NCBI GenBank assembly: GCA_040757085.1 | Contig: JBFLXJ010000023.1 | Location: 320,575 to 384,574, forward strand | Reading direction: 5' to 3' | DNA length: 64,000 nt | From: Bacillota bacterium | Lineage (GTDB): Bacteria > Bacillota > Sulfobacillia > JACIYH01 | Shown: one piece after another, positions 1 to 64,000 of the stretch | Layout of the letters: the number at the start of each line of letters is the position of its first letter | Position numbering within the stretch: the stretch's first letter is position 1 | Notes under the pieces: model-generated | What the model was told of the DNA's origin: nothing | The model's database searches: none | What the model saw: the letters and a program-made list of their open reading frames with translations, nothing else | Program-made: the position numbers and the translations under genes

Positions 1-2
1 TG

Positions 3-134
3 GGCCTGGGAGCGCTGGCCGGCCTCTGGGTGGCGGTGGGCGTTCTCGCCGGTCCTCGCCGCCGTCTGTCGGCGGGCACATCGGCCCCGGCTGCGCGGGT
101 GGGCCCTGGGTCGACTGGCGCGTCGGGCCATTAG
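3..134 (+). CDS. C-terminal end of a membrane protein (partial, 5' end outside window)
   Basis: The only sensible frame entering from the left edge ends at TAG 132-134. It encodes about 43 residues: a hydrophobic Gly/Ala/Leu/Val stretch like a last transmembrane helix, then an Arg-rich and Gly/Ala/Ser/Pro-rich tail. A TusA-like gene starts 23 bases downstream and a YeeE/YedE half follows, so this may be the other YeeE/YedE half. That is inferred from position only, because too little sequence is present to identify a family. Confidence 0.45.
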   Translation, partial: GLGALAGLWVAVGVLAGPRRRLSAGTSAPAARVGPGSTGASGH

Positions 135-157
135 CGGCTGCGAGTTGGCAGGGAACG

Positions 158-403
158 GTGATCGCGGTGGGCATTCAGTATTTGGATCTGGTGGACGAGG
201 TGTGCCCGGTGCCCCTGTTGCGCATTCAGGAGGCCCTGCGGGCGGCAGGGGCGGGGGACGCGGTGGTGGCGCGGCTCGGCTACGCCCGCTCCGTGCGCAA
301 CGTGATGGAGTGGGCGGAGCGGGAGGGGATCCCGTTCACCGTGCACGAGGTGCGGGGAGGTGCCTGGGAAATCACCCTGCGCAAGGAGCCCCGCGGGGTG
401 TAG
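158..403 (+). CDS. TusA/SirA-family sulfur (or selenium) carrier protein
   Basis: An 81-residue protein beginning GTG 158, with a short AGGGA-like site just upstream. It carries the family motif CPVPLLR around residues 16-22; the first Cys of CPxP is the persulfide-carrying residue in TusA proteins. The length is typical of a stand-alone TusA. It lies between a membrane protein end and a YeeE/YedE gene, a known pairing in which a membrane channel imports thiosulfate or another sulfur or selenium species and the TusA-like protein accepts the sulfur. A selenium role (YedF-like) is possible because the window also encodes tRNA-Sec, but YedF is normally longer. The substrate cannot be decided from sequence. 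Confidence 0.8.
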   Translation: MIAVGIQYLDLVDEVCPVPLLRIQEALRAAGAGDAVVARLGYARSVRNVMEWAEREGIPFTVHEVRGGAWEITLRKEPRGV

Positions 404-486
404 GAGGTTCGCCGTGGGTATGGAGCCTTCCGTTCGTGAGGCCTCGGGCATGTCGAAGCGGTTCCCCGCGTGCGAGGGGACAGGCC

Positions 487-948
487 GTGCGTGACTCCGG
501 TTGGCCGTACCTGGGCGGAGCGGTGGCCTTCGCGGTGGTGGAGGCGCTCTTTACTTTGTGGTCGGGGCGCACCGTTGGGATCACCTCTCACCTGATCGGG
601 ATTCCCGTTGCGTTTCCGCGGCTGACCCCCCGGGGAGGGACCGCGGAACTGGTCCTGGCCGGTGCCCTGCTGGTGGCCGGGATAGTGTGCGGCGCCGCTC
701 TGGGGGCGGTACGGGGAGGGGAGTGGCGGCTGCGGCTGCCGAGGCGCTGGCAACCAGCGGTCCTGGCCGCCGCCGGAGGGCTCCTCATGGGAGTGGGGGC
801 CAGGCTGGCTCCCGGATGTAACGTGGGAGGGGTGATCGGGGGGATCGCCTCTTCTTCCCTGCAGGGCTGGGTGGAAGGCGCTTTTATGGTGGCCGGTGCC
901 CTGCTGGGGATCAAGCTGGCCCTGGCTGCGGAATCGCCGCGTGCATGA
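487..948 (+). CDS. YeeE/YedE-family membrane protein (sulfur/selenium transport half)
   Basis: About 153 residues with four hydrophobic segments and the family signature around GARLAPGCNVGG, whose Cys-bearing Gly-rich stretch is typical of YeeE/YedE (Sulf_transp) proteins. Start GTG 487 follows a GAGGGGA site. A competing start at GTG 414/ATG 420, right after a strong AGGAGG at 402-407, opens a different frame that stops at TGA 492-494, just where this protein begins. So the true N-terminus may have been separated by a one-base shift, or 414-494 is non-coding. It probably works with the TusA-like protein and the membrane protein upstream. Substrate unknown. Confidence 0.7.
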   Translation: MRDSGWPYLGGAVAFAVVEALFTLWSGRTVGITSHLIGIPVAFPRLTPRGGTAELVLAGALLVAGIVCGAALGAVRGGEWRLRLPRRWQPAVLAAAGGLLMGVGARLAPGCNVGGVIGGIASSSLQGWVEGAFMVAGALLGIKLALAAESPRA

Positions 949-1086
949 GGGCGGGATATGCGGGCCGTATAAGCCGGGGCTATGCGGGTTGTCAAAATGT
1001 GATACCCTCGGGCTGGAGGAATAGCGTCGGGGTTTCTGAAAAATGTCTTGTTAGAGCCATCACAAGAGCCATCGCAAGGTTGCCCG

Positions 1087-1100
1087 TTGACTGCGGTCAA
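1087..1100. promoter_or_regulatory. CRP/FNR-family-like operator dyad upstream of the haem operon
   Basis: A perfect inverted repeat TTGAC-TGCG-GTCAA lies 27 bases before the ahbD start. The arrangement (five-base arms, four-base spacer) matches CRP/FNR-family boxes of the TTGAN6TCAA kind. It is the only clear dyad in the 949-1127 intergenic region. Redox or NO control of haem synthesis by such a regulator is inference; no such regulator gene is in the window. Confidence 0.45.
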
Positions 1101-1127
1101 TGACTGCTGGGTTCACTGGGTGGTAAT

Positions 1128-2267
1128 ATGTATTTGGACATGCGGGGGGATGAGATGGGTCCCAGCGTGATAGCCTGGGAGGCCACCCGGGCTTGCAATT
1201 TGGTGTGCCGGCATTGCCGGGCCGAGGCAGTTCCCGGCTGCGATCCGGCTGAACTCACCACCGAGGAAGCGCGCCGGCTCCTGGAGGACGTGGCCTCTTT
1301 CTGCCGGCCCACATTCATCATAACGGGGGGAGAGCCGCTCCTGCGGGCCGACGTCCTCGATCTGGCGCGCTACGGTACTGCCCTGGGCCTGCGGGTGGTG
1401 ATGTCCACCAACGGTACCACTCTCACGCCGGAAACGATAAAGACCATCCGGGAGGCCGGCATCGTGGCCATCTCGGTGAGCATCGACGGTCCTGACGCTG
1501 TCTCCCACGACGCATTCCGGGGCGTGCCGGGGGCATTTGATGCGGCTATGGCGGGGATGCGGCTGGCCCGGGAAGTGGGGTTGCCGTTTCAGGTCAACAC
1601 CACCGTAACCCGGCACAACGTGGCCGAACTGCCCCGCCTGTTGGGGTTGGCCCGCGAGGTGGGTGCGCTGACCTGGGACGTGTTCCTGCTGGTACCCACT
1701 GGCCGGGCATGCGCCGAAGATGAGATCGCCCCCGAGCAGTACGAAGAAGTGCTGGGATGGCTGCTCGACCAGTCGATGTCCGGCCATCGGGCCGGCGGGA
1801 TGCCGCCCGGGCCCGGGCACAGCGGTCACATGCGCATTAAGGTGACGTGCGGCCCCATGTACGCCCGGCTCTGGCTGCAGCGTAACGGGCAGGGGAGGCG
1901 TCCCCAGGGATGCATGGCCGGGGACGGCTTTGCTTTTATCTCCCGCACGGGAAAGGTGTACCCGTGCGGTTATTTCCCCCGGGAGGTGGGGGACGTCCGG
2001 GAACGGCCCTTCTCCGAAATTTACCGGGATGCACCCCTGTTCCAGGAGTTGAGGAACCCCGACCTCCTGCGCGGCAAGTGCGGGCGTTGCGAATTCCGCC
2101 GTGTGTGCCGCGGTTGCCGCGCGCGCGCCCTTGGCACTACCGGGGACTACCTGGCGGAGGAACCTTACTGCACTTATCAGCCCCGCGCACCGGTTCGCCG
2201 CCCGCCTGCCGGAGCGGCGGACGCAGGCCCGGGGGCTGAGGCCACGGCATGGGGATCGGAGAGGTGA
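1128..2267 (+). CDS. ahbD: AhbD-type radical SAM haem synthase (iron-coproporphyrin III decarboxylase)
   Basis: A 379-residue radical SAM protein with the cluster motif CNLVCRHC (Cys 23, 27, 30), a GGEP motif near residue 68, and a C-terminal SPASM-like region with CGYFP followed by CGRCEFRRVCRGC and a last Cys near YCTY. This pattern is typical of AhbD, which decarboxylates two propionates of iron-coproporphyrin III to give haem b in the siroheme-dependent pathway. NirJ is the nearest alternative. The context decides: ahbC, ahbA and ahbB follow in the same operon. In-frame ATGs at 1140 and 1155 are possible later starts. Its 3' end overlaps hemA by 19 bases, implying translational coupling. 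Confidence 0.88.
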   Translation: MYLDMRGDEMGPSVIAWEATRACNLVCRHCRAEAVPGCDPAELTTEEARRLLEDVASFCRPTFIITGGEPLLRADVLDLARYGTALGLRVVMSTNGTTLTPETIKTIREAGIVAISVSIDGPDAVSHDAFRGVPGAFDAAMAGMRLAREVGLPFQVNTTVTRHNVAELPRLLGLAREVGALTWDVFLLVPTGRACAEDEIAPEQYEEVLGWLLDQSMSGHRAGGMPPGPGHSGHMRIKVTCGPMYARLWLQRNGQGRRPQGCMAGDGFAFISRTGKVYPCGYFPREVGDVRERPFSEIYRDAPLFQELRNPDLLRGKCGRCEFRRVCRGCRARALGTTGDYLAEEPYCTYQPRAPVRRPPAGAADAGPGAEATAWGSER

Positions 2268-3541
2268 GGCAGGTGTACCGCCTGCTGATGTTGGGTGTTA
2301 GTTACCGGAGTGCGCCCGTGGAGGTGCGGGAACGGCTGGCCGTGCCGGGGCCGGAGATTCCCGAGTACCTCACCAATCTGCGAAGGCTGACGGGGGCTTC
2401 CGAGTGCGTTCTCCTGTGCACCTGCAACCGGGTGGAAGCCTACCTGGTGGATGCCTCGGAGTCCCAGGAGCTGGAAGGTGAGTGGGCGCGCAGGGCAGGG
2501 TCGGGAGTCCTGGGAGTGATTTACCGTCATGAGGGTGTCGAGGCAGCCCGGCACCTGTTCCGGGTGGCGGGAGGCCTGGACGCCATGGTCACCGGGGAGA
2601 CCCAGGTGTTGGGCCAGGTGAAACAGGCGCTGCAGACGGCCCGCGAGGCGTGCACGGCGGGGAAGGTGCTCAACGTCCTGTTCGAACACGCCGTCCGCAC
2701 TGCCCGCCGGGTGCATGGTGAGACGGCCGTGAGCAGGCGGACCGCTTCGGTGAGCGCGCTGGCGGTGCAGGTGGCGGCACGGCACCTGGGAACGCTGGCA
2801 GGGCGGCGGGTGCTGGTGGTGGGGGCGGGGAAGATGGGACGGCTTGCCCTCTCCCAGCTCAAACTGGAGGGTGCCGGGGAAGTGCTGGTGTGCACGCGCG
2901 ATCCGGCTCGAACCGGGGAGGCCCTCGCCGGCTGTACCCTGCTTCCCCTGAAGCCGGCCAGCCTCACGGAGGCCCTCGCCCGGGTTGACCTGGTTATCAG
3001 TTGCACGGCAGCGCCGGGGACGGTGATCGAACGGGACCTGGTGGCGCCCGCGGTGGCGGGCCGCTCGCGTCCCCTGCTGATATTTGACCTGGCGGTACCC
3101 CGGGACGTGGATCCCGCGGTGGGTGACCTGGAAGGTGTCCGGCTCTACGACATCGATGCCCTCGATCAGCACGGGGGCGGGGTCGGTCGTGAGCATGTGG
3201 ATCGCGGGGAAGCCATCTGCGCCGAAGAGGCCGGGCGGTTCGCCGCCTGGCTCAGGCAGCAAAGGGTGGTGCCGGTAATCAGGCGGGTGCGGGAAAGGGC
3301 GGAGCGCGTCCGCGCCGAGGAACTGGACCGGGCCATGCGGGAACTGCCCGGGCTGGGAGAGAGGGAACGCCGGGTGCTGGAGCTGATGACCCACCGGCTG
3401 GTGAACCGGGTCCTGGATGGCCCCATTGCCGGTATCAAGGGGTTGGCTCTCCAGCCCGAAGGTGACCGCGCCGTCCAAGTCGTGGCGCAGGTATGGGAGG
3501 GGCGGGGTCGGGATGATAAGCGTAAGCAGGCTGCTCTGTGA
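2249..3541 (+). CDS. hemA: Glutamyl-tRNA reductase
   Basis: A 430-residue NADPH-dependent glutamyl-tRNA reductase, the first committed step of tetrapyrrole synthesis. The N-terminal catalytic region has LCTCNRVEAY, containing the nucleophilic Cys of the family's TCNR motif; the central nucleotide-binding domain shows VVGAGKMGRLA; a helical dimerisation domain ends the protein, giving usual family length. ATG 2249 lies inside ahbD; GTG 2273, preceded by GGAGAGGTGAGG, is an equally good start. Its place between ahbD and ahbC suggests that precursor supply is matched to haem demand. The enzymes from ALA to siroheme are not in this window. Confidence 0.95.
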   Translation: MGIGEVRQVYRLLMLGVSYRSAPVEVRERLAVPGPEIPEYLTNLRRLTGASECVLLCTCNRVEAYLVDASESQELEGEWARRAGSGVLGVIYRHEGVEAARHLFRVAGGLDAMVTGETQVLGQVKQALQTAREACTAGKVLNVLFEHAVRTARRVHGETAVSRRTASVSALAVQVAARHLGTLAGRRVLVVGAGKMGRLALSQLKLEGAGEVLVCTRDPARTGEALAGCTLLPLKPASLTEALARVDLVISCTAAPGTVIERDLVAPAVAGRSRPLLIFDLAVPRDVDPAVGDLEGVRLYDIDALDQHGGGVGREHVDRGEAICAEEAGRFAAWLRQQRVVPVIRRVRERAERVRAEELDRAMRELPGLGERERRVLELMTHRLVNRVLDGPIAGIKGLALQPEGDRAVQVVAQVWEGRGRDDKRKQAAL

Positions 3542-4712
3542 TACGCCGGCGTACGGGGACGGATTGCGTTACGTGCCCTCGGCCGGTTCTCAGGTGGCGG
3601 GCACCCGGGAAGGTGCGGGGCCGGTGGTGGTATGGAACGTGACGCCAGCCTGCAACCTGCGCTGCTCCCACTGCTATTACGACGCGGGCCCCGGCGCCTC
3701 GGGCACGACTGTGCTGGATACCGACGAGGCCCTGGCCCTCATTTCCGACCTGGCCCAATTCCGGGTCCCGGTGATCCTCTTTTCCGGGGGAGAGCCTTTG
3801 CTGCGGCCCGACCTGCCCCGCCTCATCCGGCGAGCGGTGGAGCTGGGCATCAGGGCGGTACTTTCCACCAACGGAACCCTTATCACCCGGGAGCGGGCCG
3901 CCGAATTGCGGGAGATGGGGGTCGGCTACGTTGGTGTGAGCCTGGACGGCATCGGGGAGGCCAATGACCGCATGCGCGGGGTGCCGGGGGCATTTCGCAT
4001 GGCGCTGGACGGGATACGTAACTGCCTGGCGGTGGGGCAGCGGGTGGGGCTGCGCTTCACCATGACCCGGAGTAACGTGGACCAGCTCGGTGCCATTTTC
4101 GACCTGATCGGGCGGGAGGGTATCCCGCGGGCCTGCTTCTACCACCTGGTTTACTCGGGAAGGGGAGCGGAGCTGGTGGAGCAGGATCTCTCCCCGGTCG
4201 AGAGGCGCCGGGCGGTGGAGTTCATCGTGGAGCGCACCCTGGAACTGAACCAGCAGGGGCGCGCGGTGGAGATCCTCACCGTGGACAACCACGCCGACGG
4301 ACCCTATCTCTACCTCTGGGCCCTGCGCAACCGTCCCCAGCTGGCCCCGCGGGTGCTAGAACTCCTGCGCCTCAACGGGGGCAACCGCTCGGGCATCGCC
4401 ATCGCCGCCATCGATCACGAAGGTAACGTCTACCCCGACCAGTTCAGCCGCCATTACCCGGTGGGAAACGTGCGCCGGCAGCCGTTTTCCGAGATATGGT
4501 CGCGCGGCGAGCATCCTGTGCTGAGAGGATTGCGGCAACGGAAGACCCTGCTCCGGGGCAGGTGCCGGAGGTGTAGCTGGCTGGACGTCTGTAACGGGAA
4601 CTTCCGGGCCCGGGCCGAAGCCGCCGGGGACATGTGGGGCGACGACCCGGCCTGTTACCTGAACGAAGAAGAGGTCGCCTGGTCAGGGAGGGAGGAGCAG
4701 TGGACGGCATAG
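3513..4712 (+). CDS. ahbC: AhbC-type radical SAM enzyme (12,18-didecarboxysiroheme deacetylase)
   Basis: A 399-residue radical SAM protein with CNLRCSHC (Cys 47, 51, 54), FSGGEP and a C-terminal Cys cluster CRRCSWLDVC. The N-terminal stretch SRLLCDTPAYGDGLRY before the radical SAM core is characteristic of AhbC/NirJ2, which removes two acetate side chains from didecarboxysiroheme to form iron-coproporphyrin III. ATG 3513 follows a GGAGGGGCGG site and lies inside the hemA end, so it is preferred over the open frame reaching back to 3417. The ahbA and ahbB genes directly downstream support AhbC over the d1-haem enzyme NirJ. Confidence 0.88.
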   Translation: MISVSRLLCDTPAYGDGLRYVPSAGSQVAGTREGAGPVVVWNVTPACNLRCSHCYYDAGPGASGTTVLDTDEALALISDLAQFRVPVILFSGGEPLLRPDLPRLIRRAVELGIRAVLSTNGTLITRERAAELREMGVGYVGVSLDGIGEANDRMRGVPGAFRMALDGIRNCLAVGQRVGLRFTMTRSNVDQLGAIFDLIGREGIPRACFYHLVYSGRGAELVEQDLSPVERRRAVEFIVERTLELNQQGRAVEILTVDNHADGPYLYLWALRNRPQLAPRVLELLRLNGGNRSGIAIAAIDHEGNVYPDQFSRHYPVGNVRRQPFSEIWSRGEHPVLRGLRQRKTLLRGRCRRCSWLDVCNGNFRARAEAAGDMWGDDPACYLNEEEVAWSGREEQWTA

Positions 4713-5179
4713 ACCGCAGACTGCTGGACGTACTGCAGAGGGGCCTGCCGCTGTGCGCGCGCCCGTACGTGGCGGTGGCGGACGAGGTGGGCGTTTCCGA
4801 GGACGAGTGTCTCCAGCGCATCGCCAGGCTCAAGCAGGAGGGCATTATCCGGCGCCTGGGGGGCGTGTTCAGTACCCGCGCGCTGGGGTTCTACAGCGCC
4901 CTGGTGGCGATGGTGGTACCTCCCGAGGACCTGGATCGCGTGGCGGTGGTGGTGAGCGAGTACCCGGAGGTGACCCACAACTACGCCCGGGACGGGCGCT
5001 ATAACCTATGGTTTACCCTGGTCACCCCTCGGGAAGAAGATGCTCGTGCCCTGCTGGATGAGATCCGATCCCGCACCGGGGTCCGGGAGGTCCACCTGGT
5101 GCCGGCCGGGCGGGTGTTCAAGATCAGAGCCCACTTTCCCATGGGTGTGCTGAACGAGGAGGCCGCCGGTTATGCTTGA
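4700..5179 (+). CDS. ahbA: AhbA siroheme decarboxylase subunit (Lrp/AsnC-like fold)
   Basis: A 159-residue protein with an N-terminal winged-helix-like segment (DRRLLDVLQRG onward, degenerate as a DNA binder) and a C-terminal alpha/beta domain containing the VTHNYARDGRYNLWFTL region shared by AhbA/NirDLGH proteins. With AhbB it decarboxylates siroheme to 12,18-didecarboxysiroheme. GTG 4700 follows GGGAGGGAGGAG and overlaps the ahbC stop (4710-4712). Simple keyword annotation would call it an AsnC/Lrp regulator; the operon context and the HNY region argue for the enzyme. Confidence 0.87.
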   Translation: MDGIDRRLLDVLQRGLPLCARPYVAVADEVGVSEDECLQRIARLKQEGIIRRLGGVFSTRALGFYSALVAMVVPPEDLDRVAVVVSEYPEVTHNYARDGRYNLWFTLVTPREEDARALLDEIRSRTGVREVHLVPAGRVFKIRAHFPMGVLNEEAAGYA

Positions 5180-5639
5180 CGACCTGGACCGGGCCATCGT
5201 CAGGGAGTTACAGGGAAACATCCCCCTGGATCCACATCCCTTTGCGGTTATCGCCTCCCGGGTGGGGGCTTCGGAGGAAGAAGTACTCAGGCGAGTGCGT
5301 TCCTACTGGGAAAGGGGGTGGCTCCGCCGGGTGGCGGCGGTGCTCTACCACCAGGCAGCCGGGTTCCGGGGGAACGCCATGGTGGTGTGGAAGGTCCCCC
5401 CCGAGCAGGTAGAGCGCTTCGGGCGGCTGGCTGCCACGTTTCCGCAGGTAACGCATTGCTATGAGCGGGCGCAACTACCCGATTTCCCGTACAACGTTTA
5501 CACCATGGTGCATGGCGGCGACGACGAGGCCTGCGTGGAGGTGGCGCAGGCTATCTCTGCCGCTACCGGCATAGCGGAGTACCTGATCCTCACCAGCACA
5601 AAGGAGTATAAGAAGACGAGTGCCTGCTACATCCAGTAG
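5172..5639 (+). CDS. ahbB: AhbB siroheme decarboxylase subunit
   Basis: A 155-residue paralogue of the preceding protein with the same Lrp/AsnC-like layout. It has VTHCYER in the ligand-sensing half and the C-terminal TKEYKKTS stretch typical of AhbB. It forms a heterodimer with AhbA in known systems. ATG 5172 overlaps the ahbA stop by eight bases, continuing the coupled operon. A weak 6-bp hairpin (ATCCAG 5631-5636 with CTGGAT 5643-5648) overlaps the stop; the convergent LysR gene ends 84 bases further on. Confidence 0.87.
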   Translation: MLDDLDRAIVRELQGNIPLDPHPFAVIASRVGASEEEVLRRVRSYWERGWLRRVAAVLYHQAAGFRGNAMVVWKVPPEQVERFGRLAATFPQVTHCYERAQLPDFPYNVYTMVHGGDDEACVEVAQAISAATGIAEYLILTSTKEYKKTSACYIQ

Positions 5640-5723
5640 CTGCTGGATCCAGGAGCGTGCGGGCCTGCCTCACCGGTGGCCCCGCCGCCATGTGTCCGGC
5701 CGGTGACGGCAACGGGGCGCGTC

Positions 5724-6623
5724 CTAGCAGAGGTCGGCCGGGGTCAGGAACCGAATGAAGCGCCGGGCCAATCCCGACAGAAGGGGGTCGCGGCGGTGGA
5801 CGATCAGGAATTTCATGGGACCCAGTCCCCGGACGCGCAGGGCTTTCAGGCTTCCCGTGCGCAGCTCCCTCTGCACGGCCAGGCGGGAGAGGATGGACAC
5901 TCCTCGCCCGGCAGAGATTGCCGATTTGATGGCTTCATTTGATCCCATGGTCGCCACCACGCGGAGCTGGGCGGGATCGATGCCCGCCCGGGCCAGGCAT
6001 TGTTCTACTGCTTCCCTTACCCCTGACCCCGGCTCCCGCAGGAGAAGGGGCATCTGCAGCAGGTCCTGAGGTCCCAGTTCCTCCGCGGAGGACCACCGGC
6101 CGTTGGGAGCCACCACCGCCACGAGTTCGTCGGCGGTGATGGATCGCGCCACCAGGTCGGGCTCCTGCAGGATGCCTTCGTCGTACCGTTCCAGGATGCC
6201 CACGTCGAACTTGCCGTTTTGCACCCCGGCCACCACGTCGGCGGCAGAGGCGATTTCCAGCCTGATGTCGCACGTGGGGTTCTTTTCCTTGAAGGCCCAC
6301 ACTGTGCAGGGCAGTGCGTAATTGCCGATGCTCTCGGTGGCGGCGATGGTCAACCGACCGGTGTCGTCGGTGGCGCTCACCGCCTTTTCCATCCCCTGCA
6401 CCAGTTCCAGGATGCGGCGGGCGTACTCGAATGCCACGTCGCCTGCGGGGGTCAGGTCCACCCCCTGGGCGTGGCGGCGGAAGAGACGGGTCCCGAAGTG
6501 TTTTTCCAGGGAGAGGATCTGGGCGCTTACGCCCGGCTGGGTGAGGTGCAGGAGGCGAGCGGCCCGGGAAAAACTCTTGAGCCTGGCCACCGTGCAGAAC
6601 ACCTCGAGCTGCCATATGTTCAC
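5724..6623 (-). CDS. LysR-family transcriptional regulator
   Basis: A 299-residue LysR-type regulator. The N-terminal helix-turn-helix covers about residues 1-60 (FSRAARLLHLTQPGVSAQI), and the rest is a periplasmic-binding-like effector domain. It starts at GTG 6623 and is divergent from the multihaem cytochrome gene at 6836, so the 212-base gap between them probably holds its binding sites and may let it control the cytochrome cluster. The domain has general resemblance to CysL/CysB-type and to selenium-associated LysR proteins, which would suit the TusA/YedE genes and tRNA-Sec, but the effector cannot be named. Confidence 0.85.
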   Translation of the reverse strand: MNIWQLEVFCTVARLKSFSRAARLLHLTQPGVSAQILSLEKHFGTRLFRRHAQGVDLTPAGDVAFEYARRILELVQGMEKAVSATDDTGRLTIAATESIGNYALPCTVWAFKEKNPTCDIRLEIASAADVVAGVQNGKFDVGILERYDEGILQEPDLVARSITADELVAVVAPNGRWSSAEELGPQDLLQMPLLLREPGSGVREAVEQCLARAGIDPAQLRVVATMGSNEAIKSAISAGRGVSILSRLAVQRELRTGSLKALRVRGLGPMKFLIVHRRDPLLSGLARRFIRFLTPADLC

Positions 6624-6835
6624 GGCGATGCCTCCCCGCCGGTCGGGTTGGCTTTTACACTTTTTCGTAAGGTTATAAGTTCTATTACTGTCCCTATGTC
6701 TCCTGCTCCCATAGCCTCGTCTTATGCCCCGTGGGAAAGTGTGATGACCGGGAGCGCAGGAGGGGGAATGTTTGCCGTGAACTTTTTGTTAAGGCTGTCA
6801 CAAACTTGAACTGAGAAAGGGGGGAAACGGAGGAA

Positions 6836-9055
6836 ATGCGGAAAGCCATCGCTCTTCTGACCGTGCTGGCCCTGCTGGCCCTGCTCGGTGCGGCTACGGC
6901 CTTCTCCAAGGCGTCGTACGTCAGCTCCATGGTGGCGACGTACCCCAACCTCAAGGGATCCGAGCTGGCCGGCTGCGTCACCTGCCACACGACCGACCTG
7001 AAGCTCAACCGGTACGGGGCTGACCTGGCGGCGGCGGGCATGGACTACCGCAAGGTGGAAGGGAAGGACTCCGACCGGGACGGGTTCAGCAACCTGGTCG
7101 AGATCAAGGCCCTGACTTTCCCGGGTGACCCCGCCAGCAAGCCCGCGGCGTCCACCGGTTCGGGTACTTCGGGCGGGGGATCGTCGGGGACACCGGCGGG
7201 CGGTAGCGCCAAGCCGGCTCTCTTCCGCGATATTGCTCGCCACCCGGCACGGGAGGCCATTGAAACCCTGGCCGAGGCGGGCATCATCAAGGGGCGGCCG
7301 GGCAGGCTGTTTGCACCCGACGCTAAGGTGACGCGGGCCGAGTTCGCCACCATGCTGGAGCGCATCTTCGCCCTCCCGGAGGTGGCGCCCTACCTGCCCG
7401 CCTTCGAGGATGCTCCCAAGGAAGCCTGGTTCTGGCGGACCGTGGAGACGGTGGTGCGGGCCGGCCTGATGTCTCCTTCTGGCCAGGGCACCTTTGGCGC
7501 CAGTGACGGGGTGACCCGGGTGGAAGCCGCCCGGGTGGCGGTGAAGGCGCTCGGCCTGGAAGCTGAAGCCCAGGCGCTGCCCGAAGTGGAGCGGGCTGCC
7601 ATCCTGGGCAAGCTGGCCGACGGCGCCAGCGTCCCGCCGGATGCCGCGAACTACGTGGCAGTGGCCATCAGGCGGGGACTCTTCCCCGGCGAGGGCAGGT
7701 TCGAGCCGTCACGAACCCTCACCCGGGCCGACGCCGCCACGCTGCTGGCGAAGGTGCGGGAAGCCAAAAAGCAGATGCAGGATCCCCTGGCGGGGATTGC
7801 CAGCTACGTGGTAGGTCCGGAGCAGTGCGCCACCTGCCACAGCCAGGCGGTTTCCGACTGGCGTACCACCATGCACAGCCGCATGGTGCAGGAACCGGGG
7901 CCAGGCGTTACCAACGCGAACTTCGATGATCCCCGGGCGGGGATCAAACTCTCCGACGTCAGGTTCGTGGTCGGTGGCATGACGAAAAATTACTTCGTGG
8001 GAGCGGATTACAAGTACCTGCCCGCTGAGTGGAACATCGAAAAGAAGGAATGGCACCCGCGCGCGGTTTCACCCTGGCTGGGGGCGTGCACGGGGTGCCA
8101 CACCACCGGCTACGACAAGCAGCTCAACACCTTCGTGTCGCTGGGCATAAGTTGCGAGTCGTGCCACGGGCCCGGGTCCAAGCACGTGGCCACCGGCGGC
8201 AATACCGCTTACATCAAGGTCTCACTTGACGTGGACGCCTGTGAGTCCTGCCACGGCGGCGACCGGCAGGTGGGCCAGCTCAAGCAGACCGGGCACTACT
8301 CGGTGTTCGCCCAGATGGTAGATAAACCCTTCTACAAGGACAGCTGCATGGAGTGCCATTCGGCGACCGTGCGCATCGCCGGGGAGAAGGGGCAGCCGGT
8401 ACCGGCTTTGGCGGAGTTCCGCGACGGGAGCCTCAAGGAGGACCGGGTGGGCATCACCTGCGTGGTGTGCCACGATCCCCACAAGCGGGACCACGAGGCC
8501 CAGTTGCGCAAGGACGCCCAGGAAACCTGCACAGAGTGTCATACGGGCGAGTTGAAGGGAGACGCCTTCCCGGCGGGCAAGGACGTACACCACCCGCAGA
8601 AGGAGATGTGGCTCGGTACAGGTGCTATCGGGGTGCCTTCCATGCCGGCGGCCAAGACGGCCACCTGCGTGGACTGCCACATGGTGGCGGGCAACCACCT
8701 GTTCCGGGCGGGTACACCCAAGCTGACCGTAACCCAGAAGGGCAAGCCGGTGGAACTTGACTCCTGTGACGCCTGCCACAAGACCATGAACGCGGAGAAG
8801 ATCGCGGCGCTCCACCAGGAGTTCTCCAGGCAGATCGAAGAGCTGAAGGGCTTGCTGGCCAGGGTGGATGCCCGCATCAAGGAGCGCCAGGCCGTGGGGC
8901 TTGACGTGCGGGCGGCCCAGGAACTCCGTGACAAGGCGTTCACCAACATCTCCTTCGCCCAAGCCGACGCCTCGGGCGGCATCCATAATCCCGCCTACAT
9001 CACGGAGATGCTGCGCGTGGCCAGGCAGTGGCTGGAGGAGGCATTGACCAGATAG
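6836..9055 (+). CDS. SLH-domain multihaem c-type cytochrome (ten CxxCH sites)
   Basis: A 739-residue exported protein. A Sec signal peptide covers residues 1-23. An N-terminal haem site CVTCH lies at about 47-51, followed by a Ca-binding-like DSDRDG loop and a Gly/Ser-rich linker. Three S-layer homology repeats span about 128-315. Nine more CxxCH sites run from about 330 to 645 (CATCH, CTGCH, CESCH twice, CMECH, CVVCH, CTECH, CVDCH, CDACH), and a helical C-terminus contains GGIHNPAY, a stretch seen in cytochrome c552/c554-like proteins. SLH repeats bind the cell-wall polymer, so the haems should sit at the outer surface of a Gram-positive-type cell. Likely role: terminal extracellular electron transfer or an extracellular reductase. 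GGAGG precedes ATG 6836. Confidence 0.9.
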   Translation: MRKAIALLTVLALLALLGAATAFSKASYVSSMVATYPNLKGSELAGCVTCHTTDLKLNRYGADLAAAGMDYRKVEGKDSDRDGFSNLVEIKALTFPGDPASKPAASTGSGTSGGGSSGTPAGGSAKPALFRDIARHPAREAIETLAEAGIIKGRPGRLFAPDAKVTRAEFATMLERIFALPEVAPYLPAFEDAPKEAWFWRTVETVVRAGLMSPSGQGTFGASDGVTRVEAARVAVKALGLEAEAQALPEVERAAILGKLADGASVPPDAANYVAVAIRRGLFPGEGRFEPSRTLTRADAATLLAKVREAKKQMQDPLAGIASYVVGPEQCATCHSQAVSDWRTTMHSRMVQEPGPGVTNANFDDPRAGIKLSDVRFVVGGMTKNYFVGADYKYLPAEWNIEKKEWHPRAVSPWLGACTGCHTTGYDKQLNTFVSLGISCESCHGPGSKHVATGGNTAYIKVSLDVDACESCHGGDRQVGQLKQTGHYSVFAQMVDKPFYKDSCMECHSATVRIAGEKGQPVPALAEFRDGSLKEDRVGITCVVCHDPHKRDHEAQLRKDAQETCTECHTGELKGDAFPAGKDVHHPQKEMWLGTGAIGVPSMPAAKTATCVDCHMVAGNHLFRAGTPKLTVTQKGKPVELDSCDACHKTMNAEKIAALHQEFSRQIEELKGLLARVDARIKERQAVGLDVRAAQELRDKAFTNISFAQADASGGIHNPAYITEMLRVARQWLEEALTR

Positions 9056-9139
9056 CAGTGGTGATCCAGGGTCGAGCCGGGGGAGGAGACTCCGGGCCGG
9101 CTGCCGGCCCGGGTGCCCCCCGGTTCCTCGGAGGTGGCC

Positions 9140-10054
9140 ATGATGACATTGCGCAAGCTTCCCTCCCGTCCCCGCGCTGCGCGGGCCTCGGTGCCGCAGG
9201 CGGTCCTGGTCGCCGGACTCGTGGGATTGGCGGTGGCGACCCTTGCCGCGGCGGGCGCGGTGCTCACGGTTTGCACGGGGGCCGCCCTGGCACAGGCCGG
9301 CAACGAGCTGTGTCTCGGGTGTCACGGGCAGCAGGGGCTGACCACCTTTGACGGGGACAAGGAAGTAGATCTCTACGTCGACCCGCAAAAGTATGCTTCA
9401 TCGCCCCACGGGAAGGAGTCCTGCACTTCCTGTCATCCCCAGTTCCAGGGATTCGACCACGGGCGGGTGGCCCTGGGAGAGGAACTGCGTTTGCTCACCC
9501 TGCAGGCGTGTGTGAGCTGTCACGAGGGGTACGACTTCGGTGAGGGGAAAGTGTCCTGCCATCCCGATCCCCTCACCTGCGAGAAATGCCACGGTCCCAT
9601 CCACGAAGTGATGCCCCGGGGCGATCCCGCTTCGCCCATCAGCCGCGCCAATGCGGTGGGATTCTGCGCCTCCTGCCATGAGAAAGAGGAGACCAGCTAT
9701 TACTACAGTTTCCACGGATCGGCATATCGGCTGGGGTCCCGGCAAGCACCGCTGTGCACCGATTGCCACGGGCACCTCTCCCCGGTTAACGGGAATGTGG
9801 AGGAGGCCACCCTGATGTGCGGTAGCTGCCACCGGGGCAGCCCCGCCGCCATGGCCAACCTCCTGCGGGGCAAAGAGCACGTGACGCCGCAGGACCGGGA
9901 GAACGGGTTCCCCCTGTGGGTGGTGTGGAAGTTCTTCCTGGCTGTGATCCTCCTCAACACGGCCAAGGATGGTTCCCTGGCCATCCTCGACCTCACCCGC
10001 CGCCTGCGGGTCCGCAGCCGCAGCGGCCCCGAGGGAGGTGACGGCCATGCCTGA
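9140..10054 (+). CDS. Membrane-anchored seven-haem c-type cytochrome
   Basis: A 304-residue protein with an N-terminal hydrophobic signal (about 18-48), seven CxxCH sites between about residues 57 and 230 (CLGCH, CTSCH, CVSCH, CEKCH, CASCH, CTDCH, CGSCH) and one C-terminal transmembrane helix at about 258-280 with a basic cytoplasmic tail. ATG 9140 follows GGAGGT. Position between the SLH cytochrome and the cytochrome b suggests that it carries electrons from the membrane cytochrome b to the surface cytochrome. An NrfH-like or Cyc2-like assignment is not supported; I recognise only a generic multihaem family. Confidence 0.88.
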   Translation: MMTLRKLPSRPRAARASVPQAVLVAGLVGLAVATLAAAGAVLTVCTGAALAQAGNELCLGCHGQQGLTTFDGDKEVDLYVDPQKYASSPHGKESCTSCHPQFQGFDHGRVALGEELRLLTLQACVSCHEGYDFGEGKVSCHPDPLTCEKCHGPIHEVMPRGDPASPISRANAVGFCASCHEKEETSYYYSFHGSAYRLGSRQAPLCTDCHGHLSPVNGNVEEATLMCGSCHRGSPAAMANLLRGKEHVTPQDRENGFPLWVVWKFFLAVILLNTAKDGSLAILDLTRRLRVRSRSGPEGGDGHA

Positions 10055-10928
10055 TACGGTGGAGCGCTCTGCGCCCTCCGCGCCGCCAAGACGGCCTGTG
10101 ACGCCGGTGCCGGCAGGAAAGTCGGGGCGGTCTGACCCCACCATGAGGTTCGACATCCACGCCCGGCTGCAACACGCGATGCTGGCCTTGAGCCTGGGCG
10201 TCCTGATGCTCACCGGGTTTCCCATCAAATACGCTCACACCGCCTGGGCTCCTGCCGTGGTGCGCCTGTTCGGGAGTTTCGAAACCATGCTGAGGGTGCA
10301 CCTGCTGGCGGCGGGGTTGCTGGCCTTCGTGGTGGTGTACCACCTGGTGATGTGCCTGTGGGGTCTTGCCCGCAGGCGGCTCGACTTCGCGGTGATCCCC
10401 CATCTGCGCGACTTTGTGGACTTTGCCCATCACCTGAGTTACCTGGCCGGGTTCCGTCCCGACCCCCCCCGCTTCGGTAAGTTCACCTGGTGGGAGAAGT
10501 TCGAGTACTGGGCGGTTGTATGGGGAACCACGGTGATGGGCGTATCCGGCCTCACCCTGGCCTTCCCCGAATGGGCCGCGGCGTACGTGCCTCGCTGGGT
10601 GATCGGTGCACTCCGGGTGGCCCACAGCAACGAGGCCCTGCTGGCTTTCCTGGCCGTCCTCATCGGCCACTCCTTTGCCGTGCATTTCTCTCCCAGCGTC
10701 TTCCCTTCCAGCACGGTATGGTACAATGGTAAACTGAAATTGTCTCAACTGCTTGAGGACCATGCCCTCCTGTACGAGAGCATGGCGGGGTGTGCGGTGG
10801 ACGATCTGGACAGGGTGCCGCACAGCCGCTGGGCTCACAACCGGGTGTTGATCGGCCTGGAGCTGGTGGTGTACACGGGACTGGTGGCATGGGTGTTCGT
10901 GAGTCTGGTTCCCCTCCTGCCCCGCTAG
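10047..10928 (+). CDS. Membrane cytochrome b (formate-dehydrogenase-gamma/b561-like), probable quinol-oxidising subunit
   Basis: A 293-residue protein with four to five transmembrane helices and His residues placed as in diheme cytochrome b subunits (RLQHAML in helix 1, VHLL and VYHLVM in helix 2, AHSNEALL and IGHSFAVHF in helix 4). The first 30 residues are Pro/Arg-rich and the last helix is C-terminal. ATG 10047 overlaps the end of the seven-haem cytochrome gene, implying coupled synthesis. In known complexes such subunits pass electrons between the quinone pool and an extracytoplasmic partner; here the partners would be the two multihaem cytochromes. Direction of flow is inferred. Confidence 0.85.
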   Translation: MPDTVERSAPSAPPRRPVTPVPAGKSGRSDPTMRFDIHARLQHAMLALSLGVLMLTGFPIKYAHTAWAPAVVRLFGSFETMLRVHLLAAGLLAFVVVYHLVMCLWGLARRRLDFAVIPHLRDFVDFAHHLSYLAGFRPDPPRFGKFTWWEKFEYWAVVWGTTVMGVSGLTLAFPEWAAAYVPRWVIGALRVAHSNEALLAFLAVLIGHSFAVHFSPSVFPSSTVWYNGKLKLSQLLEDHALLYESMAGCAVDDLDRVPHSRWAHNRVLIGLELVVYTGLVAWVFVSLVPLLPR

Positions 10929-10976
10929 CGGTGAGGCGGCAGGCAGGCAGAGCAGTCGGGCGGAGGTAGTTGTGAC

Positions 10977-11488
10977 ATGCGGGGGCGGCTGTTGTGGGCG
11001 GGCTTGCTGGTACTGCTGGCGGCGGTGTATCTGGCCTATTCGGGATGGCAGGGGGCTGCCCTCTATTACCTGACCCCTTCTGAAGCGCAGGAGCGGGTGC
11101 TGTCGGGACGGGCTTTCCGCCTGGCAGGAAAGGTGGGTCCGGATGTGGCCTGGGATGCCACGGCCAAGCTCCTGCAGTTTCAGGTAACTGATGGCACCGC
11201 TGCCGTAGCCGTCGTTTACCGGGGGGTGCCGCCGGATAATTTCGGCCCTGGTCAGCAGGTGGTGGTGGAAGGCACCGGGGACGGCCAGGGGAGGGTGGTG
11301 GCGAACCGCCTGATCATGAAGTGCCCCAGCAAGTACGAGCAGGCCCCCGCATCCACCCGGCCTGCAGGGCAGAATGTCCTCTATGTGGGGGGTGCCGCCG
11401 TAGCGCTGGCGGTCGGCCTGGCGGTGGTGGCCAGTCGCCGTCTGACCGGGCGGGCGGGCCGGGGGAGAAGGGCAGGTACCGCCGTCTG

Positions 11489-11489
<1 letters not shown>
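10977..11489 (+). CDS. ccmE: CcmE haem chaperone, CxxxY type
   Basis: A 170-residue protein with an N-terminal membrane anchor, an OB-fold beta domain (RAFRLAGKVG, FQVTDGTAAVAVVYRG, GQQVVVEG) and a C-terminal helix. The haem-binding position reads MKCPSKYE, that is CxxxY in place of the common HxxxY. A CxxxY CcmE is known from some archaea and sulfate reducers in Ccm systems lacking CcmH. The extra C-terminal transmembrane stretch after residue 130 is less usual. ATG 10977 follows CGGAGGTAG. It receives haem from CcmABCD and hands it to CcmF. Confidence 0.88.
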
Positions 11490-13517
<2,028 letters not shown>

Positions 13518-13525
<8 letters not shown>

Positions 13526-14255
13526 CCGCGGTGCCGCGGTGAGCCGTGGCGCGGCGGTGGTGGTGCGGGACCTGGTACAGCGACTGGGCGGCCACGAGGT
13601 CCTGCGGGGGGTGAGCTTCGAGCTGCGTGCGGGGGAGGTGCTGGCCGTCCTGGGGCCCAACGGGGCGGGGAAAAGCACCCTGCTCCGGGTCCTGGGCACC
13701 CTCCTTCGCCCCACCCGGGGTGAGGTGCTGGTTCGGGGGCGGGACGTGCGCCGGAGCGGTCCTGACCTGCGTCGCTCCATCGGCTTCCTTGGCCATCACA
13801 CCTTCCTCTATCCCCAGCTCACGGGATGGGAAAACCTCTGGTTCTGTGCGCGGGCCTTCGGTGTTTCCGATCCGGAAACGAGGGTAAAGGAGATGCTGGG
13901 GGCCGTGGGTCTGGACCTTTTCGCCCACGAACCCGTGCGTCATTATTCGCGGGGGATGCAACAGCGGCTGGCGCTGGCGCGTGCGCTGCTTCACGATCCA
14001 CTGCTGCTCTTGCTGGACGAGCCGTACACCGGGCTGGATCCGGAGGCGGCCGGCCTCCTCGACGAGGTGATCGGCCGCTGGAGAGAGCAGAGCAGGTCGG
14101 TGGTCATGACCACCCACGATCTGGGGCGGGCCCTTTCGGGCAGCGACCGGGTGCTGGTGCTGCAGCGGGGGCGGGTGGTGCTGCTAGCGCCTTCCCGCAG
14201 CGTGGGGGCAAGCCGCCTGGAGGAAGCCTGCCGCCCGGGGGGTCACCGGGCTTGA
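13518..14255 (+). CDS. ccmA: CcmA ABC-transporter ATPase for holo-CcmE release
   Basis: A 245-residue ABC ATPase with Walker A GPNGAGKST, signature YSRGMQQRLALARAL and Walker B LLLLDEP. With CcmB and CcmC it powers release of haem-loaded CcmE. ATG 13518 is preferred; GTG 13506 is in frame upstream. It overlaps the ccmF end by eight bases. By sequence alone it is a general ABC ATPase; its identity rests on position between ccmF and ccmB. Confidence 0.88.
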
Positions 14256-14971
14256 ACCGGCCGCGCTCGGTGTCACCGGAATCGAGCAGGCCGGCGGGGT
14301 GGTGGCAGCAGGTTGCTGCCCTGGTGTGGAAGGAACTGCGGGCGGAGGTTCGCACGCGGGAGACCCTCACCCCCATGGTGGTTTTCGCCCTGGTGGTGGT
14401 GACCGTCTTCGGATTCGGCCTGCGTGCCACCGGAACCGATCTGACTCCCGTATTCCCCGGCTTGCTCTGGATTTCTTTTTACTTCGTAGGACTGCTGGGC
14501 CTGGGACGTTCCTTCTCCAGCGAGCGAGCCCAGGAAACCCTGGCGGGCCTGCTGCTGGTGCCGGCCGACCGCTCCTTTATCTTCGTGGGGAAGGCCCTGG
14601 CCAACCTGGTGTTCCTGGGCGTGGTAGAACTGATCTCGCTGCCCCTGTTTTTCGGCCTGCTCGGGGTCCCCTTTACCGCCCCCGTGCTGCCCTTTTGTGC
14701 TACCATGCTCCTGGGGACGGTGGGCTTCGCCAGCATAGGCACCCTGCTTTCTGCTTTGGCCGCCCACACCCGGGCGGCGGAGATGCTGCTGCCCGTGCTG
14801 GTGTTCCCGGTACTCATCCCGGCGGTAATCGGGGCTGTGGAGACCACCGCTTCCCTGCTGGGGGTCGGTGACCCCCTGGGGTGGAAGAGATGGCTGGGGC
14901 TACTCCTGGCCTACGATGCCCTGTTCGTGGCCCTGCCCCTGGTGCTGTTCGAGTACCTGATGGAACCCTGA
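14252..14971 (+). CDS. ccmB: CcmB haem-exporter membrane subunit
   Basis: About 239 residues with six hydrophobic segments and the CcmB-like features WKELRAEVRTRE near the N-terminus and FSSERAQETLAGLLL in the second loop. It forms the membrane part of the CcmAB complex. The TTG 14252 start overlaps the ccmA stop (14253-14255); GTG 14270 is a good alternative six codons later. The C-terminal part GWKRWLGLLLAYDALF also fits the family. Confidence 0.88.
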   Translation: MNRPRSVSPESSRPAGWWQQVAALVWKELRAEVRTRETLTPMVVFALVVVTVFGFGLRATGTDLTPVFPGLLWISFYFVGLLGLGRSFSSERAQETLAGLLLVPADRSFIFVGKALANLVFLGVVELISLPLFFGLLGVPFTAPVLPFCATMLLGTVGFASIGTLLSALAAHTRAAEMLLPVLVFPVLIPAVIGAVETTASLLGVGDPLGWKRWLGLLLAYDALFVALPLVLFEYLMEP

Positions 14972-14995
14972 TGCCCCCTGGTGGGAGGTGAGCTT

Positions 14996-15682
14996 TTGAG
15001 TACGCGGGGTTTGCTGGCCTGGGTGACGTTCGTGGGCATCCTGGCGGCCCTGTTCCTGGCTTTCCTCTATGCCCCGCCGGACGCCAAACTGGGTGACACC
15101 CAACGACTCTTTTACTTCCACGTGGCTTCGGCGTGGACGGGCCTCCTGGCCTTCACCGTGGTGTGCGTGGCCAGTATCGCCTACCTGCGCACCGGGCAGG
15201 CGAGATGGGACCGGCTGGCCCTGGCGTCCACCGAAGTGGGGCTGCTGTTCATCACCATGGCCGTGATAACGGGGTCCATCTGGGCCCGCTTCGCGTGGGG
15301 TACTTGGTGGGAGTGGGAACCCCGCCTCACCAGCGCGTTTATCCTGTGGCTCATGTACGCGGCCATCCTCCTGGTCCGGAACCTGGTGGAGGAACCGGAG
15401 CGCAGGGCCCGTTACGCGGCGGTGTTCGGTATAATCGCCTTTGCCGACGTGCCCGTTGTGTTCATGTCGGTGCGTTGGTGGCGTTCCGTTCATCCCGTGG
15501 TGGTGTCGGCTGCCGGGCTCGATCTGGAGCCGCCCATGGTGCTGGCCATGGTGGTGGCGGTGCTCGCTTTCACCCTGCTCTACGTAATGCTGGTCGGTGA
15601 GCGCGTCCGCCTGGCTCGACTGGAGCAGGAGCTGGCCGAGTGCAAACGCGCCTGGCGGGAAGAAGGGGGGGATGCGCGGTGA
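14996..15682 (+). CDS. ccmC: CcmC haem-delivery protein
   Basis: A 228-residue protein with six transmembrane helices and the WWD-type motif WGTWWEWEPRLTS; the usual family reading is WVWDxRLTS, so the Asp is replaced by Glu here. It loads haem onto CcmE. A GGAGGTGA site at 14984-14991 points to TTG 14996 rather than the upstream GTG 14981. The His residues flanking the motif, FYFHVASAW and SVHPVV, are present. The C-terminal tail is charged and helical. Confidence 0.9.
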   Translation: MSTRGLLAWVTFVGILAALFLAFLYAPPDAKLGDTQRLFYFHVASAWTGLLAFTVVCVASIAYLRTGQARWDRLALASTEVGLLFITMAVITGSIWARFAWGTWWEWEPRLTSAFILWLMYAAILLVRNLVEEPERRARYAAVFGIIAFADVPVVFMSVRWWRSVHPVVVSAAGLDLEPPMVLAMVVAVLAFTLLYVMLVGERVRLARLEQELAECKRAWREEGGDAR

Positions 15683-15861
15683 TCACGTATCTGTTCCTGG
15701 GGTACACGGCGGTGTGGACGCTGCTCTTCATCTACTTCCTGTACATCTCCGGCCGCCAGCGTGCTCTGGAGCGTGACGTGATGTGGATCCGCGACCACCT
15801 GGCGCGGCGGGAGAGTGCCTCGCCGGCACCGCAGGATGGCCCCGCGCCACGGCAGGATTGA
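15679..15861 (+). CDS. ccmD: CcmD-like small membrane protein
   Basis: A 60-residue protein that begins GTG 15679, overlapping the ccmC stop by four bases. One transmembrane helix (TYLFLGYTAVWTLLFIYFLY) is followed by a charged segment and a Pro/Ala tail, the layout of CcmD, which holds CcmE to CcmABC. CcmD is poorly conserved, so the call rests on size, topology and position. Confidence 0.72.
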   Translation: MITYLFLGYTAVWTLLFIYFLYISGRQRALERDVMWIRDHLARRESASPAPQDGPAPRQD

Positions 15862-15867
15862 GTCAGG

Positions 15868-15896
15868 TTGTGGCCGGTCGCGGCCGGTGCTAAAAT
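15868..15896 (+). promoter_or_regulatory. Putative promoter for tRNA-Sec
   Basis: TTGTGG at 15868-15873 and TAAAAT at 15891-15896 are 17 bases apart, ending 12 bases before the tRNA 5' end. This gives the tRNA its own start independent of the ccm operon. Confidence 0.45.
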
Positions 15897-15908
15897 ACGA
15901 AATAGTGC

Positions 15909-16005
15909 GGGGGCAGATGGGGACTGGTGTCTCCCGCGGCCTTCAAAGCCGTCGTCGGGTGCTGGACGTGCCCGTGGTGGGTTCGATTCCCACCTGCTCC
16001 CGCCA
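15909..16005 (+). tRNA. selC: tRNA-Sec (anticodon TCA)
   Basis: A 97-base tRNA with encoded CCA. It has an eight-base-pair acceptor stem (GGGGGCAG 15909-15916 with CTGCTCCC 15994-16001, one G-T pair), a long extra arm, a GTGGG/CCCAC T stem and the anticodon loop CTTCAAA giving TCA at 15943-15945. The 8-bp acceptor and large variable arm separate it from a suppressor tRNA-Ser. It shows that the organism reads UGA as selenocysteine. The selA, selB and selD genes are not in the window. Confidence 0.93.
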
Positions 16006-16094
16006 GTAAGGTTTCAAGGGAGCACCGCCAGCGGTTCAGCTAGACTGCCGGCGTACCGCTGCCAGTCACAGTAGCGCTTTGAGGAGGATAAAAG

Positions 16095-16343
16095 ATGCCG
16101 TTCAACATCGGGTTGCCGGAGTTGCTGGTCATACTGTTTATCTGCCTCATAGTTTTTGGTGCGGGGAAGCTTCCCGGAGTAGGACGAGCCCTCGGGCAGA
16201 GCATACGTGAATTCCGGCAGGCTTCCCAGGCCAAACCCGAGCCTGACCAGGCCGGATCCGAGCGCCCGGCAGGGCACGAGCAAGGGCCCGGGCCTGGCCA
16301 AGCAGGGACTGCAGGGCGGGCTGACGGGGGCAAGGAAGGTTAG
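16095..16343 (+). CDS. tatA: TatA/TatE-family twin-arginine translocase subunit
   Basis: An 82-residue protein: a short N-terminal hydrophobic helix (LPELLVILFICLIVFGAGKLP) with the FG hinge and GKLPGVGRALG amphipathic helix of TatA, then a Pro/Gly/Gln-rich cytoplasmic tail. GAGGAGG precedes ATG 16095. It forms the pore-like part of the Tat export system and is followed by a second TatA-like gene and tatC. Tat exports folded redox proteins with bound cofactors. Confidence 0.88.
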   Translation: MPFNIGLPELLVILFICLIVFGAGKLPGVGRALGQSIREFRQASQAKPEPDQAGSERPAGHEQGPGPGQAGTAGRADGGKEG

Positions 16344-16375
16344 GGCAGGAGATCCGGCGACCGGGAGGTGACCGC

Positions 16376-16582
16376 TTGAATATCAACGGTGGCGAGCTAT
16401 TGATCATCCTGCTGGTCGCCCTGGTCGTTCTGGGACCCAAGGAACTGCCCAAGATCGGCCGCGCCCTGGGAACCATGGTGCGCGAGTTCCGCCGCGCCTC
16501 CCGCGACATCGTGGACGAGCTGGGTCTGGACAGATGGGAGGAAGGCAAACCCAGGGATCAGGCCGAGAGCAAGCAACCGTGA
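16376..16582 (+). CDS. Second TatA/TatB-like translocase subunit
   Basis: A 68-residue protein from TTG 16376 after GGGAGGTGACC. An N-terminal helix (GGELLIILLVALVVLGPKELP) and an amphipathic helix KIGRALGTMVREFRRA follow the TatA/B plan; the GPKELP hinge resembles TatB more than the FGAGKLP of its neighbour. It may act as the TatB partner of TatC, or as a second TatA, since two-component Tat systems are common in Gram-positive bacteria. Confidence 0.82.
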   Translation: MNINGGELLIILLVALVVLGPKELPKIGRALGTMVREFRRASRDIVDELGLDRWEEGKPRDQAESKQP

Positions 16583-16634
16583 GTTTCCAGCCCGGGTCGG
16601 ACCGGGGAGGGATCCTTCTCCAGCAGGGTGCGAG

Positions 16635-17393
16635 GTGGGGTTGTTGGCGCAGAGGAAAAGCGAAATGACCCTGATGGAGCACCTGGAAGAACTGCGCCGC
16701 GTTCTGGTGGTGTGCACGGTGGCCGTGGGGATATCCACGGCCGTTGTTTACGGCTTCTTCCGGCAGGAACTGTATGACCTGGTAACGTTCCCCCTCCGTC
16801 AATACGACGCACCCTTGATCTTCATCGGCCTGGGAGAAGCCTTCATGACCCAGCTCAAGCTGGCGGTGGCGGCCGGGTTCGTCATCGCTCTGCCGGTCAT
16901 CCTGTGGCAGGTATGGGGCTTTATCGTGCCGGCCCTGAGGCCGGAGGAAAAGCGTATGGTGGGCGTTACCGCCCTGCTGTCGCTGCTCATGTTTTTCGCC
17001 GGAGCAGCATTCGCCTATTTCACCGTTTTCCGTTTTGCGGCCAGGTTCTTGATAACCGTGGCCGGCCCGGAGGTTCGGCCCATGCTTTCCATCGGCCACT
17101 ACGTTTCGTTCCTCGTCACCTTTCTCATCCCCTTCGGGCTCGCCTTCGAATTGCCCGTGATCATTTACTTCCTGGCCCGCTGGGGTCTGGTGACAGGTTC
17201 CTGGCTGGCCAGGAACCGCAGGCCCGTCATCGTGGTAATCTTCATAGTGGCGGCGGCCCTCACACCGACGCCCGACGTGGTTTCCCAGCTTCTCATGGCC
17301 GGCCCTCTGCTTCTGCTGTACGAAGTCAGTATACTGGTGGCGAAGGTGGCGGCCAATCGGGCCGCGGTGGTCCGCCCTGCTCAGGAGGGGTAG
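16635..17393 (+). CDS. tatC: TatC twin-arginine translocase receptor
   Basis: A 252-residue protein with six transmembrane helices. It keeps the N-terminal TatC motif MEHLEELRRVLV, the conserved loops PLRQYDAPLIFIGLGEAF and FIVPALRPEEKR, and TPTPDVVSQLLMAGPL near the end. It recognises twin-arginine signal peptides. The start is GTG 16635; TTG 16641 is close by. It completes a tatA-tatA/B-tatC group directly after the cytochrome-maturation genes. Confidence 0.93.
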   Translation: MGLLAQRKSEMTLMEHLEELRRVLVVCTVAVGISTAVVYGFFRQELYDLVTFPLRQYDAPLIFIGLGEAFMTQLKLAVAAGFVIALPVILWQVWGFIVPALRPEEKRMVGVTALLSLLMFFAGAAFAYFTVFRFAARFLITVAGPEVRPMLSIGHYVSFLVTFLIPFGLAFELPVIIYFLARWGLVTGSWLARNRRPVIVVIFIVAAALTPTPDVVSQLLMAGPLLLLYEVSILVAKVAANRAAVVRPAQEG

Positions 17394-17501
17394 CCCGGTG
17401 CCGGCTCGGGAGGGGCAACAGGTGCAGGCTGAGAAGGGTGGCCGGGTCCGCCCGTCGGAACGGGTGGCTGCGGCGGGCGGCCCGTGGGAAGGGGTGCGGG
17501 G

Positions 17502-18671
17502 TTGCGCATTCTGGTGGCGCCCGATTCCTTTAAGGGAAGCCTGAGCGGGGTTCAGGTGGCCGAAGCCCTGGGGAAGGGCCTGAAGAGGGCTCTGCCGGGA
17601 GCCACAGTCGTCCCCTGCCCGGTGGCGGATGGGGGTGAGGGTACGGCAGAGGTCCTGGTCCTGAACACGGGCGGACGCATGGTGCAGAGGACGGTGATGG
17701 GGCCTCTCGGTGAACCCGTCGAGGCCCGATTTGCCGTGCTGGGCGACGGCGAGACGGCGGTGGTCGAGATTGCTGCCGCCTCAGGATTGCCTCTGGTGCC
17801 CCCCGCTCGGCGCGACCCCCTGGTAACCACCAGCTACGGGACCGGGCAGTTGATCATGGCTGCCATCGAGGAAGGATGCCAGCGGGTGGTGGTGGCCCTC
17901 GGGGGGAGCGCCACGGTGGATGGTGGTCTGGGGATGCTGGAGGCCCTCGGATTCCGATTCCTGGATGCCTCCGGCCGAGCCGTCCCCCGGGGAGGGAGGG
18001 GGCTGGCCCTGGTGGAGAGTGCCCTGCGGCCCGTCCATCTGCCGCCCGTGGAGTTCGTGGGTGCCTGCGACGTGGACAACCCCCTGGTGGGTCCCCAGGG
18101 AGCGGCCCGCGTGTACGGTCCCCAAAAAGGTGCTACTCCCGAGGTGGTGGAGGAACTGGACCGGGGCCTGGCCCATCTGGCCGCCGTGTGGAAGCGGGAA
18201 TGGGGGGTCGACGTGGCCGAACTGCCGGGAGCAGGTGCGGCCGGGGGAGCCGGGGCGGCCCTGGCGGCGGCGCTGCGTGCCCCCCTGATATCCGGGGCCC
18301 ACCTGGTGCTGGAGTACAGCGGGCTGCAGCGCCGCCTCGAGAAAGCAGACCTGGTGATCACGGGAGAAGGACGCATGGACTTCCAGACGCAGCGGGGCAA
18401 GGCCCCGGCTGCCGTGGCCGCTGCCGCCCGCCGCGCGGGCGTCCCCGTGGTGGCGGTGTGCGGGTCCATCGCCGCCTCCCCGGAACAGCTTGAGGAAACG
18501 GGCATTGCCGTAGCGCTGGGCATCACGGAGGGGCCCACGACCCTGGAAGAGAGCATGGCCCGGGCGGCCGAGCTCCTGGAGAGGGCGGGGGAACGGCTGG
18601 CGCGGCTCCTGCAACTAGGCAGTACCCTGGCCCACTGCCTGCGTGCACCGGGCACAGGAGGGGGTTTCTGA
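17502..18671 (+). CDS. Glycerate kinase (GarK/GlxK type)
   Basis: A 389-residue kinase of the glycerate kinase type 2 family, phosphorylating glycerate with ATP. Its N-terminal ILVAPDSFKGSLSG, PVADGGEGT, ALGGSATVDGGLGML and the ITGEGRMDFQTQRGKAP motif are the family's best conserved stretches. TTG 17502 begins ILVAPDSF with a GAAGGGG site upstream; GTG 17484 is also open. It overlaps the following Nudix gene (TGATG), so the two are probably co-expressed. Whether the product is 2- or 3-phosphoglycerate cannot be read from sequence. Confidence 0.9.
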   Translation: MRILVAPDSFKGSLSGVQVAEALGKGLKRALPGATVVPCPVADGGEGTAEVLVLNTGGRMVQRTVMGPLGEPVEARFAVLGDGETAVVEIAAASGLPLVPPARRDPLVTTSYGTGQLIMAAIEEGCQRVVVALGGSATVDGGLGMLEALGFRFLDASGRAVPRGGRGLALVESALRPVHLPPVEFVGACDVDNPLVGPQGAARVYGPQKGATPEVVEELDRGLAHLAAVWKREWGVDVAELPGAGAAGGAGAALAAALRAPLISGAHLVLEYSGLQRRLEKADLVITGEGRMDFQTQRGKAPAAVAAAARRAGVPVVAVCGSIAASPEQLEETGIAVALGITEGPTTLEESMARAAELLERAGERLARLLQLGSTLAHCLRAPGTGGGF

Positions 18672-19096
18672 TGCGGAGGGAATTCTCGGCGGGGGGCGTG
18701 GTATATCGGTTGGCGGATGCGCGTGACCCGGAGTTCCTCCTCATTCGGGACGCCTGGGGCCGGTGGACCCTGCCCAAAGGGCTTATCGAGAAGGGTGAGA
18801 AGCCCCTGGAGGCGGCCCTGCGGGAGGTAACCGAGGAAACCGGTGTCCAGGTGCGGCCGGCCGGTGATCTGGACCGCATCCACTACTTCTACCGCGACCC
18901 CGGGGGAGACCTGGTGTACAAGACCGTCTACTACTTCCTGATGGAAGCGGCGGGTGGCACCGTGCGCCCCCAGCTCGAGGAGATCACGGATGTGCGCTGG
19001 GTGCCGGCCTCGCAGGTGGTGGAGAGGTGTGATTACGAGGACACCCGACCCGTCCTGGAAAAGGCCCTCGCCCGCGTCAACCGGTTGCAACCGTAG
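18671..19096 (+). CDS. Nudix hydrolase
   Basis: A 141-residue Nudix protein with a complete Nudix box (GLIEKGEKPLEAALREVTEE followed by TGV) at about residues 37-59, and an N-terminal SAGGVVYR start typical of diadenosine-polyphosphate or MutT-like members. It binds a divalent metal through the REVTEE glutamates and splits a nucleoside diphosphate-linked substrate that cannot be named. ATG 18671 overlaps the glycerate kinase stop. Confidence 0.87.
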   Translation: MRREFSAGGVVYRLADARDPEFLLIRDAWGRWTLPKGLIEKGEKPLEAALREVTEETGVQVRPAGDLDRIHYFYRDPGGDLVYKTVYYFLMEAAGGTVRPQLEEITDVRWVPASQVVERCDYEDTRPVLEKALARVNRLQP

Positions 19097-19166
19097 CAGC
19101 CAGCGCGCCTGCCGCGCGTGGCCCGCCAGGGAGGGTATTTCACCCGGGATACCGGAGGTGAGAGAA

Positions 19167-19340
19167 TTGGGAGTGTTCGTCGTAATCGGGGTGGCGGCCA
19201 TTGCGCTGACCATCTACTGGGTACTGCTGGCGGAGCGGGCGACGCGGGCCCTGGAGCGGTCTGCTGCGGCGCTGGAGCGGGCGGCCACTGCCCTGGAACA
19301 GGGTACGAGCCCGCAGGGCACCTTTCGCCAGCCCGTCTGA
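19167..19340 (+). CDS. Small single-pass membrane protein
   Basis: A 57-residue protein starting TTG 19167 after a strong GGAGGTGAG site. One N-terminal transmembrane helix (VFVVIGVAAIALTIYWVLLA) is followed by an Ala/Leu/Glu-rich amphipathic helix with ERAT/ERSA/ERAA repeats likely to form a coiled coil, then a short polar tail. I do not recognise a family. It may be co-transcribed with the Nudix gene 70 bases upstream. Confidence 0.6.
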   Translation: MGVFVVIGVAAIALTIYWVLLAERATRALERSAAALERAATALEQGTSPQGTFRQPV

Positions 19341-19363
19341 TGCCCCCTCACAGCCGGATGATG

Positions 19364-19415
19364 CCTGTCAACGTCACACCAGCCCTGCGGGGGCGTGAGC
19401 GAGGGTGTTGACAGG
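19364..19415. repeat. Nine-base inverted repeat enclosing the upstream promoter region
   Basis: CCTGTCAAC (19364-19372) and GTTGACAGG (19407-19415) are perfect reverse complements 34 bases apart. The right arm contains the TTGACA -35 box. A regulator bound across both arms, or looping, would cover the promoter. Alternatively the hairpin ends transcription from the small membrane gene, but no T-run follows. Confidence 0.5.
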
Positions 19416-19436
19416 TCACGGGAGACCTGGTACGAT
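19408..19436 (+). promoter_or_regulatory. SigA-type promoter for the 19487-22749 gene pair
   Basis: TTGACA at 19408-19413 and TACGAT at 19431-19436 are separated by 17 bases. The expected start lies near 19443, leaving an untranslated leader of about 45 bases that contains the hairpin at 19459-19479. Confidence 0.65.
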
Positions 19437-19458
19437 ATGGGAAACGCGAGACGCCGGC

Positions 19459-19482
19459 AGCTCCCCAATCAGGGGGGCTTTT
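19459..19482 (+). promoter_or_regulatory. Leader hairpin covering the ribosome-binding site
   Basis: AGCTCCCC (19459-19466) pairs with GGGGGGCT (19472-19479) around the loop AATCA, followed by TTT. The G-run is also the only Shine-Dalgarno-like sequence before ATG 19487. The structure could end transcription early or hide the ribosome-binding site. Confidence 0.5.
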
Positions 19483-19486
19483 GGCT

Positions 19487-20206
19487 ATGTCGAGGTTTCG
19501 GTGGTTGGCGGCGGCCACGCTGGCGGCTGTGGGGCTGGTGGGAGGGGCCGTGCTGTGGTGGTTCTGGCCCCGGCCGGATTACGCCTTTGTGGTGGTGGAT
19601 GAGTCGAACGGGTTGCCGCCGGTGGGGTGGTCGGGGACGGAGGTTGCCCCCGTGGCCTGGTACGACGGCGATGGAGGCCTGTACGTCCCTCATGGCGCGC
19701 TCCGGCCCTGGCACCGGCTGGTGTGCCTGCACGAGGTGGATGCCGCGGGGGTGAGGGTCGCATCCCGCATCCTGGCCAGGAGGGGGTTCCCCGCTCGCAT
19801 CCCTCTGGACGACCCGGTGCCCGGGGTGGACGAGTGCTCGCGGGTGCTGGCCGGACCCCTGCAGGTGCTGGGCTTGGGAACGCGACAGGGGTTGCGGTTG
19901 CGCTACGCGGGGCATGACATCGTGCTGGCTCCGGGTCAGAGCTGGGCACAACTGCGCGTCATCGGAGAACGGGGGGAGCAGGTATTCTCTCCCGCTGACC
20001 CTGGCGGCTGGGAAGGCGCCGTTGGGGAAGCTCTCGCCACGGGTTGCCCCGTGACCAGGCTGGTCATCACCTATCACGGCATTTGGGCCCGTGCCCGCAT
20101 CACGCCGGTCAAGCAGGGTTCCTCGCTCGGCCCTGTCAAGCAGGGTTCGTCGCCCACAACGGCGAGGCAGGTTTCCTCACTCGGTGAGGCGGGGAGGTGT
20201 GCCTGA
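19487..20206 (+). CDS. Membrane-anchored exported protein of unknown function
   Basis: A 239-residue protein with an N-terminal transmembrane helix (WLAAATLAAVGLVGGAVLWW) and an extracytoplasmic part of about 200 residues. I recognise no family. The C-terminal 35 residues hold three imperfect repeats (VKQGSSLG, VKQGSSPT, RQVSSLG) from tandem DNA repeats. It has its own promoter and leader hairpin, and its stop overlaps the next gene's start (TGATG), so the two exported proteins are probably made together. TTG 19481 is an alternative start. Confidence 0.65.
   Translation: MSRFRWLAAATLAAVGLVGGAVLWWFWPRPDYAFVVVDESNGLPPVGWSGTEVAPVAWYDGDGGLYVPHGALRPWHRLVCLHEVDAAGVRVASRILARRGFPARIPLDDPVPGVDECSRVLAGPLQVLGLGTRQGLRLRYAGHDIVLAPGQSWAQLRVIGERGEQVFSPADPGGWEGAVGEALATGCPVTRLVITYHGIWARARITPVKQGSSLGPVKQGSSPTTARQVSSLGEAGRCA
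20108..20184 (+). repeat. Three imperfect tandem repeats inside the 3' end of the unknown gene
   Basis: Units start at 20108 (GTCAAGCAGGGTTCCTCGCT), 20135 (same opening, then TCGCC) and 20161 (GGCGAGGCAGGTTTCCTCAC). They are spaced about 26-27 bases and encode a Ser/Gly-rich tail, so length may vary between strains. Confidence 0.6.
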
Positions 20207-22749
20207 TGCGCCGCAGTGTGGCCCGAACCCTGGTGGGGGTGCTCCTTGCCCTTTCCTTTGCCCTTCCGGCGGGTGCGGTTCCCGCGCCGTCCCGGGGCGA
20301 TGGGGTCCCGGAAGCGTGTCCGCCTGCCTGGGGTTCCCCCGCAGCCGGACAGCCCGTGCTGCTGGTGGGGGGCCCCGGCAGCGACCCCGAGGGGGTGTGG
20401 GGCGGACCGGCGGGACTACGGGCCAAGCTTCAGGAGGCGGGGTACCGGGTGTGGGTGGCCGATCTTTCCCGGGATGATGACCCCGATCCGGAGCGGCTGG
20501 CGCGGCTGGTGGTGGGGCCGGCCGCCGAGCGGGTTCTGGCAGCGTGCGGGGCGGAAAGGCTGCACATGGTGGCGCACGGGTTGGGGGCGCTGGCCGCCCG
20601 CTATTGGGCGGAACGGGGCGGGTCGGGCAGGCTGGGTACCCTGGTCATGCTGGCCCCGCCCAATCACGGGTCCTTCGCCATGAACATGCTGCATGTGGTG
20701 GCTGCCCTCTCGGCGCGGGAGGCCGGGGTCGTCACCGAAGCAGGCGCTGCTGGGGGCCACGGGGAGGCGGCAGGTGCTGGCGGGGCCCTGTGGAGTTACG
20801 TGTGGGAGAAGGCCGGTTCGGTGTACCAGCCCCTGTACCGGCGCTACGTGGGGGAGTACCGCCTGGGGGTGCCGGCCCGGGACACCCTGGGCGGGGTGCG
20901 CCGCATGCTGGGGCGGCTTCCCTTTGAAGGATGGGTTGCCCGCGAGGAGCCGGAGCTCTTCGCGCGGGAATTCCGGGACGCCCAGGAACCCCTGGACGGC
21001 ACTTCGGTCACCGCTGCCTACGGTCATGCCCTGGCCCTCAACGTGGGTAGGGTGGAAGAACTGCGGGCTGCCCTGCGCGGCGCGGGCCTGGTTTCGTCGT
21101 TGCTTGAGGATCCCATCCTCACCTCCGACTGGAAGGAGATGGCGCGACACTATGGCTTGAAAGCGGCCCGCTGGGCAGGCCGGCAGGTGGCGGACTGGTT
21201 GACCCGGCAGGGGCAGAAGCTGTTGCTGGACCAGGCCCCGGCGTTACTGGGCGTGGATCCCTTCTCGCCCGGCATGGAGCGGGTGGTGGAGGAATACTTC
21301 CTCCTGCCGATGGGTCCGGGACCGGACGGCCGGCCGCGGTACGAGCGCCTGCTGAGCAACTGGTTCCTCAAGCAATGGAACGAGAAGGCGGCACGACCCG
21401 ACTCGCCCCGCTATGTGGTAGTGGCTGGCAAGGTCCCCAACCTGTGGCGGCTGGGATGGAAGCAGGTGGGCGAGAACGATTTCTGGATTGAGGTGGAATC
21501 TTGCTTCCTGCCCCTGGGACCCGACGACCGCTTCTTCCTGGTGGAGGACAGGGGTATCTCTGCCAGTCACGGAGGCCTGCCCCGTAACCGCCGGGTCCAC
21601 GACCTCGTGCTGAGTGAGTTGTCGTTTGCACCACGGCGGGTTCTGTACCCGCGGGCCGGTCCTCCTGGGAAGGCTGTTTCCTGGACCGGCCGGCGCGAGA
21701 TGTCCCTTTCCCCCTGGTATCCCCGCTACCTCAGGATCGATAGCCGCTACCTCAACCGGGGCGGGGATCTGCACATCGAACTTGAGCCGCGTACCTCTAC
21801 CCGCGCTGGCATGCCCCCCGCCTGGGTGTGGATCGAGAGGGCGGGCGGCAGGTGGGAAAGGCGAGAATTCGAATGGAATGGTGACCGGGCCGTCCTCACT
21901 GTTCCCCGTTTCGGACAGGAGGTGTATGCCGCTTTCCTGGGCAGCCGCCTTCCCCTGGCCCCCGCCCGCGGGCTCATCGCCTGTTACCGGGATTCGCCTA
22001 CGGGCGAAATCATGTGCCGGGCGACCTTCATCCCTTCTCCCGTGGAGGCCGGGGGCGGATGGGAGCAACCACCACCGGCGGAAGGCGCCGGGGTTGAGGT
22101 CTCCCTGCCCCAGGACCTGCCGGTGATCAGGGCAGTTTTGCGGACGAAGCAGACCACTCATGAGAAGGACCAGCGTACCTACCACAGCCGCTGGGAATGG
22201 GATTTCGGTGACGGTTACTCTTTCGTGGACGATGATCCCATGCACACCTCGGCCGCGGTCAGCCACGCCTTTGCCGGCCCCGGCCAATACACGGTGCGCG
22301 CGCGGTCGTACGCCAACGACGGGCGCATTCTGCGGGAGAAGGCCTGGCACGTAACCGTAACCCCGCCGGGGGCCGACGGTTCCCCGGGGGAAGACCCTGC
22401 CGGCGAGAAGGTGGAGGTCGGCCAGCCCTGGAAGGCTACCCTGGAGACAGTTCGGGAGCCCAGGGTGACAGCCACCATCCACAGCCCAAAGGAGTGGATG
22501 TCCGGTCGTCCGGCGCGCATCCGGGTGTCCGTGCAGGTGGAGGAGGTCCCTTTCCTCGCGGAACAGAGAGTGGAAATCGATCCCGGCCAGGAATTCGTGA
22601 TGATATGGGAGCGGGCGGGCTTGTTCCCCGTGCGGGTTGCTGTGACCGTGACCCTTCGCTATCGTTTCCCTGAGATTGAGTATGCTTTGCGTAACACCTA
22701 CCTGTTTGAAACCCAGGTCAAGGTGCTGACCACCTCGGGAACTGACTGA
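20206..22749 (+). CDS. Secreted alpha/beta-hydrolase-like protein with PKD domain and altered nucleophile elbow
   Basis: An 847-residue protein with a Sec signal peptide (about 1-24), a lipase-like alpha/beta-hydrolase region (about 45-250 and beyond) and a PKD-type beta domain near 660-720 (WEWDFGDGYSF then VSHAFAGPGQYTVRA). At the usual GxSxG elbow it reads VAHGLGAL, with Gly (GGG codon) in place of the catalytic Ser, while the following ARYW and LAPPNHG stretches match lipases. It may be a binding protein or a pseudo-enzyme, or use another residue. ATG 20206 follows GGGGAGGTG. The unknown exported protein is coupled upstream. Confidence 0.7.
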   Translation: MRRSVARTLVGVLLALSFALPAGAVPAPSRGDGVPEACPPAWGSPAAGQPVLLVGGPGSDPEGVWGGPAGLRAKLQEAGYRVWVADLSRDDDPDPERLARLVVGPAAERVLAACGAERLHMVAHGLGALAARYWAERGGSGRLGTLVMLAPPNHGSFAMNMLHVVAALSAREAGVVTEAGAAGGHGEAAGAGGALWSYVWEKAGSVYQPLYRRYVGEYRLGVPARDTLGGVRRMLGRLPFEGWVAREEPELFAREFRDAQEPLDGTSVTAAYGHALALNVGRVEELRAALRGAGLVSSLLEDPILTSDWKEMARHYGLKAARWAGRQVADWLTRQGQKLLLDQAPALLGVDPFSPGMERVVEEYFLLPMGPGPDGRPRYERLLSNWFLKQWNEKAARPDSPRYVVVAGKVPNLWRLGWKQVGENDFWIEVESCFLPLGPDDRFFLVEDRGISASHGGLPRNRRVHDLVLSELSFAPRRVLYPRAGPPGKAVSWTGRREMSLSPWYPRYLRIDSRYLNRGGDLHIELEPRTSTRAGMPPAWVWIERAGGRWERREFEWNGDRAVLTVPRFGQEVYAAFLGSRLPLAPARGLIACYRDSPTGEIMCRATFIPSPVEAGGGWEQPPPAEGAGVEVSLPQDLPVIRAVLRTKQTTHEKDQRTYHSRWEWDFGDGYSFVDDDPMHTSAAVSHAFAGPGQYTVRARSYANDGRILREKAWHVTVTPPGADGSPGEDPAGEKVEVGQPWKATLETVREPRVTATIHSPKEWMSGRPARIRVSVQVEEVPFLAEQRVEIDPGQEFVMIWERAGLFPVRVAVTVTLRYRFPEIEYALRNTYLFETQVKVLTTSGTD

Positions 22750-22801
22750 CCATCTCGGGAGCAGACTGGCCGCCTCGGGGGAACCCGCTGCGGATAGCCA
22801 C

Positions 22802-22830
22802 TTGTTCCCTCGCCTCCTGCCTGCTATAAT
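22802..22830 (+). promoter_or_regulatory. SigA-type promoter of feoAB
   Basis: TTGTTC (22802-22807), a 17-base spacer and a consensus TATAAT (22825-22830) lie upstream of feoA. A Fur-like box follows at once. Confidence 0.7.
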
Positions 22831-22834
22831 GCAC

Positions 22835-22850
22835 TTGAGAGTCATTCTCA
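22835..22850. promoter_or_regulatory. Fur-like iron box
   Basis: TTGAGAGTCATTCTCA contains the inverted repeat TGAGA-N5-TCTCA and closely resembles Fur boxes built around GAGAATCATTCTC. It sits across the expected transcription start of feoAB, where a bound repressor would block initiation when iron is plentiful. Confidence 0.7.
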
Positions 22851-22862
22851 TGCGGGTAGTGG

Positions 22863-23189
22863 GTGGAGGTCGAGGATTTGGTCAGGCAATCCCTGCATCC
22901 ATCGGCATTAGATGTACAGGAGGAGGCGGATGGGGTAGGGGTCGGGCAGCCCCCCCTGGTCACCCTGAGTTCGGCTCCCGTGGGAGCCCGGGTACGTATC
23001 CGCTACCTGGGGGCGGGGGTGTTGCGCGCCCAGGCCATCCGGTTGGGGCTGGGGCCCGGTTCAGAGGTGACCGTATGGGCGCGCCTCCCTGGCGGACCCG
23101 TGCTCCTCAGCCGGGGAAGCCAGAAGGTGGCGTTGGGCCGCAAGCTGGCACAGGAAACCTGGGTAGAGATCATCGGGCGCGGGTCCTGA
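22863..23189 (+). CDS. feoA: FeoA-domain protein of ferrous iron uptake
   Basis: A 108-residue protein from GTG 22863. An N-terminal stretch of about 35 residues precedes an SH3-like FeoA domain (VTLSSAPVGARVRIRYLGAG, AIRLGLGPGSEVTVWARLP, PVLLSRGSQKVALGRKLA). FeoA is a cytosolic partner thought to tune FeoB. It lies just downstream of the Fur-like box and upstream of feoB. Confidence 0.88.
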   Translation: MEVEDLVRQSLHPSALDVQEEADGVGVGQPPLVTLSSAPVGARVRIRYLGAGVLRAQAIRLGLGPGSEVTVWARLPGGPVLLSRGSQKVALGRKLAQETWVEIIGRGS

Positions 23190-23282
23190 CCCTGCCGGGC
23201 TGTTCCGGATCCGGGGTTGATCCGCTACCGCGGGTGCCCCGCCCGCATCATCTGGTACCCATATTCGGTAGAAGGTGGTCGT

Positions 23283-25283
23283 GTGCAACACTGTCATCGC
23301 CGCCGGCACCGTCAGGGCCGCCACCACTCGGACCGCGACGGGATGGAGCGTCACCGCTTGGGTGGTGACGGGTCGGGTCACTGCTGCCCGGGTCGCGAAG
23401 GCCGGGGTCGCGAGAGATTCGGGCAGGACCGGGCCCCGCGGCGGCTCATCGCGCTGGTGGGGAATCCCAACACGGGCAAGTCGGTGATATTCCATTATCT
23501 TACTCGCAGGTACGTGGAGGTTTCGAATTATCCTGGCACCACCGTTGAGGTCACCAGCGGGTGGAGCGGGGAAGACCTGGTCGTGGACACGCCGGGCGTG
23601 TACGGCATTTCCGGGCTCAACGATGAGGAACGGGTGACCAGGGATGCCGTGCTGCAAGCTGACCTGGTGATCAATGTGGTGGATGCCGCTCACCTTTCCC
23701 GCGACCTGTTCCTCACCCTGCAACTTTGTGACCTGGGAGTTCCCATGGTGGTATGCCTGAACATGGTGGACGAGGCCCGCACCGAGGGTAAATGGCCGGA
23801 TCCCCGGGTGCTGGAGGAGGCCCTGGGGGTGCCCGTCATCCCTACGGTGGCCACGCGCCGGCAGGGTCTGCCGGAACTGCGCGCCGCCCTGGCCCGGGCC
23901 GTCCCCGGAAGACCCGACCCCGACCTGGCCGCCCGCCTGGCTCGGGAAATCCCTCCGGACGTCGTGGGGCAGGTCGAGGACGACGGGCGCGGGCGGGCCC
24001 TGACCTACCTGTACCTGGAAGGGGATGACCTGGCGGCCCGCCGCCTGGGGCTGCCTCCCGGGGGGAATCGCGAGGCGGTCTGGGCACGCCGCCGCCGGCG
24101 GGCCGACGAACTGGCCGCCAGGGCGGTGACGGGCGGTAGCGTCCGGGGCACGGAGCGCTGGCGGGGCATGGTGGACCACCTCCTCACCTGGCCTGCTTCC
24201 GGCCTGCTGGTGCTGGTCCTGATCCTGGCTCTGGCGTACTGGTTCCTGGGGGTAGTGGTGGCGGGCACGGTGGTGGACTTCCTCGAGGGCACCGTCATGC
24301 AGGGATACTGGGAGCCCGCAGTACGAGGGCTGGTGGGCCACGTTGTCCCTCCGAGAAGTGCGGTGGGCCAGTTGCTGGCGGGAGAATTCGGGCTCCTCAC
24401 CATGACCGTCACCTACATCGTGGGCCTCTTGCTTCCCCTGGTGGTGGGGTTTTACCTGCTCATGGGGTTCCTGGAGGATTCCGGTTACATGCCGCGGGTT
24501 GCGGTGCTGTTTGACCGGGCCCTGAATCCCCTGGGGCTGAACGGCCGGGCCGTGATCCCCTTTATGCTGGGCTTCGGCTGCGTGACCATGGCCATCGTTT
24601 CCACCAGGGTCCTCAATACCAGCCGGGAGCGGCGCATCGCCATCATCCTCCTCAGCCTGGCCATCCCCTGCTCCGCCCAACTGGGTGTGGTCACGGGCAT
24701 GATCACCCCCCTGGGATGGCGGGTACTGGCGTTTTACGGCGCGACCGTGTTCACCGTGTTTGCCCTGGCTGGCATGCTCCTCGACCGCCTGCTCCCCGGC
24801 ACATCGAGCCCCCTGCTCATGGACCTGCCCCCCCTGCGCATACCGCGGCTGGACAACCTTCTCTATAAGACCGCCTACCGGGCCATCACCTTCATCCGGG
24901 AAGCCGGCCCGCTGTTTTTCTACGGGGCGGCGGGATTGGGTGTGCTGCAGGTGACCGGTGCCCTCGACCACCTGCAGGACCTCCTCGCTCCCGTGGTCAC
25001 GGGCTGGCTGGGATTGCCGCGGGAGGCCGCAACCGCCTTTGTGATGGGGTTTGTACGTCGTGACTTCGGTGCCGCTGGGCTGTACCACCTGGGCCTGGGT
25101 GCGGTGCAGACCCTGGTGGCGGTGGTCACCATCACCCTGTTTGTGCCCTGTGTCGCCTCGGTGATGATGATCGGCAAAGAACGGGGCTGGAAGGAGGTCG
25201 CCCTCATCTGGGCGGGCAACATTGTGCTGGCCTTCGGCGTCGGGGGTGTGGTGGCACGTCTCGCCCCCCTGGTGGTAAGATGA
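23283..25283 (+). CDS. feoB: FeoB ferrous iron transporter with His/Cys-rich N-terminal extension
   Basis: About 666 residues. The G domain starts near residue 60 with GNPNTGKS (G1), then NYPGTTVE (G2), DTPGVYG (G3) and NMVD (G4). The membrane part contains the Gate-like segments, including GFGCVTMAI and AIPCSAQLGV with conserved Cys. Before the G domain lies an unusual extension of about 55 residues rich in His, Arg and Cys (VQHCHRRRHRQGRHH, GHCC). GTG 23283 follows AAGGTGG; ATG 23343 would shorten but not remove the extension. It imports Fe(II) across the membrane. Confidence 0.9.
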   Translation: MQHCHRRRHRQGRHHSDRDGMERHRLGGDGSGHCCPGREGRGRERFGQDRAPRRLIALVGNPNTGKSVIFHYLTRRYVEVSNYPGTTVEVTSGWSGEDLVVDTPGVYGISGLNDEERVTRDAVLQADLVINVVDAAHLSRDLFLTLQLCDLGVPMVVCLNMVDEARTEGKWPDPRVLEEALGVPVIPTVATRRQGLPELRAALARAVPGRPDPDLAARLAREIPPDVVGQVEDDGRGRALTYLYLEGDDLAARRLGLPPGGNREAVWARRRRRADELAARAVTGGSVRGTERWRGMVDHLLTWPASGLLVLVLILALAYWFLGVVVAGTVVDFLEGTVMQGYWEPAVRGLVGHVVPPRSAVGQLLAGEFGLLTMTVTYIVGLLLPLVVGFYLLMGFLEDSGYMPRVAVLFDRALNPLGLNGRAVIPFMLGFGCVTMAIVSTRVLNTSRERRIAIILLSLAIPCSAQLGVVTGMITPLGWRVLAFYGATVFTVFALAGMLLDRLLPGTSSPLLMDLPPLRIPRLDNLLYKTAYRAITFIREAGPLFFYGAAGLGVLQVTGALDHLQDLLAPVVTGWLGLPREAATAFVMGFVRRDFGAAGLYHLGLGAVQTLVAVVTITLFVPCVASVMMIGKERGWKEVALIWAGNIVLAFGVGGVVARLAPLVVR

Positions 25284-25299
25284 CTCCCGGGGGGACAGG

Positions 25300-25362
25300 C
25301 ATCATTGCACCGGGGTGAGGCATCATTGCAGCGGGGACGGGCGTTGTTGCGCCGGGGACCGG
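25300..25362 (+). repeat. Three 21-base tandem repeats after feoB
   Basis: Units at 25300-25320, 25321-25341 and 25342-25362 share the pattern CATCATTGCACCGGGGTGAG with variation increasing from first to third. They lie between the feoB stop and the likely DUF1405 start, and could also be read through if that gene starts at TTG 25305. Confidence 0.75.
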
Positions 25363-25391
25363 CCGCAAGCTGGTCTGGTTTCGTCGCCGTA

Positions 25392-25991
25392 GTGAAGGGC
25401 ATCCCCCGGGACAGGCGCTGGCTCTTCTTCCTCACTCTGGTGAACCTGGCCGGGTTTGCTTACGGGATGGATTGGTACCGCGGCCAGCTAGCTTCTCTTG
25501 CCGTCTGGACCTGGCCGGTGACGGCCGACTGCCCGGTGTCCGCCCTCCTCTTCGGGTGCGTCACCGCCACTCTGGCCCTGGGGCGATCCTGTGGGCCTCT
25601 CGAGGGGGTGGCCTACGTGGCCAGCCTGAAGTACGGCATGTGGACCGTGCTCATCATCGGGCAGTCGTGGCTGGCCGGGGCGCCCGTGGACGCGGACAGC
25701 ATCAATCTGCTCTGGACTCACGCGGGGATGGTGGGCGAATCCCTCCTTTTCGGGACGGTGCGGCCGCCCCGGTTGCACTGGGTTGCTCTGGGCGCAGTGT
25801 GGGCCGCGGTGAACACCGCCCTGGATTACGGTCTGGGCCTGCATCCCACCCTGCCCGACCAGACCCCTCTGTGGCTGGCCCTGGGAGCATCCGTGGGACT
25901 GGGCGTGCTGGCGGTGGCGTTTTTCGCCGCCCTCGCGGTGAAGGGACGGGGGAGGGGGGATTCGTGGGGCGTTGGCGCGTCCTGGGGGTAA
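25392..25991 (+). CDS. DUF1405-like integral membrane protein
   Basis: About 199 residues with six hydrophobic helices. The opening DRRWLFFLTLVNLAGFAYGM and WYRGQL, followed later by DCPVSALLFG, resemble the DUF1405 (YpjA) family of Bacillota, which has no assigned function. Start GTG 25392 matches the family's usual N-terminus but lacks a clear ribosome site; TTG 25305 is the far limit of the frame. It probably continues the feo transcript and overlaps the next gene by 28 bases. Confidence 0.65.
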   Translation: MKGIPRDRRWLFFLTLVNLAGFAYGMDWYRGQLASLAVWTWPVTADCPVSALLFGCVTATLALGRSCGPLEGVAYVASLKYGMWTVLIIGQSWLAGAPVDADSINLLWTHAGMVGESLLFGTVRPPRLHWVALGAVWAAVNTALDYGLGLHPTLPDQTPLWLALGASVGLGVLAVAFFAALAVKGRGRGDSWGVGASWG

Positions 25992-26968
25992 GCCTGGGTT
26001 CATCCCCGCGCGACTTCCGCATGCGGTGGGACTGGCCGGGCGGGACCGTGGAGGTCTGCCGCGTGGGCACGGGAGGCGATGTGGCCCGCGCGGCGCGCCT
26101 CCTTGAGCAGCACGATGGCGAGGTGGATGCCTTCGGCCTGGGCGGCGTCAACCTGTACCTGCGGGTGAGGGACCGTCGCTACCGGCTACCTTTGGGTGAG
26201 CGGCTGGCCTCCATCCCCCGCCGCACCCCGGTGTGCGACGGGACGTACATTAAGACCTGGTGGGAGCCGCGGGCCCTGAATATTGCCTGCGAGGAATCCC
26301 GCCTCGACCTGACCGGCCGCACCGTCCTGTTTTCCTCGGTGCTGGACAGGTGGCCTCTTGCGCAAGCACTCCAGGAGAGGGGTGCCCGCGTCCTGGTGGG
26401 CGATGCCGCCTTTGCCCTGCGGATGCCCATCCTGTTCCCCGGCCTGGAGTGGTTCTACCCCTTTGCGGTGACCATGGTACCGGTTCTCCGGTACCTCCCC
26501 CTTTCCTTCCTCTATCCCCTGGGGCCCGGGCGCGAGAAATCCCGCCCGGGACTGCGGGCTGCCTTCGGGCGGGCACAGGTGCTGGCGGGGGATTTCCATT
26601 TCCTGCGCTCGCGCCTTCCCGAGCGGCTGGACGGCAAGTGGGTGATCACCTCCGGGCTGGGTGAGGCCGAACTCGCCCTGCTGAGAGATCGCGGGGTCTT
26701 GCTCGTTATGGAGTTGGGCCCGGTCGCCCGGGCGGCAGCGCGTGTGGACGCGGCACTCGATGCCCGTGCAGCGCCTGCCACCCGTGCGGCGGCCTGCCGT
26801 GCAGCGCCGAGGGCGCTGTCTGCAAACCTGGCGGAAGCGGTGGTGGCGGCTGCGAGCGGGGAATCGCCATCCTCGTTGGGTCCCGAAGGGATACGCACCT
26901 GGTGCGAGCGCCTGGGTTTCCGTCCCACTGTCTACTTGCTTCCCTTACCGGACAATACTACAAATTGA
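25964..26968 (+). CDS. Conserved protein of the family often labelled quinate 5-dehydrogenase (function doubtful)
   Basis: A 334-residue soluble protein from GTG 25964 after GGAGGGGGGA. It opens GVSLGSSPRDF and has GTGGDVARAARLLEQHDGEVDAFGLGGVNLYL, which I recall from Bacillota proteins given the database label quinate 5-dehydrogenase. I see no shikimate/quinate dehydrogenase motif and would not trust that name. A central region VLFSSVLDRWPLAQALQERGARVLVGD hints at a nucleotide-binding-like fold. The C-terminal stretch around 250-290 is Ala/Arg-rich low complexity. Confidence 0.5.
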   Translation: MGRWRVLGVSLGSSPRDFRMRWDWPGGTVEVCRVGTGGDVARAARLLEQHDGEVDAFGLGGVNLYLRVRDRRYRLPLGERLASIPRRTPVCDGTYIKTWWEPRALNIACEESRLDLTGRTVLFSSVLDRWPLAQALQERGARVLVGDAAFALRMPILFPGLEWFYPFAVTMVPVLRYLPLSFLYPLGPGREKSRPGLRAAFGRAQVLAGDFHFLRSRLPERLDGKWVITSGLGEAELALLRDRGVLLVMELGPVARAAARVDAALDARAAPATRAAACRAAPRALSANLAEAVVAAASGESPSSLGPEGIRTWCERLGFRPTVYLLPLPDNTTN

Positions 26969-26980
26969 ACGGGGAGGTAG

Positions 26981-27157
26981 ATGAGAATGGCAAGGGATCC
27001 GGTGTGCGGGATGGAGGTGCGGGAGGATGTCCCTCATCGCTCTGAGTACGAGGGACGAACTTACCACTTCTGCTGCCGGGGGTGCAAGGTGCAGTTCGAC
27101 CGTGATCCCCGTCGTTATTTAGAGGGCAGCGAGGGTCGGGAGAAACCGCGCCACTAG
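26981..27157 (+). CDS. YHS-domain metal-handling protein
   Basis: A 58-residue YHS protein: DPVCGMEV at residues 6-13 and YEGRTYHFCCRGCKVQFDRDPRRY at about 24-47, with the usual Cys residues and the phenylalanines of the motif. YHS domains occur alone or fused to heavy-metal P-type ATPases and are thought to bind metal. ATG 26981 follows GGGGAGGTAG. The copper ATPase gene begins 24 bases after its stop, so a role as partner to that pump is likely. Confidence 0.85.
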   Translation: MRMARDPVCGMEVREDVPHRSEYEGRTYHFCCRGCKVQFDRDPRRYLEGSEGREKPRH

Positions 27158-27181
27158 GCAGCCATTTGGGGGGCGGATCAA

Positions 27182-29452
27182 ATGGCACTTCCCGGGGGTG
27201 GCCAGGGGCGAGACGGAGACCGGACGGTTACCCTGGCCGTGCGGGGGATGATGTGTGCCTCCTGTGTCGCCCACGTGGAGAAAGCCCTGCGCGGGGTGGC
27301 GGGGGTTTCCTCCGCCGAGGTGAACCTGGCCAGCGAACTGGCCACCGTCCGCCTGGAGGGGGATGTGGACCTGGAGAAGCTCCTCAAGGCGGTCGAGGAC
27401 GCCGGTTATGAAGCCGAACTCCCGGCCGAGGATTTGCACCCGGCCCGCTCCCTCGATCGAGAGAGGGCAGCCCGAGAGGCGGAAATCTCCGGTCTCCGCC
27501 GGGCTTTCCTGTTCAGTCTCGCCTTCACCATTCCCGTGTTCCTGCTGAGCATGACCGGGATGTGGCCCGGCATCCACGCCGGGTGGCGGAATGCCTGGCT
27601 GCTGTGGTTCTTCGCCACCCCGGTTCAGTTTTACGCGGGATGGCGCTTTTACCGGGGGGCCTGGTCTGCGCTCCGTCACAGGCTGGCGGACATGAACGTC
27701 CTCATCGCCGTGGGGACGTCGGCCGCCTACCTGTATAGCCTGGCCATGACCGTGGCCCCGGGGTATTTCCGCAGCCGGGGATTCAGCACGGATGTTTACT
27801 ACGACACTTCCTGCGTGATCATCACCCTGGTCCTGTTCGGGCGCTGGGTGGAAGCGGTGGCCAAGGGACGCACCTCGGAAGCCATTCGGCGCCTGATGAG
27901 CCTGACGCCCCCCACCGCCCGCGTCCTGCGCGAAGGCGGGGAAGTGGAGATCCCGGTGGAACAGGTGGTCCCGGGCGACCTGGTGGTGGTGCGGCCGGGC
28001 GAGAGGATCCCCGTGGATGGCCAGGTGGTGGAAGGCCACAGCACGGTAGACGAGTCCATGCTCACCGGCGAAAGTCTCCCCGTAGACAAACAACCGGGAG
28101 ACGAGGTGGTGGGCGGCACGGTTAACCAGACCGGCTCCCTGCGCTTCCGGGCCACGCGGGTGGGACGGGACACCGTGCTTTCCCAGATCGTCCGCCTGGT
28201 GGAGCAGGCCCAGTCTGCCAAGCCGCCCATCCAGCGGCTTGCGGATCGGGTGGCCGGCTACTTTGTCCCCGCGGTGGTCGGCGTCGCCGTGGTAACGTTC
28301 CTGGTGTGGTACCTGGCGGGGCCGGCCCCGTCATTCCTGTACGCCCTGCTCAACTTCGTGGCCGTCCTGATCGTGGCCTGCCCCTGTGCCCTGGGGTTGG
28401 CCACCCCCACCGCCATCATGGTGGGCACGGGCCGGGGTGCGGAACTGGGTGTGCTGGTGCGGGACGGGGGCAGCCTGGAGGAACTCCACCGGGTGCGGGC
28501 GGTGGTACTGGACAAGACGGGCACCATCACCCGGGGTGAACCATCTCTTACCGACGTGGTCGGTCCCGCGGAGGTGTTGCGCTGGGCGGCGGCGGTGGAG
28601 AACCAGTCCGAGCACCCCCTGGCACGGGCCGTGGTGGCGGGGGCCTCCGCGCGGGGCATCGAGGCGCCGGCCTGCCAGGATTTCGTCGCCGTTCCCGGTA
28701 AGGGCGTCACCGGCACGGCGGAGGGGCGCCGGGTCAGCGTGGGGTCGGCCCGCTTGCTTGACGAAGAGGGCCTGGTTGAGCCCGAGGGCCTGAAGGCAGA
28801 GGCGGAGCGTCTGGCCGGTGCGGGCAAGACGGTCATGTACGTGGTGGTGGATGGCCGGGTGATGGGCTTGCTGGCGGTGGCCGACACGGTGAAGCCGGGC
28901 GCCCCGGAGGCAGTGCGTGTCCTGCGACAGATGGGGTTGCAGGTGGTGATGCTCACGGGCGACAACCGGCGTGCCGCCATGGCGGTGGCGCAGCAGGTGG
29001 GCATCGAGCGGGTGCTGGCAGAGGTACTCCCCGCCCAGAAGGCCCAGGCCGTGCAGGGGTTGCAGCGGGAAGGCCTGCGGGTGGCCATGGTCGGTGACGG
29101 CATCAATGATGCCCCGGCTCTGGCCCAGGCGGACGTGGGGATAGCTATCGGCACCGGCACCGATGTGGCCATGGAAGCCGCCGACATCACGGTGATGTCG
29201 GGGGATCTGCGCGGGGTGGTGACCGCGCTGCAACTGGGGCGGGCCACCATCCGCACCATCAGGGCCAACCTGTTCTGGGCTTTTGTGTACAACAGCCTGG
29301 GTATCCCGGTGGCGGCGGGGGTGCTGTACCCGTTCACGGGGGTGCTGCTCAATCCCATGCTGGCCGCCCTGGCCATGGCCCTCAGTTCGGTATCCGTGGT
29401 GACCAACTCCCTGCGGCTGCGCCGTTTCCGCCCCTTCCTCCAGGCCGCCTAG
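27182..29452 (+). CDS. copA: Copper-exporting P1B-type ATPase
   Basis: A 756-residue P-type ATPase. One N-terminal HMA domain carries GMMCASC (about 22-28); actuator motif TGES; transmembrane metal site CPC in [14 protein letters not shown]; phosphorylation motif DKTGT; HP motif SEHPLA; hinge [10 protein letters not shown]. The CPC motif with Asn and Tyr in [11 protein letters not shown] of a later helix supports Cu(I) specificity (P1B-1). It exports Cu(I) from the cytosol. A YHS protein precedes it and a two-component system follows. Confidence 0.93.
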
Positions 29453-29557
29453 CCCGCCCGGGCGGGGTGTGGTTGCAGGGGTGGCAGCCGTGGTGGCCGG
29501 GCCTGGTCCGGCCGCGCCGGTGGGCTGCAGCGTGGCTCGAGTGGTCGGTAGTGGGGG

Positions 29558-30256
29558 ATGACGGTGGCACAGGAGCGCATCCTGGTCGTGGAAGACGAGC
29601 CCGGCATCCGCAGGGTGGTGCGGGCTTACCTGGAGCGGGCCGGATACGAGGTGCTGGAGGCAGGGAGCGGCGAGGAGGCCCTGGATCTGGTGGCTTCCCG
29701 GCGCCCTTCCCTCGTGATCCTGGATCTCATGTTGCCCGGCATGCCGGGGGAGGAAGTATGCCGGTGCCTGCGGCGGGACTCGGACATACCGGTGATCATG
29801 CTCACGGCGCGGGCGCATGAGGACGACCGCATAGCGGGGCTCGGCATGGGCGCCGATGATTATGTGGTCAAGCCTTTCAGCCCCCGCGAACTGGTGGCGC
29901 GGGTCAAGACCGTCCTGCGGCGGGCCGGGCGGCCGGCAGGAGAGCCGCTGCAACGGGGTGACCTGATCATAGATCCCGAGCGCCACCAAGTCAGGCGAGG
30001 GAACGAGGTGATCCCGGTCACCCCTTCCGAATTCCGGTTGCTGTATACCCTGGCACGGGAGCCGGGGCGGGTATTCACCCGCGAGGAACTGGTGGCCAGG
30101 GTGGCGGGCGAGGATTTCGAGGGGTATGACCGTACCGTGGACGCCCACGTGAAGAACCTCCGTCAGAAGCTGGGCGATTCGGCCCGCCAGCCGCGCTACA
30201 TCGCCTCCGTCTACGGCGTGGGATACCGCTTTGTGGGGGGAACAGGAGTTGGGTAG
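29558..30256 (+). CDS. OmpR-family response regulator
   Basis: A 232-residue response regulator with a receiver domain (acidic pair VVEDEPG near the start, phospho-acceptor Asp in LVILDLMLPGMPG, Thr in MLTARAH, Lys in VVKPFS) and a C-terminal winged helix ending GVGYRFVG. It is coupled to the histidine kinase that overlaps its end. Adjacent copA suggests control of metal homeostasis, but the target genes are inferred. ATG 29558 is used. Confidence 0.93.
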   Translation: MTVAQERILVVEDEPGIRRVVRAYLERAGYEVLEAGSGEEALDLVASRRPSLVILDLMLPGMPGEEVCRCLRRDSDIPVIMLTARAHEDDRIAGLGMGADDYVVKPFSPRELVARVKTVLRRAGRPAGEPLQRGDLIIDPERHQVRRGNEVIPVTPSEFRLLYTLAREPGRVFTREELVARVAGEDFEGYDRTVDAHVKNLRQKLGDSARQPRYIASVYGVGYRFVGGTGVG

Positions 30257-31712
30257 TCTGCGCGTGCGCCTGACGGTTGCCTTCGTGGCGGTGGCCCTGG
30301 TGGCGATCATGGTGACCGCCATCGCCACCGGGACCGCCGTCTCCCGCCGGTTCGACGTGTACGTGGGCCGCTATCAGCGCTTGCGTGCCGAGCAGGCTGC
30401 CCGTGTCCTCGAGGATGCCTACCGGCAGGGGGGAATGGACCGGGTGGTCAGGGAGGTGGAGCACCTGGCGGGGATGACCGGGATGCACGCCCGGCTGGTG
30501 GACACAGCGGGTAACGTGGTGTGGGAACACATCCCGCATATGGATCAGCCTGCCGGCCGTATCACCCCACCGGGGCTGCACATGCCGCCCGGTCCCCGCT
30601 GGCGCTGGGGTGCCCGTGTTCCCCGCCAGCAGGCCATCCCCCTGCGCGTGGGGGGCCAGCAGGTGGGCACCCTGTACGTGGCGGCACCGGAAGGATCACC
30701 GTGGATGGTGGAGGAAACGGCGTTCCTGGCCGGCGTGCGCCGATCCCTGTGGCTGGCGGCGGGCTCGGCTGCCCTGCTGGCGGTGCTGGCGGGTCTGGGG
30801 ATGGCCCGCAGTATCAGTCGTCCGCTGCTGAGGTTGCGCAATGCGGCGGACCGGTTGCGCGAAGGCGACATGACGCTCCAGGTCCCCGAAACGGGCAGCG
30901 ACGAGATGGTGGCACTGGCGCGGGCCTTCAATCACCTGGTCCGCAGCCTGGCCCGCCAGCAGGAGTTGCGCCGCAACCTCACGGCGGACGTGGCCCACGA
31001 GTTGCGCACGCCGCTGGCTGTGGTGCGGGCCCACATCGAGGCCATGCAGGACGGTGTGTGGGAGGCCTCCCCCGAGAACCTGGCCGCCCTGCACGCCGAG
31101 ATCATGCGTCTGGTACGGCTGGTGGGCGAACTGGAGAAACTCAACGAGGCCGAGAGCGGCAGTCTGGAACTGGTCTGGACTGCGGTTGATCTGGCCGAAC
31201 TGGCCCGCCGGGTGCTGGCAGCTTTCGGCCCCTCTTTCGATCAGAAGGGGGTTAGCGTGCGTCTGGAAGTGGAGCCGGGAGTGCCCGCGGTGTCGGGGGA
31301 CGAGGACAGGCTCTCCCAGGTGGTATGGAACCTCCTCTCCAACGCCCTCAAGTTCACTCCTCCGGGCGGACAAGTCACCGTCCGCGTCTACCGGCGCGGC
31401 GAAACCATGCGTGCTCCCGCCACCGGGACGGCGACCGGCAGTGTCTGCCTGGGGGTCACGGACACCGGCCCCGGCATACCGCCCGAGGATCTGCCTTTCG
31501 TATTCGAGCGGTTTTTCCATGTGCGGCGGCGGGCTGCTCCCGGCCCCACCGGCGCGGGGGAGCCTGACCGGGGGACAGGGCTGGGCCTGGCCATTTCTCA
31601 GGCCCTGGCCCGGGCCCACGGGGGCCGCATCGAGGTGCAGAGCGAGCTCGGCAAGGGGTCCACGTTCACCCTGGAGCTACCCGTCCGGCCGCCGGCAGAG
31701 CACAGGAGTTAA
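30249..31712 (+). CDS. Sensor histidine kinase with Met/His-rich extracytoplasmic domain
   Basis: A 487-residue kinase with two transmembrane helices (about 10-32 and 165-190). The extracytoplasmic domain holds EHIPHMDQPAG and PPGLHMPPGPRWRW, a run rich in Met and His that could bind Cu(I). Then follow HAMP, the H box VAHELRTPLAVV, N box NLLSNALKFTP and G boxes DTGPGIP and GTGLGLAIS. TTG 30249 sits eight bases after GGGGGG and opens SLRVRLTVAF as in related kinases; TTG 30231 and GTG 30264 are alternatives. Copper sensing is inferred from these residues and from the copA neighbour. Confidence 0.88.
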   Translation: MGSLRVRLTVAFVAVALVAIMVTAIATGTAVSRRFDVYVGRYQRLRAEQAARVLEDAYRQGGMDRVVREVEHLAGMTGMHARLVDTAGNVVWEHIPHMDQPAGRITPPGLHMPPGPRWRWGARVPRQQAIPLRVGGQQVGTLYVAAPEGSPWMVEETAFLAGVRRSLWLAAGSAALLAVLAGLGMARSISRPLLRLRNAADRLREGDMTLQVPETGSDEMVALARAFNHLVRSLARQQELRRNLTADVAHELRTPLAVVRAHIEAMQDGVWEASPENLAALHAEIMRLVRLVGELEKLNEAESGSLELVWTAVDLAELARRVLAAFGPSFDQKGVSVRLEVEPGVPAVSGDEDRLSQVVWNLLSNALKFTPPGGQVTVRVYRRGETMRAPATGTATGSVCLGVTDTGPGIPPEDLPFVFERFFHVRRRAAPGPTGAGEPDRGTGLGLAISQALARAHGGRIEVQSELGKGSTFTLELPVRPPAEHRS

Positions 31713-31771
31713 GGCCGCCCCGTCGCCGGAAGGTACGAGATAGGCTGGCGGCGAATTGGCGGCGGGGGGAG

Positions 31772-32353
31772 GTGCATGGCTTGAACGTGGGCGTACTGGC
31801 CTTGCTGAGTTACCTCATAGGGTCCATTCCGTCGGCATACCTGGTGGGCCGGGCCTTTCGGGGAGTGGACATCCGCCACGTGGGTACCGGCAACGTGGGT
31901 GCCACCAACGTGGTCCGCAACGTGGGATGGGTTGCGGGGATCCTGACTGGCCTGCTTGACGTGGGCAAGGGCATGGCGGTCGTGTTGCTGGCCCGTGCAT
32001 CCGGCGCCGGGGCTGTGGGTCCCCTGCTCGCCATAATCTGTGCGGTCATCGGCCACAACTGGCCTATCTGGCTCCGCTTCCACGGGGGAGGGGGGCTTGC
32101 CACTTTCGGCGGGGGACTTGCTCTCACGGTGCCCATCTGGCAGATCGTGCTGGCGGGGTGCCTGTACGGTCTGGTGTACCTCGTGACCAGGCACAAGTAT
32201 TTCAGTTCCGTGTTCATGTGCGCAGTCATCCCGGTGTGGCTCGGTGTGAGCAAGTCTTCGTGGGATTACTTCTTGTTCGGTCTCGCCGGGGGCACCGCCC
32301 TGGGGTTCAAGCAGGTACGGGCCTGGCTCAAGTACGGTACACCCCGCAGGTAG
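31772..32353 (+). CDS. plsY: PlsY-family glycerol-3-phosphate acyltransferase
   Basis: A 193-residue membrane protein with SYLIGSIPSAYLVGR, the GTGNVGATNVVRNVG motif and HNWPIWLRFHGGGGLAT, the three conserved PlsY loops (the usual last loop reads FKGGKGVAT; here the Lys is replaced by Gly, HGGGG). PlsY uses acyl-phosphate to acylate glycerol-3-phosphate. The loss of that Lys may mean altered activity or a paralogue. GTG 31772 is preferred, after GGGGGAGG. Confidence 0.8.
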   Translation: MHGLNVGVLALLSYLIGSIPSAYLVGRAFRGVDIRHVGTGNVGATNVVRNVGWVAGILTGLLDVGKGMAVVLLARASGAGAVGPLLAIICAVIGHNWPIWLRFHGGGGLATFGGGLALTVPIWQIVLAGCLYGLVYLVTRHKYFSSVFMCAVIPVWLGVSKSSWDYFLFGLAGGTALGFKQVRAWLKYGTPRR

Positions 32354-32376
32354 GGCCGCGGCCGTCCAGGGACCCA

Positions 32377-32406
32377 TTGACAGGGGCAGCGCAGGAGAAA
32401 TATAAT
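32377..32406 (+). promoter_or_regulatory. Consensus SigA promoter of the csoR-like/trxB group
   Basis: TTGACA (32377-32382), 18-base spacer and TATAAT (32401-32406): both boxes match consensus exactly. A CsoR-type operator follows at 32417-32430. Confidence 0.8.
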
Positions 32407-32416
32407 CTGGGCGATA

Positions 32417-32430
32417 TACCCCCCTGGGTA
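32417..32430. promoter_or_regulatory. CsoR-type operator
   Basis: TACCC-CCCT-GGGTA is an inverted repeat with the C-tract/G-tract flanked by TA/TA that is typical of CsoR/RcnR/CstR operators. It starts 11 bases after the -10 box, where binding would block transcription, and precedes the CsoR-like gene, so autoregulation is likely. Confidence 0.65.
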
Positions 32431-32454
32431 ATTGGGAACAGGGGATGGTGAGCG

Positions 32455-32733
32455 TTGCCGGACACGGTATTGCAGGAGGAGGACACCGTACGCGAGCTCT
32501 GCAACCGCCTGCGGCGGGTGGAAGGACAGGCCCGCGGGCTGGTGCGCATGATCGAAGAGGGCCGCAGTTGCTCGGACATCGCGGTTCAGATGGCGGCCCT
32601 GAAGGCCGCGGTCAACCGGGCCGCGATGGCTTTTGTGGCCGCCTATCTTCACCAGTGTCTGGCAGAGGCCAGGGAGGAGGAGGCCGAGGAGGCCCTGGGC
32701 CGGGTGGCCCAGATGTTCATGCGCCTGGCTTGA
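32455..32733 (+). CDS. CsoR/FrmR-family repressor lacking the usual copper-ligand His (CstR-like?)
   Basis: A 92-residue all-helical DUF156 protein from TTG 32455. The first ligand Cys is in RSCSD and the second in YLHQC. In copper-sensing CsoR the second site is HxxxC; here the residue four before the Cys is Tyr, and the only His is two before it. Two Cys without the canonical His is closer to the persulfide sensor CstR. A thioredoxin reductase gene follows, which also suits thiol or sulfur stress sensing. Metal sensing is not excluded. Confidence 0.8.
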   Translation: MPDTVLQEEDTVRELCNRLRRVEGQARGLVRMIEEGRSCSDIAVQMAALKAAVNRAAMAFVAAYLHQCLAEAREEEAEEALGRVAQMFMRLA

Positions 32734-32820
32734 GGGCGATCTGTTGGGGACGGCCGGCTGGCAGGGGCCGGCGCCCGGCCCGGCGGATTCCTGCGGTGGT
32801 GAAGGCGTGGAGGGTTGCGG

Positions 32821-33771
32821 ATGGAGCGGGATATCCACGACGTGGTCATCCTGGGGGCGGGGCCGGCGGGGCTCACGGCAGCGATTTACGCGGGCCGGGC
32901 TAGGCTGGATACGGTGGTGATCGACCGCGGAGTCCCCGGGGGGCAGGTTGCCACCACCGACATGGTGGAGAATTACCCCGGGTTCCCCGAGGGCGTGTCG
33001 GGCGTTGAGCTGGCCAGGTTGATGAGCGAGCAGGCGGAACGCTTCGGCGTTCGCACGGAGATGGCAGAAGTGGAGAGTCTGAGCCGGGATGGCGACCTGT
33101 GGCGGGTGGAGACATCGGAGGGTCCCTACCTGGGCCGGGCGGTAATCGTGGCCACGGGAACCCGTCCCCGGGAACTGGGGGTGCCTGGGGAGAAGGAACT
33201 GCGGGGCCGCGGCATTTCCTATTGTGCCACCTGCGATGGCGCCTTCTTCCGAGACAAGCCCGTGGTGGTAGTGGGAGGTGGTGATTCCGCCGTTTCCGAG
33301 GCGGAATTCCTGACCCGCTTCGCCAGCCAGGTCACTATCGTGCATCGCCGGGGCGAGTTGCGGGCGGCCCGCTCCCTGCAGGAAAGGGTCCTGGACAACC
33401 CGAAGATTAGGGTGCGGTGGAACAGCGTAGTCGCGGCCTTCCTGGGTCAGGACGGGTTGCAGCGGGTGCGCCTGCGTGACGTCAACACGGGGGCGGAGTC
33501 GGAGCTGGAGGCCGAGGGTGCCTTCATTTACATCGGACTCCTCCCCAACACCGCCTTTTTGAGCGGGGTTGTTCCCCTGGATGAAGGGGGATACCTGATT
33601 ACCGACGACGCCATGGCCCTGCCGGCCCCGGGGTTGTTCGCTGCGGGCGACGTCCGCCAAAAGCGGCTGCGGCAGGTGGCCACCGCGGTGGGTGACGGCG
33701 CGGTGGCAGCCATGGCGGCTGAGGAGTACATCGTGGGCAAGTTCGGTCGACAGCCCGCGAAGACGAAGTAG
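32821..33771 (+). CDS. trxB: Thioredoxin reductase-like flavoprotein
   Basis: A 316-residue low-molecular-weight thioredoxin reductase family protein: FAD motif ILGAGPAGLTAAIYAGRA, redox-active CATC (in SYCATCDGAFF), NADPH-type motif VVGGGDSAVSEAEFL followed by HRRGELRAA, and the FAD-binding GLFAAGDVR at the C-terminus. The HRR stretch after the second glycine motif supports NADPH. ATG 32821 follows GGAGGG. It reduces thioredoxin or a similar disulfide carrier; the CsoR-like repressor upstream suggests expression under thiol or metal stress. Confidence 0.92.
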   Translation: MERDIHDVVILGAGPAGLTAAIYAGRARLDTVVIDRGVPGGQVATTDMVENYPGFPEGVSGVELARLMSEQAERFGVRTEMAEVESLSRDGDLWRVETSEGPYLGRAVIVATGTRPRELGVPGEKELRGRGISYCATCDGAFFRDKPVVVVGGGDSAVSEAEFLTRFASQVTIVHRRGELRAARSLQERVLDNPKIRVRWNSVVAAFLGQDGLQRVRLRDVNTGAESELEAEGAFIYIGLLPNTAFLSGVVPLDEGGYLITDDAMALPAPGLFAAGDVRQKRLRQVATAVGDGAVAAMAAEEYIVGKFGRQPAKTK

Positions 33772-33787
33772 GGGGTGAAGGTGGCAG

Positions 33788-33976
33788 GTGCCCCAGTACG
33801 AATTCGGGTGTAAGAAGTGCGGGCATGAGTTTGCGGTCAACGTTCCCTGGCAGCGCAAGTGCGAGGTGACGTGCCCCAAGTGCGGGAGTTCCGAACTCAG
33901 GGAGAAGTTCTCTCCCTGGGGATGGACCCGCGGGGGGACATCCGACGCGGGCGCGTGCAGCGTCCGCTTTGGCTGA
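33788..33976 (+). CDS. FmdB-type zinc-ribbon protein
   Basis: A 62-residue protein from GTG 33788. PQYEFGCKKCGHEF opens the family pattern and CPKCGS completes a CxxC...CxxC zinc ribbon; a polar tail follows. FmdB-like zinc ribbons are widespread and mostly uncharacterised. It follows trxB by 16 bases and is the last gene before a strong terminator. Confidence 0.8.
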   Translation: MPQYEFGCKKCGHEFAVNVPWQRKCEVTCPKCGSSELREKFSPWGWTRGGTSDAGACSVRFG

Positions 33977-34065
33977 CGCTAGTCCGTGGGGGGCAGTTTG
34001 TCCCCCTGATCCTCCCCTGTATGGTGGACGGTCGTTACCAGCTGCGCGGCCGTCCGCCGCCCGAT

Positions 34066-34092
34066 GGCCTCCCTTCCGGGAGGCCCTTTTTT
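34066..34092 (+). terminator. Rho-independent terminator after the trxB group
   Basis: GGCCTCCC (34066-34073) and GGGAGGCC (34078-34085) form a perfect eight-base-pair stem with loop TTCC, followed by CTTTTTT. It separates the csoR-trxB-zinc ribbon unit from the homoserine operon. Confidence 0.9.
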
Positions 34093-34277
34093 GTGCCGGT
34101 AGAGGTTCTTCCGGCGGGTGGCTGCCAGCCCGGGCTTGACGTGGAGCCCGTGCACCGGGGCGGATCTGAGCGATAGCAGGGATTCTTGTCGCCTGCGGCG
34201 AATAAGCAGTGCATTATTATGTAAGCGCTGCCTGACAGTAGACGCTGGGACGGGTGCTTCGTGGGGAGGGGAGACCT

Positions 34278-35546
34278 GTGCGGGTGGGTATGCTTGGGTT
34301 GGGCACGGTGGGCCAGGCGGTGGTCCGGCTCCTCCACGAGGAAAGGGACCGCCTGCGCACGTCCGGCACCCCCCTGGAGCCGGTGCGGGCGCTGGTGCGG
34401 GATCCTTCTCGTCCCCGCCCCGTGCCCCCGGGACTGGAGTTGACCACCGACCCCGCCCGGGTCCTGGAGGATCCCGGGATCGACCTGGTGGTGGAACTCA
34501 TGGGAGGGGTGGAACCAGCCACCTCTTACATGTTGCGGGCCCTGAGGGCGGGGAAGCCGGTGGTCACTGCCAACAAGGAGGCCATAGCCCACCGGGGGAG
34601 AGAGCTGCTGGAGGCAGCGGCGGCAAGCCGGCTGCCGCTGAGGTTTGAGGCCAGCGTGGCCGGTGCCGTTCCCGTCATCCGCGCCCTCAAAGAATCCCTG
34701 GCCGGGGATCGCGTGGTTGAGGTGGCCGGCATCGTGAACGGTACTTCCAACTACGTGCTGGGGCTCATGGAGGAAGGTCTGGAACTGGAAGCAGCTGTGA
34801 GGATGGCAAGGGAGCGTGGCTACGCCGAGGCCGATCCCACCCGCGACCTGGACGGGTCGGACGCGGCCTGCAAGCTCGCTATCCTGGCTTCCATCGCCTT
34901 TTCGGCCCGGGTGCTTCCCGAGCAGGTGGGCACGCGGGGTATCCAGATGGTCAGCCGGGACGACCTGCGCTGGGGACGGGAAATGGGCTACCGTCTCAAA
35001 TTGCTGGCTTTGGCCCGGCACACGCCGGCGGGGATAGAGGCCCACGTACGACCCACTTTCCTGCCCGCATCCCATCCCCTGGCCGGGATCGCGGGGGTCA
35101 CCAATGCCCTCCTGGTGCGGGGGGAAAGGTGCGGCGAGCTGGTATTCCAGGGTCCGGGGGCGGGAGGTGACGCTACCGCCACGGCCGTGGTGAGCGACAT
35201 GCTGGAGATCGCTCGCCGGGCTGCGGCCGGGGTGAGGGACGGTTTCTACTGTACCTGCCGGGAGCAAGCTGCGGTCGTCCCCGCCCACCGGTGTGTGACG
35301 TCGGCGTACGTGCACCTCGAGGTGGTGGACCGGCCGGGCGTGCTGGCCCAGGTGGCCGGCTGCCTCGCCTCCCACGACGTGAGCATCGCCGAGGTCCTGC
35401 AGAAGGCGCGGGGAGAGGGCCCGGTGCCCGTCGTCTTCATCACGCATCCCTCTCCGCTGGGGGCTCTTGAGGAAGCGGTGAGGGAGATCGGGCGCCTGCC
35501 CGTCGTGTCGCGCGTGGCCAGCGTCATGGCGGTGCTGGGCAAATGA
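34278..35546 (+). CDS. hom: Homoserine dehydrogenase with C-terminal ACT domain
   Basis: A 422-residue enzyme reducing aspartate semialdehyde to homoserine. N-terminal NAD(P) motif GMLGLGTVGQAV, then LMGGVEPA, TANKEAIAHRG and the catalytic region SVAGAVPVIRALKESLAGD and NGTSNYVL. A C-terminal ACT domain (VVDRPGVLAQVAG) suggests threonine feedback. GTG 34278 follows GGGGAGGGGAG. It heads a hom-thrC-thrB-lysC-lysE run covering synthesis of threonine and perhaps its export. The asd gene is not present. Confidence 0.94.
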   Translation: MRVGMLGLGTVGQAVVRLLHEERDRLRTSGTPLEPVRALVRDPSRPRPVPPGLELTTDPARVLEDPGIDLVVELMGGVEPATSYMLRALRAGKPVVTANKEAIAHRGRELLEAAAASRLPLRFEASVAGAVPVIRALKESLAGDRVVEVAGIVNGTSNYVLGLMEEGLELEAAVRMARERGYAEADPTRDLDGSDAACKLAILASIAFSARVLPEQVGTRGIQMVSRDDLRWGREMGYRLKLLALARHTPAGIEAHVRPTFLPASHPLAGIAGVTNALLVRGERCGELVFQGPGAGGDATATAVVSDMLEIARRAAAGVRDGFYCTCREQAAVVPAHRCVTSAYVHLEVVDRPGVLAQVAGCLASHDVSIAEVLQKARGEGPVPVVFITHPSPLGALEEAVREIGRLPVVSRVASVMAVLGK

Positions 35547-35588
35547 CGAGGTCGTCCGGATTACGGTGCAGCGCTGGCTGATCGAGAA

Positions 35589-36689
35589 GTGGTGGGCATT
35601 GTGACCAGGTCGTGGGGATTGATCAGACGCTATCGTGAGTTCCTACCCGTGGGGCCTTCCACCCCCATCATCACTCTGGGGGAAGGGGATACTCCTCTCA
35701 TCCCGTCGCGGGATCTGGGCCCCTGCTGGGGCATCGAGCTGTACTTCAAGTACGAGGGGGCCAACCCCACCGGGTCGTTCAAGGACCGGGGTATGACGGT
35801 GGCCGTGAGCCTGGCGGCCGAGAAGGGCGCGCGGGCGGTAATCTGCGCCTCCACCGGGAACACGGCGGCTTCGGCAGCCGCCTACGCCGCCCGCGCCGGC
35901 CTGGTCTGCCTGGTGGTGCTTCCCCGGGGAGCGGTGGCCCGGGGGAAGCTGGCCCAGGCCCGCGCCCACGGGGCTCGCGTCCTCGAGATCGAGGGCGATT
36001 TCGACGCTGCCCTGGCCGCGGTGCGGGAGCTGGCCACCACCCTTCCCATCACCCTGGTGAACTCGGTGAATCCCCACCGGATCGAGGGCCAGAAGACCGG
36101 GGCGTTTGAGATCTGCGATGCCCTGGGGGACAGCCCCGCCTACCTGGCCATCCCGGTGGGGAACGCCGGCAACATCACCGCCTACTGGAGGGGATTCCGC
36201 CAGTACCGGGAGGCAGGGCGATGCACCACCCTGCCCCGGATGCTGGGGTTCCAGGCAGCAGGTGCCGCCCCTCTTGTGGAAGGCCGTCCCATCCCCCATC
36301 CGCGCACGGTGGCCACCGCCATCCGCATCGGGAATCCCGCCAGCTGGCAGGGGGCGGTCACCGCGCTCACCGAGTCCGGCGGGCGGGTGGAGAAGGTCGA
36401 GGACGAGGAGATCATGGCGGCCTACCGGATGCTGGCCTCTCGGGAGGGCATCTTTGCGGAGCCGGCCTCCTGCGCGGCAGTGGCGGGGGTGGCTAAACTG
36501 GCTGCCCGGGGATTCTTCTCCCCGGGCGACCGGGTGGTGTGCGTCCTCACCGGCCACGGGCTCAAGGATCCCGACGCCGCCATGGCCCAGGATTCCCAGA
36601 CCCCGGCATCCGCGGGCGGGAGGGCCGGAGCTCTGGAAGATGCTATCCGGGCCGCCCTGGCGGAAGCACGCGCGGGACGGGGGGATTGA
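35589..36689 (+). CDS. thrC: Threonine synthase
   Basis: A 366-residue PLP enzyme converting O-phosphohomoserine to threonine. The PLP Lys lies in PTGSFKDRGM (near residue 62); the phosphate loop is GNAGNI and the N-terminal TLGEGDTPLI is typical. Starts GTG 35589 or GTG 35601 are both possible and neither has a strong ribosome site. The Gln/Pro/Arg-rich tail after residue 330 is probably disordered. Confidence 0.93.
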   Translation: MVGIVTRSWGLIRRYREFLPVGPSTPIITLGEGDTPLIPSRDLGPCWGIELYFKYEGANPTGSFKDRGMTVAVSLAAEKGARAVICASTGNTAASAAAYAARAGLVCLVVLPRGAVARGKLAQARAHGARVLEIEGDFDAALAAVRELATTLPITLVNSVNPHRIEGQKTGAFEICDALGDSPAYLAIPVGNAGNITAYWRGFRQYREAGRCTTLPRMLGFQAAGAAPLVEGRPIPHPRTVATAIRIGNPASWQGAVTALTESGGRVEKVEDEEIMAAYRMLASREGIFAEPASCAAVAGVAKLAARGFFSPGDRVVCVLTGHGLKDPDAAMAQDSQTPASAGGRAGALEDAIRAALAEARAGRGD

Positions 36690-36694
36690 CGGGA

Positions 36695-37603
36695 GTGGCT
36701 GTCACAGTGCGGGTTTCCGTGCCGGCCAGCGTGGCCAACCTGGGCCCCGGGTTCGACGCCCTGGGCCTGGCCCTCGACGTATTCAACGTCCTGGAGGTTG
36801 AGCCGGGGGGCGACGGCGTGCGGGTCGAGGTCATCGGGGAGGGAAGGAACCTGGCCCCGGCCGACAACCTGGTCTTGCGGGCCATGGAGTACGCCTTTTC
36901 CGCCGCGGGCTCGACCCTTCCTGCCATGCGGCTGCGCCTGATCAACCGCATCCCGGTGGGGTGCGGGATGGGTTCCTCGGCAGCGGCCATAGTGGCCGGT
37001 CTGGTGGCAGCCAGCGCCGTGCTGGATGACCCCTGGTCGCCCGAACAGTTGCTGGACATGGCCGCGGACCTGGAGGGCCACCCGGACAACGTTGCCCCCG
37101 CCATGTGGGGAGGTCTGGTAGTGAGTTGCCGGACGGGAGAGGCCACCCGCTGGGTGCGCCTGGAGGCGCCCTCGGAACTGCAGGCCGTGCTGGTGATCCC
37201 GGAGCTGGATCTGCCCACCCGACAGGCGCGTCAGGTGCTGCCTGAGTCCGTCCCGTTTGCCGACGCCGTGTTCAACGTGGGCCGGGCGGCCCTGCTCGTG
37301 GCTGCCCTTTCCAGCCGGCGGTACGACCTGCTGCGCGAGGCCATGCGGGACCGATTGCACCAGCCGTACCGCTCGCGTTTGATCCCCGGGATGGAGGAGG
37401 GGCTGCAGGCGGCCGAGCGGGCGGGAGCCCTGGGTGCGGCCCTGAGCGGAGCAGGCCCCACCCTGGTGGCGTTTGCCGTGGGCGATTGTCGTCCCGTGGC
37501 GGAGGCCGTACAGATGGCGCTGGGCCGGCACGGGGTGCCCAGCAGATGGATCGTGGCCCGCCCCACCGACTGGGGTGCCCTGGCCACCGTCCACCGCCGA
37601 TGA
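36695..37603 (+). CDS. thrB: Homoserine kinase (GHMP family)
   Basis: A 302-residue GHMP kinase. It has PASVANLGPGFDALGLAL at the N-terminus, the ATP-binding loop PVGCGMGSSAAA near residue 90, GHPDNVAPA, and the C-terminal GAALSGAGPTL loop. It phosphorylates homoserine for ThrC. Several starts crowd here: TTG 36686 overlaps the thrC stop, GTG 36695 and GTG 36707 follow; I chose GTG 36695. Confidence 0.94.
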   Translation: MAVTVRVSVPASVANLGPGFDALGLALDVFNVLEVEPGGDGVRVEVIGEGRNLAPADNLVLRAMEYAFSAAGSTLPAMRLRLINRIPVGCGMGSSAAAIVAGLVAASAVLDDPWSPEQLLDMAADLEGHPDNVAPAMWGGLVVSCRTGEATRWVRLEAPSELQAVLVIPELDLPTRQARQVLPESVPFADAVFNVGRAALLVAALSSRRYDLLREAMRDRLHQPYRSRLIPGMEEGLQAAERAGALGAALSGAGPTLVAFAVGDCRPVAEAVQMALGRHGVPSRWIVARPTDWGALATVHRR

Positions 37604-37628
37604 CGCCGGGGACAGGGGGGATTTGGGA

Positions 37629-38846
37629 TTGGCGCTGGTGGTGCACAAGTACGGAGGTACATCGGTAGCAGACATTTCTCGCATCCGTCACGTGGCGTCG
37701 CGCCTGATCCGGGCCAGGGAACAGGGCCACGATGTGGTGGCAGTGGTTTCCGCCATGGGTGACGCCACTGACGAACTCCTCGAGATGGCGCGACAACTGA
37801 CCGAGCGTCCTACCCGGCGGGAACTAGACATGTTGCTTGCCACGGGGGAGCAGGTGTCCAGCGCGCTCGTGGCCCTGGCGGTGAACTCCCTGGGATACCC
37901 GGCAGTGGCACTGACGGGTGCCCAGGGAGGCATCATCACCGACGGCGGCTTCACCCGGGCCCGCATCCTGCGGGTGGATCCCAGCCGCATCCGGGAAGAA
38001 CTGGCCCGGGGCAAGATCGTGGTGGTGGCCGGGTTCCAGGGCATCGGCCCTGGCAACGACATCACCACCCTGGGCCGGGGAGGTTCCGATGCCACCGCGG
38101 TGGCGCTGGCGGCCGCCCTGGGCGCTCCGGTTTGCGACATCTGCACCGACGTGGACGGGATCTACACCGCCGACCCCCGGGTGGTCCGCAACGCCCGCAA
38201 GCTGGCGGTCATCTCCTACGAGGAGATGATGGAGCTGGCCTACGTGGGGGCCCGGGTGCTGCAGGCCCGGGCGGTAGAGATAGCAAGCCAGCACCGGGTG
38301 GTGATTCACCTGCGGTCGAGCTTCTCGGATGAGGACGGTACCCTGGTCAAGGAGGTCCCCGCAATGGAAAACGCCAAGCCGGTGGTGGGGGTGGTACACG
38401 ACCCCGACGTGGCCCGCGTGACGGTGCTGTCTGTCCCGGACCGCCCGGGCGTGGCTCACCGTATCTTCAGCGCCCTGGCCGAGGCGGGCATCAACGTGGA
38501 CATGATCGTACAGAGCACCCGGCACGAGGAATACACCGATGTGCTGTTCACCGTGAGCCGGGCGGACCTGCCCCAGGCCATGGAGATCGTGCAGGGGGTA
38601 GCACGGGAACTGGGAGCCACGGGGTGCGTCTACGACGCCGGCGTGGGAAAGGTGTCGATAGTGGGTGCGGGCATGGCCACCCACCCCGGAGTGGCGGCCC
38701 GCATGTTCGGGGCACTGGCCCGCAACGGGATCAACATCCAGGTGATATCTACTTCCGAGATCAGGATCTCCTGCCTGATCGACGCCGCCGACCTGGAACG
38801 GGCGGTCACGGCCCTCCACGACGAATTCGAACTCGGCCTCCCGTAG
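37629..38846 (+). CDS. lysC: Aspartate kinase with tandem ACT domains
   Basis: A 405-residue aspartokinase, first enzyme of the aspartate family pathway. It has HKYGGTSVAD at the start, GRGGSDATAVALAAAL, TDVDGIYTADPR in the kinase domain, and two C-terminal ACT domains (VLSVPDRPGVAHRIF and GAGMATHPGVAARMF, with ISTSEIRIS) for lysine/threonine feedback. TTG 37629 has AGGGGGG ten bases upstream; TTG 37623 is two codons earlier. It lies 25 bases after thrB. Confidence 0.94.
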   Translation: MALVVHKYGGTSVADISRIRHVASRLIRAREQGHDVVAVVSAMGDATDELLEMARQLTERPTRRELDMLLATGEQVSSALVALAVNSLGYPAVALTGAQGGIITDGGFTRARILRVDPSRIREELARGKIVVVAGFQGIGPGNDITTLGRGGSDATAVALAAALGAPVCDICTDVDGIYTADPRVVRNARKLAVISYEEMMELAYVGARVLQARAVEIASQHRVVIHLRSSFSDEDGTLVKEVPAMENAKPVVGVVHDPDVARVTVLSVPDRPGVAHRIFSALAEAGINVDMIVQSTRHEEYTDVLFTVSRADLPQAMEIVQGVARELGATGCVYDAGVGKVSIVGAGMATHPGVAARMFGALARNGINIQVISTSEIRISCLIDAADLERAVTALHDEFELGLP

Positions 38847-38906
38847 CCGTTTCCCGGGACCGGCGACTGCGGCGCCCGCCTGCGGCGTTCGTCCCGGGGT
38901 CGGGGG

Positions 38907-39620
38907 GTGGACAGTTTGGGCTTCTTCGCCATCATGGTGAGTTCGTTCCTGGTGGGGTTGTCGGGGGCTCTCATGCCCGGGCCGCTCACCACCCTTACCA
39001 TCGAGCGGGCCAGCCGCCTGGGCGCGGGGGCGGGGATGGCGGTGGCCGTGGGGCATAGCCTGCTGGAATTGGTGACGGTGATAGCCCTGGCCCTGGGACT
39101 GGGCAGCGTGCTGGGGCAGCCTTCCGTGGCCGGCGCGGTGGGGTTGGTAGGCGGTCTGGTGCTGGCCTGGATGGGGTGGACCACCATCAGGAGCGCCCCC
39201 GCCGTCGCGTCCGCGCCCGCCCGGGACCCCACAACAGGCGCTGCGTTGTCGCCGGTCCGGCCCGCTGCGCCCGCGCCTTCGGGCGGGGGGCCGGGGAAGG
39301 TGCTTCTTCCGCTGCGGGCCCTGCTGGGAGGGATAGTGGTGAGCCTGGCTAACCCCTACTGGTCCCTGTGGTGGGCCACTATCGGCACCACGTACCTGGG
39401 ACTCTGGGGCGGGACCAGACTTACCAACCTGGCTGCCTTTTACCTGGGCCACGTATCCTCGGATATCCTGTGGTTGGGCTTACTGTCGGTAGGGGTGGCG
39501 CGGGGCGTCCGCTACCTGTCCGGCAAGGTATACCGGGGGATCCTGGTGGGACTGGGAGCCTTCCTGATCGCCCTGGCCGCTTTCTGCCTGTGCTCAGCCC
39601 TCAAGCTGTTGATGCGGTGA
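38907..39620 (+). CDS. LysE/RhtB-family amino acid exporter
   Basis: A 237-residue protein with about six transmembrane helices. The N-terminal family signature LSGALMPGPLTTLTI is clear, and NPYWSLWWATIG marks the second half. A Pro/Ala/Ser-rich loop (about 93-130) separates the halves. LysE-type exporters release lysine, arginine, threonine or homoserine. Location at the end of the threonine operon suggests overflow export of threonine, homoserine or lysine. Convergent with the large flavoprotein gene, only 17 bases away. Confidence 0.85.
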   Translation: MDSLGFFAIMVSSFLVGLSGALMPGPLTTLTIERASRLGAGAGMAVAVGHSLLELVTVIALALGLGSVLGQPSVAGAVGLVGGLVLAWMGWTTIRSAPAVASAPARDPTTGAALSPVRPAAPAPSGGGPGKVLLPLRALLGGIVVSLANPYWSLWWATIGTTYLGLWGGTRLTNLAAFYLGHVSSDILWLGLLSVGVARGVRYLSGKVYRGILVGLGAFLIALAAFCLCSALKLLMR

Positions 39621-39637
39621 ACTGCGCGGCTCACCGG

Positions 39638-42600
39638 TCAAGTGAGACGCAGGGCGGCAGGAGCGGGATGGGTCTGGGCCGGCGTATCGGTAAAGAGGTC
39701 GGTGAGCATGGCCGCCAGCTGGTCCTTGCGGTAGCCGGGCAGGGTGATGGCCGCAGCGGGGCACTCGGCGGCACAGGTTCCGCATCCGCGGCACTGGACG
39801 GGATTGATCTGGGCCACGTTGCGCTCGTTGATGAACGGCACCCGGTAGGGGCATACGCGCACGCAGGTCAGGCAGGCGGCGCACTTTTCCTCGCTGACGG
39901 TCGCCACGATACCGCCGGCCTGCAGTTCCTCCTTCGCCAGCAGGCAGGCGGCCCGCGCTGCCGCCCCCTGGGCCTGGAATATGGTTTCGGAAACGGACTT
40001 GGGGGCGTGACCCGAGCCACAGCAGTAGATGCCGTGGGAGGGGAGGTCCATGGGGCTCATCTTGGGGTGCAGTTCCAGGAAGAAGCCGTGTTCGTCCAGG
40101 GGGACCTTGAGCAGGGAAGCCAGTTGGGCGACGCCGTCGGCGGGTACGGCGGCGGTGGAGAGGATGACCAGGTCGGGATTGACCAGGATCCTGCGGCCAC
40201 TCTGCACGTCGGTGGCTGTCAGCATCAGTTGGCCGGAGGACGTTACTCCCAGCCGGGGTGGCTCTTCCGCCCGGTAACGCAGGAATGCCACTCCCCGGCG
40301 GCGGGCCTCCCGGTAGTACGCTTCGCGGATGCCGTACGTGCGCATGTCGCGGTACAGCACCAGCACCTGGACGTCGGGGTTGAGTTCTTTGACGCGCAGG
40401 GCGTTCTTCACCGCCTGAGAGCAGCAGGTGCGGCTGCAGTATTGCCGCCCGGTGGTGCGGGAGCCCACGCAACTGATAAAAGCCACCATGCTTACGCCGG
40501 TCACTTGCTCGGGCCGGAAGGTCAGCGTTTCCTCGAACTCCAGACGGGTGAGGATCCGGGGATCCTCGCCGTACAGGTACTCGGTGGGCCCGTATTCCTG
40601 CGCCCCGGTGGCCAGGATGAGGGCCCCGTGCTCCAGTTGCCTGATCCGGCCGTCCCGCAGGCGGATCGCGGTGCGGTAGTGACCGGCGTGGCCGGAGAAC
40701 TCCACCACCTGGCTACCCGTGAACACCTCTATCAGAGGATTTTCCATTACGCGGCGGCGCAGGTCGCCGAGCAGGGGCGCCACCGGTCCCGTTTCCAGGG
40801 TCGAGTGCAGCCGCCTGAGCATGCCACCCAGTTCGTCCTGCCGCTCCACCAGGTAGGTGGAGAATCCCTGCTCGGCCAGGGATAGGGCGGCCTGCATTCC
40901 CGCCAGGCCTCCTCCGATCACCAGGGCCCGCGGGACCACCGGCACGGTGAATAGAGTGAGGGGCTCAGCCCGGGCCACCTTGGCCACCGCCATGCGCACC
41001 AGGTCCTGGGCCTTGGCCGTGGCCGCTGCGGGGTTATCCCGGTGAACCCAGGAACATTGCTCGCGGATGTTGGCCATCTCGAACAGGAAGGGATTTAGCC
41101 CTGCCTCCCGCAGCGTTTCCTGGAAGAGGGAGCGGTGCGTGCGGATGGTGCAGGACGCCACCACCACCCGGGTCAACCCCTTCTCGGCGATGAGTTCCCG
41201 GATGCGGGCCAGGTGCGATTGGGAGCACGCGTACAGGACAGCCTCGGCGTGCACCACGCCCGGCAGGAATGCGGCGGTGCGGGCCACCTCCTCCACATCG
41301 ACCACCGAAGCGATGTTGGTGCCGCAGTGACACACGAAGACCCCCACCCGGGGCGGTTGCCCCTCCACCGGGAGGGGAGGCGGGTACTCTTTCTTTTTGA
41401 CCATCTTGCCGCGGGCATCCCGGAGCAGCGCGCCGGCTGCAGCGCCTGCGGCGCTGGCCATCATCACCGACTCGGGGATGTCGCGGGGAGCGGTGAAACC
41501 ACCCACGGCAAACACTCCCTCCCTGCTGGTCTTCACGGGAGCCAGGGGATCGGTGGCGGCAAAGCCGTACTCATCGAGGGCGATGCCGGCGGCCCGGGCC
41601 AGTGCCTCCGCCCCGGTGGGGGGCGCGGCGGCGGTGGCCAGCACCACCAGGTCGAATTCCTCCTGGTGGATTCTGCCCTCCAGCCAGTACCTGATCACCA
41701 GGTTGCCGGTGGCAGGATCCTCTTTCACGGTGGATATCATGGTGGGCAGGTAGCGCACGCCCCTCTGCTCCGCCGCCAGCACGTACTTCTCGAAACCCTT
41801 CCCCACTGCCCGCAGGTCCCCGTAAAACACCGTAATTTCCGTTTGGGGATGGTGGTCCCTGATCATGAGGGCCTGCTTGGTGGCGTACATGCAGCACACC
41901 GACGAGCAGTAGGGGGCGTGACCATCGTCCCGCGAGCCGGCGCACTGGATGAAGGCCACCCGCCGCGGCACCTTCCCGTCGGAGGGCCGCTCCAGGTGGC
42001 CGCCCGTGGGACCGGTGGCGGAGAGCAAGCGCTCCAGCTCCTGGCCGGTCACCACGTTGCGGTAGACGCCGTGGCCGTACGCGGGCACGGTGGCGGCATC
42101 GATGAGGTCGAATCCGGGTGCCAGCACCACCGCCCCAACTTCCAGTTCCAGGGTGGCGGGGGCGTCGTCGTGACGGATGGCATTCTTCTGGCACGCCGAT
42201 TCGCACTGCAGGCATTCCGAGCAGATCCCGCAGTCCAGGCAGCGGGATGCCTCCCTGCGCGCCTCTTCTTCGCTGTACGGGAGGACCACTTCCGCGAATC
42301 CCCTCACCCGGGCGGCAGGTTCCAGCTTGCGCGGGCGCACGCGGCGTTGCCTCGCCACGGTGGAGGTGTCAAGTTCCAGGGGCGGGATCTGTTCTGGAAG
42401 GGGAGGGGCACTCCGCCCGGCCCGCAGGTCCATCCCCTGCAGGAAGCGGTGGATGGACTCGGCTGCCTCCCTGCCGGCGGCCATGGCCCCAATCACGGTG
42501 GCGGGACCGGTAACGGCGTCACCCCCTGCGAACACGCCGGGGAGGTTGGTGGCGAGGGTGAGGGGGTCCACCACCAGGGTCCCCAGGGGGGTGCGGGTGA

Positions 42601-44158
42601 GGCCGGAGTCGGCCAGGAACACCTGGTCCGGTGCCTGGCTGACGGCGATGATCACCGTCTGGCAGGGAACCTCGAATTCCGACCCGGGGATGGCTACCGG
42701 CCGGCGCCTCCCGCGGGCATCCGTGCTTTCCAGGCGGTTGCGGATGAGCCGCAGGCCGGTTGCTCCCTCCTCCCCGCCGCGGTGGCCATCTTCGGGGGCG
42801 CGGGTCCGGCCGTCGCCCAGGACGGCCACCGGACTGGCCAGGAACACGAAGCGTACCCCTTCCTCGCGGGCTTCCTCCACCTCTTCGGGAAGGGCGGTCA
42901 TCTCCTCCGGGGAACGACGGTAGTAGACGGTGACCTCCTCGGCCCCCAGGCGCAGGGCGGTACGGGCGGCGTCGATGGCCGTGTTGCCGCCGCCGATGAC
43001 CGCTACCTGCTTCCCCACCCGCAGGGGCTGGCCCAGGTTGGCCAGGCGCAGGAAGGTGACGCCGTGGTACACCCCGGCCAGGTTTTCCCCCGGCAGGCCG
43101 ATGAACTGGGGCTCGTGGGCCCCGATGCCCAGGAACACGGCCCGGAATCCCATGTCGAAGAGTTTCAGGAGGGGCAGGTCGGGCCCTACCGCTACCCCGG
43201 AGTGGAATTCCACCCCCATGCGGCGGATGAGGTCGATTTCGGCATCCAGCAGGTCCTTGGGGAGCCGGTAAGGAGGAATCCCCACCCGGAGCATGCCGCC
43301 CAGGACGGGCAGCGCCTCGTACACCGTGACCTGGTAGCCCCGGCGGGCCAGGTGGTACGCACACGCCATCCCCGCCGGGCCCGATCCCACCACCGCCACC
43401 TTCTCCGGGCGCGGGGGCTCCATGTCCTCCCGGATGATGCGCTCGAGGTCTTCCACCTGACGCAAGACGTACTCGCCCACGAAGCGCTTGAGGCGGGACT
43501 TAGCTACGGGTTCATCCACGCTGCCGCGCTGGCACACCGTCTCGCAGGGGTGGTGGCACACCGTCCCGCAGATGATGGGGAAGGGCACGGCCCGACGGAT
43601 CAGCCGCCACGCCTCCAGGTACTTGCCCTGGCGCACCAGGGCCACGTAGCCGTGGGGGTTGACCCCCGAGGGGCAGGCCTGCTGGCAGGGAGATTTGCCG
43701 CGCTTGTCGATCAAGAATTTGTTAGGCACCGCCTGGGGGAAGGGCCGGTGGATGGCTTTCCGGCGGCTCAGCCCCAGGTTGAACTCGTCGGGAACCTCCA
43801 CCGGGCAGACCGCCGCGCAGTCGCCGCAGCCGGTGCACTCCTTCTCATCCACATAGCGGGGGTGTCGGCGCAGGAGCGCCCGGAAGTGACCGGGTTTTCC
43901 CTCCAGGGCTTCCAGGGTGGTGAGGGTGTGGATCTGGATGTTGGGATGGCTCTGACACTCTGTCATGCGGGGGCCCAGCAGGCACATGGCGCAGTCATTG
44001 GTGGGGAAGGTCTTGTCCAGCTGGGCCATGCGACCGCCCAGGCTGGCTCCCGACGTGACCAGGTGAACAAAATAGCCGCCCTCGGCCAGATCCAGGGCGG
44101 CCTGCATGCCGGCGATCCCGCCGCCGGCCACCAGCACGGAGCCCACCGGTTCCGTCAT
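39638..44158 (-). CDS. Giant HdrA-GltD-like-HdrA fusion flavoprotein with several Fe-S clusters
   Basis: A 1506-residue protein, about twice usual HdrA size. Order: HdrA-type FAD motif GGGIAGMQAALDLAEGG (12-28) and a ferredoxin-like CTGCGDCAAVCP (108-119); an inserted GltD/NfnB-like module (about 156-640) with PSGVNPHGY, VVGSGPAGMACAYHLARRG (256 on), GGGNTAIDAARTALRLGAEE; then CLDCGICSECLQCESACQKN, the HdrA hallmark YCSSVCCMYATKQA and VCHCGTNIASVV; then a second HdrA-like unit with GGGLAGMQAALSLAEQG, CSRTCCSQAVKNA and two terminal ferredoxin motifs CAACLTCVRVCP and CRGCGTCAAECP. Three FAD sites and one NAD(P)H site suggest a flavin-based electron-bifurcating or -confurcating hub. No hdrBC, mvh or fdh gene is adjacent. 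ATG 44158 has GGGGGAG six bases upstream; ATG 44164 lacks spacing. Confidence 0.88.
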   Translation of the reverse strand: MTEPVGSVLVAGGGIAGMQAALDLAEGGYFVHLVTSGASLGGRMAQLDKTFPTNDCAMCLLGPRMTECQSHPNIQIHTLTTLEALEGKPGHFRALLRRHPRYVDEKECTGCGDCAAVCPVEVPDEFNLGLSRRKAIHRPFPQAVPNKFLIDKRGKSPCQQACPSGVNPHGYVALVRQGKYLEAWRLIRRAVPFPIICGTVCHHPCETVCQRGSVDEPVAKSRLKRFVGEYVLRQVEDLERIIREDMEPPRPEKVAVVGSGPAGMACAYHLARRGYQVTVYEALPVLGGMLRVGIPPYRLPKDLLDAEIDLIRRMGVEFHSGVAVGPDLPLLKLFDMGFRAVFLGIGAHEPQFIGLPGENLAGVYHGVTFLRLANLGQPLRVGKQVAVIGGGNTAIDAARTALRLGAEEVTVYYRRSPEEMTALPEEVEEAREEGVRFVFLASPVAVLGDGRTRAPEDGHRGGEEGATGLRLIRNRLESTDARGRRRPVAIPGSEFEVPCQTVIIAVSQAPDQVFLADSGLTRTPLGTLVVDPLTLATNLPGVFAGGDAVTGPATVIGAMAAGREAAESIHRFLQGMDLRAGRSAPPLPEQIPPLELDTSTVARQRRVRPRKLEPAARVRGFAEVVLPYSEEEARREASRCLDCGICSECLQCESACQKNAIRHDDAPATLELEVGAVVLAPGFDLIDAATVPAYGHGVYRNVVTGQELERLLSATGPTGGHLERPSDGKVPRRVAFIQCAGSRDDGHAPYCSSVCCMYATKQALMIRDHHPQTEITVFYGDLRAVGKGFEKYVLAAEQRGVRYLPTMISTVKEDPATGNLVIRYWLEGRIHQEEFDLVVLATAAAPPTGAEALARAAGIALDEYGFAATDPLAPVKTSREGVFAVGGFTAPRDIPESVMMASAAGAAAGALLRDARGKMVKKKEYPPPLPVEGQPPRVGVFVCHCGTNIASVVDVEEVARTAAFLPGVVHAEAVLYACSQSHLARIRELIAEKGLTRVVVASCTIRTHRSLFQETLREAGLNPFLFEMANIREQCSWVHRDNPAAATAKAQDLVRMAVAKVARAEPLTLFTVPVVPRALVIGGGLAGMQAALSLAEQGFSTYLVERQDELGGMLRRLHSTLETGPVAPLLGDLRRRVMENPLIEVFTGSQVVEFSGHAGHYRTAIRLRDGRIRQLEHGALILATGAQEYGPTEYLYGEDPRILTRLEFEETLTFRPEQVTGVSMVAFISCVGSRTTGRQYCSRTCCSQAVKNALRVKELNPDVQVLVLYRDMRTYGIREAYYREARRRGVAFLRYRAEEPPRLGVTSSGQLMLTATDVQSGRRILVNPDLVILSTAAVPADGVAQLASLLKVPLDEHGFFLELHPKMSPMDLPSHGIYCCGSGHAPKSVSETIFQAQGAAARAACLLAKEELQAGGIVATVSEEKCAACLTCVRVCPYRVPFINERNVAQINPVQCRGCGTCAAECPAAAITLPGYRKDQLAAMLTDLFTDTPAQTHPAPAALRLT

Positions 44159-44204
44159 GAACATCTCCCCCTGGAATGTGTGCTGTTACTCATACACCAC
44201 TGCC

Positions 44205-44234
44205 ATTATATCGGCAATCCCAAATATTACGCAA
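44205..44234 (-). promoter_or_regulatory. Putative promoter of the Hdr fusion gene
   Basis: On the minus strand, TTGCGT (44234-44229) and TATAAT (44210-44205) are 18 bases apart, about 45 bases before the start codon, within an unusually AT-rich stretch (44200-44245). Confidence 0.55.
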
Positions 44235-44378
44235 ATTAGTCCATGGGAGGACGATTACACAGTTTTTGCTGCCCAAGTACCGGGTGCAGCAAATCACAAG
44301 CCGGGCCGCATCCCTTTGCGCCCGGGTACGAGGGGCGGCGCCGGGTGCGCGTGGACACGGGAGCAATCGCAGTCCTGC

Positions 44379-44392
44379 CGCATAATTATGCG
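44379..44392. promoter_or_regulatory. Perfect 14-base palindrome between divergent genes
   Basis: CGCATAATTATGCG is its own reverse complement. It lies about 90 bases before the phosphatase-like gene at 44484 in the 325-base divergent gap 44159-44483. Its AT core in GC-rich surroundings suits a regulator site. Apart from this dyad and the promoter-like AT-rich stretch near 44205-44245 I see nothing else in the gap. Confidence 0.4.
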
Positions 44393-44483
44393 ACAGCGCG
44401 CACCGGACCGGGCAGGCGGCGCGCCACGTGATCACCAGGCGGAGGAACCGGGGCAGGCGTGGCGAACCTGTCGGGAGGGGGGG

Positions 44484-46289
44484 ATGGAGATGAGCGAGAG
44501 GCGAGCCGGGCGTAGTTGGCGCTGGTTGGTGCTTCTGGTCGTGCCGTTACTCTTGCTGCTGGTGTCGGCGGGGGCGGCGCTGGTGGCGCTGAGTCTGCAG
44601 GGAGATCTGGACACATACACCCCCGTGGATACCGGTCCCCTGGCGGCCGGGGAGAAGAGTGCACGCCTGGCCCAGAGAGTAGTGGTGGTGGTCGTGGATG
44701 GCCTGCGCGTTGACGTCTCCCGGCAGATGCCGTTCCTGGAGTCGCTGCGGGGGCGGGGGGCGTGGACTTCCCTCACCACCGGGCAGCCTTCCTTCTCCAA
44801 GCCCAGCTATGCTGTTCTCTCCACGGGTACGTGGCAGGAATACCACGGGGTGGCCATGAACAGCCACCCTGGTGCGGTCAAGGTGGACACCATCTTCTCG
44901 GTCGCCCGGAATGCGGGCCTGAGGACGGCCCTGTACGGGTACACCTACTGGGGTGAGATCAACCCCTCGGTGGACCATTCCTTGGTGGGGGATTACCCGG
45001 ACCATGAGCTGTACGCCCGCGCCCGGGCTTCCCTGGAGGCGCGGGAGGCTGATCTGACATATGTGCATCTGAGCGCAGTGGACGAGGCCGGGCACGAGTC
45101 CGGCGGTGCCCTGTCCGAGGAGTACCTGGAAGCTGCCCGGGAGGTAGATGGCATGATCGCCGGTCTTGCGTCCTGCCTGGACCTGGCGAAAGACGTGCTG
45201 GTCGTGACGGCAGACCACGGGCAGCTGGACCGTAACAACCGGGGCGGCAGCGGCCACGGGGGCTGGGAGCGCGAGGTGACCACGGTGCCCCTGGTGATGG
45301 TGGGCGCGGGCGTGAAGCCGGGGGAGATTCCCGCTGGCCGGCAGGTGGATGTGGTTCCCACGGTGGCCACCCTGCTGGGGTTGCCGGTGCCCGCCCATTC
45401 CCTGGGGAATGTACTGTGGGCGGGGCTGGATGTCCCCGAGGACGTGCGTGCCGACAAGCAGGTCAAGCGGGCAGCCCAGTTCGTTGACTTCGCCCGTGCC
45501 TACGTCACTGCGGTATCTGCCCCGTCAGGTGAGGCATCTGGGTCGCAGCAGGCTGCTGCCCTGGCCAGTGATCCGCTGGCCGGGGCCACCGCATCCCTCG
45601 AGGAGGCGCGTAGCCGCCTTGCCGAATCCGCGTATGAGCAGGCATTTACCCTGGCAGGGGATAGCATGGAGAAAGCCGAGAGGGCAATGGGCGCAGCCCG
45701 GTCACGAATGGTGTGGGCTCACCGGTGGCCACGGCTCCCCTTCTTGCTCGTCCCCCTGGTGGTACTGGGGTTGCTGGCCTGGAAGGCGCGGCGGTCGCTC
45801 CTGGAAGTCCTGGCCTGGGGTGCCGGCTACCTGGTCCTCTATCACGTGTTCTACGCCTGGGTGTTCGGCGACGTGTATTCCCTGAGCGTGTTCCCGGACG
45901 GGTCGTTGCCCACCATGTTCCGCCTCTTCGGCTTCCCCGCTTATCTGGCGCTCGCCATCATCCTGACGGCCGTGCTGTGGCGTGGCACGGCCACGGCCCG
46001 GGCGGCCGAGGGGATCACCGGGCGCCAGCACGTGGTGTGGCTGGTCGAGAAGGCCATTCTCGCTCCCTACGTGGTCCTGGGAATAGTGGCAGCCGTGGGC
46101 CTGTTCGGTATCGGCTCGAGCCTGGGTTTCTATCTGCCCTCGTTCCGCCTGAACTTCCTGTACTTCTGCGCCCTGCTGCAGCTCCTCTGGCTGGGCCCGA
46201 TAGCGGTGGTAGCTCCCTTGGCCGCCTGGCTGGCGACACGGCAGCGCTACCGGGCCACCGACATGGCAGATCAGGCCGCAGTCAGATGA
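44484..46289 (+). CDS. Alkaline-phosphatase-fold membrane phosphodiesterase/transferase
   Basis: A 601-residue protein: an N-terminal transmembrane helix (about 15-37), an extracytoplasmic alkaline-phosphatase-superfamily domain with VVVVVDGLRVDV, likely nucleophile in GQPSFSKPSYAVLSTGT (Ser or Thr), SAVDEAGHESGG, TADHGQLDRNN and a late GSGHGGWE metal-ligand stretch, then about five C-terminal transmembrane helices from residue 410. The fold covers type I phosphodiesterases and lipid or polymer phosphotransferases; the substrate is unknown. ATG 44484 or ATG 44490 may be the start, after GGGAGGGGGGG. Its 3' end overlaps the convergent gene by eight bases. Confidence 0.8.
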   Translation: MEMSERRAGRSWRWLVLLVVPLLLLLVSAGAALVALSLQGDLDTYTPVDTGPLAAGEKSARLAQRVVVVVVDGLRVDVSRQMPFLESLRGRGAWTSLTTGQPSFSKPSYAVLSTGTWQEYHGVAMNSHPGAVKVDTIFSVARNAGLRTALYGYTYWGEINPSVDHSLVGDYPDHELYARARASLEAREADLTYVHLSAVDEAGHESGGALSEEYLEAAREVDGMIAGLASCLDLAKDVLVVTADHGQLDRNNRGGSGHGGWEREVTTVPLVMVGAGVKPGEIPAGRQVDVVPTVATLLGLPVPAHSLGNVLWAGLDVPEDVRADKQVKRAAQFVDFARAYVTAVSAPSGEASGSQQAAALASDPLAGATASLEEARSRLAESAYEQAFTLAGDSMEKAERAMGAARSRMVWAHRWPRLPFLLVPLVVLGLLAWKARRSLLEVLAWGAGYLVLYHVFYAWVFGDVYSLSVFPDGSLPTMFRLFGFPAYLALAIILTAVLWRGTATARAAEGITGRQHVVWLVEKAILAPYVVLGIVAAVGLFGIGSSLGFYLPSFRLNFLYFCALLQLLWLGPIAVVAPLAAWLATRQRYRATDMADQAAVR

Positions 46290-47580
46290 TGCCCAGTTCG
46301 TGGCCCACCCTGGAACATGCCTCCAGGGTGAGGTCGAGGTCTTCCCGGGTGTGGGTGGCCATGACACTCAGGCGGACCCGGGACAGCTTCCGCGATACCG
46401 CCGGGTAAAAGACGGGATTTACGAAGATCCCCAGTTCGTGCAGGCGGCGGGCCATTTCGTTGACCTTGTAGTCATCCCCTATGATCAAGGGCACGATGGC
46501 CGTCTGGGCGTTGCCCAGGTTGAAGCCGAGGGCCCGGAGGTTGCTCGTCAGGTAGCGGATGTTGTCCCAAAGCTGCTCCCTGAGTTCCGGTTCGGTCTCG
46601 ATCACGTCCAGGGCAGCCAGCACCGAGGCGGCCACCGCCGGGGGTAGGGCAGTGGAGAACATGTAAGGCCGGGCAAAGATGCGCAGGTAGTCGATAACCT
46701 CCCGGGTGGAGGCCACGAAGCCCCCCACCCCGCCCAGGGCCTTGCTGAGTGTACCGAAGACGACGTCTACCTGTCCTTCAACTCCCCAGTGTTCCGGGGT
46801 GCCCCGCCCGTGGGCTCCGATCACCCCGGTGGCGTGGGCTTCGTCGATCATGAGGCGAGCACCGTAGCGGCGGCAAATGGCGATTAGTTGGGGAAGAGGA
46901 GCGATGTCGCCGTCCATACTGAACACGCCATCCACCGCCACCATCTTTGCTCGGTACTGGCCCTCTGCTTTTTCCAGGATACGTTCCAGGGAGCGCAGAT
47001 CCTGGTGAGGAAAGACTTTACTGGTGGCGCCCGACATGCGGCAGCCGTCCACGATGCTGGCGTGGTTCAGGATGTTGTTCACCACCAGATCGCCGGGGCG
47101 CAGAAGACCGGCCAGTGCTCCCAGGTTGCCGGCGTATCCGGCCGCGAAGACCATGGCATCCTCGCAACCCTTGAACGCCGCCAGGCGTTCCTCTAACTGG
47201 CGGTGGATGCTCATGGTCCCGGCCAGCAGGGGGACGCTGCCCGCCCCTGCCCCGTATTCCCGGATGGCACGCACCGCGGCCTCCACCACCCGGGGGTGAG
47301 AGGTGAGCCCCAGGTAGTTGTTGGAGGCCATCATCACCATTTCGCGGACCTGCCCGGTGAAGGGGTCCCGGATATGTACCCGGTGGCCGGAGCTGGACAC
47401 CAGGGTGCGCCGGTACAGGTCGTGCTGGCGGGCGCGCACGCCGGCCAGATACGCTGAGAAGGCATGCGCTTTCGCGAAAACATCATTGCCCTGCCACTGG
47501 TGGTAGTCGGCCAAATTGGCGCCGATCAGCTCCTTCTCCCCTTGCACCTGCCCTTGTACCTGCTCCCCTTGGACCTGCAT
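46282..47580 (-). CDS. Alpha-oxoamine synthase (glycine C-acetyltransferase/KBL-like)
   Basis: A 432-residue PLP enzyme of the KBL/BioF/ALAS family, with NNYLGLTSHPRV, GAGSVPLLAGT, DEAHATGV and the PLP Lys in FGTLSKALGG. Family members join glycine or alanine to an acyl-CoA; with a dehydrogenase gene upstream, 2-amino-3-ketobutyrate CoA ligase is likely, but serine palmitoyltransferase-like or 8-amino-7-oxononanoate synthase activity is possible. Start ATG 47580. The first 16 residues contain VQG repeats (QVQGEQVQGQVQGEKE) from three 12-base DNA repeats. It has its own promoter at 47618-47646. Confidence 0.85.
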   Translation of the reverse strand: MQVQGEQVQGQVQGEKELIGANLADYHQWQGNDVFAKAHAFSAYLAGVRARQHDLYRRTLVSSSGHRVHIRDPFTGQVREMVMMASNNYLGLTSHPRVVEAAVRAIREYGAGAGSVPLLAGTMSIHRQLEERLAAFKGCEDAMVFAAGYAGNLGALAGLLRPGDLVVNNILNHASIVDGCRMSGATSKVFPHQDLRSLERILEKAEGQYRAKMVAVDGVFSMDGDIAPLPQLIAICRRYGARLMIDEAHATGVIGAHGRGTPEHWGVEGQVDVVFGTLSKALGGVGGFVASTREVIDYLRIFARPYMFSTALPPAVAASVLAALDVIETEPELREQLWDNIRYLTSNLRALGFNLGNAQTAIVPLIIGDDYKVNEMARRLHELGIFVNPVFYPAVSRKLSRVRLSVMATHTREDLDLTLEACSRVGHELGII

Positions 47581-47617
47581 GGGCAATCCCCCTGTGCACA
47601 AAGTTGTGCTCAGGCCC

Positions 47618-47646
47618 ATCATAGCACACCCCTGCCCTCCGCGCAA
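47618..47646 (-). promoter_or_regulatory. Extended -10 promoter of the alpha-oxoamine synthase gene
   Basis: On the minus strand TTGCGC (47646-47641), a 17-base spacer and TGCTATGAT, an extended -10 (TATGAT at 47623-47618). It lies in the 91-base gap after the dehydrogenase gene. Confidence 0.6.
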
Positions 47647-47671
47647 GTGGCCCGGATCAGTCGGGGGGAGG

Positions 47672-48898
47672 TCAGTCGAAGACGAAGGCGGCCTTGACCA
47701 GGCGGCTGCCTTTTTTGTCGGTGAGGGTCCGGAAGGCCTTCCGGTACTCGTGCAGGCGGAAACGGTGGGTGAGCAGAGGAGACAGGTCGACCGCCCCGCG
47801 GGCCATGAGATCCAGGGCTACCTCGTAAGTGCGTACCCGCCGGCCCTGGTACTCCTCGGTGCTGTAACAGAAGGAACCCACCACCTGGAGTTCCTTGAGC
47901 CAGATGAAGCTCCAGTCCACACCGCGGGGTACCGAAGCCAGGCCCACCAGCACCACCTTTCCGCCGCGGCCCGCGAAACGCAGAGCATCGTCGATGCTTC
48001 CGGAAGAACCCACGCATTCGTACACGATGTCCGCGCCGTTTTCCAGCACGGGCTTGCCAATCATGGTCTTCAGAGAGCGCGTCCCCAGGGTGTCGGCCAT
48101 CCTGTGTACGTATCCTGGACCCGTGCGGACCACCTCGTCCGCCCCGTAGCGCCGGGCGAGGTCCGCCTGGAATTCGTGGCGGGCCAGGACCACGATGCGG
48201 CCCCGGTGTCCTAGCGCCCGCAGCCCGGCCACCACCCCCAGGCCGATGATGCCCGCTCCCACCACGAGGCAGGTCTGGTCGGGGGTGGGGAAATGGCGCA
48301 TGAGGGCGTGCAGTGAGGAAGCGAAGGGGTCTACCAGCACGGCCTGCTCGTCGCTCACATGATCCGGCACATGCAGGAGCTGGCTGCGGTGGGCGAGGAA
48401 GTAGGGGCTCCATCCCCCCCCGGTGTCGCGGCAACTGCCGATGAGCATGCCGGGGGAGAGATTCCCACGGGTGAAGTTCTCACACAGGGAGTGGTCACCC
48501 CGCTGACACAGGCGACAGGGCGGGGAGATGCCGCGCACCTCACAGGGGAGCATGGGGTCGACCACCACCCGGTCACCCACCCGGAAACCCTCAACCGCAG
48601 GCCCGACCTCGGCGATGGTTCCCACGTTCTCGTGCCCGACGGTAAATGGGAAAGAGGCGAAGGGGGAAGTGGAAGGACTGTCGTGCAAAAGGATGAGGTT
48701 CATGTCGCTCCCGCAGATTCCGGAGTACCTGGTCTTAACCTTCACCCAGTCCGGCCCGGGCAGGACGGGCTCCGGCACCTGGCGGTAGCGGAGGCAGGCA
48801 AGAGGGCTCCAGAACACGCCCTTCCAGATGCCGCCCAGGGCCTTGCTCACCACCCACCTGGGTATGCTGTCCACAAACTGCAGTGCCTCCACGGGCAT
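47672..48898 (-). CDS. Zinc-dependent MDR-family dehydrogenase
   Basis: A 408-residue medium-chain dehydrogenase. Catalytic zinc ligands: Cys in GICGSD and His in GHENVG; a structural-zinc-like Cys set CEVRGISPPCRLCQRGDHSLC (first and later Cys) is present with unusual spacing; the cofactor motif is VVGAGIIGLGVV. Its position upstream of the KBL-like gene suggests L-threonine 3-dehydrogenase, but it is longer than Tdh (about 340) and has an extra N-terminal 40 residues, so another alcohol or sugar substrate is possible. ATG 48898 is the likely start. Confidence 0.8.
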   Translation of the reverse strand: MPVEALQFVDSIPRWVVSKALGGIWKGVFWSPLACLRYRQVPEPVLPGPDWVKVKTRYSGICGSDMNLILLHDSPSTSPFASFPFTVGHENVGTIAEVGPAVEGFRVGDRVVVDPMLPCEVRGISPPCRLCQRGDHSLCENFTRGNLSPGMLIGSCRDTGGGWSPYFLAHRSQLLHVPDHVSDEQAVLVDPFASSLHALMRHFPTPDQTCLVVGAGIIGLGVVAGLRALGHRGRIVVLARHEFQADLARRYGADEVVRTGPGYVHRMADTLGTRSLKTMIGKPVLENGADIVYECVGSSGSIDDALRFAGRGGKVVLVGLASVPRGVDWSFIWLKELQVVGSFCYSTEEYQGRRVRTYEVALDLMARGAVDLSPLLTHRFRLHEYRKAFRTLTDKKGSRLVKAAFVFD

Positions 48899-49134
48899 CA
48901 CCCCATTCCACCGGTCTATGCCCAGAGGTTCGGGGACAGACCCGGTTTTCCTGCTGACCGGGGAGAGGCGGTGCCCTTTGCCATCATGGCAGCGTGGCGG
49001 TGCGCAGCGGGCAGAACTGCGTGCGGACGAGGTGGCAGGAAAGCGACGACGGCGTGGCGTATCCTGCGTGTGAGCGGGTAGTAGGGCCTGGGCAGGACGG
49101 AAGGGCCCGCCATCCAGCACAGGGGGTGTTTTCC

Positions 49135-50298
49135 TTGAACGTCCTGTCCGGCCGCGCTGTTTCCCTGCCTGCTTCCCCCATCCGGGCCATGATGGCGCAG
49201 GCGGCGCGTTTTCCCGACGCCATCCGCCTGGAGATGGGGGAGCCCGATTTCACCACTCCCGAGCCGTATATGGAGGCGGCATTTGCTGCCGCCAGGGGGG
49301 GCGCCACCCACTACACGCCGACGGTGGGCATCCCGGAACTGCGTCGGGCCATCGCCGCCAGGCTACAGGCTGATTACGGGCTCGACGTGGACCCCGAGCG
49401 CGAGATAATGGTCAGCGTGGGGACCGTGGGGGCCCTGGGTGTGGCATGCCTGGCGGTGATCCAGCCCGGCGACGAGGTGCTCGTGCCCGATCCCGGCTGG
49501 CCTGTATACCGCTCCCAGATCGCCCTGGCGGGCGGGGTAGTTGTTTCCGTTCCCCTTCGCGAGGAAAACGCCTTTCATATGCAGCCGGAGGATGTGGAGG
49601 CCCGCATCACCCCGCGCACCCGCGTGCTGATCATCAACTCGCCCCACAATCCCACCGGGGCAGTGTTGAGCGAGGCAGAGCTGCGCGGGATTGCGGAGGT
49701 GGCATACCGGCACGGCCTGGTCGTCATCTCCGACGAGGTGTACGAGAAGCTGCTGTACGATGGCAGGAGGCACTTCCCCCTGGCATCCATCCCGGAGATC
49801 CGGCCCCAGGTCATAACCGTGTCCGGGGTTTCCAAGACCTATGCCATGACGGGATGGCGCCTCGGGTATGCTTACGCCACCGCCGAACTCATTTCCGCCA
49901 TGGCCCGCATCCAGGAGTGTCTGGCATCCTGCCCCTCTTCCGTGTCGCAGCATGCTGCCCTGGCTGCGATCGGCGGCGACCAGGAGCCGGTGGCGAGGAT
50001 GTGGGAACAATATGAACGCCGCCGGCGTTTCCTGGTGGAAGGTTTGAACCGCCTGCCGGGAATCTCGTGTCTTATGCCCGAAGGCGCCTTCTATGCCTTC
50101 CCCAGTGTGAAGGCGCTGGGTCGCCCCTCGGCGCACCTGGCCCAGGACCTGCTGGTGCGGGGCGGCGTGGTTACGGTGCCCGGTTCCGGATTCGGCGAGG
50201 GCGGAGAAGGATACCTGCGGCTCAGTTACGCCACCTCGCTGGAAGCCCTGCGGGAAGCCCTGCACCGCATGGAGAAGTTCCTCGCCGCGCGTCACTGA
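49135..50298 (+). CDS. Class I/II PLP aminotransferase
   Basis: A 387-residue aspartate-aminotransferase-fold enzyme: MGEPDFTTPE near the N-terminus, THYTPTVGIPELRRAIA, NSPHNPTGAVLSE, SDEVYEKLLYDG and the PLP Lys in SGVSKTYAMTGWRLGY; the C-terminal RLSYATS carries the carboxylate-binding Arg. Substrate is likely aspartate, alanine or an aromatic acid; it cannot be fixed from sequence. TTG 49135 follows AGGGGGTG at proper spacing. Divergent from the dehydrogenase; the 236-base gap shows no convincing promoter. Confidence 0.9.
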   Translation: MNVLSGRAVSLPASPIRAMMAQAARFPDAIRLEMGEPDFTTPEPYMEAAFAAARGGATHYTPTVGIPELRRAIAARLQADYGLDVDPEREIMVSVGTVGALGVACLAVIQPGDEVLVPDPGWPVYRSQIALAGGVVVSVPLREENAFHMQPEDVEARITPRTRVLIINSPHNPTGAVLSEAELRGIAEVAYRHGLVVISDEVYEKLLYDGRRHFPLASIPEIRPQVITVSGVSKTYAMTGWRLGYAYATAELISAMARIQECLASCPSSVSQHAALAAIGGDQEPVARMWEQYERRRRFLVEGLNRLPGISCLMPEGAFYAFPSVKALGRPSAHLAQDLLVRGGVVTVPGSGFGEGGEGYLRLSYATSLEALREALHRMEKFLAARH

Positions 50299-50322
50299 AA
50301 TGATGCGAGTTGCCTGCGAGCG

Positions 50323-51003
50323 TCAGAGGCCCCGGGCTACCCGGGCCAGACCGAGGATAAGGAAGATCAGGCCCGGCGCCAGCCTGACCCCTAACCGATA
50401 GATTTGCAGTGCTGGGGGCCGGGCGCCCGTCCGGCGCTGTACCGGTGCCGGCTCGTCGCCGCCGGAGGGCAGTGAGGTGTTCCCCTCCGGTGCCGGCACG
50501 GGCAGCAGGTGTACCACTGCGCGCCGGCCAAGAGAACGGCCCAGTGCATTTCCCAGGCCTACCAGCACTATGTGGGCCGAGCCGAAGAGCACAGGGATCA
50601 GGGAAGACCGGTGCCCGCCCATTGCGAGCGCACAGGCCACCAGGGAAGCATCCGCAGCTACGCTGGCGCCCATGAGAAGCAGGTGGCTCCACTCCACGGG
50701 GTGTTCCTCCCCGAGGGGCTGGGCCACCTGCTCTTGTGCCCAAAGGCGGTAACGCAGGGCCTCCCTCAGGTTCCACCAGGCGATTCCCAGGAAGACGGCT
50801 GCCGCCAGCCAGGCGGCAGCGCGCTGACCCAGGGAACCGGCGAACACCGCCCCTGCAGTCATAGCCAGGGTGCTTCCCAGGGTGGATTCCGCTCCCACTG
50901 CCAGGAGCTGTGCCGCGGTAGTCCGCCGCTGCCGTAACCCCTGGGCCAGCCCTGCCCACATGCCGTCCAGGCTCACGGCGATGGCCAGCAGGATCAGTCC
51001 CAA
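50323..51003 (-). CDS. YtaF-like sporulation membrane protein (MntP/DUF204 superfamily)
   Basis: A 226-residue protein with about six transmembrane helices in two related halves; SLDGMWAGLAQGLR in helix 1 and GASVAADASLVACAL in the second half carry the paired Asp typical of the MntP/YtaF superfamily. YtaF is linked to sporulation in Bacillota, MntP to manganese export; the length and sequence fit YtaF better. Start TTG 51003 with AAGGGGAG seven bases upstream. An open frame continues to 51819 but is out of character and overlaps the livK region. A Ser/Pro/Gly loop divides the halves. Confidence 0.7.
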   Translation of the reverse strand: MGLILLAIAVSLDGMWAGLAQGLRQRRTTAAQLLAVGAESTLGSTLAMTAGAVFAGSLGQRAAAWLAAAVFLGIAWWNLREALRYRLWAQEQVAQPLGEEHPVEWSHLLLMGASVAADASLVACALAMGGHRSSLIPVLFGSAHIVLVGLGNALGRSLGRRAVVHLLPVPAPEGNTSLPSGGDEPAPVQRRTGARPPALQIYRLGVRLAPGLIFLILGLARVARGL

Positions 51004-51364
51004 GGTTGCTCTCCCCTTGCCATCAGGTACGAGTGAACATCCGGGCCTGCCGCCAGCAGGATGTTGTGCAACCGTTACTGGGCTGTGGCCAGTAGGGACG
51101 CTACCACTATATGCAGGCCACGTCCCTGCCGGGTGCACGGCCAGCGTGCGGTCCTGCGCCAGGCGCCGTTCGGGTGGGTGTACCACGCGGATGCTGCTAT
51201 GCGGGGGGCTGCCTGCGTACTCGTAAGTACAAATGGCAGAAGGAAAAGGGCCCAAGGCAGCGAATATACCGGACAATGGCCTGGTGGAAGGGAGGGAGAG
51301 CGGCGTTTCCCGGTAGGGCAAGATGGGGTCGGCACTCATTTGACCAGGGAAGAAGGGGGAATAA
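51004..51364. other. 361-base divergent intergenic region
   Basis: Between the YtaF-like gene and livK. I see no gene or tRNA and no promoter I would defend. The livK ribosome site (GAAGAAGGGGGAA) ends it. The stretch 51220-51290 is less GC-rich than its surroundings and is the likeliest place for the livK promoter. Confidence 0.4.
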
Positions 51365-52531
51365 ATGGTGAGGCGTAAGATTGCGACGGCGTGCGCACTG
51401 TTGCTGGTTGCTTCGCTGCTACTTACCGTGGGTTGCGCACAGAAGCCTGAGGAAAAGCCCAGTGCGCAGCAGCCCCAGGAGAAGGTTATCAGGATCGGCA
51501 TGATTGCTCCCCTGACGGGCGACGTGAAGACCTTCGGGGAGTCCACCAAGAACGGGTTCCTGCTGGCGCTGGAAGAGGCGGGGAACCAGGTGGCCGGGTT
51601 CAAGATCGAGCCGGTGATGGGCGACGATCGCAACGACCCGACGGAAGCGGTGAACGTGGCCACCAAGCTGTGCACGCAGGACAAAGTGAAGGCCATCGTG
51701 GGATCCGTGGCGTCCAAGTGCTCGATTCCGGTTTCGGAGGTTTGCGAAGCCAACAAGGTAGTGCAGATCAGCCCCACTTCCACCAACCCGCGCGTGACCG
51801 TAGACCTGGGACGGCGCAAGACTTACGTTTTCCGGGCCTGCTTCATCGATCCGTTCCAGGGGACGGTGGGGGCGAAGTTTGCCCTGGACAACCTCAAGGC
51901 CAAGACCGCGGCCGTGCTGTATGACCAGGGCAACGACTACGTGATCGGGCTGGCCAGCTATTTCAGGGATGCCTTCAAGGCGGGCGGCGGCGAAATCGTG
52001 GCCTGGGAGGCGTACACCAAAGACGACGTAGACTTCTCTGCCGTGCTCACCAAGATCGCCAAGCTGAAGCCAGACATCCTGTACCTGCCGGACTATTACA
52101 ACATGGTCAGCCTGATCGGCAAGCAGGCCCGCCAGAAGGGCATCAAAGCCGTGTTCCTCGGTGGGGATGGTTGGGACTCCTCCGACCTCGACTTTGAAAC
52201 CATGGAGGGTGGCTACTTCACCAACCACTACTCGCCCGAAGACCCGCGGCCGGAAGTGAAGGCGTGGGTGGAAAAGTACCAGAAGAAGTACGGTTCCACC
52301 CCCGATGCGCTGGCCACGCTGGCATATGACGCCACCGTCCTCCTGTTGAAGGCGATCGAGAAGGCTGGCAGCGACGATCCCACCAAGATCCGGGATGCCC
52401 TCCAGTCGCTGGAGATGGACACGGTGAGCGGTCGGATTTCATTTGACAAAGACGGCAACCCGGTGAAGCCCGCCGTCATCCTGCAGATCTCCGGCGGCAA
52501 GCAGAAGTACGTGGCCACCGTGCGGCCGTAG
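51365..52531 (+). CDS. livK: Branched-chain amino acid ABC transporter, substrate-binding lipoprotein
   Basis: A 388-residue binding protein with a lipoprotein signal (lipobox LTVGC, Cys 24) followed by a Gln/Pro/Glu linker and a type I periplasmic-binding fold (IRIGMIAPLTGDVKTFGESTKNG, SPTSTNPRVT, AYDATVLLLKAIEKAG). It captures leucine/isoleucine/valine or a related ligand outside the membrane and is the first gene of livKHMGF. A strong hairpin after its stop probably gives it a higher mRNA level than the membrane genes. ATG 51365 follows GAAGGGGGAA. Confidence 0.92.
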   Translation: MVRRKIATACALLLVASLLLTVGCAQKPEEKPSAQQPQEKVIRIGMIAPLTGDVKTFGESTKNGFLLALEEAGNQVAGFKIEPVMGDDRNDPTEAVNVATKLCTQDKVKAIVGSVASKCSIPVSEVCEANKVVQISPTSTNPRVTVDLGRRKTYVFRACFIDPFQGTVGAKFALDNLKAKTAAVLYDQGNDYVIGLASYFRDAFKAGGGEIVAWEAYTKDDVDFSAVLTKIAKLKPDILYLPDYYNMVSLIGKQARQKGIKAVFLGGDGWDSSDLDFETMEGGYFTNHYSPEDPRPEVKAWVEKYQKKYGSTPDALATLAYDATVLLLKAIEKAGSDDPTKIRDALQSLEMDTVSGRISFDKDGNPVKPAVILQISGGKQKYVATVRP

Positions 52532-52542
52532 AGTACGCTGTG

Positions 52543-52574
52543 CCAGGGAGGGGCGGCCAACCGCCCCTCCCTGG
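52543..52574 (+). terminator. Perfect 14-bp hairpin between livK and livH (attenuator or mRNA-stabilising stem)
   Basis: CCAGGGAGGGGCGG (52543-52556) pairs perfectly with CCGCCCCTCCCTGG (52561-52574) around CCAA. No T-run follows (AATCCCGG), so it is unlikely to end all transcription; partial termination or protection of the livK 3' end is more likely. Confidence 0.75.
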
Positions 52575-52602
52575 AATCCCGGTGGGTTGGAGGCGAAGCC
52601 TG

Positions 52603-53487
52603 GTGACACTCGTTCTGGAGCAGATTTTCAACGGACTGCAACTGGGATTCGTGTACGCCCTCATTGCCCTCGGGTACACCATGGTATACGGCATCATCAG
52701 ACTGATAAACTTCGCCCACGGTGACGTGTTCATGGTGGGGGCGTACCTGGGCGTGCTCGGCTACACCGCGTGGGGGTTGCCCTTCCCTCTGGCTATTGTG
52801 GTGGCCATGGTCCTGTGCGCTGTCCTGGGGGTTTCCATCGAGAGGGTGGCTTACCGCCCCCTCCGTTACGCCCCTCGCATCGCAGCGCTCATCAGTGCCA
52901 TCGGCGTCTCACTGTTTCTTGAATACTTTTGCTCGCTCAAGTTTGTTTTCGGTCCCAACTACCGCGTGGTATCCCGCCCTTTCGAGGTGGTTAACTTCAC
53001 GGTGGGGGGAGCAAACCTTTCCAACATACAGATCGTGGTGGCGGTCGTGGTCGTGGTGCTCCTGGCTTTGTTACAGTACATGCTTTTTCACACCAAGGTC
53101 GGCAAGGCCATGCGCGCGGTTTCCTATGACCACGACGCTGCCCGCCTGATGGGGATAAACGTGGACAGCATCATCTCGGTCACCTTCGCCATTGGGTCCG
53201 CGCTGGCGGCTGCCGGGGGTGTGTTGTACGCAGTGGCCTACCCGCGGATCTGGCCCTTCCTGGGTATCATGCCGGGTTTGAAAGCGTTTACCGCGGCTGT
53301 CCTGGGCGGAATCGGCATCGTACCGGGGGCGGTCCTGGGTGCCATCATAATGGGGCAGGTGGATGTTCTGTCTGCAGCGTTTATTTCTTCCCAGTTTCGC
53401 GACGCCATTGCTTTTTCGGTCCTGATCCTCGTGTTGCTGGTGAGGCCCACGGGTGTTCTGGGCTCGCGGCAGCCAGAGAAGGTGTAG
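52603..53487 (+). CDS. livH: Branched-chain amino acid ABC transporter permease
   Basis: A 294-residue permease with about eight transmembrane helices. The LivH opening (EQIFNGLQLGFVYALIALGYT then INFAHGD) and GPNYRVVSRPFEV are typical, and GIVPGAVLGAIIMGQ near the end is the usual cytoplasmic coupling region. It pairs with LivM to form the membrane channel. Start GTG 52603 with GGAGG upstream. Confidence 0.92.
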   Translation: MTLVLEQIFNGLQLGFVYALIALGYTMVYGIIRLINFAHGDVFMVGAYLGVLGYTAWGLPFPLAIVVAMVLCAVLGVSIERVAYRPLRYAPRIAALISAIGVSLFLEYFCSLKFVFGPNYRVVSRPFEVVNFTVGGANLSNIQIVVAVVVVVLLALLQYMLFHTKVGKAMRAVSYDHDAARLMGINVDSIISVTFAIGSALAAAGGVLYAVAYPRIWPFLGIMPGLKAFTAAVLGGIGIVPGAVLGAIIMGQVDVLSAAFISSQFRDAIAFSVLILVLLVRPTGVLGSRQPEKV

Positions 53488-53490
53488 CAG

Positions 53491-54537
53491 GTGGGGGGTA
53501 CGATTCGTTTGGGGCGGGGAAAGCGCTGGCTGGAGCACCCCTGGTTGTTCCCTGTGGTGGCGTTGGTGTTTTACCTGGTGGTGCGGTTCCTGGCCTCGGG
53601 TGGGTTCATAAATGACTACTGGCAGTTGGTGCTGGATCAGTCCCTCATCATTACCATCGGATCCCTGGGGCTCAGTCTGATTTACGGTTTCTGCGGTCAG
53701 TTCTCTCTCGGGCACGCGGCATTTTACGGCATCGGTGCGTACACGGCCGGGTTGATAGGCAAGCTTTACGGTCATGGCAACCTGGCCTGGTTCGTGCTGG
53801 CCCTGCTCCTGGGGGCGGTGGCTGCGGGTCTGGTGGCGCTCCTGGTTGGCTTACCCATCCTGCGCCTGAGGTCCGATTACCTCGGGATTGCCACCCTGGG
53901 GTTTGGCATCATTGTAAAAGTGCTCATGGACAACTCCAACAAGTTGATCCCGGCCACCGGCGGGGCCACCGGGATGACGGGTACGCCCAGAATCGCCAAT
54001 TTCACGTGGATTTTCGCTGTGGCTGTCCTTGTCATCCTTCTGGTGCGAAACCTCGTCTCTTCCCGTTACGGGCGAGCCTGGGTCGCCATCCGGGAAGACG
54101 AGGTGGCGGCGGACGCCATGGGCATTAACACGACGCGGTACAAGACCATAGCATTTGCCGTAGGCTGCGCCCTGGCGGGCCTGGCCGGGGGACTGTACGC
54201 TCACCGTTACCCTTTCGTGCATCCGTCCAGCTTTGATTTCCTGAAGTCGATCGACTTTCTTATTGTCGTTGTGCTGGGCGGACTGGGGAGTTTCAGTGGC
54301 ACCATAGCCACCGCCATCGCGTGGGTGTTCCTCCTGGAAGGTCTGCGAGGCGTGCTCGGGCAGGCATTCGTGGACTGGCGCGGCGTAGTGTACGCTCTCA
54401 TCCTTGTAGTCGTCATCATCCTGCGGCCGCGCGGGCTGCTGGGGGGCAGGGAATGGGGCGCCCTGGTACCCAGGCTGTCGCTCTTGGGGGAGCCGTTTGC
54501 CGGGAAGGAGGAGCACCGTGCCCGAGTTGGAGGTTAA
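53491..54537 (+). CDS. livM: Branched-chain amino acid ABC transporter permease
   Basis: A 348-residue permease with about nine helices, with FSLGHAAFYGIGAYTAGL and LRLRSDYLGIATLGFG as in LivM, and AVGCALAGLAGGLYAHRY later. It begins GTG 53491, three bases after the livH stop, and its 3' end overlaps livG by 20 bases. The C-terminal 30 residues form a charged cytoplasmic tail. Confidence 0.92.
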   Translation: MGGTIRLGRGKRWLEHPWLFPVVALVFYLVVRFLASGGFINDYWQLVLDQSLIITIGSLGLSLIYGFCGQFSLGHAAFYGIGAYTAGLIGKLYGHGNLAWFVLALLLGAVAAGLVALLVGLPILRLRSDYLGIATLGFGIIVKVLMDNSNKLIPATGGATGMTGTPRIANFTWIFAVAVLVILLVRNLVSSRYGRAWVAIREDEVAADAMGINTTRYKTIAFAVGCALAGLAGGLYAHRYPFVHPSSFDFLKSIDFLIVVVLGGLGSFSGTIATAIAWVFLLEGLRGVLGQAFVDWRGVVYALILVVVIILRPRGLLGGREWGALVPRLSLLGEPFAGKEEHRARVGG

Positions 54538-55288
54538 GGGGTTGACCAAGCTGTTCGGGGGGCTTAAGGCCGTATCGGACTTTCACCTCACCCTGGAGCA
54601 GGGGGAACTGGTCGGTCTGATCGGGCCGAACGGGGCGGGTAAGACCACCGTTTTCAACCTCGTGACCGGCATGATCTCCCCCACCGCTGGGGAGGTCCGT
54701 TTCCGGGGTGAAAGCATCGTAGGGCTGGCACCGTACCGCATATTCCAGAAGGGGATCGCCAGGACATTCCAAAACATCCGGCTTTTCAAGGAGGCGTCGG
54801 TGCTGGATAATGTCCTGGTGGCCCTTGATTCCGGTCTCGGGTATTCGTTTTTCGGGGCGGCGCTTCGCATGCGCGGGATGATGTCCCGGGAACTGAAGGC
54901 CAGGTCGCAGGCGATGGAGATCCTGGAGGTGCTCGGGTTGAGCCGCAGGGCCGATGAGGTAGCCAAGAACCTTCCTTACGGCGACCAGAGGCGGCTGGAG
55001 ATAGCGCGGGCCCTGGCTGGGCGCCCCCGTCTGCTCCTGCTGGATGAGCCTGCCGCCGGCATGAACCCGGCCGAGGTGCGCGACATGGTGCGGCTAATCG
55101 GAGATCTCAAGGAGCGGTTTGACCTCACCGTCCTGCTCATCGAGCACCAGATGGGCGTGGTGATGAACCTGTGCCCGAGAATTGTGGTAATGGATTTCGG
55201 AGAGATCATCGCAGAAGGGACGCCGGCGGAAATCCAGCAGAATCCGAGGGTGCTGGAAGCCTACCTGGGGAAGGGGGCCGTGGCCTGA
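54518..55288 (+). CDS. livG: Branched-chain amino acid ABC transporter ATPase (LivG)
   Basis: A 256-residue ATPase with Walker A GPNGAGKTT, the LivG-type signature LPYGDQRRLEIARAL in place of LSGGQ, Walker B LLLLDEPAAGMNP and switch EHQMGVV. GTG 54518 follows GGAAGGAGGAG. It works with LivF on the LivHM channel. Its stop overlaps the livF start (TGATG). Confidence 0.93.
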   Translation: MPELEVKGLTKLFGGLKAVSDFHLTLEQGELVGLIGPNGAGKTTVFNLVTGMISPTAGEVRFRGESIVGLAPYRIFQKGIARTFQNIRLFKEASVLDNVLVALDSGLGYSFFGAALRMRGMMSRELKARSQAMEILEVLGLSRRADEVAKNLPYGDQRRLEIARALAGRPRLLLLDEPAAGMNPAEVRDMVRLIGDLKERFDLTVLLIEHQMGVVMNLCPRIVVMDFGEIIAEGTPAEIQQNPRVLEAYLGKGAVA

Positions 55289-56010
55289 TGAGTCTGGAGG
55301 TCAAAGACCTGAACGTGTTCTACGGAGCCATCCAGGCGCTTCACGGCATCTCTTTTCGGGTTGAGGAAGGCGAGATAGTCACCCTGATAGGCGCTAACGG
55401 AGCCGGAAAGTCCACCACCCTGCGGGTCATCTCCGGGCTGGTACGACCTCGCTCCGGTCAGGTGATCTACGGGGGAGTCGACATCACCCGGATGCGGGCG
55501 CACCAGATCGTGCGAGCCGGTATCAGCCAGTGTCCGGAGGGGCGGAAGATATTCGCCAACCTCACCGTGCTGGAAAACCTGGAGATGGGAGCGTACACAC
55601 GCTCCGACCGCAAGGAGATTCAGCAAAGCCTGGAGCGTGTTTTCCATCACTTCCCCAGGTTGAAGGAGCGCATCAAGCAGGTGGCGGGAACCCTTTCCGG
55701 AGGTGAGCAGCAGATGCTCGCCATGGGGCGGGCCCTGATGGCAAGGCCCCGCCTGCTCCTGCTCGATGAACCTTCCATGGGGCTTTCTCCCATCCTGGTC
55801 CAGGAGATATTCTCCATCATCACAGACATCAACCGGGACGGCACCACCGTCCTGCTGGTAGAGCAGAACGCCGCCATGGCTCTTTCGGTTGCGACGCGAG
55901 GCTATGTGTTGGAGACCGGCCGCATAGTTATGGAGGGGCGGGCTGCCGATTTACGAGCGGACCCCCGTGTGCGTGCGGCCTACCTGGGGGACGTGGTGGC
56001 GGCTTCCTGA
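55288..56010 (+). CDS. livF: Branched-chain amino acid ABC transporter ATPase (LivF)
   Basis: A 240-residue ATPase with Walker A GANGAGKST, signature LSGGEQQMLAMGRAL, Walker B LLLLDEPSMGLSP and EQNAAMAL as switch region. ATG 55288 overlaps the livG stop; the frame that reaches back to 55171 is not used. It ends the operon; the next gene is convergent, 53 bases away. Confidence 0.93.
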   Translation: MSLEVKDLNVFYGAIQALHGISFRVEEGEIVTLIGANGAGKSTTLRVISGLVRPRSGQVIYGGVDITRMRAHQIVRAGISQCPEGRKIFANLTVLENLEMGAYTRSDRKEIQQSLERVFHHFPRLKERIKQVAGTLSGGEQQMLAMGRALMARPRLLLLDEPSMGLSPILVQEIFSIITDINRDGTTVLLVEQNAAMALSVATRGYVLETGRIVMEGRAADLRADPRVRAAYLGDVVAAS

Positions 56011-56063
56011 AGCGGCCAGCGCCGCGCTTGGAGGAGCAGGCTAACCAGCCAGCTCGTGGGCCT

Positions 56064-57326
56064 TCAGCGGCGGTGGAGTTTGCGGGCAGCCACGAAGGCC
56101 AGGCCCTTCTCGGTCAGGGCGCGGGCCGTGCGGTTCACGGCCTCGTGCTTGTCGAGGTAGTTCCGTTCCAGGCGGGCCATGTCGCCCGAGGCCAGGATCT
56201 CTTCTTTGGTTCGGAAATAGTCCAGGATGTCAGAGGGGTGTTCTCGGGTTGCCTCCACCTCGGGATCCCCACCCTCGTGCTTGGCGGAGATGTTGGGCAC
56301 TCGGGAGGCGATTTCGACCAGTTCCTCCCGGCGGTTGTAAGGCTGGCGGACGATACTCTTGTACGTCTCGGTGATGTGGTGCTCGATGCGGACCTGATCC
56401 TCCAGTCCCAGTTTCCTCCTGATAAGGGAGCACATTTCCAGGGTATGGTTGTTCGCTGAGTTGCTCAGGTTGAGGCCGGCCAGCGGCGTGGAGCCGTCCT
56501 CGCGGGCGAAGAGGCGGGCCGCCATAAGGGTCCAGAGGACAAAGAAGGGATTGTCGTGGCCTGTGAAGACCGAGATCTTGAAGCTGATGTCGATCCCTAG
56601 CCTGTGCAGGATGTAACCCAGGAGGATGGTCCCGAAGTTCACGTTGAGCACCTGATTGATGCCGTACTGGGTGTAGTAATAGAGGTACTCGTCGATCCAC
56701 TGCAGGGGATGCTCGTTGGGCTGGCCCACTCCGCCGAAGTACCCGGTGATCGTCTCCGGCCCGCCCAGGTGGACGTTAGAGCCGTCCGTCCCCTTGGTGT
56801 CCAGGGTTTCCACGTAGGTGGCCCCTATGATCTGCATGGCTGCTGCCACCGCCAGGATGTCCCCCTGGTCGGCCTCCTGTTCCCGCATTTTGCGCACCCG
56901 GATGTACCTTCCCGGCATGATCTCCTGGCGGTCGATGGCCTGCTTTGCCTCGGTGATCAGCCAGGGGAAGTACTGGAGGGCGCTGATCTCCAGGGTAACG
57001 GCCTTCCCCTCGTCGAAGTACATGGTGTCAGCCCTCTCGCCCAGGATCTTGCGCCGGTACTGGGAGATGCTGATAAAAGCCCCCCTGTCCCTTTCGGAGA
57101 TGAGCCATTCCAGGTCCTTGAGGTAGGGAGAGTCCATGTTCCGTAGGCGCCCCATGATGTGGGGGAGGCGCCGGGCCTCGCGGGCGCGGGCGTTGATTTC
57201 TTCGGGAGTGCCGTACTTGGCCACCACGCGGAGCACCTCGTTGACGAGGGGGTTATCGGGGTCAAGGAGAAACCGGTTGAGTTCCTCGATCGCGGAGGCA
57301 TCCAGTCTCAAGCGATCCCGTAGCAT
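56064..57326 (-). CDS. Conserved-looking soluble protein of unknown family, co-oriented with panB
   Basis: A 420-residue protein with no signal peptide or membrane helix. I recognise no family. The order of strands and helices, with Gly/Asn/His-rich turns such as DTKGTDGSNVHLGGPE, FTGHDNPFF, LNLSNSANNHT, RIEHHITET and SAKHEGGDPEVEA, looks like a (beta/alpha)8 enzyme; the His, Asp and Glu residues in these turns could bind metal or substrate. It starts ATG 57326, 44 bases after the panB stop on the same strand, so it is probably co-transcribed. A link to pantothenate or CoA metabolism is only positional. Confidence 0.55.
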   Translation of the reverse strand: MLRDRLRLDASAIEELNRFLLDPDNPLVNEVLRVVAKYGTPEEINARAREARRLPHIMGRLRNMDSPYLKDLEWLISERDRGAFISISQYRRKILGERADTMYFDEGKAVTLEISALQYFPWLITEAKQAIDRQEIMPGRYIRVRKMREQEADQGDILAVAAAMQIIGATYVETLDTKGTDGSNVHLGGPETITGYFGGVGQPNEHPLQWIDEYLYYYTQYGINQVLNVNFGTILLGYILHRLGIDISFKISVFTGHDNPFFVLWTLMAARLFAREDGSTPLAGLNLSNSANNHTLEMCSLIRRKLGLEDQVRIEHHITETYKSIVRQPYNRREELVEIASRVPNISAKHEGGDPEVEATREHPSDILDYFRTKEEILASGDMARLERNYLDKHEAVNRTARALTEKGLAFVAARKLHRR

Positions 57327-57370
57327 GACGTTTCACCCTTTCTGGCCACGGTCTCCATGTGTCTGGCTCG

Positions 57371-58261
57371 TTAGCAACCACCCGGCGCCGAGCCCGCAGT
57401 CTCCCTGAGGCGTTCTTTCACCAGGGCTTCCAGGCGGGCTGCCTCGCCCGGCTTCATGCCGTAGCAGTGCTCGGGGGCGGGGAAGCGCCCGCCGGCCACG
57501 TCGTCCATGTACTCGCGGAACGCCTTGAGGATGATCTCGTTGAGGCTGGTGTACTTCTTCACGAACCTGGGGGTGAATGCCTCAAAGAACCCCAGCATGT
57601 CATGGACGATGAGCAGTTGCCCGTCGCAATGGGGTCCGGCGCCGATGCCGATAATGGGGATGGATGCCCGTTCGGTGATGATCTTGCCCACCTCGGGGGG
57701 CACCGCCTCCAGCAGGATGGCAAAGGCCCCCGCTTCTTCAATGATCCTGGCATCTTCGATTACCCGCAAAGCAGTGTCCACGTCCCGGGCCTGCGCCTTG
57801 AAACCTCCCAACTGCGCGATGGACTGCGGGGTCAGGCCCAGGTGTCCCATGACGGGGATGGTGGCCCTGGTGAGGGCTTCCACCACGTCGGCCACGTTCC
57901 GCCCGCCTTCCAGCTTGACGGCGTCGCATCCGGCCTCAGCCATGAACCGTCCCGCGTTGCGGATTGCTTCCTCTTTACTGACCTGGTAGGACATGTAGGG
58001 CATGTCACCGATGAGGAAGGCCCCCGGTGCTCCCCTGCGCACGGCCTGGGCATGGACCACCATGACGTCCATGGTGGCGGGGAGGGTACTGTCGTACCCC
58101 AACACGGTCATGGCCAGCGAATCGCCCACCAGGATGATATCCACGCCCGCCTTTTCCTCCAGCAGGGCAGTGGGGTAGTCGTAACAGGTGAGCATGGTGA
58201 TCTTCTCGCCACGGGCCTTCTTCTGATACAGGTACGGAATCGTGACTTTCTCTCTGGCCAA
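57371..58261 (-). CDS. panB: 3-methyl-2-oxobutanoate (ketopantoate) hydroxymethyltransferase
   Basis: A 296-residue PanB, first step of pantothenate synthesis, adding a hydroxymethyl group from methylene-tetrahydrofolate to 2-oxoisovalerate. Motifs: MLTCYDYPTA, GVDIILVGDSLAMTVLGY, GDMPYMSY, KLEGG, GHLGLTPQS, LLEAVPPEV, GIGAGPHCDGQLLIVHDMLG. The start is TTG 58261, with GGGG about eight bases before; an open frame extends upstream to 58390 without support. Its 2-oxoisovalerate substrate also derives from valine, which livKHMGF could import. panC and panD are absent here. Confidence 0.93.
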   Translation of the reverse strand: MAREKVTIPYLYQKKARGEKITMLTCYDYPTALLEEKAGVDIILVGDSLAMTVLGYDSTLPATMDVMVVHAQAVRRGAPGAFLIGDMPYMSYQVSKEEAIRNAGRFMAEAGCDAVKLEGGRNVADVVEALTRATIPVMGHLGLTPQSIAQLGGFKAQARDVDTALRVIEDARIIEEAGAFAILLEAVPPEVGKIITERASIPIIGIGAGPHCDGQLLIVHDMLGFFEAFTPRFVKKYTSLNEIILKAFREYMDDVAGGRFPAPEHCYGMKPGEAARLEALVKERLRETAGSAPGGC

Positions 58262-58407
58262 CCTGCATTCCCCTTTGCCGCGCCGGTCGGTTTGCCAGAG
58301 TATGGTTCGCCAGTGCCGGCCCTTTTCCTGCTGCTTCAGGTGTGTCCCTCCGAGGCCGATATTCCTTGTGTGGGGCCGGTTACCCGGCACTGCGCGTGGG
58401 GGGTGAG

Positions 58408-59376
58408 ATGGTGCAGGCGTCGCAGGAACCTGCGTTCTGTCGCCGTTGCGGAGTGCGCATGCCCTCGGGAGGCATTGCGGGATACTGTCCCGATTGTGCG
58501 CGGGAACTAGTGGCTCACATCAAGAGGGTGATGCCGGCAGATACCAAGCCGCGGGTTACCCCCGTCGGTCCCCGTCGTTCTGCTGGTTCGCAGACGGCAG
58601 GTGGACTGCTGTACACCACGCGGGAGCGCTGTCCCGTGTGCGGGGGGACCTTTTCCGCCACCCGGGTGGCGATGAGCCGACTGCGGGTGGAAGCACGGGA
58701 ACCGGACTTCTACGTTCGCTACACGCCTCTGGATCCCAACCTCTACCAGGTTTGGGTATGTCCGGACTGCGGGTACGCGGCGCCCCAGGGGGCATTCGCT
58801 CCCCTGCTTCCGGACGAGCGGGAACGGGCGGCAGCCGCCGGCTTGCGGTTGCGGGAGGAGGGCGACGCTCTCCTCCGGGACCTGCTCCCCGGTCTGGAAC
58901 CCACACCAGTAGCGCCGCCCGCAGAGGGACGGCCCGCTGCACCGGTCGCCGAGGGGGCCCCGGCCCGACCCCTGTCGGAGGTGCTGGCCGACTACCGGCG
59001 TGCCCTGTACTTTGCCCGCTGTCGTAGGCGTGCTCACGGCATCGCGGCTGGGCTGTACCTGCGCCTGGCGTGGATATACCGTACGCAGGGCGAGTCGGAG
59101 CAGGATCGACGCCTTTCTGCCCTGGCCCTGGACGAGTACCTGCAGGCGTACCAGGGCGAAGATGGCCTCCCCGGCAACATGGACGAGTTCGGTGCTGCAT
59201 ACCTCATCGGCGTGCTCAGCATGCGGGCAGGACGGCTGCGGGACGCCGCCCGCTACCTGGGGCAGGTGGTGAACGCCCGGTCGGGGGCGGAGCCCGCCAT
59301 TCGCAAAATGGCCCAGGACCAGTGGTATGAACTGCAGCAGTTGTGGCAACAACGAGAAGAAGCCCCGGGACCGTGA
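58408..59376 (+). CDS. DUF2225-like zinc-ribbon/TPR protein
   Basis: A 322-residue protein. An N-terminal zinc ribbon (CRRCGVRM, CPDCARE at about 11-35), a second ribbon CPVCGGTF at about 75 and CPDCGYAAPQGAF at about 115-130 match the DUF2225 pattern of Bacillota, and the C-terminal half (about 195-310) is helical and TPR-like (YRRALYFARCRRR, AYLIGVLSMRAG). An Ala/Pro linker lies between. Function unknown. ATG 58408 follows GGGGGGTGAG; divergent from panB. Confidence 0.75.
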   Translation: MVQASQEPAFCRRCGVRMPSGGIAGYCPDCARELVAHIKRVMPADTKPRVTPVGPRRSAGSQTAGGLLYTTRERCPVCGGTFSATRVAMSRLRVEAREPDFYVRYTPLDPNLYQVWVCPDCGYAAPQGAFAPLLPDERERAAAAGLRLREEGDALLRDLLPGLEPTPVAPPAEGRPAAPVAEGAPARPLSEVLADYRRALYFARCRRRAHGIAAGLYLRLAWIYRTQGESEQDRRLSALALDEYLQAYQGEDGLPGNMDEFGAAYLIGVLSMRAGRLRDAARYLGQVVNARSGAEPAIRKMAQDQWYELQQLWQQREEAPGP

Positions 59377-59410
59377 GCCCGGGAGACCCCATGTTAGGTC
59401 CAGGGGGCTA

Positions 59411-59449
59411 ACCCGAACAGGCCGGTAGCCGGACACGCCACCCGAACAG
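59411..59449. repeat. Two direct repeats upstream of the marR promoter
   Basis: ACCCGAACAG occurs at 59411-59420 and again at 59440-59449, 29 bases apart, just before the -35 box at 59454. Possible regulator sites. Confidence 0.45.
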
Positions 59450-59453
59450 ACAA

Positions 59454-59483
59454 TTGACAGGTCGCTCCCAGCTTTGCTATTCT
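59454..59483 (+). promoter_or_regulatory. SigA-type promoter of the marR-murI-rph-rdgB group
   Basis: TTGACA (59454-59459), 18-base spacer and TATTCT (59478-59483). The MarR-type gene starts at 59507. Confidence 0.75.
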
Positions 59484-59506
59484 CAGGACAAGGCGCGGGA
59501 GGGGGA

Positions 59507-59968
59507 GTGGCCTTGGAAGATCCCGGCTTCTCGGAGCGGGTGGCGACCATCGAAGAATTGTTGCGGCTGGTGGCCAGGGTGCTGCGGAAGCACGGCCGGG
59601 ACATCCTGTCCCAGTTTGACATCACTCCTCCTCAATTTGATGCCCTGTTGGTGCTGGTAAGCCACGAAGGCATCACCATGGGTGAGTTATGCCAGAAGAT
59701 GTACCTGGCCTGCAGCACCGCCACCGATCTCATCGACCGCATGGAGCGGGCTGGCCTTCTGGAGAGGGTGCGTGACCCCCATGACCGGCGGGTGATCAGG
59801 CTACAGGTCAAGCCGCGCGGGCACGAGGTGCTCAATGCGGTGATAGATGCCCGTCGCCGGTACCTGGCGGGGGTCTTGCGGCGTCTGGACGATCGGGATC
59901 TGGAGGAACTCACCCGGGGGTTGCGGCAGGTATACGGATTGATGGCGGGGGAGATGGCATCGGAGTGA
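59507..59968 (+). CDS. MarR-family transcriptional regulator
   Basis: A 153-residue winged-helix regulator: ITPPQFDALLVLVSHEGITMGELCQKMYLACSTATD forms the helix-turn-helix region and RVRDPHDRRVIRLQV the beta wing with the family's DxRD-like basic motif. GTG 59507 follows GGGAGGGGG; TTG 59513 is also possible. It is likely autoregulated. Its stop overlaps murI, so it shares an mRNA with cell-wall and RNA/nucleotide quality genes. Confidence 0.88.
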   Translation: MALEDPGFSERVATIEELLRLVARVLRKHGRDILSQFDITPPQFDALLVLVSHEGITMGELCQKMYLACSTATDLIDRMERAGLLERVRDPHDRRVIRLQVKPRGHEVLNAVIDARRRYLAGVLRRLDDRDLEELTRGLRQVYGLMAGEMASE

Positions 59969-60825
59969 GCCCGGTGAGTTCGCGGGAGCAGGCGTGCCGC
60001 CCGGTGGGTCTCATGGATTCGGGGGTGGGCGGCCTCTCGGTGGTGCGGGTGCTGCGACGGCGGTTACCCGCAGAAAACCTGATATATGCAGCCGATACCG
60101 GACGCATGCCTTACGGCACCCGTCCCGCCTCCCAGGTGCGGGAGTTCACTTCTGGGGTCTTGCGCTTCCTGGCGAGACAGGAGGTGAAGGCCGCCATCAT
60201 TGCCTGCAACACGGCCACGGCGGCTTGCTGGCCCGACATCCAGCGGGAATTCGCCTTCCCCGTGCTGGGTATGATCCAGGCAGGGGCCCGGGCGGCCGTG
60301 CGGGCCACGCGCTGCGGGCGGGTGGGCATCATAGCCACCGCCGGCACGGTTGCCTCCGGGGAGTACCCGCGCGCCCTGAGCTCGCTGGGGGTGACTCAGG
60401 TCTGGCAGCAGGGCTGCCCGGAACTGCCCCTTTTGGTGGAAGAGGGTGTTCTAACCGGGGAACGTGCCCTGGGCGCGGTCACCCGGTGTCTTCAGCCCCT
60501 CCTGGACCACGGGATCGATGCTCTCGTGCTGGGCTGCACCCACTTCCCGTTCCTGAGCCCGGTAATCCGGGAGGTTGTGGGCCCGGATGTGGCGCTGGTG
60601 GACCCGGCCGAGGAAGTGGTACGGGAACTGGAGGATCTGCTGGTTGCCCGGGGCTGGCTGTGCCGGGGTCCGGGGGGCCGGGGCTGGCTCAGGCTGTTTA
60701 CCAGCGGAGACCCGGACCGCGTCCGGGAGGTGGCCAGCCTGCTGCTGGAGGAAAAGGTGGAGGCATCCCCGGGCGAATGGGCCATGGAGTCCCGGACCGA
60801 GCCAGGGATGCCCCGGGACGAGTGA
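59965..60825 (+). CDS. murI: Glutamate racemase
   Basis: A 286-residue racemase making D-glutamate for peptidoglycan. Catalytic region: MDSGVGGLSVVRVL near the N-terminus, first Cys in IIACNTATA, second Cys in LGCTHFPFL, with PYGTRP binding loop. GTG 59965 overlaps the marR stop; GTG 59974 is in frame. The last 25 residues are extra and polar. Confidence 0.94.
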   Translation: MSPVSSREQACRPVGLMDSGVGGLSVVRVLRRRLPAENLIYAADTGRMPYGTRPASQVREFTSGVLRFLARQEVKAAIIACNTATAACWPDIQREFAFPVLGMIQAGARAAVRATRCGRVGIIATAGTVASGEYPRALSSLGVTQVWQQGCPELPLLVEEGVLTGERALGAVTRCLQPLLDHGIDALVLGCTHFPFLSPVIREVVGPDVALVDPAEEVVRELEDLLVARGWLCRGPGGRGWLRLFTSGDPDRVREVASLLLEEKVEASPGEWAMESRTEPGMPRDE

Positions 60826-60861
60826 GGCGCCCGCAGTTTCCCCGGTCACTGGCAAAGAGAG

Positions 60862-61677
60862 GTGGATCGGGTGGATAGGCTCGACGGCAGGCGACCCGAC
60901 CAGTTGCGACCGGTGAGGATCACGCGCAATTTCCTGGCCTATGCCGAGGGCTCTGTGCTGGTGGAGGCCGGCATGACCAGGGTGATCTGCACGGCTTCCC
61001 TGCAGGAGGGGGTTCCGCCCTTCCTGAAGGGCAGCGGCCGGGGCTGGGTCACCGCTGAATATGGCATGCTGCCCCGTTCCACGCCGGAGCGCAATCCGCG
61101 CGATGGGGGTCGCGGGCGCCAGGCCGGCAGGACGTACGAGATCCAGCGACTGATCGGGCGCTCCCTGCGCGCGGTCACCGATATGGAGGCCCTGGGCGAA
61201 CGCACCCTGGTGCTGGACTGCGATGTGCTCCAGGCCGATGGAGGCACGCGCACCGCCGCTATCACGGGGGCCTTTGTCGCCCTGGTGGATGCCCTGGATT
61301 ATCTGAGAAAACAAGAGGTGGTCTCCGACCTCCCCATCTTTTCATTCGTGGCGGCGGTGAGCGTGGGCCTCGTCCAAGGCGAAGTACTCCTGGACCTTAC
61401 CTACGAGGAGGACGCCCGGGCAGAAGTTGATATGAACGTGGTGATGACCGGTGACGGGCGCCTTATAGAAGTGCAGGGCACCGCGGAGAGGAAGCCCTTC
61501 GACCGGACCCAGCTTCACCGCTTGCTCGATATGGCTCAGGTTGGTATCAGGCAGCTTCTCGACTTGCAGCGGCAGGTGCTGGGCCCGCTGGCCGAAGAGG
61601 TGGGGAAGCATGCACCCCCTCCCGCCCGGCTGTATGCCCCCCAGGATGTTGATACTGGCGACGAGGAACGCCCATAA
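60862..61677 (+). CDS. rph: RNase PH
   Basis: A 271-residue phosphorolytic 3' exonuclease that trims tRNA precursors. It has [33 protein letters not shown] and [19 protein letters not shown], all strongly conserved, and [18 protein letters not shown] late. Starts GTG 60862 or GTG 60871. The 3' end overlaps rdgB, the common rph-rdgB pairing of Bacillota. Seven tRNA genes follow 1.3 kb downstream. Confidence 0.95.
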
Positions 61678-62323
61678 GGTAGCGGAGATCCGGTTCATCC
61701 TGGCCGGTTTGCCCGTGGAGATGGTGTCCCTGGCCGACCTGGGTGTGGCGTTGTCCGTGCCGGAGGAAGAGGATACGTACGCGGGCAACGCCTGCGCGAA
61801 GGCAGTGGCGGTGGCACGGCACTGCGGGGCCTGGGCTCTGGCGGACGATTCCGGCTTGGAGGTGGATGCGCTGGGAGGAGGTCCCGGGGTGCGCTCCCAC
61901 CGGTTCGCAGGACCTGACGCCAGCGACCAGGAGAACGTCTCGCTATTACTTACTCTGCTGGCGGACGTTCCCCCGCCCCGGCGGACGGCCCGCTTCCGGG
62001 CCGCCGCCGCACTGTGTTCGCCGGACGGGCAGGTCTGGGTTGGTGAGGGGTGCTGGGAAGGCAGAGTCGCCACGGCCCCTCGGGGCCGGAGGGGCTTCGG
62101 TTACGACCCGGTATTCATTCCCCGGATTCCCCGTGCAGGCCGGACGGTGGCCCAGCTGGAACCTGGGACAAAGGCCATTTTCAGCCACCGGGGACAGGCG
62201 GTGCGCGCGCTCTGGCCGCTGATCGCAGAACTGGCCCGCCCTGATCCGCCCAGTAGTCCCGTGCTTTCCCGGAGCCAGCGGGTGCTGCCGCAGGAATCGG
62301 GAGCGGGCGGGGCGAAAAGCTAG
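61646..62323 (+). CDS. rdgB: Non-canonical purine NTP pyrophosphatase (RdgB/HAM1 family)
   Basis: A 225-residue enzyme removing ITP, dITP and XTP. It opens [14 protein letters not shown], with [20 protein letters not shown] and FGYDPVFIP as usual. ATG 61646 gives the family's normal N-terminus; ATG 61634 is four codons upstream. It overlaps rph by 32 bases and has no strong ribosome site, consistent with coupled translation. The last 30 residues are an extra polar tail. Confidence 0.93.
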
Positions 62324-62407
62324 GGTGCGCAATCAGACCCCTGTTGATGGCGGCACAGTTCCTGCGAAAAATGTCAGTAAAGATCTACGGGGGAGTAGAG
62401 GGAACCC

Positions 62408-62926
62408 TTGGCGCACAATGATCGGTGCCGTGCAATGCGGGTAGGGGTTTTGTCCGACACCCATGGCAATCTGGCCCTGGTGGAGCGGATCATGGAAGAG
62501 ATGGGATCGGTTGACCTGCTCTTGCACGCCGGTGACTACTACGAAGATTCCTGCCGGCTGGCCGAACGCGGTGTGCGGGTGATCGGGGTGCTGGGCAATT
62601 GCGATTGCCGGGTGGAGGGCCCCGCGGAAAGACTGGTACAGGTGGCGGGCAAAAGGGTTCTGCTCACCCACGGCCACCGCTACCGGGTCAAGCAAGACTT
62701 CCGGCCCTTGCTGGCCCGGGCCCGGGAACTGAATGCGGACGTGGTGGTGTTCGGTCACACCCACCGCGCGGAGGCGTTCTGGCTGGGGAAGGTGTTGTTC
62801 TTCAATCCGGGGAGCTTGCACGCGCCTTGCGGCGAAGGACCCTCGTACGGCATGCTGCTCATCAGCGAAGACGGCGTCTGCCCCGAACTCTACCTCGTTC
62901 GAGCGGTCAAGCGTTCGCACGTTTGA
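62408..62926 (+). CDS. YfcE/MJ0936-family metallophosphoesterase
   Basis: A 172-residue metallophosphoesterase. Metal motifs in order: SDTHGN, HAGDYYED, LGNCD, THGHRY and FGHTH, with NPGSL. TTG 62408 has GAGGG just upstream; ATG 62435 would trim nine residues to the family's usual VGVLSDTHGN opening. The substrate is unknown; relatives hydrolyse phosphodiesters such as bis-p-nitrophenyl phosphate or cyclic nucleotides. The tRNA promoter overlaps its stop. Confidence 0.9.
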   Translation: MAHNDRCRAMRVGVLSDTHGNLALVERIMEEMGSVDLLLHAGDYYEDSCRLAERGVRVIGVLGNCDCRVEGPAERLVQVAGKRVLLTHGHRYRVKQDFRPLLARARELNADVVVFGHTHRAEAFWLGKVLFFNPGSLHAPCGEGPSYGMLLISEDGVCPELYLVRAVKRSHV

Positions 62927-62952
62927 CTTGGAAGGCGCCTGACTATTATAAT
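62923..62952 (+). promoter_or_regulatory. SigA-type promoter of the tRNA cluster
   Basis: TTGACT (62923-62928), 18-base spacer and TATAAT (62947-62952), 29 bases before the first tRNA. The -35 box overlaps the phosphoesterase stop codon. Confidence 0.75.
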
Positions 62953-62981
62953 CGTGCTGGACCAGCAAGGTCGCCGGGTTC

Positions 62982-63058
62982 CGGGGCGTAGCGCAGCTTG
63001 GCAGCGCGTCTGATTTGGGTTCAGAAGGTCCCGGGTTCAAATCCCGGCGCCCCGACCA
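62982..63058 (+). tRNA. tRNA-Pro (TGG)
   Basis: Acceptor CGGGGCG/CGCCCCG; anticodon loop TTTGGGT gives TGG; T arm GGTTCAAAT; encoded CCA at 63056-63058. First of seven tRNAs. Confidence 0.96.
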
Positions 63059-63065
63059 GGTTAAT

Positions 63066-63139
63066 GCGGGAGTAGCTCAATGGCAGAGCCCCAGCCTTCC
63101 AAGCTGGTGGTGCGGGTTCGATTCCCGTCTCCCGCTCCA
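63066..63139 (+). tRNA. tRNA-Gly (TCC)
   Basis: Acceptor GCGGGAG/CTCCCGC; anticodon loop CTTCCAA gives TCC; encoded CCA ends at 63139. Confidence 0.96.
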
Positions 63140-63145
63140 ATCTGT

Positions 63146-63222
63146 GCGCCTGTAGCTCAGTGGATCAGAGCGTCTGCCTTCTAAGCAGAGGGCCGCAGGT
63201 TCGAATCCTGCCAGGCGCGCCA
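63146..63222 (+). tRNA. tRNA-Arg (TCT)
   Basis: Acceptor GCGCCTG/CAGGCGC; anticodon loop CTTCTAA gives TCT; encoded CCA ends at 63222. Confidence 0.96.
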
Positions 63223-63226
63223 CGGT

Positions 63227-63304
63227 GGTGAATGTAGCTCAGCTGGTTAGAGCGCCAGACTGTGGATCTGGAGGTCGGGGGTTCGAGTCCCCTCATTCAC
63301 CCCA
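63227..63304 (+). tRNA. tRNA-His (GTG)
   Basis: Acceptor GTGAATG/CATTCAC with the extra 5' G (63227) opposite C 63301; anticodon loop CTGTGGA gives GTG; encoded CCA 63302-63304. Confidence 0.96.
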
Positions 63305-63320
63305 ATCCTTGAAAGTCCCT

Positions 63321-63395
63321 TGGGGAGTGGCCAAGCGGTAAGGCGCGAGACTTTGGATCTCGTATGCGCAGGTTCGAATCCTGCCTCCCCAGCCA
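63321..63395 (+). tRNA. tRNA-Gln (TTG)
   Basis: Acceptor TGGGGAG/CTCCCCA; anticodon loop CTTTGGA gives TTG; encoded CCA 63393-63395. Confidence 0.96.
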
Positions 63396-63399
63396 TAAC

Positions 63400-63474
63400 G
63401 GGCCATTAGCTCAGTGGTAGAGCACCCGCCTTTTAAGCGGGCTGTCGAAGGTTCGATCCCTTCATGGCCCACCA
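63400..63474 (+). tRNA. tRNA-Lys (TTT)
   Basis: Acceptor GGGCCAT/ATGGCCC; anticodon loop CTTTTAA gives TTT; encoded CCA 63472-63474. Confidence 0.96.
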
Positions 63475-63492
63475 GGGTTTTCGCTCATTCTT

Positions 63493-63578
63493 GCGGGCGT
63501 GGTGGAACCGGCAGACACGCAGGACTTAGGATCCTGTGGGACTCTCCCGTGTGGGTTCAAATCCCACCGCCCGCACCA
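63493..63578 (+). tRNA. tRNA-Leu (TAG)
   Basis: Acceptor GCGGGCG/CGCCCGC; anticodon loop CTTAGGA gives TAG; long variable arm (class II); encoded CCA 63576-63578. Last of the cluster; no clear terminator follows. Confidence 0.95.
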
Positions 63579-63599
63579 AGGTGTATTAAGGGTTTTGGT

Positions 63600-63812
63600 G
63601 GCCCCATGGTGGTCTGCAGGTAGCAGTACTCGCATAGGCCCGGGCAACTGGTGACTGTGTTGGCCCCTGGTTTCGCGTGGCCGTGTGCCTTCTATTATGT
63701 GCGTCTCTACGGCTTGCTCCTGGAACCGGTGTAGAAGCTCTTCCCCAAGTCTGTACCTGAGAGCCTCTTGCTGGAAGAACACCCTGTCGGGGACGAACAT
63801 CGTATCACCCAT
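63600..63812 (-). pseudogene. Remnant of a spore photoproduct lyase gene (N-terminus only)
   Basis: Reading from ATG 63812 on the minus strand, residues 5-35 (FVPDRVFFQQEALRYRLGEE and following) resemble the N-terminus of SplB, the radical SAM enzyme that repairs spore DNA. After about residue 37 the resemblance passes to another frame (AHNRR..., then ARAYAST), and then stops at the tRNA-Leu gene; the radical SAM core with its Cys cluster is missing. So this is a decayed fragment of about 70 codons. The 303 bases between tRNA-Leu and the ferritin-like gene hold nothing else but a short dyad. Confidence 0.45.
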
Positions 63813-63823
63813 GTTATTTTGCT

Positions 63824-63836
63824 TGTTACCGTAACA
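63824..63836. promoter_or_regulatory. Short dyad before the ferritin-like gene
   Basis: TGTTAC-C-GTAACA is a perfect inverted repeat; it lies in a longer ATGTTA...TAACAT pair (63811-63816 and 63832-63837). Possible operator for the gene at 63882. Confidence 0.35.
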
Positions 63837-63881
63837 TCCCTCTGGCTGGAAACATAATGTGGGGAATGAGGGGGACGGCTT

Positions 63882-64000
63882 ATGGTGGACAATTTCAAGC
63901 AGCGGGTGGAGCAGGCTGTCCGGGATGAGCTCATGGACGCTGCGAGATACACCCGCATGGCTTTGCGGGCCCCGAACCCCGAACTCCGGGCCATATTACA
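63882..64000 (+). CDS. Ferritin-like/rubrerythrin-type protein (partial, 3' end outside window)
   Basis: ATG 63882 follows a GAGGGGGAC site. The 39 visible residues form an amphipathic helix (FKQRVEQAVRDELMDAARYTRMA) with the ELxDAxRY spacing of a first ferritin-like helix, where the Glu would be an iron ligand, then a PNPEL turn as in spore-coat or ferritin-like domain proteins of Bacillota. The rest is outside the window, so the subtype is open. Confidence 0.55.
   Translation, partial: MVDNFKQRVEQAVRDELMDAARYTRMALRAPNPELRAIL

Follow-up and report, generated by a model that had tools for sequence, protein, structure and literature searches.

Three adjacent genes on the forward strand of the 64,000-nucleotide stretch of DNA analysed here (the window) encode an SLH-anchored decahaem c-type cytochrome, a membrane-anchored heptahaem c-type cytochrome and a membrane cytochrome b, and their sequences suggest that the cluster probably serves as an electron conduit that links menaquinol with the cell surface. 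Because a relative of the surface cytochromes OcwA and OmhA adjoins a two-gene quinol–cytochrome module, electron exchange between this sulfite-reducing Gram-positive bacterium and its environment is probable, and it would need unusually few parts. An earlier note on this DNA did not recognise the set as a described system; this was too broad, as OcwA, OmhA, CbcBA of Geobacter and the "Cbc-like" clusters of Carboxydocella have all been described. The parts are thus known singly, and the novelty lies in their placement in one operon and in a strong SLH anchor; in the open-licence literature on SLH domains and multihaem cytochromes, the arrangement was not found described.

An SLH-anchored decahaem cytochrome

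Gene 1 (6836..9055, + strand) encodes 10 CxxCH motifs, which account for all of its cysteines (20/20); when its residues were shuffled 10,000 times, CxxCH arose 0.015 times on average and at most once. PDB profile searches match OcwA (6I5B, E 1e-102) and OmhA (6QVM, E 4e-85), and these families are the closest in sequence by tens of orders of magnitude in E-value. Gene 1 is therefore assigned from its sequence to the OcwA/OmhA class; its SLH anchor is a true one, and it has an additional haem near the N terminus. A signal-like N-terminal helix is predicted, and the single N-terminal haem motif, CVTCH (residues 47-51; 6974..6988, + strand), is followed by a Ca-binding-like (TSP3) stretch, DSDRDG; Pfam TSP3_bac is matched in relatives. 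Three SLH repeats (residues 128-308; 7217..7759, + strand; Pfam E 6e-30 over residues 130-308) carry the motifs TRAE, TRVE, and TRAD, and their model resembles the SLH domain of Bacillus anthracis Sap (Z 21.1, rmsd 2.6, 176 residues). The remainder consists of a nine-haem OcwA-type core and a C-terminal helical bundle (residues 323-739; 7802..9052, + strand). The nine core CxxCH haems are in one-to-one register with those of OcwA and OmhA, and eight histidines outside CxxCH (347, 450, 487, 549, 585, 586, 621, and 717) are conserved in 27-31 of 31 homologues; the same eight columns, which are candidates for distal ligands, occur in both OcwA and OmhA. In the structural model, the C-terminal helices span residues 653-686, 692-710, and 719-738, and the bundle aligns to those of OcwA and NrfA.

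OcwA is a nonahaem terminal reductase at the cell surface of Thermincola (PDB 6I5B; PMC6703420). It has the nine core haems, the eight distal-histidine candidates and the C-terminal bundle in common with gene 1, to which it aligns over 375 residues (Z 18.0, rmsd 3.2); with eight such histidines for nine haems, gene 1 would leave room for two high-spin haems, as in OcwA (2 and 5). Unlike gene 1, OcwA has neither an SLH domain nor an N-terminal haem module and is encoded apart from any cytochrome b/heptahaem pair (locus L168), and the two lie on opposite sides of a supported tree branch. OmhA is an undecahaem S-layer cytochrome of Carboxydothermus ferrireducens (PDB 6QVM) that can be sheared off the cell surface and is the most abundant multihaem cytochrome of ferrihydrite-grown cells (PMC7829351). 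It is the best Foldseek match of gene 1 (672 columns), with the same order of N-terminal haem(s), SLH-like region and nine-haem core. Pfam found no SLH in this segment of OmhA, and with a profile built here, one homologue of three gave a weak match (E 8e-4). OmhA and gene 1 fall on the same side of the tree, but the OmhA clade is separate and long-branched (100/100 support), and gene 1 lies outside it; OmhA has two N-terminal haems and 11 in all, whereas gene 1 has one and ten, respectively. The haem count and the tree rule out gene 1 as an OmhA orthologue. The OmhA gene stands alone (L169); some 80 kb separate it from the heptahaem–b pair of the same genome.

No Omp85/BamA was found in the window genome (G000) or in 20 relatives, whereas seven diderm controls were positive; a diderm envelope with a periplasmic SLH protein was rejected on this basis. 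The window genome encodes CsaB (TIGR03609, 302 bits; cut-off 213), in keeping with the Gram-positive-type envelope that the earlier note had proposed. CsaB makes the pyruvylated wall ligand that SLH domains bind, and gene 1 is probably held in the wall by predicted binding of its SLH repeats to such a polymer. The genome also has UbiA-family genes, which are required for menaquinone.

The heptahaem cytochrome/cytochrome b pair and its locus

Gene 2 (9140..10054, + strand) encodes a CbcA-like heptahaem c-type cytochrome with 7 CxxCH motifs (shuffle maximum 2), a PF09699 match of 21.8 bits (cut-off 20.6) and hydrophobic helices at both termini, the C-terminal one at residues 257-294; its start is at 9140 or 9143, after GGAGG. 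A fold search with its low-confidence model (pLDDT 63) gave no match. Gene 3 (10047..10928, + strand) encodes a CbcB-like, dihaem-type membrane cytochrome b of the b561 family (PF01292, 38.8 bits; cut-off 30.1), in which His 43, 85, 193, 208, 213, and 239 are invariant across 14 homologues; it had no match in a PDB sequence search, and its sole match among plasmids was a weak one to formate dehydrogenase gamma. Genes 1 and 2 are separated by 84 bp, genes 2 and 3 overlap by 8 bp, and 48 bp lie between gene 3 and ccmE. A Shine-Dalgarno-like sequence precedes each start in the cluster. The earlier description of a tight cluster with a ten-haem SLH cytochrome, a seven-haem membrane-anchored cytochrome and an overlapping cytochrome b is thus borne out, coordinates included. 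Values of dN/dS of 0.14-0.17 for all three genes, relative to the genus member G001, indicate purifying selection.

Genes 2 and 3 resemble CbcBA of Geobacter sulfurreducens, in which a b561-type cytochrome b (PF01292; CbcB, GSU0593) is adjacent to a membrane-bound heptahaem PF09699 cytochrome (CbcA, GSU0594) (PMC7726332); the two pairs agree in their number of haems, in Pfam families and in placement at the membrane, as compared by description rather than by sequence. The Geobacter cluster feeds periplasmic cytochromes in a diderm, whereas here a predicted SLH surface reductase is encoded in the same operon. The "Cbc-like" clusters of Carboxydocella thermautotrophica, which combine a dihaem cytochrome b with a multihaem cytochrome c bearing one membrane helix and facing outward, are proposed to act as quinol oxidases that supply terminal Fe(III) reductases with electrons (PMC6085454). 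That host is likewise Gram-positive and its multihaem c is likewise membrane-anchored, but the proposed terminal reductase has 17 haems and is unrelated to OcwA on this evidence, and the SLH protein encoded near it is separate, not fused as in gene 1.

A LysR-family regulator gene (5724..6623, - strand) diverges from the cluster and has a 212-bp intergenic region (6624-6835) in common with gene 1; from its position, it is a possible regulator of the cluster. Its best NCBIfam match is the selenium-metabolism LysR NF040786 (229 bits, just below the cut-off of 250), and it also matches the multihaem-cytochrome-associated LysR NF041036 (137 bits; cut-off 210). Upstream genes for haem supply (1128..5639, + strand) comprise hemA, ahbA, and ahbB, all above cut-off, and AhbD-like and NirJ1/AhbC-like radical SAM enzymes, named by best matches below cut-off. 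Downstream on the + strand lie genes that would mature c-type cytochromes: ccmE (10977..11489; PF03100, E 3e-23); ccmF (11489..13525; TIGR00353, 442 bits, below the cut-off of 569; PF16327 and PF01578), with its start placed at the TGATG overlap with ccmE; ccmA (13506..14255; TIGR01189, 147.8 bits, above the cut-off of 131.6); and ccmC (14981..15682; TIGR01191, 132.7 bits, below the cut-off of 186). An ORF at 13826..14971 (+ strand), with 92% identity to the G001 ORF at the same place, has a C-terminal part named ccmB-like from its position between ccmA and ccmC; its true start lies further in.

Proposed electron path and its direction

We propose that the products of genes 3 and 2 assemble into a membrane-bound, CbcBA-like quinol:cytochrome oxidoreductase, which would oxidize menaquinol and pass electrons to gene 1; in the wall, gene 1 could exchange electrons with minerals, shuttles, electrodes or other cells. 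Both ends of the path suggested by the earlier note are sustained, the quinol end by the conserved pair of a cytochrome b and a membrane-anchored multihaem c, and the surface end by the OcwA/OmhA-type cytochrome with its SLH repeats. Its "full route" to the outside of the wall claimed too much: no component able to bridge a thick wall was identified. The Thermincola path ImdcA-PdcA-CwcA-OcwA likewise leads from menaquinol to the surface of a Gram-positive cell and ends in an OcwA-type protein (PMC7911101), but there the membrane decahaem ImdcA oxidizes the quinol, and separate periplasmic and wall-embedded carriers (PdcA and CwcA) are thought to be needed as extras; the present cluster contains none of these three.

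Outward flow appears the likeliest direction and is modestly favored, because the relatives OmhA and CbcBA are both tied to Fe(III) respiration. Electrons might instead flow inward, which we regard as unlikely but a live rival: gene 1 would take up electrons from a syntrophic partner, metallic iron, a cathode or Fe(II), and genes 2 and 3 would reduce menaquinone for DsrMKJOP and sulfite reduction. The window genome encodes dsrA (589 bits) and DsrMKJOP (including DsrJ, 179 bits; cut-off 100) and few other multihaem cytochromes; having its own sulfite reductase, the organism need not respire an outside acceptor. Reverse operation of CbcBA has also been proposed for Seep-SRB2 partners of methanotrophic archaea (PMC10553843). 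Every genome with dsrA above cut-off (those of the three genus members, G020 and G028) also encodes the SLH decahaem protein, and no searched genome without this protein has dsrA above cut-off; however, this association was spotted post hoc in few lineages, and G026, G045, and G057 carry the SLH protein without dsrA.

It is improbable that gene 1 is instead a wall-attached, quinol-fed reductase of a small soluble substrate (nitrite, hydroxylamine or oxidized sulfur compounds), serving respiration or detoxification. The possibility arises because OcwA slowly reduces nitrite and both reduces and oxidizes hydroxylamine (PMC6703420). By structure comparison, the core fold of gene 1 is common to NrfA, octahaem nitrite reductase and MccA; against HAO-type enzymes, Z is only 8.2-8.8. 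The pairing of a quinol oxidase with a reductase, which is the rule for NrfHA-type enzymes, also counts for this reading. Against it, OcwA and OmhA are far closer in sequence, and a wall anchor offers no advantage for a freely diffusing substrate. As every gene 1 cysteine lies in a CxxCH, gene 1 lacks both the catalytic CxxCK haem that most NrfA have and the unusual CX15CH haem site of MccA, and it is rejected as a classical soluble-substrate enzyme of either type.

Association of the reductase with the pair

The earlier note had looked to co-occurrence of all three genes. This holds for genes 2 and 3, which are adjacent in 13/13 pair-bearing genomes of the taxonomic class and at 31/32 loci elsewhere in the phylum, but gene 1 itself adjoins the pair, among the class genomes, in this genus only. 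The sole match in one genome-contig scan was a genus member. In five other class genomes, from four families, an OcwA-type reductase of a different branch adjoins the pair, with or without ccmF. A single origin of the reductase–pair linkage is rejected (AU test, p 0.0002), and an OcwA-type reductase has been joined to a CbcBA-like pair in at least two independent events, which would be expected of products that cooperate. For the second clade with this linkage, the trees of reductase and cytochrome b agree in branching order. A single origin of the SLH-bearing cores is also rejected (AU p 4e-8, for a set named after first sight of the tree).

Close relatives of gene 1 stand alone in G026, G028, G045, and G057, the genomes of which lack the pair, so gene 1 may be able to use other partners. 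These lone homologues lie near ATP synthase or rlmH-like genes. Multihaem genes often cluster around ccm, and the ccm operon alone could have united the three genes here, with another carrier feeding gene 1. We consider this doubtful, given the independent joining in at least two lineages and its occurrence in the five other genomes irrespective of ccmF. Few such carriers are apparent: a whole-genome PF09699 search found only genes 1 and 2, a paralogue on contig 31 and two weak sub-threshold matches, and besides DsrJ it finds one further multihaem cytochrome in the genome.

How multihaem cytochromes carry electrons over the thick Gram-positive wall is an open question, and the known Gram-positive examples use many cytochromes, encoded at scattered genomic sites. 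In the present case, one locus holds the genes for both ends of the path, quinol and surface, together with those for maturation, in a genome with very few other multihaem proteins; the whole path could therefore be transferred to a heterologous host for testing. More speculatively, the two-protein quinol complex and one wall-anchored cytochrome could be a minimal system, among the smallest for a monoderm envelope, in a sulfite/sulfate-reducing lineage, with a union that evolved at least twice and a possible role in taking up electrons, either by direct interspecies transfer or in iron corrosion. Should flow be inward, the cluster would be a candidate for the path by which Gram-positive sulfate reducers take up electrons. 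Because reductase and pair have been joined repeatedly and independently, the CbcBA-like pair is likely to be the quinol end that has been missing for OcwA/OmhA-type proteins.

Architecture of the cytochrome locus

The three genes lie where the earlier note had placed them. Gene 1 (6836-9055) encodes a 739-residue decahaem cytochrome with ten CxxCH motifs and three SLH repeats; gene 2 (9140-10054) encodes a heptahaem cytochrome with seven CxxCH motifs and a hydrophobic helix at each end; and gene 3 (10047-10928) encodes a cytochrome b of the b561 family (PF01292). Genes 1 and 2 are separated by 84 bp, genes 2 and 3 overlap by 8 bp, and each start is preceded by a Shine-Dalgarno-like sequence. 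Compared with genus member G001, the reading frames have dN/dS values of 0.14-0.17, indicating conservation under purifying selection. Gene 3 is followed after 48 bp by ccmE, and then by ccmF, ccmA, a ccmB-like ORF, ccmC, and tatC; 5' of the cluster are hemA, siroheme-route haem genes (ahbA and ahbB above cut-off), and a divergent LysR regulator. The region 1128-17393 reads as an unbroken locus leading from haem to cytochromes, with siroheme-route haem synthesis genes and hemA followed by the cytochrome genes, ccm, and tatC, and is mostly kept in G001. At 158-948, a TusA-like protein (PF01206) precedes a membrane protein that by eye resembles YeeE/YedE; together with the LysR gene close by, which is of selenium-metabolism-like type, they suggest a sulfur or selenium function. 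Farther away, 39638-44164 (minus strand) encodes a 1508-residue protein of HdrA-like appearance, possibly an electron-bifurcating component, in which several 4Fe-4S domains accompany two FAD/NAD-binding halves.

All 20 cysteines of gene 1 sit in CxxCH motifs (residues 47, 331, 418, 440, 469, 504, 542, 565, 611, and 644), and shuffled sequences give at most one such motif; the triple SLH region is recognized by Pfam at E 6e-30. A profile built from gene 1 and related sequences matched OcwA of Thermincola (6I5B; E 1e-102) and OmhA, the undecahaem S-layer cytochrome of Carboxydothermus ferrireducens (6QVM; 4e-85), ahead of nitrite reductases (5e-17 and weaker). For the predicted gene 1 model (mean pLDDT 76.5, built from 15 sequences), Foldseek ranked 6QVM and 6I5B best, followed by the SLH domains of Sap and SpaA, and then MccA, octahaem nitrite reductase, and NrfA. 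With VIA-align, the model superposed on the Sap SLH domain (Z 21.1, rmsd 2.6, 176 residues) and on OcwA (Z 18.0, rmsd 3.2, 375 residues), while the match to 6QVM over model residues 149-739 had an rmsd of 12.3, so the domains are placed differently in the gene 1 model and OmhA. Sequence identity to the PDB alignments identified OcwA and OmhA among the extracted loci (L145 and L152-L154, respectively), so that gene 1 could be aligned with both: the nine core haems correspond one to one in the three proteins, which also share eight further histidines. OmhA differs in having two N-terminal haems rather than one, and a Pfam-unrecognized region where gene 1 has its unmistakable triple SLH. Unlike most NrfA proteins, gene 1 lacks the catalytic CxxCK haem. 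The earlier note had held that SLH-protein homologues located in the cytoplasm or periplasm, or a clear match to a known soluble-substrate reductase, would refute the proposed path; no gene 1 homologue demonstrated to be cytoplasmic was found, and likeness to such reductases is at the fold level only, the close matches being surface Fe(III)-linked cytochromes.

In a nine-haem paralogue of gene 1 on contig 31 (L060:6213-7964), SLH is replaced by a copper-amine-oxidase N-terminal domain, and the N-terminal module is 62-69% identical to that of gene 1; Pfam confirmed the oxidase-type domain only in this paralogue. Surface modules have apparently been swapped on one haem core among OcwA-type proteins. 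By eye, OcwA-type proteins of other Bacillota (L142, L143, L146, L149, L151, and L164) seem to have a Cu-amine-oxidase-like N-terminal stretch at the SLH position of gene 1.

The heptahaem/cytochrome b pair and its linkage to OcwA-type reductases

Of 151 genomes of the class, 13 have a homologue of gene 2. These 13 also have one of gene 3, for which there was one additional weak match; the two genes adjoin in all 13 (the G002 cluster spans two contig ends). In a phylum-wide gene 3 profile search, a heptahaem-type gene was near the cytochrome b in 31 of the 32 loci inspected, the exception (L119) being on a short contig; at none of the 32 was an SLH or strong OcwA-type gene next to the pair. 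By description, Geobacter CbcA/CbcB (GSU0594, GSU0593) have the same domain content and haem count (PMC7726332), and the 'Cbc-like gene clusters' of Carboxydocella the same arrangement (PMC6085454). At G197:C1:305 kb, some 80 kb from OmhA, Carboxydothermus has a pair that, judging by gene length and neighbours, is probably the one listed by Gavrilov et al. as a seven-haem transmembrane protein. Two tandem pairs a few kb apart, their two b copies falling in different branches of the cytochrome b tree, were observed in G187, G191, G228, G231, G258, G259, G263, G265, G316, and G425 (L106-L108, L111-L115, L128, and L137); such tandem pairs occur in many Bacillota.

The co-occurrence expected for all three genes holds for genes 2 and 3, and only in part for gene 1, homologues of which exist without the pair. 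Three genomes (the window genome, G001, and G002) have the SLH decahaem gene directly beside the pair. Homologues at or near full length are also present in G020, on a different contig from the pair, and in G026, G028, G045, and G057, in which there is no pair. A different OcwA-type gene is present in the neighbourhood of the pair in G003 and G005 (with SLH) and in G055, G081, and G089 (without SLH). OcwA, OmhA, and another seven genes of the OcwA type have no such pair nearby.

The core tree unites the reductases of these five genomes in a clade on the OcwA side and puts gene 1 on the OmhA side; a single group of all pair-linked reductases was rejected (AU p 0.0002). Two changes of state account for the linkage. 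The clade of five is recovered in the cytochrome b tree with the branching order of the reductase tree; there, the window genus groups with G091. By these phylogenies, reductase and pair became linked on two or more occasions, and in one lineage they have since been inherited together, which favours a functional link between them. Proteins with 18 to 22 haems are encoded beside the cytochrome b and OcwA-type genes of the linked loci (L049:8529-10937, L050:4738-6525, L053:8097-9974, L057:4626-6776, and L058:9010-10812); in G003 and G005 the C-terminal part of these proteins is gene 2-like, so the heptahaem protein may have been expanded into a longer wire.

Envelope, proposed electron route and direction of flow

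Omp85 was absent from the window genome (2.67 Mb, 98% complete) in a search that detected it in seven diderm controls, and CsaB, which makes the SLH ligand, is encoded; we therefore treat the organism as a monoderm with an SLH/pyruvylated-polymer wall system. In the proposed route, the cytochrome b and the membrane-anchored gene 2 protein would together oxidize menaquinol; the electrons would then go to the SLH-anchored gene 1 protein, which would be the contact point for an outside acceptor. The check made for menaquinone synthesis found UbiA-family genes. A Gram-positive wall 20-80 nm thick (PMC7911101) would far exceed the length of one haem domain, the OcwA dimer being ~18 nm long (PMC6703420). 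For Thermincola, additional carriers have been proposed on the way to the surface. In the window genome, PF09699 matched only genes 1 and 2, the nine-haem paralogue, and two weak sub-threshold sequences; a CxxCH scan had at least one further multihaem protein, the trihaem DsrJ, among the matches listed. Given this distance and the few other multihaem proteins found, the options are a thin wall, a gene 1 protein that acts inside the wall, or bridging of the gap by the paralogue or by soluble shuttles.

The presence of dsrA and DsrMKJOP genes (contig 17: 191561-192721, and L188: 18001-24000) indicates that the organism is probably a dissimilatory sulfite or sulfate reducer of a Gram-positive class. 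All five genomes with dsrA above cut-off (the window genome G000 as well as G001, G002, G020, and G028) encode an SLH decahaem protein, and none of the searched genomes lacking that protein had dsrA above cut-off; in G026, G045, and G057 the protein is present but dsrA is not. This association, although spotted post hoc, keeps alive the inverse flow, by which electrons would be taken up through the same machinery, as proposed for CbcBA in Seep-SRB2 (PMC10553843). The parts of the cluster are all of known kinds; the novelty lies in how they are combined, in the strength of the SLH anchor, and in the recurrent joining of reductase to pair.

Follow-up and report, generated by a model that had tools for sequence, protein, structure and literature searches.

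Can a protein built of two HdrA units and a GltD module serve without the redox partners that are usually encoded beside it? This question is raised by P0001, a protein of 162.7 kDa encoded in a window of 64,000 nucleotides (the whole stretch of DNA analysed) from a Bacillota bacterium. The initial annotation of the window, made by reading the letters, had described it as a possible single-chain electron-bifurcating or transhydrogenase-like enzyme whose partner was unknown. As a whole, that interpretation was partly supported by our analysis. The features on which the following argument is based are collected in table 1.

Table 1. Features of the P0001 locus, with positions in the window and residues (res) of P0001.
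Feature	Positions	Strand	Basis
Standalone HdrA-GltD-HdrA gene (P0001), 1506 aa	39638..44158	minus	ORF, family models, PDB matches
HdrA unit 1, TrxR-like FAD domain, first half (res 5-98), C56/C59 in TNDCAMC	43865..44146	minus	
HdrA inserted ferredoxin, first half (res 100-153; C108, C111, C114, C118)	43700..43861	minus	
Inserted GltD/NfnB module (res 154-580): two Fe-S sites, FAD, NAD(P)H	42419..43699	minus	Pfam/NCBIfam; NfnI 5jca_L, Z 40
YRR motif (res 413-415), NADP(H) phosphate site of NfnB/DsrL-2	42914..42922	minus	PMC7596348
Split ferredoxin, second half (res 635-668, CLDCGICSECLQCESAC)	42155..42256	minus	
HdrA unit 1, second half (res 669-915): E709, K761, C739/C751/C755/C756	41414..42154	minus	
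HdrA unit 2, N-terminal cluster domain (res 934-1070; C943, C945, C978, C1003)	40949..41359	minus	
HdrA unit 2, TrxR-like FAD domain without inserted ferredoxin (res 1071-1415; E1209, K1251)	39914..40948	minus	
C-terminal 2x[4Fe-4S] ferredoxin domain (res 1416-1490)	39689..39913	minus	
Ribosome-binding site GGGGGAG	44165..44171	minus	6-nt spacing to ATG 44158, sequence read directly
Candidate -10 box TATAAT in A+T-rich gap upstream of P0001	44205..44210	minus	Sequence read directly
Homoserine dehydrogenase, threonine synthase, homoserine kinase, aspartate kinase, LysE-type exporter; convergent, outside the system	34254..39620	plus	
Type I phosphodiesterase/metalloenzyme family protein, divergent, outside the system; ORF start overextended upstream	44106..46289	plus	

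The stop codon of P0001 ends at position 39638. The in-frame ATG 44164 was rejected as its start in favour of ATG 44158 because the ribosome-binding site overlaps the former; the same site precedes ATG 44158 by 6 nt, and the product length given in table 1 is therefore taken as correct. By codon statistics, no other ORF in the window came near the coding score of P0001, which is supporting evidence only, as the codon table was partly trained on P0001 itself. A consensus promoter scan upstream of the gene gave zero sites above threshold. A weak -35 element (TTGCGT) was found 18 nt upstream of the candidate -10 box, which suggests that P0001 may have a promoter of its own.

The surroundings of the gene offered no redox partner. 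No hdrB, hdrC or mvhD was found within about 9.6 kb on either side of P0001, no metV or metF within 5 kb, no hydrogenase gene near it, and no gene for an NfnA-like or StnAB-like NAD(H) partner adjacent to it. The nearest HdrB-like sequence on the contig lies more than 120 kb outside the window, and the absence of HdrBC and hydrogenase genes nearby, which had been noted before, thus holds. A functional tie to the adjoining threonine genes was considered and rejected because the standalone copies of other families have different neighbours (RsgA, LeuRS, DinB, a methyltransferase, and a histidine kinase). The window also contains a threonine breakdown pair, that is, a Kbl/BioF-like acyltransferase and a threonine-dehydrogenase-like Zn enzyme, beyond P0001 (46282-49120, minus strand) and opposite the threonine biosynthesis operon.

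The domain order of P0001, an HdrA unit split by an NfnB/GltD module and followed by a second HdrA unit, was borne out by family models, by sequence matches to PDB chains, and by AlphaFold models, as the initial annotation had proposed. HdrA chains (5odc/8rvu) matched residues 39-153 and 641-866 in unit 1 and residues 934-1112 and 1357-1492 in unit 2, and NfnB/GltD chains matched residues 156-575. The models were of good quality for residues 1-1200 (pLDDT 88.1, pTM 0.81) and 901-1506 (pLDDT 88.7, pTM 0.83). In structural comparisons, residues 3-915 matched HdrA when the GltD insert was skipped (Z 50), residues 154-575 matched the NADP(H)-bound NfnI (5jca_L), and residues 151-654, that is, the GltD module with the ferredoxin that follows it, matched the NfnABC large subunit (Z 50). 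Unit 2 matched a complete HdrA minus the inserted ferredoxin only (Z 42).

The two HdrA units are complementary. In unit 1, the N-terminal cluster domain of HdrA is missing, and the GltD module interrupts the inserted ferredoxin, with Cys108-118 before the module and Cys640-656 after it. Unit 2 has this N-terminal domain and, at its C-terminus, the 2x[4Fe-4S] domain, and lacks both the inserted ferredoxin and the C56/C59 cysteine pair of unit 1. The same complementarity occurs in the fused HdrA of ANME archaea, where it was read as an intramolecular heterodimer (PMC9012536). Three FAD sites (GxGxxG at residues 12, 258, and 1082) and about 8-9 [4Fe-4S] sites are present in the chain, in agreement with the three flavins and several clusters that had been annotated. 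Two ferredoxin motifs had been placed in the second unit; both are found at the C-terminus, but the split ferredoxin around the GltD module had been missed. Nearly all candidate ligand cysteines are kept in 94-100% of 95 homologues, and C197 varies. The residue pair for bifurcation in methanogen HdrA, E356/K409, maps to E709/K761 in unit 1 and to E1209/K1251 in unit 2. The former pair is invariant in all 108 aligned homologues; the latter positions are E in 64 and K in 86 of the 108, and P0001 has both. These residue signatures are consistent with the bifurcation potential assumed earlier for P0001. As a separate observation, the second Cys of TNDCAMC (C59) is replaced by selenocysteine at an in-frame TGA (TNDCAM-U) in many homologues from Desulfobacterota (L022, L023, L028, L031, and about 30 other loci), and one further homologue (L086) has an in-frame TGA at CHUG in the N-terminal domain of unit 2.

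We found at least 580 relatives of P0001 in the genome scan, dozens of them full-length, in Bacillota, Chloroflexota, Desulfobacterota, Atribacterota, Planctomycetota, and other phyla. The sequence of P0001 is nested within the tree of the Moorella-type HdrA-GltD-HdrA family. The HdrA of Moorella thermoacetica (162.8 kDa) is a subunit of MetVF-HdrCBA-MvhD, a type IV methylene-THF reductase, and oxidizes NADH with benzyl viologen at 190 U/mg (PMC9430772). It has the same domain order as P0001, the same mass, three FAD, and E and K in both HdrA flavin domains (PMC9430772); in contrast to P0001, which stands alone and has an NADP-type YRR motif, it is encoded with hdrCB, mvhD, and metVF and oxidizes NADH. 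The Moorella complex did not reduce ferredoxin (PMC13040438). Since the activity of the Moorella protein is known, an objection that the initial annotation had raised against its own proposal, a known activity of an equal-length homologue, applies here.

Other described systems share parts of this architecture. HdrL of Desulfobacterium autotrophicum HRM2, a heterodisulfide reductase/glutamate synthase fusion, is likewise an HdrA-GltD fusion with a predicted NAD(P)H site (PMC2702500); however, each hdrL gene is followed by mvhD, and that of HdrL1 also by dsrABC, while P0001 has no mvhD, and two of the three HdrL contain selenocysteine, while P0001 has no TGA codon. Type III HdrA (A9, A9-TRX-C, and A10, from ANME-1 and Bathyarchaeota), described from nine archaeal sequences only, carries GltD inside the inserted-ferredoxin region, and this position was proposed to reroute the inserted ferredoxin to NAD(P)H (PMC12054007). 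In P0001, too, GltD lies inside the inserted ferredoxin, the split halves of which flank residues 154-634. Type III HdrA differs in its reported NAD-type GXGXXG motif (PMC12054007), the corresponding motifs of P0001 being GGGNTA (389-394) and YRR. NfnB, the large subunit of NfnAB, and StnC resemble P0001 in the GltD/NADPH module with two [4Fe-4S] clusters and FAD (structural Z 39-50), and NfnB also in the YRR motif, but they have no HdrA fusion and need NfnA or StnAB. DsrL has an NfnB-like NAD(P)H module in which the YRR motif decides NADP(H) use (PMC7596348), but it has no HdrA units and its partner is DsrAB. One family of the same class as P0001 has a split form of the fusion, in which HdrA-GltD and the second HdrA are encoded by two adjoining genes that are directly preceded by an MvhD match (L186:4649-9060 and L187:1888-6299).

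To describe the gene neighbourhoods, sequences were collected by class-level and phylum-level searches and their flanking DNA was recovered; counts were restricted to homologues flanked by 2.5 kb or more on each side, and a partner was scored when it lay within 5 kb. On a tree built without the nucleotide-motif columns, P0001 falls in a clade that comprises 11 sequences of four families (support of 100/99 by bootstrap/SH-aLRT). A single change between operon and standalone states is required on that tree, and the clade was recovered again when 15 more operon sequences were added (SH-aLRT 100). None of the nine scorable clade members has MvhD, HdrB, HdrC, MetV, or MetF within 5 kb, while among the 59 other homologues MvhD was found in 56, HdrB in 20, HdrC in 37, MetV in 39, and MetF in 36. 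In a further sample of Bacillota, mvhD, metV, metF, and hdrC accompanied all 18 homologues, and hdrB 17 of them. Two congeneric genomes contain orthologues 88% identical to P0001 in the same lone position, and some genomes have two standalone copies and one operon copy (L177, L179, and L188 in G148). No redox neighbour common to the lone copies of different families in the clade was found.

These counts bear on several earlier claims. The same fusion was to be sought in other genomes, and intact homologues do occur in many phyla, most of them beside mvhD. The partner had been called unknown, which was wrong for the architecture, as its usual partners are MvhD, usually HdrCB, and often MetVF. 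Constant pairing of homologues with HdrBC had been named as evidence against a self-contained enzyme, and the standalone clade departs from such pairing. The HdrA-GltD-HdrA architecture is already published and is not new, while the standalone, NADP-type clade appears to be a new variant of it; no description of a standalone HdrA of the P0001 type was found in the open literature searched. Two candidates were set aside. The substitution R199T proved not to mark the clade: in the larger set, L158 and operon copies from two other families carry it too. Two Delongbacteria homologues without mvhD (L017:6817-12443 and L025:6741-12449) were not accepted as standalone in the same sense, for directly upstream of them is a 373-aa gene that looks FrhB/FdhB-like by eye and may encode a different partner.

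The genome of P0001 also encodes, at another locus, an operon-form HdrA-GltD-HdrA paralogue that is 57% identical to P0001. The order of this locus is CdhD-like corrinoid protein, pterin-binding methyltransferase, DUF3786, CooC-like ATPase, RACo, hdrC, hdrB, hdrA-gltD-hdrA, mvhD, metV, and metF; acetyl-CoA synthase is near the operon, and formyl-THF synthetase is on the same contig. A family-by-family search of the genome found five MvhD/HdrB sets, each of them with its own HdrA, and thus no spare partner set. An NfnAB-like pair is encoded at yet another locus (L090). Elsewhere in the family, one genome has two near-identical hdrCBA-mvhD-metVF operons (L229 and L230, G405:C1).

The nucleotide site distinguishes the two paralogues. 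DsrL-2, strictly NADP(H)-dependent by kinetics, and NfnB, by structure, have YRR at the 2'-phosphate site, whereas DsrL-1, without YRR, uses NAD(H) (PMC7596348). P0001 has Y413-R414-R415, and the operon paralogue has CLE at these positions. Based on the motif precedent in DsrL and NfnB, we predict NADP(H) as the substrate of the standalone protein and NAD(H) as that of the operon paralogue. YRR is kept in 9 of the 11 clade members and was lost in L179 and L180; across the family, YRR was found in 72 of 108 sequences and Glu at the third position in 34. Within the HdrA-GltD-HdrA family, several switches have occurred between the NADP-type YRR and NAD-type CLE/VE states (at least four changes on a 33-row tree), and the state could serve to predict the electron donor of each operon.

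Selection on P0001 was purifying, with dN/dS of 0.15-0.18 between congeneric orthologues. Among 728 positions conserved by residue group, the standalone clade shows 14 specific losses and its sister operon clade 8. We looked for decay of the partner-docking domains in the standalone clade and found none: of the conserved positions, the N-terminal cluster domain had lost 2 out of 90 and the C-terminal ferredoxin domain none out of 24, and the mean identity of the latter between subgroups was 70% in the standalone clade versus 69% in the sister clade. The purifying selection and the retained positions together argue for a functional P0001. Because no domain decay was seen, conservation does not separate standalone function from assembly with partners encoded in trans.

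Considering these results, we hypothesize that P0001 is a partner-less, NADP(H)-linked standalone paralogue of the Moorella-type HdrA which kept its cofactor sites and is linked to ferredoxin, and we put the probability of this at about one half. P0001 would have left the operon, with MvhD, HdrCB, and MetVF lost as genetic partners. In the electron path that we infer, hydride from NADPH would pass to the FAD of the GltD module at the YRR site, and single electrons would reach the FAD of unit 1 by way of the pair of [4Fe-4S] clusters in GltD and the neighbouring split ferredoxin. Units 1 and 2 may form an intramolecular pseudo-dimer, in which electrons could also move among the FAD of unit 1, the N-terminal cluster and FAD of unit 2, and the C-terminal 2x[4Fe-4S] domain. 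This last domain is a likely dock for a soluble one-electron carrier, most plausibly ferredoxin, with which P0001 probably exchanges electrons. Because E and K occur at both HdrA flavins, P0001 could bifurcate or confurcate between NADPH, ferredoxin, and one further partner; StnC sets a precedent for a GltD module through which NADPH feeds a bifurcating flavin located elsewhere (PMC10482914). Against this hypothesis stand the loss of YRR in the two clade members mentioned above and the Moorella complex without ferredoxin reduction (PMC13040438). Moreover, conserved positions kept almost without exception would be equally expected if HdrC- or MvhD-type partners were still in use. A stricter form of the idea, that the clade consists of single-gene, self-sufficient bifurcating enzymes working with NADP(H), ferredoxin, and a third redox partner without HdrBC, MvhD, or hydrogenase, is put forward only tentatively, with odds of well under one half. 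If it were true, P0001 would to our knowledge be the first HdrA enzyme of its type shown to work without HdrBC and MvhD.

The main and serious rival, to which we give a probability clearly below that of our preferred reading, is assembly in trans: P0001 would replace or alternate with another HdrA and recruit HdrBC and/or MvhD, even MetVF, from other loci, giving an NADPH-driven version of the complex. The genome does encode five HdrB/MvhD loci and the complex of the paralogue, and the domains that would contact partners retain their conserved positions, with the few losses given above. All five partner sets, however, already have their own HdrA; the whole operon was lost across the clade with no spare set remaining, which makes shared subunits less economical; and partner co-localization was seen in no scorable clade member. 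A further reading makes P0001 a single-chain functional analogue of Nfn/Stn, in which NADP(H) bound by GltD would exchange electrons with NAD(H) and ferredoxin; it draws on the match of residues 151-654 to the NfnABC and Stn large subunits (Z 46-50). We regard it as unlikely, because family models recognized no additional pyridine-nucleotide site, whether NfnA-like or NuoF-like, in the chain and an NfnAB-like pair already exists in the genome.

It might also be supposed that P0001 is a relic, an ordinary NADH-linked HdrA subunit whose operon was recently broken and which has no role of its own, given its origin in an operon family and the presence of an operon paralogue. This is very improbable and largely refuted by the purifying selection (dN/dS about 0.15); the 11-sequence clade spread over several families, the full set of cofactor ligands, and YRR in place of CLE also speak against it. 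The least credible explanation is a misassembly or frame artefact that fused two genes, an idea that could appeal to the class members with each half encoded by its own gene, next to the other (L186, L187). It is refuted by a single frame in dozens of independent genomes and in three congeneric ones and by the known Moorella protein of the same mass. The initial annotation had named misassembly as a danger to its reading; the number of relatives, the 88%-identical congeneric orthologues, and their dN/dS dispel it.

Which second acceptor serves the Moorella-type HdrA complex is a question that concerns the energy conservation of acetogens (PMC9430772; PMC13040438). A form that occurs in nature without partners, and for which we predict the use of NADPH, makes it easier to examine the HdrA-GltD-HdrA core alone, in which the nucleotide used, the reduction of ferredoxin, and bifurcation at one or both HdrA flavins could be addressed. 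The YRR standalone and CLE operon paralogues in one genome provide a built-in comparison. A further GltD fusion was observed on contig C30 of the same genome (L113:4393-11441), where a NuoF-GltD protein of 1012 aa adjoins a group A6 FeFe hydrogenase and a second NuoF; it is apparently a bifurcating hydrogenase with an extra GltD module.

Follow-up and report, generated by a model that had tools for sequence, protein, structure and literature searches.

A conserved barrel protein family of bacteria and Asgard archaea, encoded in bacteria beside a paralogue of PanB

A protein encoded next to a panB-type gene in a 64,000-nucleotide stretch of Bacillota contig JBFLXJ010000023.1 (the whole stretch is hereafter called the window) belongs to an undescribed, strongly conserved family, here named T, of bacteria and Asgard archaea. 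The protein is modelled as a barrel and is remotely homologous to a second family, T'. Its genes are associated in bacteria with a separate clade of PanB paralogues (PanB2), and in most of the Asgard archaea a gene carrying a fused domain of formaldehyde-activating enzyme (Fae) stands beside T. We tentatively read T as a U32-like barrel enzyme that would work together with PanB2 in 2-oxo acid and C1 transfer, mainly in amino-acid catabolism. The features discussed are listed in Table 1.

Table 1. Positions of T, its modelled parts and its neighbours in the window.
Feature	Position	Strand	Basis
T (420 aa, ATG start)	56064..57326, reading 57326->56064	minus	ORF list
N-terminal helices of T	residues 1-105		AlphaFold2 model
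Barrel strands of T	residues 110-115, 140-143, 170-173, 225-228, 248-251, 282-286, 313-319, 346-350		AlphaFold2 model
PanB2, paralogue of 3-methyl-2-oxobutanoate hydroxymethyltransferase, putative transcription partner of T	58390..57371	minus	PF02548 E 1e-112; TIGR00222 E 9.6e-98
Branched-chain-amino-acid (BCAA)-type ABC transporter (substrate-binding protein, two permeases, two ATPases)	51365..56010	plus, convergent with T	names from reading the translations
Class I/II aminotransferase, by similarity	48994..50298	plus	family named from the member at locus L027

The T family and its predicted fold

The open reading frame described in the first-pass annotation was confirmed and assigned to the minus strand, which that annotation had left unstated; the plus-strand frame over the same interval is interrupted by stops. 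The reported spacing of 44 bases was also right, with panB lying upstream of T on the same strand across a gap of 44 bp. T is single-copy in its own genome. The remark that no family is evident still holds, as Pfam, NCBIfam and PHROGs gave no match at E ≤ 10, a phmmer search of PDB sequences gave a best E of 0.64, which is a chance value, and a profile of 44 T homologues gave no match to PDB sequences.

T is encoded in 13 of 61 relatives and, at E < 1e-210, in 15 of 398 genomes of the phylum, the window's own included. A set of 32 T loci of GTDB species comes from Bacillota, Deltaproteobacteria, Chloroflexi, Synergistota, Atribacteria, Spirochaetota and Asgard archaea. The total came to 58 genomes, 43 bacterial and 15 Asgard, with one duplicate taken out and the window's genome counted once. 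The homologues are 57–86% identical to the window protein, and the mean column identity over 44 sequences is 72%. Many positions of this alignment are invariant His, Asn, Asp, Gly, Lys or Glu, which bears out the pattern of His, Asn, Asp and Gly that had been noted in the single sequence. Since homologues occur in many genomes and the columns are highly conserved with many invariant residues, T is not a chance reading frame. When the T profile was run on the 398 phylum genomes, the next match after the strong ones was at E 0.027, which marks T as a narrow family standing on its own. From its scattered occurrence we suspect transfer between lineages. No T was found in viral contigs. One weak profile match (L127) was dropped, its context holding nothing PanB-like, and two others (L128 and L129) were left out. 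The homologue at L114 in genome G092 has one in-frame TGA at the family's conserved Tyr position, which was taken as a broken gene or an assembly error, and its sequence was left unmended.

The AlphaFold2 model of T (mean pLDDT 91.1, pTM 0.90) is a TIM barrel with eight strands. Residues 183–196 form the only poorly modelled stretch, yet they are among the most conserved, and may be a substrate lid. Judged from the alternation of residues along the strands, Glu113, Lys250, Ser252 and Lys349 should face the barrel interior. The earlier suggestion of an enzyme looks sound given the confident barrel model and the invariant polar residues at its strand ends.

In structure searches glutamate mutase, CutC, a designed barrel, class II aldolases, MTHFR and the U32 protein 5d88 (Z 12.5, 190 aligned, rmsd 3.3) all tied with one another; with so many ties among unrelated barrels, the structure search by itself names no superfamily for T, just a TIM barrel. 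Glutamate mutase E aligned over both the N-terminal helices and the barrel (6h9e_B, Z 11.8, rmsd 4.5, 254 aligned; 1cb7_B, Z 11.4, 260 aligned), as would fit T as the large subunit of an adenosylcobalamin mutase, but unrelated barrels reach Z 11–12 equally, and no B12-binding partner was noticed in the lists of T neighbours. This reading, which we hold to be extremely improbable, was rejected on these ties and on the profile comparison, in which hhalign against 17 glutamate-mutase-type sequences gave 0.1%. Divergent glutamate-mutase-E-like proteins are encoded at L101, L102 and L103, within one family of the phylum; their matches to PF06368 (E 1e-57 to 1e-65) cover no more than its C-terminal three quarters.

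PanB2 and the pantothenate pathway

The window's PanB2 scores 326.9 bits against the equivalog cut-off of 207.55 bits for TIGR00222 and retains D90, S91, D129, K159, E161, H183 and E228 (numbering of the protein itself). The conserved Asp, Ser, Lys, Glu and His of PanB, which we take to be its catalytic residues and which bind metal and substrate, are present in all 36 PanB2 copies adjoining T or T'. Eight sites distinguish PanB2 from panC-linked PanB, one of them the residue that precedes the second Asp, which is Gly instead of Ala (GDM rather than ADM); other differences are Leu or Ile replacing Val.

PanB2 adjoins T in 27 of the 43 bacterial T genomes, with one gene between them in L014. 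The panB gene comes first in 14 of these pairs and T in 13; the twenty-seventh pair, at L035, was found by tblastn and has panB first. Apart from L035, the gap is at most 250 bp in 24 of 26 pairs. Such tight pairing regardless of order would also suit a non-catalytic T that holds or regulates PanB2, an explanation that we regard as very improbable in view of the invariant polar residues in the modelled barrel and of the occurrence of T in Asgard genomes that yielded no protein of the PanB2 clade.

Trees of 46, 75 and 112 PanB proteins, built by quick searches, rooted at the midpoint and supported by SH-aLRT values, put every T-adjacent PanB that they included in one clade (SH-aLRT 98 or 99). 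In the largest tree this PanB2 clade takes 62 of the 112 rows (SH-aLRT 98) and includes all 26 placed T-adjacent PanBs and none of the 10 panC-linked ones. Short or weak matches were kept off the trees (G001:C6, G054:C199, G029:C138, G060:C51, G011:C18 and the G000:C20 fragment), as were extra PanBs, three of G092 among them; the last tree omits L198 because of its high divergence, and L201 was never used. On these tree positions, PanB2 is a paralogue clade apart from the pantothenate PanB. Genome G138, of 4.3 Mb, carries six PanB-family genes, two of them beside T or T'.

A member of the PanB2 clade is present in 40 of the 43 bacterial T genomes; G092 was not placed, and L017 and L043 are without PanB. 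Thirteen of the 16 genomes in which the two genes are not adjacent hold PanB2 elsewhere (G040, G011, G052, G017, G029, G021, L015, L016, L018, L019, L020, L022 and L028). The proposed check for co-occurrence with panB came out positively, since among the 61 relatives PanB2 was found in 13 of 13 T genomes and in 10 of 48 others (Fisher p 1.7e-7, an inexact value, the genomes being related). Two of these ten, G016 and G027, have T' beside PanB2; in the other eight neither T nor T' was found, T' having been sought in some of them only. The PanB of 11 of the 15 Asgard T genomes is of archaeal type and lies outside the PanB2 clade. The eight relatives and the Asgard genomes count against the joint role of T and PanB2 proposed below.

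The first-pass annotation had proposed that T fills a step of pantothenate or CoA synthesis. A step performed with PanB is suggested by a neighbour that passes the pantothenate equivalog cut-off, and an analogue of PanC is imaginable where panC is missing, as it is in 8 of the 13 T genomes among the relatives. The other five have panC; co-location or co-occurrence with panC, as looked for in a pantothenate gene, was not found. Moreover, in G001 and G041 panC has a PanB of its own next to it and PanB2 adjoins T, the panC-linked PanBs fall outside the PanB2 clade, and the partners of T and T' sit within transporter, hydroxyectoine, homoserine and AOR (aldehyde:ferredoxin oxidoreductase) clusters. 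In Pfam and NCBIfam (E ≤ 10) T resembled neither PanC, PanD and PanE nor their archaeal analogues, and a search for panE found the PanE-type domain ApbA_C in 7 of the 13 genomes. The separate clade and the missing panC argue against the proposal, and a pantothenate role for T and PanB2 is unlikely. It retains some ground in G017 and G029, where PanB2 is the only full-length PanB of a genome that also has panC and may make ketopantoate. What survives of the annotation is an enzyme-like protein tied to a panB-type gene and, from its alternative suggestion of 2-oxoisovalerate, a 2-oxo acid as the likely common currency; the pantothenate step is not supported.

In the window's own genome a truncated PanB remnant lies on another contig beside a PanE-like gene (L171, contig C20, 3386-4654). 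It is downstream of what we presume to be a fragment of an insertion element that apparently cuts PanB, and is followed by a LarA-like gene and a transporter; these genes were named by reading.

T' and the barrels of the U32 family

A weak match to the T profile (E 0.043) beside another PanB2, in G399, led to T', a second family of 312 aa present in 31 of the 398 genomes. The remote homology search that had been recommended for T has a result: hhalign of T against T' scored 78.9% over 230 columns across the barrel (E 1.6e-5, where hhalign E-values refer to a single pair and not to a database), and at 92.9% in the reverse order. With subgroups of T' taken alone the values were 40.6% to 86.4%. 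Twenty positions that are at least 85% conserved in both T and T' are identical, and include Glu113, Arg140, Asp176, Lys250, Ser252, Asn289, Arg303, Arg332 and Lys349. Comparisons of T and T' with PanB, DapA-Fae, aminotransferase, AOR and glutamate mutase stayed at or below 3.5%, except for one T' subgroup against PanB at 21.3%.

PanB is encoded in the same cluster as T' in 10 of 20 loci. The T-linked and T'-linked PanB2s are interleaved on the PanB tree, which indicates that T and T' exchange as partners of PanB2. Several T' genes (L130:1156-2091 (+), L296 and L293) lie in clusters that contain EutB, RidA, DoeA-like and DoeB2-like genes. EutB scored 430 bits against a cut-off of 413 for NF005680, a GDH-family dehydrogenase is present at T' loci as well, and the DoeA-like and DoeB2-like hydrolases were below their cut-offs; the combination suggests a hydroxyectoine-type catabolism. 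A PanB-free T' subgroup (L307, L308 and L311) has neighbours that read as fumarase-type and malic-enzyme-like genes, and the L308 locus also has a gene like sulfolactate or ureidoglycolate dehydrogenase.

The E. coli K-12 genes served as reference for U32. T' aligned with UbiU, UbiV, RlhA and TrhP at 81.2% to 90.1% (E 1.6e-6 at 90.1%), and 13 of 26 T' members matched PF01136 at E ≤ 1 (best 2e-7); three of the ten scanned were clearly above the cut-off of 22.4 bits, with one at 22.6. T shares with U32 the (beta/alpha)8 barrel, in its AlphaFold2 model, and a Lys-x-Glu in the last strand, seen by eye as KHEGG in T, KIEPG in T' and KIEGR in U32. Compared directly with the E. coli U32 proteins, T gave 0.2% by hhalign, so its relation to U32 holds through T' only. 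By descent T is a distant relative of the U32-like barrels.

That T is an oxygen-independent oxidase or hydroxylase, or a peptidase, of U32 proper is very unlikely, even though it reaches U32 through T' and T' members match PF01136. The U32 oxidases need four cysteines, whose motif CX6CX15CX3C binds an Fe-S cluster according to PMC11574389, whereas no column with Cys in at least 50% of the sequences is found in T or T'. None of the 44 T sequences matched PF01136 at E ≤ 1, and T also differs from U32 in its genomic role beside PanB2. Since PF01136 and the cysteine motif were both sought and not found, T is not filed as a U32 member. Among close relatives, no U32 protein was found at E ≤ 1e-10.

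Gene neighbourhoods and a proposed role

In 11 of the 15 Asgard genomes a DapA-type aldolase gene follows T directly. A C-terminal Fae domain (TIGR03126, best E 3.3e-58) was found in 11 of the 13 members of the DapA-type cluster, all 11 of them Asgard; the two Fae-free members, judged from their lengths, are the bacterial L014 and L040. The fusion is exemplified by L023:7300-8784 (+) and occurs at 10 other Asgard loci, directly after T. It looks like a formaldehyde-releasing 2-oxo-acid aldolase that feeds H4MPT; T itself differs from it in having no profile similarity (hhalign 0.2%). At the remaining four Asgard loci the genes after T encode an aminotransferase, a homoserine dehydrogenase (NF004912, 439.6 bits, cut-off 373) and AOR.

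The contexts of T vary by lineage. In bacteria AOR is found at L014 and L015, a methionine gamma-lyase at L142 (its cluster has a further member at L149), M20 deacylases next to TRAP transporters, named by reading, at L131 and L142, a SoxB-like multi-subunit dehydrogenase at L140, L141 and L143, and a D-glutamate-cyclase-like gene at L134, L135 and L138. In L040 (6765-7379) and L015 (8137-8763) a protein of about 205 aa is encoded between T and an aldehyde dehydrogenase or AOR gene, beside a ferredoxin-domain protein; its L040 copy has no Pfam match. The substrate-binding protein of the window's BCAA-type transporter has members of the same cluster near T in L014, L015, L040 and L046, and BLAST-cluster mates of the window's aminotransferase occur within the stretches around other T loci; for both genes the link to T is suggestive only. 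To judge from the neighbours in other phyla, amino acids or amino-acid-like compounds are broken down with transfer of C1, and with contexts so varied the substrate need not be the same in all lineages.

DapA-type aldolases act, like PanB, on the C3-C4 bond of a 4-hydroxy-2-oxo acid, which either enzyme forms or cleaves, and Fae converts formaldehyde to methylene-H4MPT, as the C1 unit of PanB goes to methylene-THF. From these two parallels the common denominator would be a 2-oxo acid with a C1 unit at C4. One candidate is 4-hydroxy-2-oxobutanoate, which is the transamination product of homoserine. We infer T to be a catalyst on such a 2-oxo acid pathway, with the direction, substrate and lysine chemistry proposed here. 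PanB2 probably moves the C1 unit between THF and a 2-oxo acid with a hydroxy or other substituent at C4, giving a shorter 2-oxo acid and methylene-THF, and T would make or remove the 4-substituted acid. It may act via Glu113, Lys250, Asn289 and Lys349, and the simplest intermediate would be a Schiff base or an enol(ate); the basis for the Schiff base is the two conserved lysines only. The main task of the module would be to break down amino acids and compounds like them in anaerobes, and in Asgard archaea the pyruvate-aldolase/Fae fusion would take over the C1 step and feed methylene-H4MPT.

The PanB reaction is reversible, and PanB2 could instead add the C1 unit of methylene-THF to a 2-oxo acid that T then converts, for C1 assimilation or a branched product. 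Homoserine dehydrogenase beside T at four Asgard loci would be consistent with this direction, as would the engineered homoserine cycle, in which, according to PMC7918591, pyruvate and formaldehyde give 4-hydroxy-2-oxobutanoate with YfaU and an aminotransferase leads on to homoserine. The many uptake and degradative neighbours tell against it (TRAP and BCAA-type transporters, M20 deacylase, methionine gamma-lyase, SoxB-like dehydrogenase, EutB). With transporters and deaminating enzymes nearby, release of C1 in amino-acid catabolism is likelier than its assimilation, and the synthetic direction is possible but doubtful. The enzymes of the homoserine cycle match the neighbours of T in the Asgard loci; the cycle is engineered, whereas the module proposed here is natural, employs PanB2 or aldolase-Fae and probably runs in the opposite direction.

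More speculatively, and with a rather low probability, T and T' could be the missing enzymes of a natural fermentation route common to bacteria and Asgard archaea, from C4 amino acids to pyruvate and C1. Homoserine, aspartate semialdehyde, diaminobutyrate from ectoine or hydroxyectoine, and perhaps methionine would enter it. The gamma-substituted C4 amino acid would become a 4-substituted 2-oxobutanoate, to be split into pyruvate and a C1 unit that leaves as methylene-THF via PanB2 or as methylene-H4MPT via aldolase-Fae. Such a route would be the natural counterpart, in reverse, of the engineered homoserine cycle, and might amount to a pathway of a categorically new kind.

Searches of the open-access PMC literature listed no paper on T, on T' or on the fusion of aldolase and Fae. 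Conservation at no less than 57% identity across Bacillota, Spirochaetota and Asgard archaea in a family without a Pfam, NCBIfam or PDB entry is rare. The PanB2 clade suggests that many genes annotated as the panB of pantothenate synthesis belong to another pathway, which would correct the automatic annotation of this vitamin pathway. If the reading in terms of C1 transfer is true, it would add a way by which amino acids feed methylene-THF or methylene-H4MPT in anaerobes and in relatives of the eukaryotes, and a metabolic role for U32-like barrels that are free of cysteine.
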